Below are positions 1 through 47,895 of a DNA stretch of 47,895 nt, piece by piece. Every line of letters starts with the position of its first letter. The stretch's first letter is position 1. Both the position numbers and the translations under genes were made by a program. Below the pieces are notes generated by a model. It did no database searches. It was given only the letters and a program-made list of their open reading frames with translations, and was not told where the DNA came from. The DNA is from Cardinium endosymbiont of Dermatophagoides farinae (GTDB taxonomy: Bacteria; Bacteroidota; Bacteroidia; Cytophagales; Amoebophilaceae): NCBI RefSeq assembly GCF_007559345.1, contig NZ_VMBH01000004.1, positions 1 to 47,895 on the forward strand, in the 5' to 3' direction.

Positions 1-351
1 ACATTTCCTGATTAATCAGCTGTAAAAGCTCTTTAAACTGCGCTTTACAATCTAAACCATAGTAATCTGCCCACATACGGAATACATCACCCTGATGTCC
101 GTATTAAAAGACTTAAACTTCCATATGCCTTTATCTTTATAAATAGACATACTTGGTCTAGAGTCTTTTACTGAAAATATAGACTTATGGTTCTTTTTTT
201 CGTAAATTTGGGTTAAATGTAGGAACTAAGTGGCGTATAAGATTTTCTTCTCCACCTGCTTTTTCTAGAACTTGTTCTTTTGTTAACATACTTTGAATTT
301 TGTTACAAAATAGAATAATTCTTACATTAAAATAGGTCCTTCAAGCCTCAT
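1..351 (-). pseudogene. Primase-helicase, 5' end only (duplicate, cut by window edge, indels)
   Basis: This is the first part of the Toprim primase gene that is complete at its 5' end at 30208-31893. It runs off the left edge of the window. Compared with the other copy it has lost one G near 102 and gained one T in the run near 188, so the frame is broken. These differences look like contig-end sequence errors, and 30208-31893 should be used for the protein. The start corresponds to the ATG complementary to 349-351. Confidence 0.8.
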
Positions 352-367
352 TTATTAAAATAAGAAT

Positions 368-392
368 TAGCCTTCTTTGGGAGGCTTTTTTA
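368..392. terminator. Hairpin between repL-like gene and primase gene (first copy)
   Basis: TAGCCT and AGGCT(A) arms enclose an 8-nt loop and are followed by a T-rich run on the plus strand. The final A of the right arm is missing here but present in the duplicate at 31911-31938. It may be an attenuator between the two minus-strand genes. Confidence 0.4.
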
Positions 393-496
393 TTTATTAC
401 CCTTACATTTCCTACCACACACGTATAGAAATACTTGATCTGAAATTAAGATTGAGTTAATATCACAAAAGCTCATTCTAATAGAATTACGCATAC

Positions 497-831
497 TTAC
501 TTATCCAAAGATTTATCAATAAGTCCACTATTAACCCAGTATATACATCTGTATTTGGTTCTAGCTAATATATCTTTTTGACATAATTCTTTAAGAATTC
601 TAAATACAGATGTTTTGGTCTTATAGCCCGATACACTTAAAAAATCATCTATATCTATTAACATCTTTTCCTCGCTGAACAAGTTTCTATTTAACATGTA
701 CTTGATAAATTTTTGAGAAGACTTAGATAGGTTCAACATTACAGTCGGAATATCAAATTCTTTTACATGCTTTTCCAAAAAGGAGAAGCAGCATGTTCTT
801 TAAAATCCCTCAAACATTTCATTGTATTCAT
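497..831 (-). pseudogene. RepL-like winged-helix protein (duplicate, frameshifted)
   Basis: This is the same gene as the intact 111-residue reading at 32041-32376. One A is missing from the run near 776 (five instead of six), which cuts off the first 18 codons and leaves a 93-residue frame. Since the only lesion is a homopolymer length difference close to the contig end, it is probably a sequence error. Function and motifs are described at the intact copy. Confidence 0.7.
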
Positions 832-1761
832 CTTATTCTAATTGTTATCAAAAAATTTCATGGTAACATGATTACATATCAACCTCAACCGCAAAATACA
901 GGCAAAAATACTAATAGTATTAAATACGTATCATATAACTTCATAAATATATACACAAATATATAAATAATATACTAATCAAAACAAATACGTATACAAT
1001 TAAAAATATACTTACATACCAAAAACAGGATGTGGTAACTTGAGGTAAGTATGGGTAACTTTGTGGTAAGAATAAAAAATCAGTTTTTATAAAATATTAA
1101 TTTGAAAATCAATGTTTTATAAAAACTGTGGTAAGATGGTAAGATTTTAATGAGTTTATACAAACTAGTAAATATTTACACATAAAAATACACATACATA
1201 TGTATGTGTACGTATGTATTTCTTAATATCTATATATAATATTATCTTACCATCTTACCACATTACCATATACTTTATATATATAATTCTGATTATCAAC
1301 ACATATGTGTTTTAAAAAATTGTGGTAAGATGTGTGGTAAGATTAGAAATCTTGGCCATTATATCTTACCACCTTACCACACGATTATAAAATAAAGTAT
1401 CTCATAACCAATTATAATTATTAATCTTAAAAATTAGATGTGTAAGTATATGTGTCACATGCTTCGACACATACTTATAGAAATTGAAATAGTAGATCAA
1501 CACGTTCAAACTAGATGATTAATATATATATTATTGGTAACCATATATATAAATAAATCACATGTATCTATTATATGTCAAATGACATAAACTGACACTT
1601 CCACATGTTAAATAGAGTTCTCCTTGGGTATTTGAAATTATTGTAAGCTAATCTTGTTTTCTTATACCTAGCTCAGGTTTTTATAAAATTTCTGAATACA
1701 GTATACCTGTTAACAATTGCACTGGATAGATTCGCTCGCATTACGAGAGATAAAACTTATC
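832..1761. other. Probable replication origin region, GGTAAGAT repeats (first copy)
   Basis: No gene is seen in these 930 bases. They hold four tandem ten-base units with GGTAA cores at 1031-1070, then GTGGTAAGATGGTAAGAT at 1127-1144 and its exact inverse at 1243-1260, and another opposed pair at about 1322-1343 and 1364-1383. A 14-bp perfect inverted repeat (CAGTTTTTATAAAA) occupies 1081-1094/1115-1128, and a 22-bp perfect palindrome 1189-1210. An imperfect stem-loop lies at 1443-1478. The AT-rich iteron-like layout beside a RepL-like gene and a primase gene suggests an origin. The function is inferred. Confidence 0.6.
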
Positions 1762-3405
1762 TTACTTGTTCATCTGCTTTCTGAGCTCTTCTCTATTTAC
1801 TGTTTCATAGGCCCAACTATCTATAGATTTGGTTGCTTGGTCAAAGTTAATACCTAATAAGATAATCTCTTTAGCTTTCCATAAATACGAGGTATAATAC
1901 CTATTTTCTTTAATTTGTTGTAAGGCTACTTTATCATTTGATTTATACTTGATCTCTATGATATAAACTATGCTACCAATAGTAAGTACTATGTCTGCTC
2001 TACCTTTACTAGAAGGAGACTCACTAGCCACCTGACTGTTAATACCATCTAAACAGTTTAAACCATAAAGTAACATATGAAGGTTACTATGATAATCTTT
2101 TTCTGTTTTACTGGTTATGTAGTAAGGGATACTGGAAAAGGCTATGTTAATAGCGATAATAAAGGACTCAATATCTTTGGCTTGTAAAGTGCTTTTTATT
2201 TGGTCCTGGGTTGATATAAAATAGTCTTTAACACGCCGTTCCAAGGCATCTTTAACCGTTTGCGTAAAGGCCTTTTCTACCTCTTGATTAGGAAACTTAA
2301 GCTTATAAACCCCTGTAGATGGTTCATAACCATCTATCGTTAAATATCCAGTTTGAAACATCAATGCTTTCAAACTAATTTCATTTCTACTACCGGTATA
2401 CATTAATTCAAATCTATAAGCATCAATCGGTAATGCATTTAGTTCAAATCTATCAGGATCTGCTAACATTTGGTTTATAAGCATAGTTGGACTACCTGAT
2501 TCATACCAGTAGTCTTCTAGTTTACCAGAATCTAAAAATCTTAGCGTAGACCAAGGGTTATAGACACTCGCTCCATCTTCATAAAACTTATATCCATTGT
2601 AATAAGTAGCCATACGCCTCATTACTTCTGATGTAGATATTTTTTTATCTTCTTTTGTACCACATTTTTTAGCAATATCTTCCAATCTTTTTGCGAATAT
2701 GGTTAAGATTTCTTGCTGCGTATAACCAAACATAGCACCAGCAGAAGCATCAATGGTAATATCTTTTAAATGATTAGCCCCTGAAAATACGTCCGATAAA
2801 CTGAATTTGCTTACGCCAGTAATAAAAGTGAACTTAAAACGTTTATTGAGTGATTTTAAAGTCATGAAGAAATCTTTCATAACCTTAATATTGGCCTGTT
2901 CTAAGTCCGAACCTTTTGTTAAATTAACCATTGGGGCATCATACTCATCTATAAGGACTACGATATTAGATTCGTAACCGTTATTGAGCTTTGGAAAGTG
3001 CTTCCACTAAATCTTTTAATCCACTTTGTATATCTTTCGTTTGAATAGTTTACAACTATACGAGAAAGCTATTCTGGTTAACTCATCTTTTAAACTGTTT
3101 TCCAAGCAGTTCGGATTATGGTTTATGCCTGAAAAATCTATTTTGATTATAGGATATTTTTTCCACTCATACCGCTTTCTGGATTACCTATGTGGTACCC
3201 TTTAAACACTTCTTTCTCTCCTCTACATATCGTATCCAATGTATCGATAAACAAAGACTTGCCAAACCTCCTAGGCCGGGCTATAAATACAGGATTTCTA
3301 TTTCTATTAACTCTTGTGCATATCGTGTTTTATCTACGTAGTAGCCTGTTTCAATCACAGATTGAACATCTGAATAGCCAATAGGTAATGCATCTATCTT
3401 ATGCA
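1762..3405 (-). pseudogene. AAA-ATPase/PD-(D/E)XK protein (duplicate, broken by indels)
   Basis: Duplicate of the intact 547-residue gene at 33308-34951. An extra T near 2995, insertions near 3050, a missing C near 3176 and a missing T near 3303 break the first 158 codons, leaving a 389-residue frame that begins just after the Walker B segment. All lesions are absent from the other copy, so they are best read as end-of-contig errors rather than real decay. Confidence 0.75.
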
Positions 3406-3595
3406 TAATTTTATCTTGTTAAACTTTTTTATTTTAATTTCTGATTGCGTTGATCTTACTTTTAAACTTTAATTAACTTAGAATTCTTTTGTTTTGATTC
3501 ATTTTTTAACGGCATATAAACCAATAAAATGGGAAAAAACTTACCAAGAGTATATTCATTACTACCACGTTTACCTATCTTTCCCATTAGTTTAC

Positions 3596-3626
3596 TAATC
3601 CTAATCGTGTTCCACGATTAGGATTA
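3596..3626. other. Perfect 14-bp hairpin downstream of the coupling-protein gene (first copy)
   Basis: TAATCCTAATCGTG, a 3-nt spacer TTC, then the exact reverse complement. It is identical in the duplicate at 35141-35171 and has no T-tract on either side. Confidence 0.7.
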
Positions 3627-3651
3627 CACGAACATTAAAGCAAAAAGCATT

Positions 3652-5326
3652 TTATACTTTAACCCCCTGTTTACTAAATATACTATCTACCTCATTGTGT
3701 ATTCGCTCCCAATTATCTTCAATTTTTCTACCTAGTTCACTATCAAACTTACTTGTATCGATACTATTGGATAATTAGAATTATTAAGATGAGTAGCTAT
3801 AAACTGAGGCTTATTACCTGCCACCTTTATGGTAAAATGACCTGGAGGCTGAGAAGCTATATAATTAGGTGTCAAGTAGGACTCCTTACCTAGTGACTTA
3901 GTAACCGTATCGTCTTTGTCCGACATATTTATAGAAGTCCTAACATTTGTATAAGAACCTGCCATTTTAGAAACGTAGGAACCGGTTGTTAAATTGCTGG
4001 TCATACCAAAGAACTGGTTGCCCAAATTATTTCTAATAACTTCTGCCTTACTGCTTCCATACATGTTTTTGAGTTGTTCGAAATCTTGCACACATACAAT
4101 GGTCGATACATTATTAGACCTAGCTGTAGCAGGTAGATTCTCTAAACCCGGAATAAATAACGTAGGAGCCTCATCTAAGAGGAATATAGACTTATTCTTT
4201 CCCTGTTGATTTATATGTTTCATGCATACCGTACCAATCAGGGCTATAATGGAAGATAAAGAGTCGCTTAACCTGGGATCATTAGCAACAGTCAACATCG
4301 TTGGATGCGCAGGATTGCTAACATCTAAATCGACGGTATTTTGATCACTCAAATGACCAGAAAGTACCCAAAAGATTTCCTTGGTATATATCTTATTAAA
4401 TGGCAATTGCAAGGAAGAAAATACACCAGCTAGCTGTTTTTCTGCATTATTCTTGTAGGCAGTATGAATAGGCTCTATCATGATTTTTGTTTCCCTATCT
4501 AAAGATAGTAAGGCAATACTTTGTTCGTAATCCTTCATAGCAACCAGTAAGGCATGTGGTAAGGAACATAACGAACCATGATGCTTTTTAAGAAACCATA
4601 TAATCGCACTAAAAAATGCAATAGCATTATCTGACCAAAAATCTTGTTTGTGCATCCATTCTTTATTTAAATTTTTAAGTATGGCACTTGCATATTCTTG
4701 AGCGTAAAGCTTAAAAGGCAAATAACTGGGATGTAAGGGATTGCAACGGTGGGATAAATGCGTATTGGTAATATTAATATGAGCGAATTTAGTTTGTTTA
4801 TTTAAAAGCTCCTGATACATATGAGCAGACAAAGTTGGTGGATTACCTTTAAAATCATATAAAAATCCAGCAAAACCCATATCAGCAGCTTGGTAAATAA
4901 TAGGTTCCATAACAGAACTTGATTTTCCTGAACCAGCAGACCCTTCGATATATATACCCTGAGATAGACTATCCAATACTATAAATCCTCTTTTTGTCCT
5001 TTCCATATAAAACAATCAAGATATGGTTGCTTTTTATACTTACGATGCGTACTGCTTTGCAAAAACTGCTTATCCTCGGATGGTAGATCAGAAGTGTCAG
5101 GAATGAGACGATTAAATAAAATAAACGTTAACAATATGGCCAATAACATCCACTTATTACATAAGTCTAATGAACGAAAGACTGGTTTACCTTTAAGATA
5201 AAATATGACGAACACATCATATATAGTAGTGAAGCATAAAACAATGAATATTGATAAAAAAAGCAAAATCTTTTTTCTATCACGATGAAATATCCTAATA
5301 AAAATGTTTAAAATAAACTTTATCAT
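3652..5326 (-). pseudogene. VirD4/TraG-like coupling protein (duplicate, frameshifted)
   Basis: Duplicate of the intact 558-residue gene at 35197-36873. A missing G near 3748 changes the last residues and a missing T in the run near 4990 splits off the membrane part. The visible frames are therefore 115 residues (membrane segments) and 427 residues (ATPase). Both lesions are single-base run errors not seen in the second copy. Confidence 0.78.
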
Positions 5327-5345
5327 AATATATAAGATTTGAAAA

Positions 5346-6128
5346 TCAGATAGATAAACCCTTAGATTGATCCAAGGATTTGTGTTTATTTAATATGTTC
5401 ATAAAATTTTGCTTAGATAACGATCTGTCTATTTCACTGGCTTTGAATCGTTCTTCTTTTCCTGCTTGCATGATATAAAAACGTAAACCTTGAAAATCAC
5501 CTTGTTTGTTGTGATACGCTTCGGTCCTAATATTAAAACGGGCACCTTCTGTATTAAAAGAATTACTAAACGCATCTACAGAACGGATGCTACGGTCCTT
5601 TAATACAGACTTGGCAAGCTCTTTAACATTGTGTATAGCAGAGTTTTGCATAAGCTTATCTCTGGTTTTATCATTCTGCACATCTTTGGCTAAGGTTAAA
5701 TCCATCTCATAGGCAATAGTTTCTGCAGCACGAGAAGAACGATTGCTGATGTAATTGCCTTTATAAGCCTCTCCTGATTTACTAATCCTGTTTACATAAA
5801 CGTGAATATGCTTATGTGCCTTATTAGAATGCACAAAGGAGATGTATTGATGGTTTTTTAAGCCCATTTTGTCTAAAAAAGATTGGTTGATAGTTTTTAA
5901 GTTTTCATGGGATAGTTGACGACCATCTTCTATAGTTGGAGAAATAACAAAAGAAAGGGAATTCCGTTCACACCTACTATTCATATCTTGAAATAGTTTA
6001 AACTCTTTGGAAACACCATAGGCAGTTTCTGTTACAATATTTTTATCTAACAGAATACCTTTTTCGGTTTTTTGTGCATAGGCGATGCTGGCGCCGATGT
6101 GACTGATACTTTTACCTATGGAAATCAT
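5346..6128 (-). CDS. Relaxase / mobilization nuclease (first copy, intact)
   Basis: The 260-residue protein is identical to the one at 36893-37675, where the annotation is given. It has the relaxase HxH-type metal motif (H105, H107, H109 in AHKHIHVYVNR) and overlaps the upstream membrane-protein gene by 4 bases. Confidence 0.85.
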   Translation of the reverse strand: MISIGKSISHIGASIAYAQKTEKGILLDKNIVTETAYGVSKEFKLFQDMNSRCERNSLSFVISPTIEDGRQLSHENLKTINQSFLDKMGLKNHQYISFVHSNKAHKHIHVYVNRISKSGEAYKGNYISNRSSRAAETIAYEMDLTLAKDVQNDKTRDKLMQNSAIHNVKELAKSVLKDRSIRSVDAFSNSFNTEGARFNIRTEAYHNKQGDFQGLRFYIMQAGKEERFKASEIDRSLSKQNFMNILNKHKSLDQSKGLSI

Positions 6129-6516
6129 TTTTTTTCTGTTTTGGATAACTTTTGGTAAGCATTATAGTAGTGTTTAAATCCTTTTTCTAATTCGCATCGA
6201 AGAATATATTGATGGTAATTATACCAACTGCTTAAGAATAGACTGATAACGGATATGGACAATATAACCCATAACCAGACTGGAATGGTAATAAAACGTT
6301 TTAAGGTATGAAGAATATTGGCATGTTCTTTTTGCATGGGCCTATATCTATGGGAATGGGTTGATGATGTAATGCCTCTAATCTATTGGGATGATCAGTG
6401 GTAATGGATAATATTTTTTCATAATCTTTCTTACTTCGTTTGAGGCTTTCTATTTCTTGAATCAATACTTCTATTAAAACCTTTTGGCTCAAATTGGAGC
6501 TGCTTTTGATGTTCAT
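6125..6516 (-). pseudogene. Single-span membrane protein of the mob operon (duplicate, frameshifted)
   Basis: Duplicate of the 130-residue gene at 37672-38064. One G is missing from the GGGG run near 6339, splitting the frame into 71- and 70-residue pieces that meet at that run. This is probably a sequence error. Confidence 0.7.
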
Positions 6517-6922
6517 TTGCTAATCTTGTTGAGATGGTGATCTATTTTTTCGATGATGTATCGGACTTCTTTTTTAAAGTCTAATTGGTCTTTAATAAGG
6601 TTACTGATGCGGCTAAAGTGGTTTCGATAGTCTACTAACATTTGATAGACGGATAGTTCTTCTGGGTGAATCGGCTTTTGATGGTTTGATTGAGACCTAT
6701 TTTACGTAAATAATCACTCAGGGATAGTCCACAGTTTTTGGCCAGTAACTTGATGGCTATTTTTTCTGTTGGATAAAGCCGAATGGATAAGGTGGAGCTT
6801 TTATGAGTAACCTTTTTGGGACGCATGGCAAGTAATAAATAAGTAAATATACCAGAATGCCTTACATAGAAATCATTAAAAAAACAGGATACCCAAAACG
6901 GATTTAGAACCAAGATATCCAT
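6513..6922 (-). pseudogene. MobC-like relaxosome protein (duplicate, frameshifted)
   Basis: Duplicate of the 136-residue gene at 38061-38471. One G is missing from the run near 6663, so the frame departs after about residue 86 and closes at 6635. It is the last gene-breaking difference seen at the left end of the window; to its right the two copies agree until about 9220 (40770 in the other copy). Confidence 0.7.
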
Positions 6923-7339
<417 letters not shown>

Positions 7340-8287
7340 CTATACAAGGTCGTGAATCTGAGAAGGAGACAGGCCGGTAAGAAGGATAATGTCTTCTACA
7401 GGATAACCACGCAAAAGCATAGATTTAGCTATCTCTATGTTGCTTTCTAGTTTTCCCTTTTCTTCACCTATTTGGGTTCCTTCTTGTCTTCCTTTTTCCT
7501 CTCCTTCTTGTCTTAATCTTTCAGCTACTGACATGGCAATTTGATTTAATTTAGGGTTAGATTTCTTAATGGTTTCTAGTAAATTTGGATCATCATCTAC
7601 CTTTAACATATACAAAAAAGCTACATTAGCATAAACAATATAGTTTTTTTCTAAAAAATCTACAATTAGATTGATATGATTAGCAAACCATTGATTAAAC
7701 GAACGATAAATGCCTTGTTTGAGCACCATCACTGCAAAAGCAGCCTTTTTATAGCTAATCAGTTCGTCTTCAGAGGTACTATAGAGATCAACAAGATAAA
7801 ATTTATCAAACATGCACGATTTAGCTAATTCAGGATCTGAAAACATAGATAGTAGACTATTTGAGCCTTTATAGGGCTTATTTCCATTGTATATGCATAT
7901 GTTTAATATTACCGGTAAAGGAACATTGCCTTTCTCTTTTAGATGCTGACGCAACAACTGAACGTTATATTCTAGAAACCTAAGTGGCATATACGAATCT
8001 TCAGTAGATTGATGCTCGCAAATCGTGTACAAGTACCCTTCCTTTCCATTTATATTGGTTTTGAATACTAAATCAGATTCTCCTCTTCTACCTACTGGAT
8101 CAACAAAGCTTTTATCCGTCAACTCTAAATTTTCTTGGTCTATTGTTATAAATAGATCGGAAGGTAAATTAGCAGCTAGAAAATCTAGCATAGCTTCCTT
8201 ATTACAAAAAGTATTTTTAAAAGCGTAATCATGAGGTTTATCTAGTTCCTCTTTTTTATTTTTCCTCTTATTTCTCTTCTTAGTCAT
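7340..8287 (-). CDS. Rpn-family nuclease / PD-(D/E)XK putative transposase protein (first copy)
   Basis: This 315-residue protein resembles the Rpn (recombination-promoting nuclease) family, formerly annotated as putative transposases. Near the N-terminus it has KPHDYAFKNTF. The PD-(D/E)XK-like core follows, with SDLVF (D72) and the E-x-Q motif in CEHQS (E91, Q93), then the conserved MPLRFLEY segment at 100-107. The tail is a charged GEEKGRQEG repeat ending in a short helical motif (LLTGLSPSQIHDL), as is common in this family. Known members are DNA endonucleases that raise recombination, but this protein's activity is inferred. It is identical to the copy at 38889-39836 and stands alone, with a decayed relative's tail just upstream at 8326-8538. 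Confidence 0.85.
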   Translation of the reverse strand: MTKKRNKRKNKKEELDKPHDYAFKNTFCNKEAMLDFLAANLPSDLFITIDQENLELTDKSFVDPVGRRGESDLVFKTNINGKEGYLYTICEHQSTEDSYMPLRFLEYNVQLLRQHLKEKGNVPLPVILNICIYNGNKPYKGSNSLLSMFSDPELAKSCMFDKFYLVDLYSTSEDELISYKKAAFAVMVLKQGIYRSFNQWFANHINLIVDFLEKNYIVYANVAFLYMLKVDDDPNLLETIKKSNPKLNQIAMSVAERLRQEGEEKGRQEGTQIGEEKGKLESNIEIAKSMLLRGYPVEDIILLTGLSPSQIHDLV

Positions 8288-8325
8288 TTGATCAATACAT
8301 TAAGACAAATTAACAGGGTTAAAAA

Positions 8326-8538
8326 TTAAAGAATCTGTTGTATATCAGATTTATATAAACCAGTGAAGCGCATGATCTTGTCTACTGACTCATCTTCTTG
8401 GAGCATTAACTTAGCGATTTCTATACTTCTTTTCTACTCTCACTGTTTTTTACTTTCTATTCTAGAGACTTTTATTTTTTCCTTAAAAAGGATCTTATCG
8501 TTTTCTTTTTCTAGTTCTCTGACCCTATGTAGTTGCAT
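8326..8538 (-). pseudogene. Relic of a second Rpn-family gene, C-terminal part (first copy)
   Basis: Read on the minus strand, this stretch gives a charged coiled segment, two in-frame stops, and then a tail (IEIAKLML...KIMRFTGLYKSDIQQIL) that aligns with the end of the neighbouring intact Rpn protein (IEIAKSMLLRGY...LLTGLSPSQIHDL). No N-terminal nuclease core remains. It suggests a former tandem pair of Rpn genes. Identical at 39875-40087. Confidence 0.6.
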
Positions 8539-8707
8539 GATTTATTCTTTGAATAATACCTCTTGCCTCAGGTTTGAGTAGTACTTTGTACTGAATTGAA
8601 GGCTTTCCATTATATGCCGTTCCCTTAAATTTGAACACTGAAAGGTAGACAGTTTTTATAGCATTTAACCAGATTACTAGCTACTATAGCCTCAATTTTA
8701 TCAAGAA
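8539..8707. other. Short gene-free spacer
   Basis: The spacer between the Rpn relic and the winged-helix gene. Nothing recognisable was found. Confidence 0.5.
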
Positions 8708-9850
8708 CTATAACGTATTCATTTCTTCTTTAATTTTTTTCAATTCATCTGGCATATTACTCTTCCAGAAATGTTCTTTGAAATAGCTTTTTAAAGCTAT
8801 TATTTTTTGTATATCCTTAGCAAAAAGTGCTTTCTTAACATGATCGGGAATTATTCCGTTTTTTTCTGCTTCTGTTAAACCGGATGACCATAACTCAAAC
8901 GCATTAGAAAAAAAGTCTTCCTCTAAATTTTTTAATCTTTCTAACCTATCTTTTCTTTGTTTAGCCAACTTTTTAAGTGCTATTTCTTGAGGAGACATAT
9001 AATCATGCTCAACCCAAGCCCCACCTTTTTGTAAAACAGACATAAACGTTCCCAACTTATTTTTATACTTATTCAATGTGCCAGATTTGTTCTGAAGGGC
9101 AAAAGAAAAGTGATCAATAGAAGTTTGAACGGTGTCTGCTGTATTAGTACCTTTACTATAAATTTGACGAATTTGCGGAAGGCCAAATCCTATTTCTTCA
9201 AGATCTCTACAATCTATATTTTCCCATTCTTTGGGTAAAGAATGATTTTCATTTAAGGACGTTTTTGTAGATTCAGTTTTTTTCACTAAGGAAAAAGTAT
9301 TCTTAAAGGATTGACTACTTTCTAAATCTAATTGCAACCTAAAAGCATTAACGAACGCCTTATCGAACCTAAAAACAGAAAAACCACTTTTCCCAGTTTT
9401 GCCACCAACCCGTTCCATAAGACCTTTTTCAATGATCCTTTGTACAACTTTCCTCAAGGTTTTTTTAGTTGTGTTGGTAACACTAGATAAAGTTTCAATC
9501 GTTACTGGACCTGTAACAGATTCCCCTCTAACCGTACAACAACTAACAAAATATCTAACGATGCGTTTTTGAATACCACAAAGTTTAGAGACTTCTTCAT
9601 GATAATTCAACTTCGTATTGATACTATTTTGACTACATTCTAGACCTTTATCGACCAGTTTATTTTCACTACCTTTACTAACTACTATTTTTATAGACGT
9701 ATCATCTAATGTCTGGGAAGAATCGTTTATTGAACTAATGGGTTTATTTATACCTTGATTGATAACTTCATTCTGAAGCAAGTAAGGGGCCCTTCTTTTA
9801 GGCACAAACTTTTTCTTGGTTCCATCTTGGGTAAAAACTGGAGCAGTCAT
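8708..9850 (-). CDS. Winged-helix plasmid protein downstream of parA (probable partition or replication partner)
   Basis: This 380-residue protein has no family I can name with certainty. Residues 1-90 are polar and probably disordered. A winged-helix DNA-binding domain follows at about 95-180: EEVSKLCGIQKRIVRYF, then TIETLSSVTNTTKKTLRKVV as the recognition helix, then a GKSGFSVFRFD wing. The rest is helical and basic (LKKLAKQRKDRLERLKNLEEDF). It starts 10 bases after the parA stop, so the two are probably cotranscribed. That position and the iterons upstream of parA suggest a ParB-like centromere-binding or replication role, which is inferred. A 20-residue relic of a paralogue's C-terminus lies at 23587-23661. 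This is the clean copy; 40257-41395 is broken. Confidence 0.7.
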   Translation of the reverse strand: MTAPVFTQDGTKKKFVPKRRAPYLLQNEVINQGINKPISSINDSSQTLDDTSIKIVVSKGSENKLVDKGLECSQNSINTKLNYHEEVSKLCGIQKRIVRYFVSCCTVRGESVTGPVTIETLSSVTNTTKKTLRKVVQRIIEKGLMERVGGKTGKSGFSVFRFDKAFVNAFRLQLDLESSQSFKNTFSLVKKTESTKTSLNENHSLPKEWENIDCRDLEEIGFGLPQIRQIYSKGTNTADTVQTSIDHFSFALQNKSGTLNKYKNKLGTFMSVLQKGGAWVEHDYMSPQEIALKKLAKQRKDRLERLKNLEEDFFSNAFELWSSGLTEAEKNGIIPDHVKKALFAKDIQKIIALKSYFKEHFWKSNMPDELKKIKEEMNTL

Positions 9851-9860
9851 AATTTATCTA

Positions 9861-10853
9861 TTAATAACCTTTTATCATTTCTGGATTAGTGAAATGGGAA
9901 ACAATATGGTTACTTTTCAAGTTATGCATTTCTAATAGTTCACGCGTAAAAGTATCAATATCCTCTCTACCTGCTGTGCTTGCAGTACTATCAAATACCG
10001 TTGATTTGCGTCTTCTGTATTTTTCAATTTCCTTACACTTCCTGATATAACCAGAAAACATCATTTCACCATATTGATGGTGTTTAATTAAATCAGAATA
10101 GGTATCTCTTGAATCCTTCTCTCTATTATCAAACTGATTCAGAATAATTTTCATTGGAATCTTCGGCATATCGTGATCATTACACATACGGTTAATCTCG
10201 TTAACCGTAATATCAATACCAGAATCACTAAAGTCACAAGGAGTCGTAGGAAGAACAACCATATCAGATGTAAGCACAGCAGCAGAAATAGATTGACCTA
10301 AAGAAGGTGGACAATCTATTAAAATTAGATCATAGGCTGAACGTAAAGGATCAACCTTGGACTTGAGTACTTTCTGAAGCGGAACTTGCTTTAACATAAT
10401 AAAGTTATCAAGCACAGAGTTATCATAACGACTCGGCAAAATATCTAATCCAGGTAGCACATTAACTGTAGAGTTCGTTATCTTAATTAAACTATCATCC
10501 AATAAATCAATCAAAACAGGATAATCATTAGCATTGATACCAAAAGACTTAGTCAAGTTCCCTTGGTGATCAATTTCAATAACTAAAACTTTTTTACCCA
10601 TTAAGGTTGCACGTATAGCTGTTTCGCGACATAAAGTTGACTTTCCTACACCACCCTTAACCAAAACAAACACAACAACTTTACAGGGTTGTTTATATGG
10701 CGCAAACATTTTTATAGCTGTTTCGTATTCAAAATAAACCCTATTGCGAAGCTTATTGTAGGCTAATTTTTTCGACTTGAGTTGTTTATGAATAGCCTGG
10801 ACGCTAACGCCCAATATATCGGCTGCTTCTATAGCTAACATTTTTGGATGCAT
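9861..10853 (-). CDS. parA: ParA-type partition ATPase with N-terminal HTH
   Basis: This 330-residue P-loop ATPase belongs to the ParA/MinD group and would segregate plasmid copies by ATP-dependent binding to the nucleoid. Residues 1-50 form a small helix-turn-helix/MerR-like DNA-binding domain (AIEAADILGVSVQAIHKQL), as in type Ia ParA proteins that repress their own operon. The deviant Walker A KGGVGKS is at 66-72, the second motif EIDHQGNLTKS at about 93-103, and Walker B/switch DCPPSLG at 180-186. The winged-helix gene follows closely, and the iteron array lies upstream at 11041-11373, as expected for a par locus with its centromere or operator in front. It is identical to the copy at 41406-42398. 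Confidence 0.92.
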   Translation of the reverse strand: MHPKMLAIEAADILGVSVQAIHKQLKSKKLAYNKLRNRVYFEYETAIKMFAPYKQPCKVVVFVLVKGGVGKSTLCRETAIRATLMGKKVLVIEIDHQGNLTKSFGINANDYPVLIDLLDDSLIKITNSTVNVLPGLDILPSRYDNSVLDNFIMLKQVPLQKVLKSKVDPLRSAYDLILIDCPPSLGQSISAAVLTSDMVVLPTTPCDFSDSGIDITVNEINRMCNDHDMPKIPMKIILNQFDNREKDSRDTYSDLIKHHQYGEMMFSGYIRKCKEIEKYRRRKSTVFDSTASTAGREDIDTFTRELLEMHNLKSNHIVSHFTNPEMIKGY

Positions 10854-11040
10854 CTAAATTTACGGTTCAATATGGTTTAAGTGATATAAAAAATAACTAC
10901 ATAAACTTAAACTATAAATAACAAATTGGCAAGACTTTAAATAATTTTTTGATGTGTTTACAAATTTAATACCCCCACGCTAGTTATAGTTGTTTTTTTA
11001 TTTTTTTAACAATAATTACAACTACTATAACAAGGCTGTT
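10854..11040. promoter_or_regulatory. parA leader with partial dyad (first copy)
   Basis: An AT-rich leader. A GTTATAGTTGT segment near 10984 faces an imperfect inverse ACAACTACTATAAC near 11020, a possible operator for the ParA HTH. The promoter itself could not be fixed. Confidence 0.3.
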
Positions 11041-11373
11041 TGACTACTAATTTGACTACTAAACAAATAAAATTGATGAACTGGTTTCTTGTTGTTAATG
11101 CTAATATTAATCAAATTTATAATTTGACTATCAGGTATATACTGCAAATTAGATTCATATAATTTTTGTATTACATAACTGCTTCTAGTCAGGAAATCAA
11201 TATACTAGTTTGACTACTAAATGGACTACTAAATAGACTACCAATAGTATATATGTGACTACCAAATAGACTGCTATTAGACTACTAATAGTATATATGT
11301 GACTACCAAATAGACTGCTATTAGACTACTAATAGGACTACCAAATAGACTACTAATAGGACTACCAAATAGA
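11041..11373. repeat. GACTAC iteron array upstream of parA (first copy)
   Basis: Twelve GACTAC cores, mostly within GACTACYAAATAG or GACTACTAATAG units, plus two GACTGC variants, all in direct orientation. Two isolated cores lie at 11042 and 11054, and ten are packed into 11212-11373. Inside the array a 44-bp unit beginning AGTATATATGTG is perfectly duplicated at 11246-11289 and 11290-11333. Tandem direct repeats upstream of parA are typical of a partition centromere or of replication iterons. Which of the two applies here is inferred. Confidence 0.75.
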
Positions 11374-11456
11374 TAAAAGTTATTAGGAATAAAAGGTATT
11401 AGACTTATGTAAGTATTTTATCTTTTAAATATTTTCAAGTTCTTGTGAAATTCCTT

Positions 11457-11702
11457 TTAACTTAACGTTTTTTTGACCGCACTTAAATGACTTTTATATC
11501 TGACTATCTCCTTCATATTTTTTTCTGTAGGCTCTATGATTAGTAATCGTTCTCTAATATTAACAGTCACTATTTCGTCTATTTCAAATCCTATCCTTTT
11601 TATCCATTTTCCCTCCAAACGAATAGTTGGAACGTCTTTACCAGACCGGTATAATTTTTGAATCTTTATTCGACGGACTATTTTATCAATAAATATGGAC
11701 AC
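11457..11702 (-). CDS. SymE-like toxin (AbrB-fold, type I toxin family)
   Basis: This 81-residue protein matches the SymE pattern: an N-terminal RRIKIQKLYR strand, then VPTIRLEGKWIKRIGFEI, then VTVNIRERLLIIEP. The family is known from E. coli SymE, an SOS-induced protein controlled by an antisense RNA (SymR) and affecting RNA and nucleoid state. No antisense RNA promoter could be fixed here. The gene is divergent from an XRE regulator at 11861, with two dyads in the shared intergenic space, so transcriptional control by that protein is plausible. It may act as a plasmid-stabilising toxin. The duplicate at 43002-43247 is identical. Confidence 0.72.
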   Translation of the reverse strand: MSIFIDKIVRRIKIQKLYRSGKDVPTIRLEGKWIKRIGFEIDEIVTVNIRERLLIIEPTEKNMKEIVRYKSHLSAVKKTLS

Positions 11703-11730
11703 GATTTTGGTTTTACTGGAATAGTGTAAA

Positions 11731-11782
11731 TACTACATAATTGTAGTAAAATTAATAAATATGTATGTACTATACAATAGTA
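11731..11782. promoter_or_regulatory. Two related dyads between symE-like and xre genes (first copy)
   Basis: TACTACA-TAAT-TGTAGTA at 11731-11748 and TACTAT-ACA-ATAGTA at 11768-11782 share the TACTA half-site. They sit in the divergent intergenic region and are good candidates for operators of the XRE protein. Confidence 0.5.
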
Positions 11783-11860
11783 TCCTGTTTTTATCAAGTA
11801 TTTTTTTGTGTGTATATTTATTGGCTGCATAATTAATAATCTATTAAGTCCCATAAAAAA

Positions 11861-12190
11861 ATGAGTTTTGGAGAGCGATTAACCTTAGTTAGAAAAAGAA
11901 AAAAGTTGTCTCAATCAGATTTAGGCAAAAAAACAGGTATTAATGGGGATGCTTATGGTAGATATGAGCGTGGTGAGGTAAGGCCTACTATAGAGATGGC
12001 TGTTAAAATAGCACAAGCTCTTGAAGTGTCTTTGGACTATTTGACAGGAATTTCAGATATTGAATTAGATAAAGATATGATGGTTAGGATGCAGGAGATA
12101 TCTAAACTAGATGATAAGGATAAGCATCACCTTTTTATGACCTTAGACGCACTGATACGAGATTTTAAAAATAAGAAGGAGTATAGCTAA
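11861..12190 (+). CDS. XRE-family transcriptional regulator
   Basis: A 109-residue DNA-binding protein. The Cro/CI helix-turn-helix spans about residues 6-62: ERLTLVRKRKKLSQSDLGKK, then an IN..AYGRYERG recognition region, then PTIEMAVKIAQALEVSLDYL. A short helical tail follows (KLDDKDKHHLFMTLDALIRD), probably for dimerisation. It is divergent from the SymE-like gene, and two dyads lie between them, so autoregulation and control of the toxin gene are likely but inferred. The duplicate at 43405-43732 is frameshifted near 43524. Confidence 0.88.
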   Translation: MSFGERLTLVRKRKKLSQSDLGKKTGINGDAYGRYERGEVRPTIEMAVKIAQALEVSLDYLTGISDIELDKDMMVRMQEISKLDDKDKHHLFMTLDALIRDFKNKKEYS

Positions 12191-12365
12191 TAACTATTTT
12201 ATTTTCATTTTCAATAATTTATTTTTTTGTATACATACATTTTTTATGTTTTTAATTAAAATTTGTAGTAAAAATAATTTTGTACTAGTAGACTCGAATC
12301 ATCAGAAAATTACGGTTTTGATTTTAGGCTCAAGGGATTTGATTAATCTAGGGTATTAAGGGTAA
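12191..12365. other. Gene-free spacer after xre
   Basis: AT-rich sequence in which no gene or clear terminator was seen. Confidence 0.4.
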
Positions 12366-12570
12366 CTACTCACATTCTGATCCTAACGTAGGTAGGTGGG
12401 CTAATGGTTTATCATTTATTTTGAGTACTTTGCGCTTAATAGAATCGATAGACGTTTCTATATAGACTGTATTCCATAGTGTGATAGCAGCTGTGAGTAG
12501 CGTTAGTCCACTGAAATGGTAGATCTGATTTTACATTCCTCTATCTCTGATATAACCTATGTTTGTACAG
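12366..12570 (-). pseudogene. Relic of a Tn3-family transposase C-terminus (first copy)
   Basis: Minus-strand translation gives GYIRDRGM-stop-NQIYHFSGLTLL, then TAAITLWNTVYIETSIDSIK and a tail ending LAHLPTLGSE. This aligns with the end of the transposase at 27290-30095 (GEIRDRNLENQSYRASGLTLL, TAAITLWNTVYIERAVDSLK). It has an in-frame stop and no upstream part. It differs enough from that transposase to be an older, independent insertion. A copy is at 43907-44110. Confidence 0.8.
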
Positions 12571-12765
12571 TTTGATGATGTATTTTATAAGGGTTTAGAT
12601 GATTCCGACAAGCCTAGTTTTGGTTTGATAATTTTTTGATACAAAGTTCACATATAATAGTTGTTATTGATATACATAAAATTGCAACAAGCGTAAGGTT
12701 AAACCTTAACTATTACACATAATCTTTTAGAAAGATTCTTCATCTCTCTACTATATAATATTACC
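12571..12765. other. Gene-free spacer with a 15-bp palindrome
   Basis: A perfect dyad TAAGGTT-A-AACCTTA lies at 12694-12708. No gene was recognised. A short plus-strand open stretch near 12571-12640 resembles nothing I know. Confidence 0.4.
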
Positions 12766-13199
12766 TTATCTCTTCTCTGATCCTTGATAAACATCAGTAC
12801 CAAAATTTAACCATTTTCCTGTTTTTAAAAAGGCTGGTACAACATGGATATCTTTCAAGTCTTGAACATCAAAAAATTGATAGGTTTTAACCAGACCATC
12901 TTGATCTAACCAATTTTTAGGAAGCTCATCTACAACTATTTCTGCAGTAAAGTAGACTTCTATCTTATGTACATTACATTTTTTATCAAAAAATTCTGCA
13001 ACATAGACAATCTGGTTTGGTTTAACATCAATTCCAGTTCCTTCCTTTACTTCTCTTACCATAATTCTGGAAGCATTTCACTTGGGTTTAAGTGCCCACC
13101 AGGTGTATACCAAAGCCTATAATCATTGCTCACAAGTAACAATTTCCTATTTTTTACTATTAGCGCTCTAGCTGTTACTTGTACAGTGTAATCTTTCAT
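12766..13199 (-). pseudogene. Nudix hydrolase gene with a -1 frameshift inside the Nudix box
   Basis: From the ATG complementary to 13197-13199 the frame reads MKDYTVQVTARALIVKNRK, then YTPGGHLNPSEMLPELW and stops. The next frame continues as MVREVKEGTGIDVKP to the stop at 12766. Adding one base at about 13063 joins them into a 144-residue protein with correct Nudix spacing, G-x5-E-x7-REV-x-E. The usual second Glu of the EE pair is Gly (REVKEGTG), so activity is doubtful even if the frame were restored. Both copies in the window share the shift (the other is at 44305-44736), so it is not simply an end error. The family hydrolyses nucleoside diphosphates linked to other groups. Confidence 0.75.
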
Positions 13200-13335
13200 T
13201 TTGTTATGCTTGTTTATATAATTTTAATGCTAAGCACCTATTAGATCCATTATGTGATAAATCATATTTGGGAATTATGTTCATCTATTTATAATAAATA
13301 AACCATGCGTTATGATTTGTATGATTCACTTATAG
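13200..13335. other. Spacer between two Nudix genes
   Basis: A short AT-rich gap in which nothing distinctive was seen. Confidence 0.4.
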
Positions 13336-14085
13336 TTACATTACAGATTTTAATTTCACCAGGAATGCATCTCGTTTTAATGCATCGTAGAAAAACTTTC
13401 TTATCGTAAACGTATACGCATTACCGTCTATATCTTTTAATACACAAAGATTATGTTCGACTTTGCATAAACTATCACATGAAACCCATTTAAAGTCATC
13501 TTTCTCCCTATAAGTATCCTTATTTTGATGATTGACTGCCTTACATAATACATCAGCAGGATAAAAATCATTTACTTTCAGTAAGATATATACTTCTTCT
13601 CTAATACACCCATCCTTTTTCTTATGCTCACTATAACAAACCACACCATTATTCAATAAATCATTTGGGTCTAACTGATATATACCTTCACTTTCCTCCT
13701 TTGATTCGCGAATAGCAGCTTCTAAAAAACTTTCACCTGTTTCCACACTTCCACCTAATTCACACCATGTTTCCCCATCACATTTTCCTACTCGTTCTCT
13801 ACCTAGTAAGACAAAACTTTCTTGTTTATCATTAGTATAGCAAAGTAAAACACCAACACTGGCCTTTATATTTTGTTCTAATCTTCTTTCAAGTATAGTT
13901 TTGCTGTCATAACTACACACTGTTGAGCCATATTCCAATTGTACTTGACTAGGCATCGGGTTTTTATTAGGCAACATGCCAGTCCTATGCGCCATGTAGC
14001 TACAAGCAACAGGACATAGATAAAAAAGTATACATAAACGAAACATAGCAAATAGGATTTTTCTTCTAATCTGATTACTATCCAT
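13336..14085 (-). CDS. Nudix hydrolase with N-terminal membrane anchor or signal peptide
   Basis: A 249-residue protein. Residues 8-30 are hydrophobic after RRK (ILFAMFRLCILFYLCPVACS), suggesting a signal anchor or an atypical lipoprotein signal. The Nudix domain follows from about 73 to 245, with the Nudix box starting at GG111-112 (SVETGESFLEAAIRESKEES), keeping G-x5-E-x7-RE-x-x-EE and thus the metal-binding glutamates. An extracytoplasmic or membrane-tethered Nudix enzyme is unusual. Its substrate is unknown. It is divergent from the symporter fusion gene, 148 bases away, and follows a decayed Nudix gene. The duplicate at 44874-45619 carries end-of-contig indels. Confidence 0.85.
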   Translation of the reverse strand: MDSNQIRRKILFAMFRLCILFYLCPVACSYMAHRTGMLPNKNPMPSQVQLEYGSTVCSYDSKTILERRLEQNIKASVGVLLCYTNDKQESFVLLGRERVGKCDGETWCELGGSVETGESFLEAAIRESKEESEGIYQLDPNDLLNNGVVCYSEHKKKDGCIREEVYILLKVNDFYPADVLCKAVNHQNKDTYREKDDFKWVSCDSLCKVEHNLCVLKDIDGNAYTFTIRKFFYDALKRDAFLVKLKSVM

Positions 14086-14233
14086 TATATAGTATATGTA
14101 TATGTATGCACATATATTATAACACTTAATACAAAAATTAAATGAATATTATATGCCATTACCATTCAGGATGGAAGTATTCAATAAATTTTATTATAGT
14201 GTTTTGCTAGAAACGTGAAAATATAGATAAGCC
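14086..14233. promoter_or_regulatory. Divergent intergenic region between Nudix and symporter-HD genes
   Basis: This 148-base AT-rich gap separates two divergent starts, so it must hold both promoters. A TATATGTATATGTATGCACATATA stretch near 14091-14116 forms overlapping partial dyads. Exact promoter elements could not be fixed. Confidence 0.3.
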
Positions 14234-17200
14234 ATGGATATAGACCTATTGATTATAATAGTATTCTTAGTAACTACACTGGCAATAGGATTATACTGTA
14301 GTAGATCAGTTACTACATTTAGAGACTATGCAGTAGGCAGTAGAAATATGTCTACTTGGGTGGTTACTATTTCTTTAATAGCTACCATATATGGAGGGAA
14401 TTTTTTACATACCCAACTGACTGGTTATTACTATCAAGGCTTATATATGTTACTACTAAGTTTAGGTAGTCCACTTAGGTTTTATTTAGCCTCTCGGTTT
14501 ATTATTGTTAGAATGAAAGAGTGGCTAGGAGATTTTTCCATTGCTGAATCTATGGGTAGGCTATGTGGAAGATCCGTTCGAATACTTACGGCCATCTTTG
14601 GTATTATAGTAACGATAGCTAAGGTTTCTGCTCAGTTTAAGATTAGTTTAATTATTATTGAATCTATTACTTCTTGTAATGCACCAGCATATGCTAATTA
14701 TTACACAGTCATTTTAGGACTACTCGTTACAGCTTACACTATTTTAGGTGGGGCTAGGTCTGTAGCACTAACAGATGTTTATCAATTTTGTTTCTTCAGT
14801 ATTTGTTTGCCTATTTTAACGTTTACTTTTTTATACAATGCTCAAAATACATGGATTAATTGGCAAAAATTTGTCAATATGTCACAGTTTAATTTATCTC
14901 AAATAGCTACTTGGGATCTCTCTCCTACATGGGATAATTCTTTAGTTCATTTATTTGCTTATTTCATTTGGCATTCCATATTTACTTTTGATCCAGCTCA
15001 AATCCAGCGTTTTTATATGTCTTCTTCTATTCAACAAGCCACCAAAGTATTTTTTAAAAGTGGTACAATTCGGATCATTTTTTCGCTACTATTTTTAGTT
15101 GTTATTGCTGCTTTATATACAAGTGGCAATAGTGTTCCACCTAAACAAAAAATACTAGACTATATTATTCAGCTTAATCATTTTCCTGGAATCAAAGGAT
15201 TGCTTATAACAGCTATTATTGCTTTATGTATTTCTACTGTTGACTCTTATTTGCATACAGGTTCTGTGTTATTTGCTAATGATATATGGCCTTTCATAAC
15301 CTGTTCTAGAGAACGAACCGATAAATATTCTCTAAGAGTTGTACGAATATCCTCTGGTTTAATAGGTATAGCTACTATTCTGATCACATTACACATGAGC
15401 AATATTAGACAATTTTTAAATAAAGTATTTTATTTCTATACTCCTTCGGTTACAGTTCCAATGATTATGGCTTGTTTTGGATTTAGACCCCGTTCGGCTG
15501 CTGTCTTATGGTCGATGGGCATCAACACAGCTATGACGGTTTATCATATCTTTATAAAAGGGCAAGCTATAAGAGAACGTGATGTATTTCTATCCCTTAT
15601 ATATGGTGCGTTCATTTTATTGATCTTTCATTACCTCTTACCTAAAAAGCCAAATACAGGATGGGTGGGTATTCCAGATGATAGTCCAGTAAAGCTACAA
15701 AACCAAGAAACCAAACGTTGGTGGTTAAGAAAGCTATATTATTTTCAATCAATTTTTACTACTTCTTATTGGAAGGATACATTTCCTAAAAACGCTACTA
15801 CTTTCATAGCGTCAGGCATTTATTTTATTATTTACAGCTCCATACTACTTTTCTATGTGAGGAAAGTATATATATTTTCCTACATTTACTGGTATATAGC
15901 TGTCATGGCTATAGGAACAATAGTAACCATCTATCCTACATTTCACGCTTATAAACAGGAAGGTAATCGTTTTTTGCATGGATTATGGCCTATATTGTTA
16001 TGTGTTGTCTTTTTTATTTCTGGCATCACCTATATGAAATTAAGCCATTTTTCACCTATGTCTTGCGCACTATTTATAGTAAATATAGGTCTAAGTAGTC
16101 TATTATTACCATATACTATAACAATAGTCATGCTATCTTTTGTATTATTGATATATAGATGGATACCGCCTCATTTAGACCTTGTAAGTTATAAAGAGTT
16201 GATAACTACAGAAACAATGATAGGATTAACCATTTTACTCAGTTGTTTAGTATATCGATATCTAAGGAATACAACTAACAGACAATTACAAACTATAGCG
16301 TTAACTAGAAGCTGTGATCAACAGTATGCGCTAGATTCTCTACATAATCAAGCCAACTGGAACCGATTAGACCCTACCTATAGTGGCAAAGTACTACAAG
16401 ATATGGCTGATGAGTTAAACCCATATGTAGTAAATCTACCTATACAGGAATTCCAGAAGAAGCTTTATATATTTAGCCAATCTCTGCTGAAAAGGGCTAA
16501 GGAAGAACGTACGTTTACCTTAGACTCAAAATCTATCCATAAAGTTGACATAGAGAAACTAATCCTAAAATCTTATGAAACGGTTAGGAAACTAGATATA
16601 CCAATACAGTTGCTTGTAACGAAAAAAACAAAAGAAAAATATTTATTAACTGCCCCCACTACTTTTGAAAGATTATTGACTATAAATTTTTTAAACCTAT
16701 GCCAGGGTAAATATATCATAGATCATGCCGTTTATTTAACTATTTCAGACACACTGTTATCTTACCCTTTTCCTGAACCTAATCAGGTATCTATACGTAG
16801 TACGCACGAGAAGCAGTTAAAAGCGCCCATATTATCTGCACTCGCTTTTTCTATATCTACAGATGCAGATAGACCCAATATATCACCTACTTACGTAGTT
16901 ACTGACGAACTTACTTCAGACTATTTACCTAAGACCATCCATAATCTGTATCAAGAAGAAAGTAGACAAATGGTACAAGCGCATGGAGGATATATAGAAA
17001 CCATAGAAACAGAAACGGGTTTAACCTGCCTCTATATATTACCTATTGATGGTAAAAAAGTTATGCAGTTTAAACGATATCATACCGATGACTTATCTAA
17101 TAAGGTAGCAGAGACTGATGAAAGTTTAGCTCAAGAAAAAGAACTCATTCGTTTACTTGTAAGCAACACAACTTTAACGGAGCAAAAGGTAAAAAAAACC

Positions 17201-17701
17201 ATTCACTTTATTAAGCAAGCACATGGCAATACTATACGTAAGTCTGGCGATCCTTATTATACCCATCCTATGGGGGTAACTAAGATTGTATTAGAAGCTA
17301 CCAAGAATGCTGATACCATTTTGGCTGCTCTATTGCATGATGTAGTAGAGGATACAACCGTTACATTAGAGCAAATAGAACTACTATATGGAGTGGAAGT
17401 GGCTTATATAGTAGATATGGTTACGCATTATAATACTTATGGGTTGCGATGGAAATTAGATAAGTCTGATAATCAAATTATATTAAATAAGTGCAAGGAC
17501 ATTCGTGTCGTTCAGATTAAACTTGCTGATAGACTGCATAATCTAAGAACTATAACTGCAAGAAAACTAGAAGACCAAAAAAGAATAGCAAAAGATACTG
17601 TGGAGTTTTACATTCCATGGTCTAAAAAAAATAATGTTTTAACCTGGGTATCAGAAATGGAAAATATATGTGAGCAGATTTTAAATGCTGGTTCTTCATG
17701 A
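14234..17701 (+). CDS. Sodium:solute symporter / degenerate kinase-like / RelA-SpoT-type HD fusion
   Basis: This 1155-residue multi-domain membrane protein begins (about 1-465) as an SSS/SLC5 sodium:solute symporter, with helices, a GGARSVALTDVYQF segment at 172-185 and the sodium-site-like CISTVDSYLHTGS at 332-344. Further membrane spans lie at about 522-545, 552-568, 583-600, 608-645 and 660-675. Residues 690-945 resemble a sensor-kinase C-terminus; the last part reads RQMVQAHGGYIETIETETG, like the end of an ATPase domain, but the clear N and G boxes and the phospho-accepting His are missing. Residues 985-1130 are a RelA/SpoT HD domain: YTHP (H1011), LLHDVVEDTT (H1035, D1036) and IKLADRLHNLRT (D1099). 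The synthetase domain is absent. A transport-coupled (p)ppGpp hydrolase is inferred. SLC5 domains joined to kinases are known (CbrA), but I know of no such HD fusion. Confidence 0.88.
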   Translation: MDIDLLIIIVFLVTTLAIGLYCSRSVTTFRDYAVGSRNMSTWVVTISLIATIYGGNFLHTQLTGYYYQGLYMLLLSLGSPLRFYLASRFIIVRMKEWLGDFSIAESMGRLCGRSVRILTAIFGIIVTIAKVSAQFKISLIIIESITSCNAPAYANYYTVILGLLVTAYTILGGARSVALTDVYQFCFFSICLPILTFTFLYNAQNTWINWQKFVNMSQFNLSQIATWDLSPTWDNSLVHLFAYFIWHSIFTFDPAQIQRFYMSSSIQQATKVFFKSGTIRIIFSLLFLVVIAALYTSGNSVPPKQKILDYIIQLNHFPGIKGLLITAIIALCISTVDSYLHTGSVLFANDIWPFITCSRERTDKYSLRVVRISSGLIGIATILITLHMSNIRQFLNKVFYFYTPSVTVPMIMACFGFRPRSAAVLWSMGINTAMTVYHIFIKGQAIRERDVFLSLIYGAFILLIFHYLLPKKPNTGWVGIPDDSPVKLQNQETKRWWLRKLYYFQSIFTTSYWKDTFPKNATTFIASGIYFIIYSSILLFYVRKVYIFSYIYWYIAVMAIGTIVTIYPTFHAYKQEGNRFLHGLWPILLCVVFFISGITYMKLSHFSPMSCALFIVNIGLSSLLLPYTITIVMLSFVLLIYRWIPPHLDLVSYKELITTETMIGLTILLSCLVYRYLRNTTNRQLQTIALTRSCDQQYALDSLHNQANWNRLDPTYSGKVLQDMADELNPYVVNLPIQEFQKKLYIFSQSLLKRAKEERTFTLDSKSIHKVDIEKLILKSYETVRKLDIPIQLLVTKKTKEKYLLTAPTTFERLLTINFLNLCQGKYIIDHAVYLTISDTLLSYPFPEPNQVSIRSTHEKQLKAPILSALAFSISTDADRPNISPTYVVTDELTSDYLPKTIHNLYQEESRQMVQAHGGYIETIETETGLTCLYILPIDGKKVMQFKRYHTDDLSNKVAETDESLAQEKELIRLLVSNTTLTEQKVKKTIHFIKQAHGNTIRKSGDPYYTHPMGVTKIVLEATKNADTILAALLHDVVEDTTVTLEQIELLYGVEVAYIVDMVTHYNTYGLRWKLDKSDNQIILNKCKDIRVVQIKLADRLHNLRTITARKLEDQKRIAKDTVEFYIPWSKKNNVLTWVSEMENICEQILNAGSS

Positions 17702-18119
17702 TGTTGAACGATTGGTGGTCTTTTGAAAATATTGCGTTCTCTTCAAAAGACCAAACTGAGTATGCATTCACGAGAGTGGTTAAAAGGTCTTTTTAACTTA
17801 CTGTCTTCTTGATAAGAAAGTCAGCAAAAAAATCAAGAGCTGTTCAAAAATCGACGGAAAGCACAACTTAGAGCTGGAAAAACAGAACTTGCCCGCTTCT
17901 CGGGCTTCGAATCCGTTTAATTAGGGCTATTTTTCTGTTTCAACTATAAGGGATGCTTTCTGATCGCAACTTTTTGCACAGGTCGCTTTTGTTTAAATTG
18001 GCCACTCTGCTGAACAGATACCAAACTGATGGTTATAAATCAAAAATATAGTATATATAAGATTAAATATTGACTACTCTTTTTTTAAAGAGCAAGAGCC
18101 AACGTGCTCGACTAAATGA
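17702..18119. other. Gene-free region after the symporter fusion, several hairpins
   Basis: No gene is seen. It holds three stem-loops: 12-bp arms TGGTCTTTTGAA at 17716-17727/17742-17753, GTTAAAA/TTTTAAC at 17779-17797, and GCCCG/CGGGC at 17891-17905. The stretch 17860-17960 is less AT-rich than its surroundings and could be the remnant of an insertion sequence, but no transposase is present. Confidence 0.45.
17716..17797 (+). terminator. Tandem hairpins, probable terminator of the symporter fusion gene
   Basis: The first hairpin (12-bp perfect arms, 14-nt loop) begins 15 bases after the stop codon. The second (7-bp arms, 5-nt loop) follows 25 bases later, with T-rich right arms. Confidence 0.55.
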
Positions 18120-18712
18120 CTATTTTTGATTTAGCTTATCTATTGCTTCTTGTACTTTAGACCAAGAGAATCCTTTGTAGCCTGCTGAGAATCCCGTAGC
18201 ACCAAGAAATTTTGCTCTCATAATTTGGTTTCCATCATCATCTACTAGTATAACACGCTTGATATCTTTTACATTAGTTAACTCCATAGCTTGTTGTATA
18301 TGTCTTTCTTTATTACCACCCCCTCTTACTTTCGGATTACAGAACGCCATTATAGGTATATCTTTTATCTGATCTTCATTTAGTCCTATTTTTTTAGTAA
18401 TGGTTTACCATACATGTCGCTAAGAGTAGTAATGGCAATTTTATTACCAATTTTTGATAAATTATCTATTAAATTTTTTAGCTCTTCATGATCAATCAAA
18501 TTACCATTTTTATCAAGAATAGTACCATCAACATCAAAACATACTAAAACTGGATCTTCTTTGAAATTTCCATCTTTATTTAAAGATTCTAATTTTATAC
18601 TGCTAGCAACTGGCTCTTCATTACTTTGGTCTTCTACTTCAGGAAACACATTGTACTTCCCCACCTCACTACAAGATGCAATAAGAGGTACAACAAATAA
18701 ATACTTTTTCAT
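18120..18712 (-). pseudogene. HAD-like phosphatase lipoprotein, single-base frameshift in an A7 run
   Basis: The first frame (18386-18712) starts with a lipoprotein signal MKKYLFVVPLIASC (Cys14) and has the HAD nucleophile motif CFDVDGTILD (D60, D62). The second frame (18120-18350) carries the late HAD motif RVILVDDDGNQIMRAKFLGA with its acidic pair. Adding one A to the seven-A run (complement of 18389-18395) joins them through KKIGLNEDQIKDIPIMAFCN into a 197-residue protein of normal HAD length. Either the run is miscounted, or the gene is inactive, or slippage on the A-run restores it. An envelope-anchored HAD phosphatase is expected if intact; its substrate is unknown. Confidence 0.75.
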
Positions 18713-18876
18713 GATATGATAATTTTTGATAAAAACATAAATATTCTAAGATCTACTCACGTAGAAACGAGATTATGCATTTTTCAAAAAAAATTATAAA
18801 AAAGCAAGTTAACTTATCCCGCATTGCAAATATAGGTCTTAAGATTACGGAATGAATGTATTACTCGTATTGGGTC

Positions 18877-18944
18877 TTTTGTTTTAAGTGTGTAAATATA
18901 TTTTAGGTTTTATATTTATTTACCCTCAAACACTTAAAACAAAA
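18877..18944. repeat. 15-bp perfect inverted repeat with AT-rich spacer
   Basis: Arms TTTTGTTTTAAGTGT (18877-18891) and its exact inverse (18930-18944) enclose 38 bases. The inner part also pairs partly (GTAAATATA with TATATTTATTTAC). It lies in a gene-free stretch (18713-19013) between two minus-strand lipoprotein genes. It may be a terminator for 19014-19779 or the ends of a lost miniature element. Confidence 0.6.
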
Positions 18945-19013
18945 AATTCCCATAAAGTTTCTTTTTTAGGTATAACCCATATCTTTGGATGGGGTCTGAG
19001 CAGAGAAACGATC

Positions 19014-19779
19014 TCATTTTTCATACATACTATGGGACTCTTCCGACTCTACATCTTCTTCTTTTTCATAAAGATCTTCTTCATAAGATTTTTCTTCATC
19101 TTTTCTATTATAAGCCTCAAAGAATTTATCTAAAAACTCTAAAAAATCTTTGGAAAAAATTTTAGATCTTCCATCAGGGCTGATAGAATATACATAATGT
19201 TTATTTGTCTTATGTCTTAGACAAATTGATGTAATATTCGTCACCTTGATCTATTCCTGCTATCAGCCAACATGATTTTATTTGTGATGCCTTCATTTGA
19301 TGCATTTTACAACGATTTTCAAATCCACGTTGGATTGATAACATACGCTTAACTTTATCACTAGTATATATATCAGGTCCACGTACATCGAATCCTCCAC
19401 CATCTATAGATCCGTATTTATTTAAAAATGATATATACTCTTTATACTATCAATTGGGAACATATCTACACTCCTACCTAATTCTTTAATTTACAGAAGC
19501 TATTTCTATATTAGTTATAGGTAACCCTACTTCAAAATCTTCTTTTTCCAAGAATTTTTTTACTTTTTCATCCAACTGTATACTATCACCTTCAGATACA
19601 TCAGATACACTAGATATACCTTCCATTCTAGAAGTAGATTGAACACCTAACTCATCGCCTTTTCCTTCATCCATTTGATTGCGATAGTGTGACATACACC
19701 CTAAATGTGTTAAACACATGGATAATAAAACACATACATTATTTATGTTAAACATAGAGTAAATTTTTATAGAATTCAT
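19014..19779 (-). pseudogene. SUKH-like lipoprotein gene, broken by frameshifts
   Basis: Three minus-strand segments align in order with the intact protein at 20950-22122. A 97-residue frame from 19779 holds a lipoprotein signal (from Met9, MFNINNVCVLLSMCLTHLGC) and ends at IEIASVN. A middle segment (about 19218-19430) reads FLNKYGSIDGGGFDVRGPD through SCWLIAGIDQGDEYYINL. The last frame, to 19014, reads HYVYSISPDGRSKIF then SKDFLEFLDKFFEAY. At least two frameshifts or stops separate them. It appears to have had one SUKH-like domain where the intact relative has two. It faces away from the intact gene, as part of a mirror-image arrangement. Confidence 0.75.
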
Positions 19780-19844
19780 GATATAAAAGTTATAATATTA
19801 TTATTAATTCATCTATAAACTCATTTCCTGTTAATTTTATGAGC

Positions 19845-19946
19845 CTATAATCTAGGAGGCCGCCCAACTGGTCTAGGTACATATCCGCTAGCTCTCGCTC
19901 TGGCCATCCAGTAAGGCTGAGGGGTTCCTATCCACAGTTCTTTTAG
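19845..19946 (-). pseudogene. C-terminal relic resembling the 245-residue lipoprotein
   Basis: An open minus-strand tail reads LKELWIGTPQPYWMARARAS, then GYVPRPVGRPPRL and a stop. Around a shared YW it matches the end of the protein at 20140-20877 (ENLIRTSRNYWLNRTR): E, I, T, YW and two R coincide. Local base composition is richer in GC than the surroundings. It lies upstream of the broken SUKH-like gene just as the intact 245-residue gene lies upstream of the intact SUKH-like gene. The match is short, so the assignment is tentative. Confidence 0.45.
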
Positions 19947-20139
19947 GTATAAACAAAAGATATAATATATATGTTAAATAACAGATAATGAAATCTGAGA
20001 AACGGAAAAGATATAGACAAATTACTTGCAGATCTATCGAATTTTTTGTATAATCCCCTAAGTTTTTAGCTTTTAATGAATAAATTCATAATAAAAAATT
20101 CCATTAACATAAAGTAAAATTTTAAGTCAAATAAAAAAT

Positions 20140-20877
20140 ATGAATTCTATAACGAGAAGTATGGTACTACTACTATATATAGTTTTATTTTTACCTTCTT
20201 GTTACTCTATAAAAAATGGTAAGTTGGGTGTACATCCTACTATTACGATTGGTGAATTAGAACAAGATTTAGCTGATGATGTGGATGGATGCTTTTACAG
20301 AGAGACAATAAGTAAATTTGAAAAATTAGAAGAAATAGGATTTCTTGGTGATCAGATTCCAAATAATGATAATATTCTAACTAGTGATCATGTTAGAAGG
20401 CACTTTATGTTTTTATTTTTTAATTGTCTTATACTTAAAGAACCTGGTAGATTGTTTCAAAATGCACAAGAAAGAGATGAATTCGTAGATGATTTTAGAA
20501 GAATTCCAGGAAATGGAATGTTGCTTTGGGAGCCTATACCAGTAAACAAACGACCTTGGCGTGATAGACCAGCGAGGTACTTGGTAGAATTTAGGATAAA
20601 AGATATTTTCTTAAATTTTTATGATTTCCCTCCAGGTAATAATTTAGGAAACCTGAATATTTTTGAGTTTGCTGTTGCGGAAGCTGGACGCGCTCCTCAA
20701 TATATGAACGATACGGTGGATATAGATCATTTATTTAGGGATAATAGTATTACGATTGAGTTACCATCATTTATTCATGCAGAAAAAACTATGTTTATAG
20801 ATAATCTAATTCGTGTGAATATAGAGAACTTAATAAGGACATCCAGGAATTACTGGTTAAATAGGACTCGTCAGTAG
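20140..20877 (+). CDS. Predicted lipoprotein of unknown function, upstream partner of the SUKH-like lipoprotein
   Basis: A 245-residue protein that I do not recognise. It has a lipoprotein signal peptide (MNSITRSMVLLLYIVLFLPSC, Cys21), so it should be anchored in the envelope. The mature part is mixed alpha/beta and rich in aromatic and Arg residues (RRHFMFLFFNCLIL, WEPIPVNKRPWRDRPARYLV, FRIKDIFLNFYDFPPG). No catalytic signature is obvious. The next gene, a tandem SUKH-like lipoprotein, starts about 70 bases downstream on the same strand. The apparent decayed mirror copy of this gene pair at 19014-19946 suggests the two belong together. Confidence 0.75.
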   Translation: MNSITRSMVLLLYIVLFLPSCYSIKNGKLGVHPTITIGELEQDLADDVDGCFYRETISKFEKLEEIGFLGDQIPNNDNILTSDHVRRHFMFLFFNCLILKEPGRLFQNAQERDEFVDDFRRIPGNGMLLWEPIPVNKRPWRDRPARYLVEFRIKDIFLNFYDFPPGNNLGNLNIFEFAVAEAGRAPQYMNDTVDIDHLFRDNSITIELPSFIHAEKTMFIDNLIRVNIENLIRTSRNYWLNRTRQ

Positions 20878-20949
20878 AGTTTATTAATGAACTTACAAAC
20901 AAGGAAGATAGATTACGCACGTATAAATAAATCTGATAAATTAAATTTT

Positions 20950-22122
20950 ATGTTAAATAAAAAGAATACATACGCTTTATTATTGATATGTCTTATACAT
21001 TTAGGATGTTTATCAGATCAACATTATAAAATGTATTCAGAAAAAGATAAAATGAGTATACAATCTACCTCTAAACATGAGGGTACGTATTATGAGGATC
21101 AAAAAAGTGATATTGACCTTAAGTTAGAAAAACTATTAAATTTAGGCAAACTTATAAAAGGATTTTGTATAGATAATGACGATATAAATTCAGTACTAGA
21201 AAAACTAGATATGAACGAATATAATTTCGATTCAGATAACTTAAAAGATTATAAGGATTTTTTAAATAGATACGGATCTATATTTGGTAATGGCTTGTTT
21301 ATATGTGGACCTACTAAATCATTTGATGAAAAAGAGAAAAAAATTAATTTGATGGTATCAATTCAAAATGCATTTAAAAACAGAGTGAGCAAAACAGTTA
21401 AAAAACTTGAAAAAAAAGCAATCTGGTTAATAGCTGAAGATGAACATAATAAATATTATATAGACTTTTCGAATCACGGATGTATATATTCTATTGGACT
21501 TGATAGTATACCTAAATATTTTTCTGAAAACTTCTCAAACTTTCTAGATAGGATATTTGAATATTATAAAGCTTATATTACAAAACCTCAAGAAGAATCT
21601 TCTTCAGAAGAAGAACCTATAGAGGACGATCTGCTTTTTGGTAAAGTAAATAAGTTTTTACAAAAAAATAGACTTGAATTAGGCTTTGCTATAACTGATC
21701 TTATCCTAGATTCGGCACGTAAAAAACTAGGTATGAATGAAATTTTTGGGTTAGATGAATTAAAAGATTATAAGAATTTTTTAAATAAATATGGATCTAT
21801 ATCTAATACAACCTTCGATATATATAAATGTGATCTTAATATTCGTGATAAAATTAAAAAAAATAATATAGACAAAAAAGTTGATGCGATAACATCAACT
21901 CAAATTTTATTCCATCGTTCTATTAAGAAACGAGGAAGAAATGAAAAATCTTTTTGGTTAATAGCTAAACATAAAGATACTCAATATTGTATCAATTTGG
22001 CAGAAGGTTCTAATTTAGGTCATATATATTATGTAGATAGTTTTGGTAATCTTACACCTTTTGCTAAAGATTTTTCAGAGTTTTTGGACAAGTTTTTTGA
22101 TGAATATGAAAAAAGTACTTAA
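20950..22122 (+). CDS. Lipoprotein with two SUKH (SMI1/KNR4)-like domains
   Basis: The open frame extends back to 20887, but the ATG at 20950 gives a clean lipoprotein signal MLNKKNTYALLLICLIHLGC (Cys20) and matches the paralogue at 19755, so it is preferred (390 residues). Two repeats follow the SUKH pattern. Repeat 1 (about 85-210 from this start) has LKDYKDFLNRYGSIFGNGLF, AIWLIAEDEHNKYYIDF, GCIYSIG and NFSNFLDRIFEYY. Repeat 2 (about 235-388) has LKDYKNFLNKYGSIS, SFWLIAKHKDTQYCINL, GHIYYVDSFG and DFSEFLDKFFDEY. An acidic linker (EESSSEEEPIEDD) joins them. SUKH proteins are often immunity proteins against bacterial toxins. A lipid-anchored tandem form could neutralise an incoming toxin or bind host protein; this is inference from fold pattern only. 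Confidence 0.7.
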   Translation: MLNKKNTYALLLICLIHLGCLSDQHYKMYSEKDKMSIQSTSKHEGTYYEDQKSDIDLKLEKLLNLGKLIKGFCIDNDDINSVLEKLDMNEYNFDSDNLKDYKDFLNRYGSIFGNGLFICGPTKSFDEKEKKINLMVSIQNAFKNRVSKTVKKLEKKAIWLIAEDEHNKYYIDFSNHGCIYSIGLDSIPKYFSENFSNFLDRIFEYYKAYITKPQEESSSEEEPIEDDLLFGKVNKFLQKNRLELGFAITDLILDSARKKLGMNEIFGLDELKDYKNFLNKYGSISNTTFDIYKCDLNIRDKIKKNNIDKKVDAITSTQILFHRSIKKRGRNEKSFWLIAKHKDTQYCINLAEGSNLGHIYYVDSFGNLTPFAKDFSEFLDKFFDEYEKST

Positions 22123-22329
22123 AAACATACTTTTCTTATCGGATTAGACCTAAAAAAATTCGGTTAGTTATTTTTTTAGTTTTAATTCATTCCTATTCGT
22201 CCGAAAATAAAATTTTCAGCATTCTTTTAGGTACGTTTTTTATTAGTAAATTCAAGGTATTGTAATACATTACTTTAAGAAACTACAAAAAACATATTTT
22301 CTCTCATAGTATTGAACGACTCGCAATAG
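22123..22329. other. Gene-free spacer before the partial transposon
   Basis: Apart from the hairpin at 22150-22179 nothing is recognised. The sequence next to the res site (up to 22329) is unlike that beside the other res site at 27230. Confidence 0.4.
22150..22179 (+). terminator. AT-only hairpin after the SUKH-like gene
   Basis: CTAAAAAAAT and ATTTTTTTAG are exact complements around a 10-nt loop, 27 bases after the stop codon. The T7 in the right arm fits a terminator. Confidence 0.5.
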
Positions 22330-22436
22330 GGTATACCTCAATGAAATATCTTAAAAATTATTAAATTGAATCAATGAAATAACCTATATGCAATAGATTC
22401 AATGACATAACCTAAATACGATAAATTCGTTAGAAT
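22330..22436. promoter_or_regulatory. res site region (partial copy)
   Basis: Resolvase-binding-like direct repeats TCAATGAAATA, TCAATGAAATAACCTA and TCAATGACATAACCTA precede the resolvase gene. The palindrome GGTATACC sits at the outer end, where homology with the other element breaks, and may mark the crossover subsite. It probably also carries the tnpR promoter. Confidence 0.55.
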
Positions 22437-23096
22437 ATGTTCATCAGAGCTTATTTGAGAGCTTCAATAGAAGATCAGTTTGCAGATCGAGCAAAAGAAA
22501 TGCTCGAGCAGTTTGTTCAGGAGAGAGGACACAAAATCGCTAGCTACTACCGAGAAAATATCAGCGGAACAAAACTGGAAAGACCAGAACTGGGACGATT
22601 ACTAATGGATAGTCACCGAAATGATATTCTACTAGTAGAACAAATAGATCGGCTGACCAGACTTAGTAACAGTGACTGGCTAACACTCAAAAAGCAGATT
22701 GAATATCATGAATTGAGAATTGTAAGTCTGGACATCCCAACTTCATGGCAGGTTTTGTCTGACAAAGAACCATCACAAAATGATCCAATAACTCGTGCTG
22801 TGATTTCTGCCATCAATAATATGCTCATGGATCTAATGGCCGCAATGTCGTATAAGGATTGGTTGAGCCGTCAGCAACGGCAAAAACAGGGAATCGAAAG
22901 AGCACGTCAAGAGGGTAAATATCGTGGAAAACAGGCTGATCATGAGCGTCACCAGAAGGTAATATATTATCGAAGTGTTAAAAAACTAAGCATTCAAGAT
23001 ACCGCACAAGCTACCGGGTACAGCGCTTCGCAGGTATGTCGTATTCAGAAATTGTACTTTGTAAACAATGAAAAAAGCGATGCTAAGCACTTTTAA
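22437..23096 (+). CDS. tnpR: Serine resolvase (TnpR), copy in the partial element
   Basis: A 219-residue small serine recombinase. The catalytic Ser is Ser10 in YLRASIEDQ (the Y-x-R-x-S pattern). The conserved arginine segment ISGTKLERPELGRLL and DILLVEQIDRLTRLS follow, and a C-terminal helix-turn-helix is at about 185-210 (SIQDTAQATGYSASQVCRIQ). It resolves cointegrates of Tn3 transposition by recombining two res sites. It differs from the copy at 26463-27122 in three residues (Ile12 for Thr, a Tyr for His in IEYHE, and Ile for Val in DPITRA). Codon use is richer in GC than in most neighbours, fitting horizontal origin. Confidence 0.92.
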   Translation: MFIRAYLRASIEDQFADRAKEMLEQFVQERGHKIASYYRENISGTKLERPELGRLLMDSHRNDILLVEQIDRLTRLSNSDWLTLKKQIEYHELRIVSLDIPTSWQVLSDKEPSQNDPITRAVISAINNMLMDLMAAMSYKDWLSRQQRQKQGIERARQEGKYRGKQADHERHQKVIYYRSVKKLSIQDTAQATGYSASQVCRIQKLYFVNNEKSDAKHF

Positions 23097-23205
23097 TAAA
23101 TTGCTGGAAAGTGGGAAAAGTAATGTCTGAAACATGTTGCTAATCAGGTAAATTTATACAATAACCTGGAAGAAAAAGAAGAACATCTTTAGTACAGAAA
23201 ACAGC

Positions 23206-23243
23206 CTTAACGTACAATAATTTCCTATATCCAAGGAAACCCC
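23206..23243. repeat. 38-bp Tn3-type terminal inverted repeat (partial element)
   Basis: It runs from CTTAACGTACAATAATTTCC to GGAAACCCC. Read inward it begins GGGG and ends ACGTTAAG, the classic 38-bp Tn3 pattern. It differs at one base from the end at 26316-26353. The base block just outside is TATTA, the complement of the TAATA outside the other end. Confidence 0.9.
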
Positions 23244-23250
23244 TATTATA

Positions 23251-23403
23251 TCTGGTTGTAGTGATCAAAGTAGAGTTCCTATTTTGCAATTTTTTCTTTT
23301 AGGTAATGATATTAAAGTTCAAGATAAGGGGTTAAAAAATATGAACGATTTAGAAAAGGATAAGTTGAAATCTGAGTTACAGAAGTTTATTGATATGTTA
23401 TAA
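23251..23403 (+). pseudogene. Truncated lipoprotein tail adjoining the transposon end
   Basis: An open stretch runs out of the terminal repeat and reads SGCSDQSRVPILQFFLLGND, ending in a helical tail MNDLEKDKLKSELQKFIDML. The SGC looks like a lipobox remainder. The 5' end has been removed at the transposon boundary. It is followed by a good terminator, so this was once a real gene end. Confidence 0.45.
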
Positions 23404-23430
23404 AAGGTTCGCCGTGGCGAACTTTTATTA
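23404..23430. terminator. Rho-independent terminator
   Basis: GTTCGCC (23407-23413), loop GT, GGCGAAC (23416-23422), with AAAA before and TTTT after. The strongest terminator in the window, usable in both directions. Confidence 0.8.
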
Positions 23431-23586
23431 CTATAAATTTTTTTAAAGTAGCTAAATATAAAGGATATATTATTCCTGTCAAGAATATTTTATCTATTTT
23501 CCTTTCGTCTATTAGATATGCTATTTTAGTAGATTATTATATAGTTAAGAAGATTTAGTTAGTGGGAGTGAGGAATATAGATATAA

Positions 23587-23661
23587 TCTTTTAAAAAACA
23601 ACTCTGGTCCGTTAGTATGCCAGATGAATTGAAAAAAATTAAAGAAGAAATGAATAATTGA
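23587..23661 (+). pseudogene. C-terminal relic of a paralogue of the parA-linked winged-helix gene
   Basis: The last 24 codons of an otherwise lost gene read FKKQLWSVSMPDELKKIKEE then MNN and a stop. The end of the protein at 8708-9850 reads FKEHFWKSNMPDELKKIKEE then MNTL. Nothing of the rest remains upstream. It shows that a second, related replicon or par region once adjoined this site. Confidence 0.75.
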
Positions 23662-23740
23662 TTGATATTGCTAACTGAATTAGCTAATTGTAACAATTGT
23701 TTTAACATTCAGCTCATTATAAACCTTAACGCTTCTAATC

Positions 23741-25507
23741 ATGAAAAAATTACCAATTGGCGTTAGTAACTTTCAAGAGTTAGTACAAGGGGATTATCTT
23801 TTTTGTGATAAGACAGACATGATTGCTGATTTCCTGAAAAAAGGAGATAAAGTTACCTTAATTACTCGTCCTCGTCGTTGGGGAAAGACACTCAATATGT
23901 CTATGCTGCAACATTTTTTTTCCTCAGAGGTTAATGAGGTCACTACATCTGGTTTATTTGATGATTTAGCCATTGGCAAGTTAGAAGTTGGTAGGTACGT
24001 TAGGGAACATCAAGGAAAGTACCCTGTCATTATGATCAGTTTTAAGGATGTCAATGCAGATGATTTTCAAGGGTCTTACAATGCGGTTTATGCATTGATC
24101 TTAAAGGTTTATAGTGAATATGCTTATTTATTCAAAAGCGAAAAAGTTAATGAACTACAGTCAGAACAATTATATGTTATTCGTAAGAGACAAGCTAATC
24201 AACAACAATTAGAATCTTCCCTAGAACTTCTTAGTAAATGCCTCTACCAACACCATGGTAAAAAGGTTTATATTCTAATAGATGAATACGATACACCACT
24301 CAATAAAGCTTATGGTAATAAATCATACTTGGAAGCTATGGTAGCATTTATGCGTAACCTATTTAGTGCTGCCTTAAAAGACAATACTACACTAGAAAAA
24401 GGTGTTTTAACTGGCATATTGCGTGTTTCAAAGGATAGTATGTTATCTGGGTTGAATAATCTAGAAACCTACACCATACTGGATAAAGAATATAGTAGCC
24501 ACTTTGGTTTTAGTGAAGATGAAGTTTCATTTTTATTTAAAGCAAATGATCTTGGAACTTGCATGGAAGCAGTAAGAAATTGGTACAATGGTTATAAGGT
24601 AGGGAACTTGGTTATGTACAATCCATGGTCTATTATTTCTTGTATTAATAGATCAGGTTGTTTTGATGTTTATTGGGTTAACACAGGAAATAATGATTTA
24701 ATCAAACAACTGATTCTTGACTCTAATGATAGCATTAAAGGACAATTCGAACGACTAATGCAAAGAGAAGCCTTGCCTGTATCTATCGATAAGCATCTTT
24801 CATTTGATTTATTAGGTACTAGCGAAAATGCTTTATGGAGTTTACTCTTATTTGCTGGCTATTTAAAGACGGTAGATGCTGTATTTAATACAAGAAACGG
24901 TCTTTATGATTGTACATTAGCTATTCCTAATCAAGAAGTAACTACCCTCTACAATCGATTCTTTGAAGAATGGTTGATTTCTAAATTTCCTAGTCATTCT
25001 AAGTATGATACCTTTTTAAATCATCTGCTAGTTGGTAAAGTAAATGAATTTACACGAGATTTAGGTGCTTACCTTTTACAGAGTGCTAGTTTTTTTGATA
25101 CTACTTCCGCTAAGCAAGGTGAAAGCTTCTACCACGGTTTTATCTTAGCCATGCTGGCTGGCATTGGTGACAGATACTATATACGTTCCAACAGAGAAAG
25201 TGGATTGGGGCGTTATGATGTGCTATTGATTCCAAAAGAAGCAGGTTCCGATGCGCTATTGTTAGAATTTAAGCATGTTCGTAAAGAAGAAGAACTGGAA
25301 AGTTCAGCTAAACTTGCTTTACAACAAATACAATGTCAATCTTACCATACTGAAGTACTACAATATCCTCATGTACAATCAGTAGTTGAATGCGGTATTT
25401 CTTTTTCTGGTAAGTCTGTATTAGCTGCTTATTCGACTTATGATTTAGTTCGTAATCAGTATGGTGATCTTATTTTAACGAACAGATATTGCCAGGAAGA
25501 GTATTAA
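23741..25507 (+). CDS. AAA-ATPase-like / PD-(D/E)XK nuclease protein
   Basis: This 588-residue protein is a diverged relative of the gene at 33308-34951. The N-terminus reads KKLPIGVSNFQELVQGDYLF and CDKTDMI, typical of the family (AAA-ATPase-like N-part with a PD-(D/E)XK C-part). The unusual Walker A TRPRRWGKT is at 42-50 and Walker B VYILIDEYDTPL at about 177-188. NWYNGYKVGN and VMYNPWSII lie in the middle. The nuclease-like core is GRYDVLLI (Asp about 492) and LLLEFKH (Glu about 508, Lys about 510). Its function is not established; an abortive, defence or recombination role is possible. It lies between the two inverted resolvase blocks and runs opposite to the interrupted helicase tail. 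Confidence 0.82.
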   Translation: MKKLPIGVSNFQELVQGDYLFCDKTDMIADFLKKGDKVTLITRPRRWGKTLNMSMLQHFFSSEVNEVTTSGLFDDLAIGKLEVGRYVREHQGKYPVIMISFKDVNADDFQGSYNAVYALILKVYSEYAYLFKSEKVNELQSEQLYVIRKRQANQQQLESSLELLSKCLYQHHGKKVYILIDEYDTPLNKAYGNKSYLEAMVAFMRNLFSAALKDNTTLEKGVLTGILRVSKDSMLSGLNNLETYTILDKEYSSHFGFSEDEVSFLFKANDLGTCMEAVRNWYNGYKVGNLVMYNPWSIISCINRSGCFDVYWVNTGNNDLIKQLILDSNDSIKGQFERLMQREALPVSIDKHLSFDLLGTSENALWSLLLFAGYLKTVDAVFNTRNGLYDCTLAIPNQEVTTLYNRFFEEWLISKFPSHSKYDTFLNHLLVGKVNEFTRDLGAYLLQSASFFDTTSAKQGESFYHGFILAMLAGIGDRYYIRSNRESGLGRYDVLLIPKEAGSDALLLEFKHVRKEEELESSAKLALQQIQCQSYHTEVLQYPHVQSVVECGISFSGKSVLAAYSTYDLVRNQYGDLILTNRYCQEEY

Positions 25508-25652
25508 AAAGTTGAATTTCATTCAAATACTTATCGCATTAATAGTGTTAAGGATCTTATGCAAAAATCGTGGAAATGTTCAATAAACTGTTTCAAGGCC
25601 TAAAAAAATTATAAATTATATAGTTGACACTTAAGTGGACAGACCCTAATCT

Positions 25653-26315
25653 CTACGAATTAATAAACTCAACAAAATACCCATATAGAGACCCCCTATG
25701 CGTTCTCTGCTTTACCCTATCAAACCCCAATTCCCTTAACGCACTACCTACCAACTTAGTATTCAAACGAACAGAAGTACCAATATTTTCTTGAAGAAAC
25801 TTAAGAATACAAGTTGTAGTCATAAACGATCCTTCCCCTTTAGTAGAAGGCGCAAGATATTGAGAAATTAGCTCCGATTCTGTCGTTTTAGTTGTAAAAT
25901 GATCCGAATGGTCTAAAACCTCTACCAATTCTTCTCTAGTTAACTCCCCACCTTTACTATCCAGCTTATATAGATTATAAGCCTGATGCCAAGCATTTTC
26001 TAATATAGATCTAGCATGGTCATCCAAATATCTTGTCCCATCTATCTCAAAACAGATCCATCTACTATGACCTAAATCTGAATGTAAAAAAGCCACATCA
26101 TTGGTGCTACCAACAAAAGATGCAATTCTAGGGTCGGTTATTTCATCCTCTTGATAAGGCAAACGAATGTTTACATAACGCTGTGATAGCCATGCTTTAA
26201 TAACATGAGCATTACAACGAAAATGATGCAACTCATCTAGATTAATAATAAAATTGCGAATTAAATATTTTTGGGCATCTTTCTCATTACTAATAATAGG
26301 GTTACCATTGTAATA
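25653..26315 (-). pseudogene. Primase-helicase, C-terminal part cut off by the transposon
   Basis: This is the 3' part of the gene whose 5' part is at 30208-31893. Joining minus-strand base 30211 to 26312 removes the transposon and one TAATA copy, and keeps the frame: ...LISY, then YNGNPIISNEKDAQKYLIRN, FIINLDELHHF and onward. It carries the Walker B-like LDE (Asp587 and Glu588 of the joined protein) and the sensor segment IASFVGSTNDVAFLHSD with GHSRWICFEID, as in VirE/D5-type plasmid and phage helicases. The joined protein would have 780 residues. Alone, this part has no evident start; a TTG at 26231 opens a 192-residue frame that lacks Walker B. Confidence 0.88.
26311..26315. repeat. Target-site duplication TAATA, left
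   Basis: The five bases outside the left terminal repeat match 30209-30213 outside the right one. Five bases is the Tn3-family norm. Confidence 0.92.
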
Positions 26316-26353
26316 GGGGTCTCCTTGGATATAGGAAATTATTGTACGTTAAG
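26316..26353. repeat. 38-bp terminal inverted repeat, left end of the transposon
   Basis: It starts GGGGTCTCCTTGGATATAGG and ends ACGTTAAG, the canonical Tn3 end pattern. It pairs with 30171-30208 with a single mismatch. Confidence 0.95.
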
Positions 26354-26462
26354 GCTGTTTTCTGTACTAAAGATGTTCTTCTTTTTCTTCCAGGTTATTG
26401 TATAAATTTACCTGATTAGCAACATGTTTCAGACATTACTTTTCCCACTTTCCAGCAATTTA

Positions 26463-27122
26463 TTAAAAGTGCTTAGCATCGCTTTTTTCATTGTTTACAA
26501 AGTACAATTTCTGAATACGACATACCTGCGAAGCGCTGTACCCGGTAGCTTGTGCGGTATCTTGAATGCTTAGTTTTTTAACACTTCGATAATATATTAC
26601 CTTCTGGTGACGCTCATGATCAGCCTGTTTTCCACGATATTTACCCTCTTGACGTGCTCTTTCGATTCCCTGTTTTTGCCGTTGCTGACGGCTCAACCAA
26701 TCCTTATACGACATTGCGGCCATTAGATCCATGAGCATATTATTGATGGCAGAAATCACAGCACGAGTTACTGGATCATTTTGTGATGGTTCTTTGTCAG
26801 ACAAAACCTGCCATGAAGTTGGGATGTCCAGACTTACAATTCTCAATTCATGATGTTCAATCTGCTTTTTGAGTGTTAGCCAGTCACTGTTACTAAGTCT
26901 GGTCAGCCGATCTATTTGTTCTACTAGTAGAATATCATTTCGGTGACTATCCATTAGTAATCGTCCCAGTTCTGGTCTTTCCAGTTTTGTTCCGCTGATA
27001 TTTTCTCGGTAGTAGCTAGCGATTTTGTGTCCTCTCTCCTGAACAAACTGCTCGAGCATTTCTTTTGCTCGATCTGCAAACTGATCTTCTGTTGAAGCTC
27101 TCAAATAAGCTCTGATGAACAT
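26463..27122 (-). CDS. tnpR: Serine resolvase (TnpR) of the complete transposon
   Basis: A 219-residue serine recombinase, with catalytic Ser10 in YLRASTEDQ, QIDRLTRLS, and a C-terminal helix-turn-helix (SIQDTAQATGYSASQVCRIQ). It acts on the res site at 27123-27229 and on the near-identical res at 22330-22436. Those sites are inverted relative to each other, so recombination between them would invert rather than delete the DNA between, if the enzyme allows that topology. It is divergent from tnpA, the standard Tn3 arrangement. Confidence 0.93.
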   Translation of the reverse strand: MFIRAYLRASTEDQFADRAKEMLEQFVQERGHKIASYYRENISGTKLERPELGRLLMDSHRNDILLVEQIDRLTRLSNSDWLTLKKQIEHHELRIVSLDIPTSWQVLSDKEPSQNDPVTRAVISAINNMLMDLMAAMSYKDWLSRQQRQKQGIERARQEGKYRGKQADHERHQKVIYYRSVKKLSIQDTAQATGYSASQVCRIQKLYFVNNEKSDAKHF

Positions 27123-27289
27123 ATTCTAACGAATTTATCGTATTTAGGTTATGTCATTGAATCTATTGCATATAGGTTATTTCATTGATTCAATTTAATA
27201 ATTTTTAAGATATTTCATTGAGGTGTACCATTATGCGATAAAAATTTAAACGAAAATTAATCTACAAAATAATTATCAATGCAAACTAT
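27123..27289. promoter_or_regulatory. res site and divergent promoters between tnpR and tnpA
   Basis: It contains the three TCAATGA-type resolvase-binding repeats (27123-27229) shared with the partial element, ending at GGTGTACC (27222-27229), where homology stops. The rest (27230-27289) leads to the transposase ATG at 27290. Both transposon genes must start from this gap. Confidence 0.6.
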
Positions 27290-30095
27290 ATGCCTAGGAG
27301 ACAAATATTAATACGCACCGCAAGCCAGCCAATAGGTTCGGTTTTTCTGTCTTGCTTTGTTACCTGAAGAACATAGGGATGATCCCAGATAAAAAATCAC
27401 TACTTTCCGATTTTTTACTCAAGCATATCGCTAGCAGACTTAATTTATCAAATGAACTTTGGAAAGATTATGCATCAGGACGAGACACCACTCGCAGGGA
27501 ACATTTAATAGAACTATACCACTATCTAGGACTAAAAAATTTACAAAACAGATTCAAAATGATTGCATTTCGTATTTAATTCCACTTGCAAAACGCACTG
27601 ACAAGGGTATTCTTCTTGCACAAGAACTTCTAAAGTATATGCAGCGGAATTGCGTGATTATTCCCACTATTGATGTACTGGAGCGAACGTGCTCAAAGGC
27701 CATGGCTGCTGGTGATAAAATAGTATTCTCGGAACTGAATGCTCAACTTATATCAGAGTATAAGGTCAATCTAGACAGCCTTCTGATTGCATTAAATAAT
27801 CATCTTTCACGTCTATCTTGGATTCTTCAACCTCCTGGTAAAATTAACGGAAAAAATGTATTACAGCACATTGAACGCTTGAATACGATCATGGCAATAG
27901 ACTTACCGGTAGGGATCGGACGTTTAGTTCATCAGAATCGGTTACTGAAACTGGCCCGTGAGGGTCGGAATATGAGCAGCCGAGATTTGACTAAGTTCTC
28001 ATCAAGCAGACGATACGCTATTCTAATATGTGTGATTGAAGAAGCCAGAGCTACACTTACAGATGAGATCATCGATTTGCATGAGCGTATCTTGAACAGT
28101 ATGTTCAGCCGGGCTAAAAGGACTCAGGCGGAGCGACTCCAGCAAACAGGTAAACTTATCCAGTCTAAACTGTACCAGTATATTGCTATTGGTCAAGCAT
28201 TAACTGAAGCCCGTGAATCCGGAGAAGATCCATGGACTGCTATTGAACATGTTATGCCATGGCAAAAATTTATTATAAGTCTAGAAGAAACCCGTTTTTT
28301 GACCAAAAAAAGTAATTTTGATCCACTGCATATTATTATTGAGAAATATAGTACGTTACGTAAATACGCTCCAAGAATGTTGTCTGCGTTGGAACTGAAT
28401 GCCACGCCAGCTGCACAGTCACTAGCCGAGGCTCTGACAGTCATCAGAGAAATGTATCATAAACAGTTACGAAAGGTCCCACCAATGGAACCGTTGGATT
28501 TTATTCCTGAAAACTGGAGGAAAGTGGTTATTGCACCCACCGGAATAAATCGACAGTACTATGAATTTTTCGCTCTTAACGAACTGAAAGACGCGCTTCG
28601 TTCAGGGGATATCTGGGTAAAAGGTTCTCGCCGATATAAAAATTTTGACGATTACCTCATTCCTAAAAAGGAGTTTAATAAGTTGATTCAGAATCATCAG
28701 TTACCACTTTCTGTCCCTTTTGATTACAGTCAATATATTGGAAGTCGCCTAACATTATTGAAATCACGACTCGAAGAGGTAAACAAAATGGCCCTTATAG
28801 GTGATTTACCTAATGTTGAAATATCTAATAAAAGAGTAAAGGTCACGCCATTGGATAATAGTGTTCCTGCAGAGGTTTCACCGCTGACAGCCCTGGTTTA
28901 TAGTATGTTACCTCATCCTAAAATTACAGAGATACTGGATGAAGTAAACGACTGGACAGCGTTTACTGACCATTTTTCTCATCTCAAAAATGAGGTCATC
29001 CGCCCTGATACTCGGCTCCTCCTAACCACTATCCTGGCTGATGGAATTAACCTTGGGCTAGGTAAAATGGTAGAGGCCTGTCCTGGAGTTACTAGATCTT
29101 CACTGGAAAGTATTCAGGCGTGGTATATACGAGATGAAACGTATTCAGCTGCTCTTGCTGAATTAGTTAATGCGCAGGGAAAGCAACCTATGGCGATATA
29201 CTGGGGTGACGGTACTACATCGTCTTCAGACGGTCAGAACTTCAGAGTCGGAAGCCTTGGACGCTACGCTGGACAAGTCAATCCTAAATATGGACAGGAT
29301 CCTGGTATTCAGTTTTATACGAATATCTCTGATCAATACAGTCCATTTTATACCAGGGTTATCAGCCGGGTAAGGGATTCAACTCATGTACTCGATGGCT
29401 TGCTGTATCACGAAAGTGATCTAGAAATCCGGGAACACTATACCGATACATCTGGTTTCACCGATCATGTATTTGCCATGATGCACCTACTTGGTTTTGA
29501 ATTCTGCCCAAGAATTCGAGATCTACATGACAAACGACTTTTTATTCAAGGAAAAGCCCAACAATACCCTGGACTTCAGTCTATTATATCTTCGAACAGC
29601 CTGAATCTGAAAGATATCAAATCAAACTGGGCTGACGTGCTTCGTCTAGCCACCTCGATCAGCCAGGGGACAGTTACTGCATCCCTAATGCTCAAGAAGT
29701 TGGCCAGTTATCCAAAACAGAACGGTCTGGCAAAAGCTCTCAGAGAAATCGGGAGAATAGAAAGAACATTATTCATGCTGAACTGGTTTCGAGATCCAGC
29801 ATTGCGTCGACGTGTACAAAAAGGGCTTAATAAAGGAGAAGCCCGTAATGCCCTTGCCCGTGCGGTATTTATGCACAGGTTGGGGGAAATCAGGGACAGA
29901 AACCTGGAAAATCAGAGCTACCGTGCCAGTGGACTAACACTGCTCACAGCTGCCATCACGCTATGGAACACGGTCTACATCGAAAGAGCTGTAGACTCTC
30001 TGAAAAAACAGGGAATAAAAATCAATGATCAATTGTTATCACATCTATCTCCATTAGGATGGGAGCATATCAATTTGACAGGAGATTATATCTGA
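27290..30095 (+). pseudogene. tnpA: Tn3-family transposase (TnpA), with an N-terminal deletion and a frameshift
   Basis: The ATG at 27290 opens with the typical MPRRQIL but soon leaves frame. The family text resumes in another frame at RKPANRFGFS, LLCYLKNIGM, apparently lacking about 40 residues. That frame runs to 27579, while the rest (about 850 residues, to 30095) is one base back. The switch is at A-AAA-AAT (27534-27540), a perfect -1 slippery heptamer, and restores LGLKNFTKQ. The DDE core is intact: WGDGTTSSSDGQ, EHYTDTSGFTDHVFAMMHLL, and LNKGEARNALARAVF with EIRDRNLENQ. Either the A-run is miscounted or frameshifting is used. With the N-terminal gap it is probably defective, because that region helps bind the terminal repeats. 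Confidence 0.85.
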
Positions 30096-30170
30096 ACAAG
30101 AAAGCGTAAAAAAACATTAAGTAAGTTCCGACCTCTACGACCGGCTAACATAGAAAAATACAAAAACAGC

Positions 30171-30208
30171 CTTAACGTACAATAATTTCCCATATCCAAG
30201 GAGACCCC
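30171..30208. repeat. 38-bp terminal inverted repeat, right end of the transposon
   Basis: CTTAACGTACAATAATTTCC through GAGACCCC. It is the inverse of 26316-26353 with one substitution (C for T in the middle). Confidence 0.95.
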
Positions 30209-31893
30209 TAATAGCTTATTAAAGAAAGAGGACATAAAAACTCACAGAAATAACTTTTACCTATATTCTCCTTAGGAGAACATAATATTAAAGCATGTTT
30301 ATTAATACCATCTCTTTCAAATACTGCACGAACAGCCCTAATCATCCATTTCTTAAGATGCGTGTACCAGTACTTAGCATGACTAGTATCTCTATTTTTC
30401 AGCTTAACATAGCTCGATAACTCTAAAATATAATCTATATTACCACTTATCTCACTTCCTTCAAATGACAAAAAATAACACTGAATAGGATGAAATTGTT
30501 TAACAAAAAACGATCGAAGTATGCATTTAATAACATCTAAGGAACAAGATATACCATGACGATCTAAATGTCCACGAAGCTCACTTACATTCACTTTTTC
30601 CCATATATCACACTTACTTTTAACTAAAATCTCACACTGCTGTGTAACAACATTTAAGCGAAAATCAAACTTTCCACTTAAATAGTGTTCTACTTTACTA
30701 CGTATACTATTACTTACCCTAGTACTTTTCGTACCAAAAGACTTCTGCAAAGGTAAGAGCATAGCTTTTTTTATAGCTACGTCTAAAAGTAACTGAAAAT
30801 CATCAGATGAATAACTACGAAAATACTCTGCCAGATCTTTTATATCTACAGGTAATGGTATAGAAACAATACAAAAAGAAGTTTCTAAGCGTTTAGATGC
30901 ATTAATCCCAGCAACATCATTATCATAACAACTCAAAATAACAGAAGTTCTCTTTCTCAATTCTTCTAATAACGAAGCACTCAGAATTTGATGCTCTGAC
31001 TGTAAAGAAATAACATTTCTAAACCCATGAGCATAAGCACTCATGCAATCCTTTTCTCCAGCAGTTAATAAAACATAATCTAAAGTACCCTCATCCAATT
31101 GCGACAACCCAAATACATCATCTTTCGTTTGATTCTTGTAACTAAAAGATTTCCTTTGTCCTTTAAAAAATAGATCGGAAGAAAAAGATGAACTAATTTC
31201 AGGAACATAAACCTTTATCCTACCAGAAATATCATATGCAGAAGCAATTTGATTTTTTTCTCTGTACTTAAAAGACAAAAAACGATTTGAATTACTCGTA
31301 TAAGATAGAAAACCAACCTGTTTAACATGAAACCTTTCTAGAACAGGCTTAGAAATATTGTACTGAGTCCAGTATTCTAAATGCAAACGAGAAATATCAC
31401 TATTACCATAAGGCATATATTCAATATGAAGTATTTGAGAAGGTAGAGATCCTCGATTCTCTCCTATATCTGTTGAATCTTTAGAAATAATAGGTTTGAA
31501 AGAACTCAAATCTTGGATAGAATCGTTTTCTAATCCCAATAACATTTCCTGATTAATCAGCTGTAAAAGCTCTTTAAACTGCGCTTTACAATCTAAACCA
31601 TAGTAATCTGCCCACATACGGAATACATCACCCTGATGTCCGGTATTAAAAGACTTAAACTTCCATATGCCTTTATCTTTATAAATAGACATACTTGGTC
31701 TAGAGTCTTTTACTGAAAATATAGACTTATGGTTCTTTTTTCGTAAATTTGGGTTAAATGTAGGAACTAAGTGGCGTATAAGATTTTCTTCTCCACCTGC
31801 TTTTTCTAGAACTTGTTCTTTTGTTAACATACTTTGAATTTTGTTACCAAATAGAATAATTCTTACATTTAAAATAGGTCCTTCAAGCCTCAT
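30208..31893 (-). pseudogene. Toprim primase-helicase, N-terminal part, cut by the transposon
   Basis: 561 codons remain. Residues 40-110 look like a primase zinc-binding fold without the cysteines (KSIFSVKDSRPSMSIYKDKG, WKFKSFNTGHQGDVF). The Toprim domain has TAGEKDCMSAY (Glu about 280) and SCYDNDVAG (Asp pair about 324-326). The helicase starts near 540 with Walker A SPKENIGKSYF (Lys546) and then stops at the transposon junction. The ATG at 31893 is used here; Met22 (MLTKEQVLEKAG, complement of 31828-31830) is an alternative start. The fragment may still prime DNA, but it lacks Walker B and all later helicase motifs, found at 25653-26315. The family primes and unwinds plasmid or phage DNA at replication. 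Confidence 0.9.
30209..30213. repeat. Target-site duplication TAATA, right
   Basis: Matches 26311-26315. On the minus strand its last two bases plus the first G of the transposon make the TAG that ends the truncated primase. Confidence 0.92.
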
Positions 31894-31910
31894 TTATTAA
31901 AAATAAGAAT

Positions 31911-31938
31911 TAGCCTTCTTTGGGAGGCTATTTTTATT
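31911..31938. terminator. Hairpin between repL-like and primase genes
   Basis: TAGCCT and AGGCTA around an 8-nt loop, with T5 directly after on the plus strand and a weaker T-rich run on the minus strand. It lies 18 bases upstream of the primase start and may limit read-through from the repL-like gene. Confidence 0.45.
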
Positions 31939-32040
31939 TATTACCCTTACATTTCCTACCACACACGTATAGAAATACTTGATCTGAAATTAAGATTGAG
32001 TTAATATCACAAAAGCTCATTCTAATAGAATTACGCATAC

Positions 32041-32376
32041 TTACTTATCCAAAGATTTATCAATAAGTCCACTATTAACCCAGTATATACATCTGTATTT
32101 GGTTCTAGCTAATATATCTTTTTGACATAATTCTTTAAGAATTCTAAATACAGATGTTTTGGTCTTATAGCCCGATACACTTAAAAAATCATCTATATCT
32201 ATTAACATCTTTTCCTCGCTGAACAAGTTTCTATTTAACATGTACTTGATAAATTTTTGAGAAGACTTAGATAGGTTCAACATTACAGTCGGAATATCAA
32301 ATTCTTTTACATGCTTTTCCAAAAAAGGAGAAGCAGCATGTTCTTTAAAATCCCTCAAACATTTCATTGTATTCAT
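32041..32376 (-). CDS. RepL-like winged-helix replication protein
   Basis: A 111-residue protein. From about residue 30 the pattern resembles RepL-type plasmid replication proteins: IPTVMLNLSKSSQKFIKYML, then EEKMLIDIDDFLSVSGYKTK as helix-turn-helix entry, TSVFRILKELCQKDILARTK as recognition helix and wing, and YWVNSGLIDKSL at the end, like the YWINP tail in that family. It would bind an origin and start replication or regulate it. Its neighbours fit: GGTAAGAT repeats upstream (32510-32940) and the primase gene 147 bases downstream on the same strand. The assignment is by pattern memory, hence moderate. The duplicate at 497-831 is frameshifted. Confidence 0.6.
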   Translation of the reverse strand: MNTMKCLRDFKEHAASPFLEKHVKEFDIPTVMLNLSKSSQKFIKYMLNRNLFSEEKMLIDIDDFLSVSGYKTKTSVFRILKELCQKDILARTKYRCIYWVNSGLIDKSLDK

Positions 32377-33307
32377 CTTATTCTAATTGTTATCAAAAAA
32401 TTTCATGGTAACATGATTACATATCAACCTCAACCGCAAAATACAGGCAAAAATACTAATAGTATTAAATACGTATCATATAACTTCATAAATATATACA
32501 CAAATATATAAATAATATACTAATCAAAACAAATACGTATACAATTAAAAATATACTTACATACCAAAAAACAGGATGTGGTAACTTGAGGTAAGTATGG
32601 GTAACTTTGTGGTAAGAATAAAAAATCAGTTTTTATAAAATATTAATTTGAAAATCAATGTTTTATAAAAACTGTGGTAAGATGGTAAGATTTTAATGAG
32701 TTTATACAAACTAGTAAATATTTACACATAAAAATACACATACATATGTATGTGTACGTATGTATTTCTTAATATCTATATATAATATTATCTTACCATC
32801 TTACCACATTACCATATACTTTATATATATAATTCTGATTATCAACACATATGTGTTTTAAAAAATTGTGGTAAGATGTGTGGTAAGATTAGAAATCTTG
32901 GCCATTATATCTTACCACCTTACCACACGATTATAAAATAAAGTATCTCATAACCAATTATAATTATTAATCTTAAAAATTAGATGTGTAAGTATATGTG
33001 TCACATGCTTCGACACATACTTATAGAAATTGAAATAGTAGATCAACACGTTCAAACTAGATGATTAATATATATATTATTGGTAACCATATATATAAAT
33101 AAATCACATGTATCTATTATATGTCAAATGACATAAACTGACACTTCCACATGTTAAATAGAGTTCTCCTTGGGTATTTGAAATTATTGTAAGCTAATCT
33201 TGTTTTCTTATACCTAGCTCAGGTTTTTATAAAATTTCTGAATACAGTATACCTGTTAACAATTGCACTGGATAGATTCGCTCGCATTACGAGAGATAAA
33301 ACTTATC
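32377..33307. other. Probable replication origin region, GGTAAGAT repeats
   Basis: Gene-free. It has tandem GGTAA-core units at about 32577-32616 and a 14-bp inverted repeat CAGTTTTTATAAAA starting at 32627. GTGGTAAGATGGTAAGAT at about 32673 has its exact inverse at about 32789, and a second opposed pair lies at about 32868-32929. A 22-bp palindrome is at 32735-32756. The opposed GTGGTAAGAT boxes could bind the RepL-like protein, and the palindromes could extrude as hairpins where the primase acts. These roles are inferred. Confidence 0.62.
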
Positions 33308-34951
33308 TTACTTGTTCATCTGCTTTCTGAGCTCTTCTCTATTTACTGTTTCATAGGCCCAACTATCTATAGATTTGGTTGCTTGGTCAAAGTTAATACC
33401 TAATAAGATAATCTCTTTAGCTTTCCATAAATACGAGGTATAATACCTATTTTCTTTAATTTGTTGTAAGGCTACTTTATCATTTGATTTATACTTGATC
33501 TCTATGATATAAACTATGCTACCAATAGTAAGTACTATGTCTGCTCTACCTTTACTAGAAGGAGACTCACTAGCCACCTGACTGTTAATACCATCTAAAC
33601 AGTTTAAACCATAAAGTAACATATGAAGGTTACTATGATAATCTTTTTCTGTTTTACTGGTTATGTAGTAAGGGATACTGGAAAAGGCTATGTTAATAGC
33701 GATAATAAAGGACTCAATATCTTTGGCTTGTAAAGTGCTTTTTATTTGGTCCTGGGTTGATATAAAATAGTCTTTAACACGCCGTTCCAAGGCATCTTTA
33801 ACCGTTTGCGTAAAGGCCTTTTCTACCTCTTGATTAGGAAACTTAAGCTTATAAACCCCTGTAGATGGTTCATAACCATCTATCGTTAAATATCCAGTTT
33901 GAAACATCAATGCTTTCAAACTAATTTCATTTCTACTACCGGTATACATTAATTCAAATCTATAAGCATCAATCGGTAATGCATTTAGTTCAAATCTATC
34001 AGGATCTGCTAACATTTGGTTTATAAGCATAGTTGGACTACCTGATTCATACCAGTAGTCTTCTAGTTTACCAGAATCTAAAAATCTTAGCGTAGACCAA
34101 GGGTTATAGACACTCGCTCCATCTTCATAAAACTTATATCCATTGTAATAAGTAGCCATACGCCTCATTACTTCTGATGTAGATATTTTTTTATCTTCTT
34201 TTGTACCACATTTTTTAGCAATATCTTCCAATCTTTTTGCGAATATGGTTAAGATTTCTTGCTGCGTATAACCAAACATAGCACCAGCAGAAGCATCAAT
34301 GGTAATATCTTTTAAATGATTAGCCCCTGAAAATACGTCCGATAAACTGAATTTGCTTACGCCAGTAATAAAAGTGAACTTAAAACGTTTATTGAGTGAT
34401 TTTAAAGTCATGAAGAAATCTTTCATAACCTTAATATTGGCCTGTTCTAAGTCCGAACCTTTTGTTAAATTAACCATTGGGGCATCATACTCATCTATAA
34501 GGACTACGATATTAGATTCGTAACCGTTATTGAGCTTGGAAAGTGCTTCCACTAAATCTTTTAATCCACTTTGTATATCTTTCGTTTGAATAGTTACACT
34601 ATACGAGAAAGCTATTCTGGTTAACTCATCTTTTAAACTGTTTTCCAAGCAGTTCGGATTATGGTTTATGCCTGAAAAATCTATTTTGATTATAGGATAT
34701 TTTTTCCACTCATACCCGCTTTCTGGATTACCTATGTGGTACCCTTTAAACACTTCTTTCTCTCCTCTACATATCGTATCCAATGTATCGATAAACAAAG
34801 ACTTGCCAAACCTCCTAGGCCGGGCTATAAATACAGGATTTCTATTTTCTATTAACTCTTGTGCATATCGTGTTTTATCTACGTAGTAGCCTGTTTCAAT
34901 CACAGATTGAACATCTGAATAGCCAATAGGTAATGCATCTATCTTATGCAT
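33308..34951 (-). CDS. AAA-ATPase-like / PD-(D/E)XK nuclease protein (intact copy)
   Basis: A 547-residue protein. The N-terminus (ALPIGYSDVQSVIETGYYVD) and Walker A ARPRRFGKS (43-51) are typical of the AAA-ATPase-like/PD-(D/E)XK family common in Bacteroidota and their symbionts. Walker B is VVLIDEYDAPM (149-159), with Asp153 and Glu154. YYNGYKFYEDGASVYNPWST lies in the middle. The nuclease-like core at the C-terminus is GRADIVLT (Asp about 471) and VYIIEIKYKS (Glu about 485, Lys about 487), followed by ALQQIKENRYY. Cellular role unknown; the fusion of ATPase and nuclease suggests nucleic-acid targeting. It is distantly paralogous to 23741-25507. It lies downstream of the mob operon, separated by a strong hairpin, and is probably a separate unit. 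Confidence 0.85.
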   Translation of the reverse strand: MHKIDALPIGYSDVQSVIETGYYVDKTRYAQELIENRNPVFIARPRRFGKSLFIDTLDTICRGEKEVFKGYHIGNPESGYEWKKYPIIKIDFSGINHNPNCLENSLKDELTRIAFSYSVTIQTKDIQSGLKDLVEALSKLNNGYESNIVVLIDEYDAPMVNLTKGSDLEQANIKVMKDFFMTLKSLNKRFKFTFITGVSKFSLSDVFSGANHLKDITIDASAGAMFGYTQQEILTIFAKRLEDIAKKCGTKEDKKISTSEVMRRMATYYNGYKFYEDGASVYNPWSTLRFLDSGKLEDYWYESGSPTMLINQMLADPDRFELNALPIDAYRFELMYTGSRNEISLKALMFQTGYLTIDGYEPSTGVYKLKFPNQEVEKAFTQTVKDALERRVKDYFISTQDQIKSTLQAKDIESFIIAINIAFSSIPYYITSKTEKDYHSNLHMLLYGLNCLDGINSQVASESPSSKGRADIVLTIGSIVYIIEIKYKSNDKVALQQIKENRYYTSYLWKAKEIILLGINFDQATKSIDSWAYETVNREELRKQMNK

Positions 34952-35140
34952 AATTTTATCTTGTTAAACTTTTTTATTTTAATTTCTGATTGCGTTGATC
35001 TTACTTTTAAACTTTAATTAACTTAGAATTCTTTTGTTTTGATTCATTTTTTAACGGCATATAAACCAATAAAATGGGAAAAAACTTACCAAGAGTATAT
35101 TCATTACTACCACGTTTACCTATCTTTCCCATTAGTTTAC

Positions 35141-35171
35141 TAATCCTAATCGTGTTCCACGATTAGGATTA
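35141..35171. other. Perfect 14-bp hairpin between coupling-protein and AAA genes
   Basis: TAATCCTAATCGTG-TTC and exact inverse. Just before it, ATTAGTTTACTAAT (35131-35144) is itself a dyad and overlaps it. There is no T-run, so besides terminator it could be a recombination or single-strand origin site. Confidence 0.7.
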
Positions 35172-35196
35172 CACGAACATTAAAGCAAAAAGCATT

Positions 35197-36873
35197 TTAT
35201 ACTTTAACCCCCTGTTTACTAAATATACTATCTACCTCATTGTGTATTCGCTCCCAATTATCTTCAATTTTTCTACCTAGTTCACTATCAAACTTACTTG
35301 GTATCGATACTATTGGATAATTAGAATTATTAAGATGAGTAGCTATAAACTGAGGCTTATTACCTGCCACCTTTATGGTAAAATGACCTGGAGGCTGAGA
35401 AGCTATATAATTAGGTGTCAAGTAGGACTCCTTACCTAGTGACTTAGTAACCGTATCGTCTTTGTCCGACATATTTATAGAAGTCCTAACATTTGTATAA
35501 GAACCTGCCATTTTAGAAACGTAGGAACCGGTTGTTAAATTGCTGGTCATACCAAAGAACTGGTTGCCCAAATTATTTCTAATAACTTCTGCCTTACTGC
35601 TTCCATACATGTTTTTGAGTTGTTCGAAATCTTGCACACATACAATGGTCGATACATTATTAGACCTAGCTGTAGCAGGTAGATTCTCTAAACCCGGAAT
35701 AAATAACGTAGGAGCCTCATCTAAGAGGAATATAGACTTATTCTTTCCCTGTTGATTTATATGTTTCATGCATACCGTACCAATCAGGGCTATAATGGAA
35801 GATAAAGAGTCGCTTAACCTGGGATCATTAGCAACAGTCAACATCGTTGGATGCGCAGGATTGCTAACATCTAAATCGACGGTATTTTGATCACTCAAAT
35901 GACCAGAAAGTACCCAAAAGATTTCCTTGGTATATATCTTATTAAATGGCAATTGCAAGGAAGAAAATACACCAGCTAGCTGTTTTTCTGCATTATTCTT
36001 GTAGGCAGTATGAATAGGCTCTATCATGATTTTTGTTTCCCTATCTAAAGATAGTAAGGCAATACTTTGTTCGTAATCCTTCATAGCAACCAGTAAGGCA
36101 TGTGGTAAGGAACATAACGAACCATGATGCTTTTTAAGAAACCATATAATCGCACTAAAAAATGCAATAGCATTATCTGACCAAAAATCTTGTTTGTGCA
36201 TCCATTCTTTATTTAAATTTTTAAGTATGGCACTTGCATATTCTTGAGCGTAAAGCTTAAAAGGCAAATAACTGGGATGTAAGGGATTGCAACGGTGGGA
36301 TAAATGCGTATTGGTAATATTAATATGAGCGAATTTAGTTTGTTTATTTAAAAGCTCCTGATACATATGAGCAGACAAAGTTGGTGGATTACCTTTAAAA
36401 TCATATAAAAATCCAGCAAAACCCATATCAGCAGCTTGGTAAATAATAGGTTCCATAACAGAACTTGATTTTCCTGAACCAGCAGACCCTTCGATATATA
36501 TACCCTGAGATAGACTATCCAATACTATAAATCCTCTTTTTTGTCCTTTCCATATAAAACAATCAAGATATGGTTGCTTTTTATACTTACGATGCGTACT
36601 GCTTTGCAAAAACTGCTTATCCTCGGATGGTAGATCAGAAGTGTCAGGAATGAGACGATTAAATAAAATAAACGTTAACAATATGGCCAATAACATCCAC
36701 TTATTACATAAGTCTAATGAACGAAAGACTGGTTTACCTTTAAGATAAAATATGACGAACACATCATATATAGTAGTGAAGCATAAAACAATGAATATTG
36801 ATAAAAAAAGCAAAATCTTTTTTCTATCACGATGAAATATCCTAATAAAAATGTTTAAAATAAACTTTATCAT
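35197..36873 (-). CDS. VirD4/TraG-type coupling protein
   Basis: A 558-residue membrane ATPase that would bring the relaxase-DNA complex to a transfer channel. Two membrane spans lie at about 19-44 and 58-72. Walker A GSAGSGKS is at 129-136 and FAGFLYDFKGN at about 152-162. Walker B IFLLDEAPTLF (381-391) is followed by LPATARSNNVSTIVCVQDFE, typical of VirD4/TraG proteins. The C-terminus (LGNQFFGMTSNLTTGSYVSK) fits the recognition part. It follows the relaxase by 19 bases in the same operon. It is shorter than most TraG proteins. No type IV channel genes are in the window, so transfer would need a helper system. The duplicate at 3652-5326 is frameshifted. Confidence 0.87.
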   Translation of the reverse strand: MIKFILNIFIRIFHRDRKKILLFLSIFIVLCFTTIYDVFVIFYLKGKPVFRSLDLCNKWMLLAILLTFILFNRLIPDTSDLPSEDKQFLQSSTHRKYKKQPYLDCFIWKGQKRGFIVLDSLSQGIYIEGSAGSGKSSSVMEPIIYQAADMGFAGFLYDFKGNPPTLSAHMYQELLNKQTKFAHINITNTHLSHRCNPLHPSYLPFKLYAQEYASAILKNLNKEWMHKQDFWSDNAIAFFSAIIWFLKKHHGSLCSLPHALLVAMKDYEQSIALLSLDRETKIMIEPIHTAYKNNAEKQLAGVFSSLQLPFNKIYTKEIFWVLSGHLSDQNTVDLDVSNPAHPTMLTVANDPRLSDSLSSIIALIGTVCMKHINQQGKNKSIFLLDEAPTLFIPGLENLPATARSNNVSTIVCVQDFEQLKNMYGSSKAEVIRNNLGNQFFGMTSNLTTGSYVSKMAGSYTNVRTSINMSDKDDTVTKSLGKESYLTPNYIASQPPGHFTIKVAGNKPQFIATHLNNSNYPIVSIPSKFDSELGRKIEDNWERIHNEVDSIFSKQGVKV

Positions 36874-36892
36874 AATATATAAGATTTGAAAA

Positions 36893-37675
36893 TCAGATAG
36901 ATAAACCCTTAGATTGATCCAAGGATTTGTGTTTATTTAATATGTTCATAAAATTTTGCTTAGATAACGATCTGTCTATTTCACTGGCTTTGAATCGTTC
37001 TTCTTTTCCTGCTTGCATGATATAAAAACGTAAACCTTGAAAATCACCTTGTTTGTTGTGATACGCTTCGGTCCTAATATTAAAACGGGCACCTTCTGTA
37101 TTAAAAGAATTACTAAACGCATCTACAGAACGGATGCTACGGTCCTTTAATACAGACTTGGCAAGCTCTTTAACATTGTGTATAGCAGAGTTTTGCATAA
37201 GCTTATCTCTGGTTTTATCATTCTGCACATCTTTGGCTAAGGTTAAATCCATCTCATAGGCAATAGTTTCTGCAGCACGAGAAGAACGATTGCTGATGTA
37301 ATTGCCTTTATAAGCCTCTCCTGATTTACTAATCCTGTTTACATAAACGTGAATATGCTTATGTGCCTTATTAGAATGCACAAAGGAGATGTATTGATGG
37401 TTTTTTAAGCCCATTTTGTCTAAAAAAGATTGGTTGATAGTTTTTAAGTTTTCATGGGATAGTTGACGACCATCTTCTATAGTTGGAGAAATAACAAAAG
37501 AAAGGGAATTCCGTTCACACCTACTATTCATATCTTGAAATAGTTTAAACTCTTTGGAAACACCATAGGCAGTTTCTGTTACAATATTTTTATCTAACAG
37601 AATACCTTTTTCGGTTTTTTGTGCATAGGCGATGCTGGCGCCGATGTGACTGATACTTTTACCTATGGAAATCAT
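36893..37675 (-). CDS. Relaxase / mobilization nuclease (MobA-like)
   Basis: This 260-residue protein would nick the plasmid at oriT and stay bound to the 5' end during transfer. The relaxase metal motif is AHKHIHVYVNR (H105, H107, H109 with Asn113), preceded by QYISFVHSNK. Tyr17 in SIAYAQKTEKG is the likeliest catalytic tyrosine. It has the short Bacteroidota-type relaxase layout, with no helicase or primase extension. Its ATG overlaps the upstream gene's stop by 4 bases (37672-37675), so translation is probably coupled. It is identical to 5346-6128. Confidence 0.87.
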   Translation of the reverse strand: MISIGKSISHIGASIAYAQKTEKGILLDKNIVTETAYGVSKEFKLFQDMNSRCERNSLSFVISPTIEDGRQLSHENLKTINQSFLDKMGLKNHQYISFVHSNKAHKHIHVYVNRISKSGEAYKGNYISNRSSRAAETIAYEMDLTLAKDVQNDKTRDKLMQNSAIHNVKELAKSVLKDRSIRSVDAFSNSFNTEGARFNIRTEAYHNKQGDFQGLRFYIMQAGKEERFKASEIDRSLSKQNFMNILNKHKSLDQSKGLSI

Positions 37676-38064
37676 TTTTTTTCTGTTTTGGATAACTTTT
37701 GGTAAGCATTATAGTAGTGTTTAAATCCTTTTTCTAATTCGCATCGAAGAATATATTGATGGTAATTATACCAACTGCTTAAGAATAGACTGATAACGGA
37801 TATGGACAATATAACCCATAACCAGACTGGAATGGTAATAAAACGTTTTAAGGTATGAAGAATATTGGCATGTTCTTTTTGCATGGGGCCTATATCTATG
37901 GGAATGGGTTGATGATGTAATGCCTCTAATCTATTGGGATGATCAGTGGTAATGGATAATATTTTTTCATAATCTTTCTTACTTCGTTTGAGGCTTTCTA
38001 TTTCTTGAATCAATACTTCTATTAAAACCTTTTGGCTCAAATTGGAGCTGCTTTTGATGTTCAT
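37672..38064 (-). CDS. Small single-span membrane protein of the mob operon
   Basis: A 130-residue protein of unknown function. The N-terminal half is helical and charged (LIEVLIQEIESLKRSKKDYE, likely coiled coil). One membrane span lies at about 76-98 (FITIPVWLWVILSISVISLF) and a short helical tail follows. It overlaps mobC by 4 bases on one side and the relaxase by 4 on the other. Position and topology match the MobB-like genes found between mobC and mobA in Bacteroidota mobilizable elements, perhaps linking the relaxosome to the membrane. Confidence 0.65.
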   Translation of the reverse strand: MNIKSSSNLSQKVLIEVLIQEIESLKRSKKDYEKILSITTDHPNRLEALHHQPIPIDIGPMQKEHANILHTLKRFITIPVWLWVILSISVISLFLSSWYNYHQYILRCELEKGFKHYYNAYQKLSKTEKK

Positions 38065-38471
38065 TTGCTAATCTTGTTGAGATGGTGATCTATTTTTTCG
38101 ATGATGTATCGGACTTCTTTTTTAAAGTCTAATTGGTCTTTAATAAGGTTACTGATGCGGCTAAAGTGGTTTCGATAGTCTACTAACATTTGATAGACGG
38201 ATAGTTCTTCTGGGGTGAATCGGCTTTTGATGGTTTGATTGAGACCTATTTTACGTAAATAATCACTCAGGGATAGTCCACAGTTTTTGGCCAGTAACTT
38301 GATGGCTATTTTTTCTGTTGGATAAAGCCGAATGGATAAGGTGGAGCTTTTATGAGTAACCTTTTTGGGACGCATGGCAAGTAATAAATAAGTAAATATA
38401 CCAGAATGCCTTACATAGAAATCATTAAAAAAACAGGATACCCAAAACGGATTTAGAACCAAGATATCCAT
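38061..38471 (-). CDS. mobC: MobC-like relaxosome accessory protein
   Basis: The frame is 136 residues. The family match begins at Met33 (MRPKKVTHKSSTLSIRLYPT, start complementary to 38373-38375), with a ribbon-helix-helix-like LSIRLYPTEKIAIKLLAK and GLSLSDYLRKIGL, then ELSVYQMLVDYRNHFSRISN. The first 32 residues are unlike MobC proteins, so the true start may be Met33. MobC proteins bind oriT DNA and help the relaxase. It is the first gene of a four-gene overlapping operon (mobC, membrane protein, relaxase, coupling protein). Confidence 0.75.
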   Translation of the reverse strand: MDILVLNPFWVSCFFNDFYVRHSGIFTYLLLAMRPKKVTHKSSTLSIRLYPTEKIAIKLLAKNCGLSLSDYLRKIGLNQTIKSRFTPEELSVYQMLVDYRNHFSRISNLIKDQLDFKKEVRYIIEKIDHHLNKISK

Positions 38472-38888
<417 letters not shown>

Positions 38889-39836
38889 CTATACAAGGTC
38901 GTGAATCTGAGAAGGAGACAGGCCGGTAAGAAGGATAATGTCTTCTACAGGATAACCACGCAAAAGCATAGATTTAGCTATCTCTATGTTGCTTTCTAGT
39001 TTTCCCTTTTCTTCACCTATTTGGGTTCCTTCTTGTCTTCCTTTTTCCTCTCCTTCTTGTCTTAATCTTTCAGCTACTGACATGGCAATTTGATTTAATT
39101 TAGGGTTAGATTTCTTAATGGTTTCTAGTAAATTTGGATCATCATCTACCTTTAACATATACAAAAAAGCTACATTAGCATAAACAATATAGTTTTTTTC
39201 TAAAAAATCTACAATTAGATTGATATGATTAGCAAACCATTGATTAAACGAACGATAAATGCCTTGTTTGAGCACCATCACTGCAAAAGCAGCCTTTTTA
39301 TAGCTAATCAGTTCGTCTTCAGAGGTACTATAGAGATCAACAAGATAAAATTTATCAAACATGCACGATTTAGCTAATTCAGGATCTGAAAACATAGATA
39401 GTAGACTATTTGAGCCTTTATAGGGCTTATTTCCATTGTATATGCATATGTTTAATATTACCGGTAAAGGAACATTGCCTTTCTCTTTTAGATGCTGACG
39501 CAACAACTGAACGTTATATTCTAGAAACCTAAGTGGCATATACGAATCTTCAGTAGATTGATGCTCGCAAATCGTGTACAAGTACCCTTCCTTTCCATTT
39601 ATATTGGTTTTGAATACTAAATCAGATTCTCCTCTTCTACCTACTGGATCAACAAAGCTTTTATCCGTCAACTCTAAATTTTCTTGGTCTATTGTTATAA
39701 ATAGATCGGAAGGTAAATTAGCAGCTAGAAAATCTAGCATAGCTTCCTTATTACAAAAAGTATTTTTAAAAGCGTAATCATGAGGTTTATCTAGTTCCTC
39801 TTTTTTATTTTTCCTCTTATTTCTCTTCTTAGTCAT
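38889..39836 (-). CDS. Rpn-family nuclease (second copy, identical)
   Basis: Identical in protein to 7340-8287, with D72 and E91-x-Q93 of the nuclease core. See that entry. Confidence 0.85.
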   Translation of the reverse strand: MTKKRNKRKNKKEELDKPHDYAFKNTFCNKEAMLDFLAANLPSDLFITIDQENLELTDKSFVDPVGRRGESDLVFKTNINGKEGYLYTICEHQSTEDSYMPLRFLEYNVQLLRQHLKEKGNVPLPVILNICIYNGNKPYKGSNSLLSMFSDPELAKSCMFDKFYLVDLYSTSEDELISYKKAAFAVMVLKQGIYRSFNQWFANHINLIVDFLEKNYIVYANVAFLYMLKVDDDPNLLETIKKSNPKLNQIAMSVAERLRQEGEEKGRQEGTQIGEEKGKLESNIEIAKSMLLRGYPVEDIILLTGLSPSQIHDLV

Positions 39837-39874
39837 TTGATCAATACATTAAGACAAATTAACAGGGTTAAAAA

Positions 39875-40087
39875 TTAAAGAATCTGTTGTATATCAGATT
39901 TATATAAACCAGTGAAGCGCATGATCTTGTCTACTGACTCATCTTCTTGGAGCATTAACTTAGCGATTTCTATACTTCTTTTCTACTCTCACTGTTTTTT
40001 ACTTTCTATTCTAGAGACTTTTATTTTTTCCTTAAAAAGGATCTTATCGTTTTCTTTTTCTAGTTCTCTGACCCTATGTAGTTGCAT
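39875..40087 (-). pseudogene. Rpn-family relic (second copy)
   Basis: The same decayed tail as 8326-8538, with the same in-frame stops. The stops are therefore not a one-copy error. Confidence 0.58.
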
Positions 40088-40256
40088 GATTTATTCTTTG
40101 AATAATACCTCTTGCCTCAGGTTTGAGTAGTACTTTGTACTGAATTGAAGGCTTTCCATTATATGCCGTTCCCTTAAATTTGAACACTGAAAGGTAGACA
40201 GTTTTTATAGCATTTAACCAGATTACTAGCTACTATAGCCTCAATTTTATCAAGAA

Positions 40257-41395
40257 CTATAACGTATTCATTTCTTCTTTAATTTTTTTCAATTCATCTG
40301 GCATATTACTCTTCCAGAAATGTTCTTTGAAATAGCTTTTTAAAGCTATTATTTTTTGTATATCCTTAGCAAAAAGTGCTTTCTTAACATGATCGGGAAT
40401 TATTCCGTTTTTTTCTGCTTCTGTTAAACCGGATGACCATAACTCAAACGCATTAGAAAAAAAGTCTTCCTCTAAATTTTTTAATCTTTCTAACCTATCT
40501 TTTCTTTGTTTAGCCAACTTTTTAAGTGCTATTTCTTGAGGAGACATATAATCATGCTCAACCCAAGCCCCACCTTTTTGTAAAACAGACATAAACGTTC
40601 CCAACTTATTTTTATACTTATTCAATGTGCCAGATTTGTTCTGAAGGGCAAAAGAAAAGTGATCAATAGAAGTTTGAACGGTGTCTGCTGTATTAGTACC
40701 TTTACTATAAATTTGACGAATTTGCGGAAGGCCAAATCCTATTTCTTCAAGATCTCTACAATCTATATTTTCCATTCTTTGGGTAAAGAATGATTTTCAT
40801 TTAAGGACGTTTTTGTAGATTCAGTTTTTTTCACTAAGGAAAAAGTATTCTTAAAGGATTGACTACTTTCTAAATCTAATTGCAACCTAAAAGCATTAAC
40901 GAACGCCTTATCGAACTAAAAACAGAAAAACCACTTTTCCCAGTTTTGCCACCAACCCGTTCCATAAGACCTTTTTCAATGATCCTTTGTACAACTTTCC
41001 TCAAGGTTTTTTTAGTTGTGTTGGTAACACTAGATAAAGTTTCAATCGTTACTGGACCTGTAACAGATTCCCTCTAACCGTACAACAACTAACAAAATAT
41101 CTAACGATGCGTTTTTGAATACCACAAAGTTTAGAGACTTCTTCATGATAATTCAACTTCGTATTGATACTATTTTGACTACATTCTAGACCTTTATCGA
41201 CCAGTTTATTTTCACTACCTTTACTAACTACTATTTTTATAGACGTATCATCTAATGTCTGGGAAGAATCGTTTATTGAACTAATGGGTTTATTTATACC
41301 TTGATTGATAACTTCATTCTGAAGCAAGTAAGGGCCCTTCTTTTAGGCACAAACTTTTTCTTGGTTCCATCTTGGGTAAAAACTGGAGCAGTCAT
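40257..41395 (-). pseudogene. Winged-helix protein (duplicate, broken by indels)
   Basis: Duplicate of 8708-9850. Single bases are missing near 40772, 40917, 41070 and 41332, leaving 172- and 92-residue frames. This marks where sequence quality falls at the right end of the window. Confidence 0.78.
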
Positions 41396-41405
41396 AATTT
41401 ATCTA

Positions 41406-42398
41406 TTAATAACCTTTTATCATTTCTGGATTAGTGAAATGGGAAACAATATGGTTACTTTTCAAGTTATGCATTTCTAATAGTTCACGCGTAAAAGTAT
41501 CAATATCCTCTCTACCTGCTGTGCTTGCAGTACTATCAAATACCGTTGATTTGCGTCTTCTGTATTTTTCAATTTCCTTACACTTCCTGATATAACCAGA
41601 AAACATCATTTCACCATATTGATGGTGTTTAATTAAATCAGAATAGGTATCTCTTGAATCCTTCTCTCTATTATCAAACTGATTCAGAATAATTTTCATT
41701 GGAATCTTCGGCATATCGTGATCATTACACATACGGTTAATCTCGTTAACCGTAATATCAATACCAGAATCACTAAAGTCACAAGGAGTCGTAGGAAGAA
41801 CAACCATATCAGATGTAAGCACAGCAGCAGAAATAGATTGACCTAAAGAAGGTGGACAATCTATTAAAATTAGATCATAGGCTGAACGTAAAGGATCAAC
41901 CTTGGACTTGAGTACTTTCTGAAGCGGAACTTGCTTTAACATAATAAAGTTATCAAGCACAGAGTTATCATAACGACTCGGCAAAATATCTAATCCAGGT
42001 AGCACATTAACTGTAGAGTTCGTTATCTTAATTAAACTATCATCCAATAAATCAATCAAAACAGGATAATCATTAGCATTGATACCAAAAGACTTAGTCA
42101 AGTTCCCTTGGTGATCAATTTCAATAACTAAAACTTTTTTACCCATTAAGGTTGCACGTATAGCTGTTTCGCGACATAAAGTTGACTTTCCTACACCACC
42201 CTTAACCAAAACAAACACAACAACTTTACAGGGTTGTTTATATGGCGCAAACATTTTTATAGCTGTTTCGTATTCAAAATAAACCCTATTGCGAAGCTTA
42301 TTGTAGGCTAATTTTTTCGACTTGAGTTGTTTATGAATAGCCTGGACGCTAACGCCCAATATATCGGCTGCTTCTATAGCTAACATTTTTGGATGCAT
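41406..42398 (-). CDS. parA: ParA-type partition ATPase (second copy, identical)
   Basis: The 330 residues are the same as at 9861-10853, with KGGVGKS at 66-72. Confidence 0.9.
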   Translation of the reverse strand: MHPKMLAIEAADILGVSVQAIHKQLKSKKLAYNKLRNRVYFEYETAIKMFAPYKQPCKVVVFVLVKGGVGKSTLCRETAIRATLMGKKVLVIEIDHQGNLTKSFGINANDYPVLIDLLDDSLIKITNSTVNVLPGLDILPSRYDNSVLDNFIMLKQVPLQKVLKSKVDPLRSAYDLILIDCPPSLGQSISAAVLTSDMVVLPTTPCDFSDSGIDITVNEINRMCNDHDMPKIPMKIILNQFDNREKDSRDTYSDLIKHHQYGEMMFSGYIRKCKEIEKYRRRKSTVFDSTASTAGREDIDTFTRELLEMHNLKSNHIVSHFTNPEMIKGY

Positions 42399-42585
42399 CT
42401 AAATTTACGGTTCAATATGGTTTAAGTGATATAAAAAATAACTACATAAACTTAAACTATAAATAACAAATTGGCAAGACTTTAAATAATTTTTTGATGT
42501 GTTTACAAATTTAATACCCCCACGCTAGTTATAGTTGTTTTTTTATTTTTTTAACAATAATTACAACTACTATAACAAGGCTGTT

Positions 42586-42918
42586 TGACTACTAATTTGA
42601 CTACTAAACAAATAAAATTGATGAACTGGTTTCTTGTTGTTAATGCTAATATTAATCAAATTTATAATTTGACTATCAGGTATATACTGCAAATTAGATT
42701 CATATAATTTTTGTATTACATAACTGCTTCTAGTCAGGAAATCAATATACTAGTTTGACTACTAAATGGACTACTAAATAGACTACCAATAGTATATATG
42801 TGACTACCAAATAGACTGCTATTAGACTACTAATAGTATATATGTGACTACCAAATAGACTGCTATTAGACTACTAATAGGACTACCAAATAGACTACTA
42901 ATAGGACTACCAAATAGA
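42586..42918. repeat. GACTAC iteron array (second copy)
   Basis: Matches 11041-11373, including the duplicated 44-bp unit; the dense part is 42757-42918. Confidence 0.75.
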
Positions 42919-43001
42919 TAAAAGTTATTAGGAATAAAAGGTATTAGACTTATGTAAGTATTTTATCTTTTAAATATTTTCAAGTTCTTGTGAAATTCCT
43001 T

Positions 43002-43247
43002 TTAACTTAACGTTTTTTTGACCGCACTTAAATGACTTTTATATCTGACTATCTCCTTCATATTTTTTTCTGTAGGCTCTATGATTAGTAATCGTTCTCT
43101 AATATTAACAGTCACTATTTCGTCTATTTCAAATCCTATCCTTTTTATCCATTTTCCCTCCAAACGAATAGTTGGAACGTCTTTACCAGACCGGTATAAT
43201 TTTTGAATCTTTATTCGACGGACTATTTTATCAATAAATATGGACAC
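43002..43247 (-). CDS. SymE-like toxin (second copy, identical)
   Basis: Identical in protein to 11457-11702. The dyads between it and the xre gene are at 43276-43327. Confidence 0.72.
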   Translation of the reverse strand: MSIFIDKIVRRIKIQKLYRSGKDVPTIRLEGKWIKRIGFEIDEIVTVNIRERLLIIEPTEKNMKEIVRYKSHLSAVKKTLS

Positions 43248-43404
43248 GATTTTGGTTTTACTGGAATAGTGTAAATACTACATAATTGTAGTAAAATTAA
43301 TAAATATGTATGTACTATACAATAGTATCCTGTTTTTATCAAGTATTTTTTTGTGTGTATATTTATTGGCTGCATAATTAATAATCTATTAAGTCCCATA
43401 AAAA

Positions 43405-43732
43405 ATGAGTTTTGGAGAGCGATTAACCTTAGTTAGAAAAAGAAAAAAGTTGTCTCAATCAGATTTAGGCAAAAAAACAGGTATTAATGGGGATGCTTAT
43501 GGTAGATATGAGCGTGGTGAGGTAGGCTACTATAGAGATGGCTGTTAAAATAGCACAAGCTCTTGAAGTGTCTTTGGACTATTTGACAGGAATTTCAGAT
43601 ATTGAATTAGATAAAGATATGATGGTTAGGATGCAGGAGATATCTAAACTAGATGATAAGGATAAGCATCACCTTTTTATGACCTTAGACGCACTGATAC
43701 GAGATTTTAAAAATAAGAAGGAGTATAGCTAA
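43405..43732 (+). pseudogene. XRE regulator (duplicate, frameshifted)
   Basis: Duplicate of 11861-12190. Two bases are missing near 43524 (GGTAGGCTAC against GGTAAGGCCTAC), so only the last 64 residues stay in one frame. This is a contig-end error. Confidence 0.75.
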
Positions 43733-43906
43733 TAACTATTTTATTTTCATTTTCAATAATTTATTTTTTTGTATACATACATTTTTTATGTTTTTAATTA
43801 AAATTTGTAGTAAAAATAATTTTGTACTAGTAGACTCGAATCATCAGAAAATTACGGTTTTGATTTTAGGCTCAAGGATTTGATTAATCTAGGGTATTAA
43901 GGGTAA

Positions 43907-44110
43907 CTACTCACATTCTGATCCTAACGTAGGTAGGTGGGCTAATGGTTTATCATTTATTTTGAGTACTTTGCGCTTAATAGAATCGATAGACGTTTCT
44001 ATATAGACTGTATTCCATAGTGTGATAGCAGCTGTGAGTAGCGTTAGTCCACTGAAATGGTAGATTGATTTTACATTCCTCTATCTCTGATATAACCTAT
44101 GTTTGTACAG
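43907..44110 (-). pseudogene. Tn3 transposase relic (second copy)
   Basis: Duplicate of 12366-12570 with a few extra small deletions. Confidence 0.72.
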
Positions 44111-44304
44111 TTTGATGATGTATTTTATAAGGGTTTAGATGATTCCGACAAGCCTAGTTTTGGTTTGATAATTTTTTGATACAAAGTTCACATATAATAG
44201 TTGTTATTGATATACATAAAATTGCAACAAGCGTAAGGTTAAACCTTAACTATTACACATAATCTTTTAGAAAGATTCTCATCTCTCTACTATATAATAT
44301 TACC

Positions 44305-44736
44305 TTATCTCTTCTCTGATCCTTGATAAACATCAGTACCAAAATTTAACCATTTTCCTGTTTTAAAAGGCTGGTACAACATGGATATCTTTCAAGTCTT
44401 GAACATCAAAAAATTGATAGGTTTTAACCAGACCATCTTGATCTAACCAATTTTTAGGAAGCTCATCTACAACTATTTTTCTGCAGTAAAGTAGACTTCT
44501 ATCTTATGTACATTACATTTTTTATCAAAAAATTCTGCAACATAGACAATCTGGTTTGGTTTAACATCAATTCCAGTTCCTTCCTTTACTTCTTACCATA
44601 ATTCTGGAAGCATTTCACTTGGGTTTAAGTGCCCACCAGGTGTATACAAAGCCTATAATCATTGCTCACAAGTAACAATTTCCTATTTTTTACTATTAGC
44701 GCTCTAGCTGTTACTTGTACAGTGTAATCTTTTCAT
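44305..44736 (-). pseudogene. Frameshifted Nudix gene (second copy)
   Basis: Duplicate of 12766-13199. It shares the frameshift inside the Nudix box and has further small indels of its own (for example near 44478 and 44593). Confidence 0.68.
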
Positions 44737-44873
44737 TTTGTTATGCTTGTTTATATAATTTTTAATGCTAAGCACCTATTAGATCCATTATGTGATAAAT
44801 CATATTTGGGAATTATGTTCATCTATTTATAATAAATAAACCATGCGTTATGATTTGTATGATTCACTTATAG

Positions 44874-45619
44874 TTACATTACAGATTTTAATTTCACCAG
44901 GAATGCATCTCGTTTTAATGCATCGTAGAAAAACTTTCTTATCGTAAACGTATACGCATTACCGTCTATATCTTTTAATACACAAAGATTATGTTCGACT
45001 TTGCATAAACTATCACATGAAACCCATTTAAAGTCATCTTTCTCCCTATAAGTATCCTTATTTGATGATTGACTGCCTTACATAATACATCAGCAGGATA
45101 AAATCATTTACTTTCAGTAAGATATATACTTCTTCTCTAATACACCCATCTTTTTCTTATGCTCACTATAACAAACCACACCATTATTCAATAAATCATT
45201 TGGGTCTAACTGATATATACTTCACTTTCCTCCTTTGATTCGCGAATAGCAGCTTCTAAAAAAACTTTCACCTGTTTCCACACTTCCACCTAATTCACAC
45301 CATGTTTCCCCATCACATTTTCCTACTCGTTCTCTACCTAGTAAGACAAACTTTCTTGTTTATCATTAGTATAGCAAAGTAAAACACCAACACTGGCCTT
45401 TATATTTTGTTCTAATCTTCTTTCAAGTATAGTTTTGCTGTCATAACTACACACTGTTGAGCCATATTCCAATTGTACTTGACTAGGCATCGGGTTTTTA
45501 TTAGGCAACATGCCAGTCCTATGCGCCATGTAGCTACAAGCAACAGGACATAGATAAAAAAGTATACATAAACGAAACATAGCAAATAGGATTTTTCTTC
45601 TAATCTGATTACTATCCAT
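44874..45619 (-). pseudogene. Membrane-anchored Nudix hydrolase (duplicate, broken by indels)
   Basis: Duplicate of 13336-14085. Only the first 90 or so residues remain in frame (45338-45619); indels near 45061, 45102, 45220, 45260 and 45349 break the rest. Use the first copy. Confidence 0.75.
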
Positions 45620-45767
45620 TATATAGTATATGTATATGTATGCACATATATTATAACACTTAATACAAAAATTAAATGAATATTATATGCCATTACCATT
45701 CAGGATGGAAGTATTCAATAAATTTTATTATAGTGTTTTGCTAGAAACGTGAAAATATAGATAAGCC

Positions 45768-47895
45768 ATGGATATAGACCTATTGATTATAATATATTCT
45801 TAGTAACTACACTGGCAATAGGATTATACTGTAGTAGATCAGTTACTACATTTAGAGACTATGCAGTAGGCAGTAGAAATATGTCTACTTGGGTGGTTAC
45901 TATTTCTTTAATAGCTACCATATATGGAGGGAATTTTTTACATACCCAACTGACTGGTTATTACTATCAAGGCTTATATATGTTACTACTAAGTTTAGGT
46001 AGTCCACTTAGGTTTTTTATTTGCCTCTCGTTTATTATTGTTAGAATGAAAGAGTGGCTAGGAGATTTTTCCATTGCTGAATCTATGGGTAGGCTAATGT
46101 GGAAGATCCGTTCGAATACTTTACGGCCATCTTTGGTATTATAGTAACGATAGCTAAGGTTTCTGCTCAGTTTAAGATTAGTTTTAATTATTATTGAATC
46201 TATTACTTCTTGTAATGCACCAGCATATGCTAATTATTACACAGTCATTTTAGGACTACTCGTTACAGCTTACACTATTTTAGGTGGGGCTAGGTCTGTA
46301 GCACTAACAGATGTTTATCAATTTTGTTTCTTCAGTATTTGTTTGCCTATTTTAACGTTTACTTTTTTATACAATGCTCAAAATACATGGATTAATTGGC
46401 AAAAATTTGTCAATATGTCACAGTTTAATTTATCTCAAATAGCTACTTGGGATCTCTCTCCTACATGGGATAATTCTTTAGTTCATTTATTTGCTTATTT
46501 CATTTGGCATTCCATATTTACTTTTGATCCAGCTCAAATCCAGCGTTTTTTATGTCTTCTTCTATTCAACAAGCCACCAAAGTATTTTTTAAAAGTGGTA
46601 CAATTCGGATCATTTTTTCGCTACTATTTTTAGTTGTTATTGCTGCTTTATATACAAGTGGCAATAGTGTTCCACCTAAACAAAAAATACTAGACTATAT
46701 TATTCAGCTTAATCATTTTCCTGGAATCAAAGGATTGCTTATAACAGCTATTATTGCTTTATGTATTTCTACTGTTGACTCTTATTTGCATACAGGTTCT
46801 GTGTTATTTGCTAATGATATATGGCCTTTCATAACCTGTTCTAGAGAACGAACCGATAAATATTCTCTAAGAGTTGTACGAATATCCTCTGGTTTAATAG
46901 GTATAGCTACTATTCTGATCACATTACACATGAGCAATATTAGACAATTTTTAAATAAAGTATTTTATTTCTATACTCCTTCGGTTACAGTTCCAATGAT
47001 TATGGCTTGTTTTGGATTTAGACCCCGTTCGGCTGCTGTCTTATGGTCGATGGGCATCAACACAGCTATGACGGTTTATCATATCTTTATAAAAGGGCAA
47101 GCTATAAGAGAACGTGATGTATTTCTATCCTTATATATGGTGCGTTCATTTTATTGATCTTTCATTACCTCTTACCTAAAAAGCCAAATACAGGATGGGT
47201 GGGTATTCCAGATGATAGTCCAGTAAAGCTACAAAACCAAGAAACCAAACGTTGGTGGTTAAGAAAGCTATATTATTTTCAATCAATTTTTACTACTTCT
47301 TATTGGAAGGATACATTTCCTAAAAACGCTACTACTTTCATAGCGTCAGGCATTTATTTTATTATTTACAGCTCCATACTACTTTTCTATGTGAGGAAAG
47401 TATATATATTTTCCTACATTTACTGGTATATAGCTGTCATGGCTATAGGAACAATAGTAACCATCTATCCTACATTTCACGCTTATAAACAGGAAGGTAA
47501 TCGTTTTTTGCATGGATTATGGCCTATATTGTTATGTGTTGTCTTTTTTATTTCTGGCATCACCTATATGAAATTAAGCCATTTTTCACCTATGTCTTGC
47601 GCACTATTTATAGTAAATATAGGTCTAAGTAGTCTATTATTACCATATACTATAACAATAGTCATGCTATCTTTTGTATTATTGATATATAGATGGATAC
47701 CGCCTCATTTAGACCTTGTAAGTTATAAAGAGTTGATAACTACAGAAACAATGATAGGATTAACCATTTTACTCAGTTGTTTAGTATATCGATATCTAAG
47801 GAATACAACTAACAGACAATTACAAACTATAGCGTTAACTAGAAGCTGTGATCAACAGTATGCGCTAGATTCTCTACATAATCAAGCCAACTGGA
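45768..47895 (+). pseudogene. Symporter-HD fusion (duplicate, indels, cut by window edge)
   Basis: Duplicate of the first 2128 bases or so of 14234-17701. Indels near 45790, 46017, 46097, 46122, 46183, 46551 and 47131 split the symporter part into short frames, and the window ends before the HD domain. The intact copy shows these are contig-end errors. Confidence 0.8.

Follow-up and report, generated by a model that had tools for sequence, protein, structure and literature searches.

The window analysed here, a stretch of 47,895 nucleotides, represents the whole of contig C4 of a Cardinium genome. Its public counterpart is CP101109, plasmid p_A of the D. farinae symbiont, with 99.8% identity across positions 497-1761. 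Because positions 1-16361 recur at 31546-47895 with 99.68% identity, with gaps, the contig is one Cardinium plasmid circle of ~31.5 kb that was read ~1.52 times. In PMC10117132 the circle was taken, for the same reason, to be the first 31,550 bases of the p_A contig, and CP101109 also has a 2.27-kb terminal repeat, which is reported there as well. The original prediction had placed a second copy of the region of interest at 32377-33307. That copy proved to be the wrap-around of the circle, the two readings differing by one gap, and a duplicated origin was rejected on the grounds that the overlap simply re-reads the first copy. In the same genome, contig C5 is likewise a circle, of ~20.6 kb, and matches in contig C3 recur ~29.2 kb apart. 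The published description of the plasmids (PMC10117132) states that how p_A and p_B replicate is unknown and, in its account of the annotation, presents plasmid A as devoid of genes annotated with primase activity. Elsewhere in the window, positions 14234-17701 code for a 1155-aa protein that carries an HD-domain annotation in p_A and is in pieces in the second reading; its first part looks transporter-like by eye.

An array of short boxes, the proposed core of a VapE-type origin, occupies positions 1030-1381 of the window (32576-32927 in the second reading). It starts with four direct boxes, GTGGTAA, GAGGTAA, TGGGTAA and GTGGTAA, at 1031-1070 on the plus strand, which were detected by a tandem repeat finder and have a period of 10-11. 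After an imperfect hairpin at 1081-1128 (23-nt arms, 91% complementary), an inner pair of boxes on the plus strand (1128-1145, period 8) faces an A+T-rich spacer at 1146-1243, the proposed melting site, on the other side of which lies a converging inner pair on the minus strand (1244-1261), with a third, weaker box to about 1269. Outer converging pairs at 1322-1343 (plus strand) and 1363-1380 (minus strand) together span 1322-1380. Direct tandem boxes followed by inverted pairs had been predicted and were indeed found, at 1031-1070 and 1128-1380, as were a 22-bp palindrome, at 1189-1210 inside the spacer, and a 14-bp palindrome, AACACATATGTGTT, at 1298-1311. The predicted inverted arms are exact and about 100 bases apart (1127-1145 and 1244-1262, 100% complementary, 98 nt between them), but they are 19 nt long rather than 18. 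Measured between the 7-bp box cores, the spacer is 104 bp with 81% A+T, against 73% in its surroundings.

The boxes are strongly concentrated at this site. With at most one mismatch allowed, 9 of the 11 matches to GTGGTAAGAT in the circle (1-31545) fall inside 1063-1380, i.e. 318 bp; 200 dinucleotide shuffles gave at most two matches per 320-bp stretch, and the entire window holds 20 matches for 3.2 expected. The 14-bp palindrome adjoins TTATCAACA (1293-1301), which is one mismatch off the DnaA box consensus. The circle has six near-matches to that consensus, one of them in the array (1293), which is uninformative. A GC-skew switch, which had been proposed as a check, was not observed at the array, the skew having the same sign to its left and right over 2 kb (-0.16/-0.11), 4 kb (-0.11/-0.10) and 8 kb (-0.08/-0.04). 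An isolated 27-nt stretch, 89% like the Tn3 terminal repeat, is located close to the array at 1619-1645 (and 33165-33191); the chromosome has many others like it.

The array lies upstream of a small gene (497-831, minus strand) coding for a 111-aa protein, the frame of which is broken in the first reading and intact at 32041-32376. This protein had been described as RepL-like and proposed as the initiator, which is not supported: searches of Pfam, PHROGs and NCBIfam gave no match to RepL at E 0.1 and none to another family above the cut-off, and box type shows no correlation with the small protein (see below). The identification of a RepL plasmid was rejected on the basis of the same searches. 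A single-sequence model of the protein is winged-helix-like, with low confidence (mean pLDDT 59). In two places, L067 (G013:C92) and L045 (on contig C2), a different small gene, unmatched by the small-protein search, precedes the VapE gene.

Beyond the small gene is a primase-helicase gene in two parts. The N-terminal part (30208-31893, minus strand) comprises the toprim primase and the helicase up to the Walker A motif, and the C-terminal part (25653-26315, minus strand) comprises the remaining VapE domain and a winged helix whose wing reads DRVKQRTHRGSLYGYF. They are separated by a Tn3-family element (26316-30208, with the transposase at 27459-30095 and the resolvase at 26463-27122), which is flanked by 5-bp repeats, TAATA, at 26311-26315 and 30209-30213. 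A primase gene is thus present beside the array, as anticipated (Toprim_2 match, E 4e-8), but it is interrupted by the Tn3 element. The split falls between the Walker A and B motifs, identified by eye, in both assemblies, and the same split of the p_A gene by a transposon is noted in PMC10117132. The VapE-like domain was recognized in the proteins of pcBtQ1 (E 1e-24) and pCher (E 1e-22) and in the C-terminal part from the window (E 1e-18), and a profile match was obtained, at E 3e-17, to PDB entry 7pds, described as 'similar to D. nodosus vapE'. This entry is a SaPI Rep.

The primase-helicases are alike save for a short stretch near their end, after a nearly invariant helix. In the predicted model of the C-terminal part from the window, this variable segment forms a beta-hairpin (strands 200-205 and 208-217), the wing of a winged helix that spans residues 141-220, a block with pLDDT values of 83-96 in an otherwise poor model. 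A winged-helix fold with a beta-hairpin wing characterizes RFX/P4-type domains. The first three Foldseek matches, all weak (E 0.05-0.12, none below 0.001), were two RFX domains and, at rank 3, the P4 origin-binding domain (1ka8; probability 0.91, E 0.12). VIA-align also placed RFX domains first (Z 8.7 and 7.5); 1ka8 is not among its best 50 matches listed, an absence that proves nothing. RFX reads bases with its wing. As set out below, comparison of sequences from related bacteria suggests that the C-terminal winged helix of the primase-helicase is the likely reader of the boxes, with the wing deciding which box is read.

Homologues of the small gene were found in four plasmid records, at 16 sites of the genome that includes C4, both readings and pieces counted, and in 3 of the 37 genomes searched, all of one genus. 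Arrays of the same design are located upstream of the small gene in pcBtQ1, both pCher modules, C3, C5 and C2; the boxes of the pcBtQ1, pCher, C3, C5 and C2 arrays are GTAGTAAGAT, GTAGTAA, ATAGTAAGAT, a GAGTAAGAT/ATAGTAAGAT mix and AACGTAAGA, with ATAGTAAGAT boxes in pCher_b and C3. In a further module of C2 (C2_67), the boxes are AATGTAAGA and the small gene is a different one, and G013, from another genus of the family, has AGGGTAATTA boxes. The stretch encompassing the array and the small gene of C2_67 does not align with its counterparts in the other modules, whereas to either side of it the genes match at 82-93%. In all eight Cardinium modules compared, most of which have a box of their own, and with box patterns hand-picked for each module, converging boxes surround 83-104 bp of 81-88% A+T, a modest contrast since the surroundings already have 73-79% A+T. 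This symmetric design fits the two-way initiation that had been proposed. On C4, a further facing pair (98 bp, 62% A+T) that lies outside the array and is unrelated to it came up as well.

A motif-free repeat scan recovered the arrays beside the VapE modules in CP101108, pcBtQ1, pCher, C5 and the window, together with the GACTAC repeats described below, coding repeats in the ankyrin gene region of pcBtQ1 and two other stretches of pCher; an ATAG microsatellite in p_A was listed as well. No such array was found upstream of the small-gene paralogues C1_599, C5_9.6, G004, C1_860, C1_851 and C3_23.7, nor at the VapE gene of G002. The Cardinium plasmids pCher, pcBtQ1 and p_B are like the window in having a homologous primase-helicase, the small gene and the array, and unlike it in having other boxes and other wings. 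A chromosomal relic of the module is present at G000:C1 572400-575500 (L046; also L019), where seven AAGGCCAG boxes, with a different core, have a short VapE fragment alone beside them.

Within Cardinium, box distance was correlated with wing distance (Mantel r 0.76, p 1.5e-4, eight modules, without those of p_B, which are included in the pairing comparisons below), but not with the rest of the VapE C-terminal part (r -0.04, p 0.49). In seven modules, with the pairings of G000, it was not correlated with distance in the small protein either (r -0.08, p 0.63). Chromosomal relics were left out of the Mantel tests, as was G013, whose array and VapE C-terminal part are on separate contigs. CP101108 joins three arrays to other wings than G000 does, and with its pairings the Cardinium correlation vanishes (r 0.08, p 0.34); all 11 pairings together give r 0.06 (p 0.26), and the five modules outside the pairing dispute r 0.77 (p 0.036). 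In CP101108.1 (L091-L093), which corresponds to p_B, a C3-type array occurs three times with three different VapE wings, reflecting either a mosaic or a misassembly. It is possible that the CP101108 pairings stem from misassembly, because one of the three switches occurs exactly at the end join of the record and because contig B is described as having complicated features and many repeats (PMC10117132). Alternatively, real recombination may lie behind them.

We then considered VapE relatives across Bacteroidota, collected from overlapping sets of 57, 395, 123, 244 and 395 genomes. Seventy loci were examined, and 51 were kept as non-redundant after those with tails >80% identical had been dropped. 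A first scan of genome contigs with the Cardinium VapE gave no match, the viral contigs yielded two distant VapE loci, both without arrays, and many VapE loci had no array in the array scan. In flavobacterial loci, the arrays directly follow VapE. The wings were sorted into two classes, A (the type found in the window) and B, by rules drawn up by eye from the first examples; in the 51 loci to which these were subsequently applied, L150 was counted among the 'other' wings. At least four GTRGTAA boxes within 570 bp after VapE were found in 8 of the 13 loci with class A wings and in 0 of the 38 others, a count that includes L122, which meets the class A rule and had been omitted from earlier counts. 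The class A loci without such boxes are L104 and L117, which have GCAGTAA boxes instead, L115, L122 and L123. Similarly, at least two TAGGTAA boxes accompany class B wings in 10/11 cases, as compared with 0/40 for the other wings.

The set was enlarged with a second scan, in which the best 80 of 274 relatives were taken from named genomes, mostly of flavobacteria, and 39 of them kept, and with a third sampling of 53 loci (23 and 30) plus 20 stretches hand-chosen from the matches, with overlapping genome sets. Of 155 loci with a class-B-shaped wing, 75 were kept as non-redundant. Those with Gln in the wing (n=57) have the A-box TAGGTAA in 53 cases, no box in 4 and the G-box in none, and those with Arg (n=8) have the G-box TGGGTAA in 7 cases and no box in 1, without a single crossed Gln/Arg case; Gly or Glu (n=10) goes with the G-box in 7 cases and with no box in 3. 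On the tree, Gln/Arg changes occurred four times independently, all four with a concordant box change, for which the floor of the sign test is 0.125. On an 85-locus tree, for which 85 of 150 loci were kept, class A offers one pair on supported branches and is uninformative. For '.KR' wings, a nearby proline separates GTAG (7/7) from GTGG (4/4) boxes, a rule that is post hoc except for L105, for which GTAG was expected before counting; it is based on eight loci with at least four boxes and three Cardinium modules, leaving out L104 and L117 (GCAGTAA) and L115 (proline, no boxes). Directly observed are the box array, the geometry conserved among the modules and, statistically, the association of wing with box. 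One locus, L095, also harbours ~16 same-orientation repeats with ATGTGTAAA at about 3134-3334, 520-720 bp after a VapE gene that has six TAGGTAA boxes as well.

The repeated boxes very probably represent a plasmid replication origin. Taken as a whole, the best explanation, which we hold with good confidence, is that 1030-1381 is the origin of a VapE-type replicon whose boxes are bound by the winged helix of the primase-helicase. From the sequences we infer binding, melting and direction as well as the status of origin itself, as follows. The primase-helicase of the plasmid would bind the boxes through its C-terminal winged helix, the wing reading their variable bases, and the boxes on both sides would load two hexamers facing each other across the A+T-rich spacer. 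The spacer would then melt, the toprim domain would prime, and replication would exit in both directions. The same principle is described for other bacteria in the PICI and SCCmec papers (PMC6092414, PMC7581432).

Other readings of the locus give the leading role to different elements. If the small 111-aa protein were the initiator or a repressor acting on the boxes, VapE would merely follow; in line with this idea are the winged-helix-like model of the small protein and the position of its gene, which separates the array from the primase-helicase in 7 of the 8 Cardinium modules compared. We nevertheless consider it unlikely, given that the protein has no family match above the cut-off, that the box type does not track it in the seven modules paired as in G000, that the array is kept beside a different small gene both in C2_67, the eighth module, and in G013, and that the flavobacterial arrays come directly after VapE. 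A regulator is a more likely role for this small gene than an initiator. It is less likely still that the array is a transfer origin or a single-strand (hairpin) origin instead of a double-strand replication origin. Hairpins are present in it, and in pcBtQ1, one pCher module, p_B/C3, C2 and C5 the array has the small gene on one side and, on the other, a MobV/plasmid-recombination gene or a homologue. The neighbour of the array in the window is an ATPase/nuclease gene, however, with a relaxase of another family farther off, and the array of the other pCher module has no annotated relaxase gene as its neighbour; the box type follows the helicase wing, and the position of flavobacterial arrays also speaks against a transfer function.

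Falling just short of an even chance, and compatible with a VapE-type origin at 1030-1381, is the idea that the array region is a relic and that the plasmid now replicates from a second candidate replicon or partition module at 8708-11373. The latter comprises the genes for ParA (9861-10853, minus strand) and for a 380-aa protein (8708-9850, minus strand) that may contain a winged helix, with GACTAC direct repeats upstream of both (11039-11373). Relatives of the 380-aa protein occur in plasmids of Piscirickettsia and Legionella; in the single region inspected there, they are beside ParA genes. The protein also matches replication-initiation families weakly (E 0.005-0.012). Plasmid A is maintained, at a coverage of 146.4x as opposed to 108.6x for the chromosome (PMC10117132), with its VapE gene split within the helicase. 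Conversely, both VapE parts are stop-free up to the ends of the Tn3 element and about equally similar to pcBtQ1 (64.4% and 64.7%; 62.6% and 55.1% to pCher), and therefore the break is recent or the parts have been kept. Moreover, relatives without stops are encoded in the same genome, on C5, C3 and, in one case, C2, with wings that differ from that of the window, and the GACTAC repeats beside ParA could equally well be a partition site. Because the Tn3 element splits the primase-helicase gene, the origin in the present plasmid may have fallen silent or depend on help in trans. Three arrangements come into question: a partner acting in trans, cooperation between the two parts, or replacement by the ParA/380-aa/GACTAC module.

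Several known systems resemble the proposed VapE-type replicon in part. The alpha protein of phage P4 is a primase-helicase that binds iterons, with a primase of a different type from the Cardinium toprim; the C-terminal winged helix of the window resembles the P4 origin-binding domain 1ka8, as judged from the predicted model and with a weak score (E 0.12). In SaPI/PICI elements, the C-terminal domain of the helicase recognizes short iterons, and the origin adjoins rep and consists of two iteron sets flanking an A+T-rich region, a layout that the PICI paper presents as shared with no other known bacterial replicon (PMC6092414, PMC7581432). The Cardinium modules likewise encode a VapE/D5-type helicase, split in the window, and have two iteron sets around an A+T-rich region in 8/8 cases. 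They differ in that the SaPI/PICI origin is directly 3' of the helicase gene, whereas the Cardinium array is 5' of the small gene; the arrays of the flavobacterial relatives are 3' of VapE, as in SaPI/PICI. In addition, Cardinium belongs to Bacteroidota, its helicase has a toprim domain fused in front, and its boxes are others. By analogy, the Cardinium module appears to work like a SaPI/PICI-type replicon, but we did not file it as a member because its array is not directly 3' of the helicase gene. In the Vibrio cholerae satellite PLE, the DNA-binding domain of RepA and the origin covary and swap as a module, with a RepA_N initiator and other, longer iterons (PMC8263062). The archaeal plasmid pRN1 (orf56/orf904) is alike in that one operon encodes both a small copy-control protein and a primase-helicase that contains a winged helix; it differs in its archaeal primase type and in its origin, a ~100-bp stem-loop downstream rather than a box array (PMC4234260).

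We lean towards a broader reading, in which the wing of the C-terminal winged helix would serve as an address code for the box in the VapE-type replicons of Bacteroidota. As read from the sequences, Gln would specify TAGGTAA and Arg TGGGTAA, and for '.KR' wings a nearby proline would decide between GTAGTAA and GTGGTAA. The array would change along with the wing while the rest stays alike, giving related plasmids in one cell their own replication identity and compatibility. No paper on DUF3874 or on iterons in Cardinium was found in the literature searched, subscription papers being outside its scope. For plasmids of unexplained replication, a shared module with a primase and an origin candidate can now be named. 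If the wing-box link is true, origin and plasmid compatibility would be predictable from protein sequence across a large phylum and, more speculatively, the module might be of use in building vectors for uncultured symbionts.
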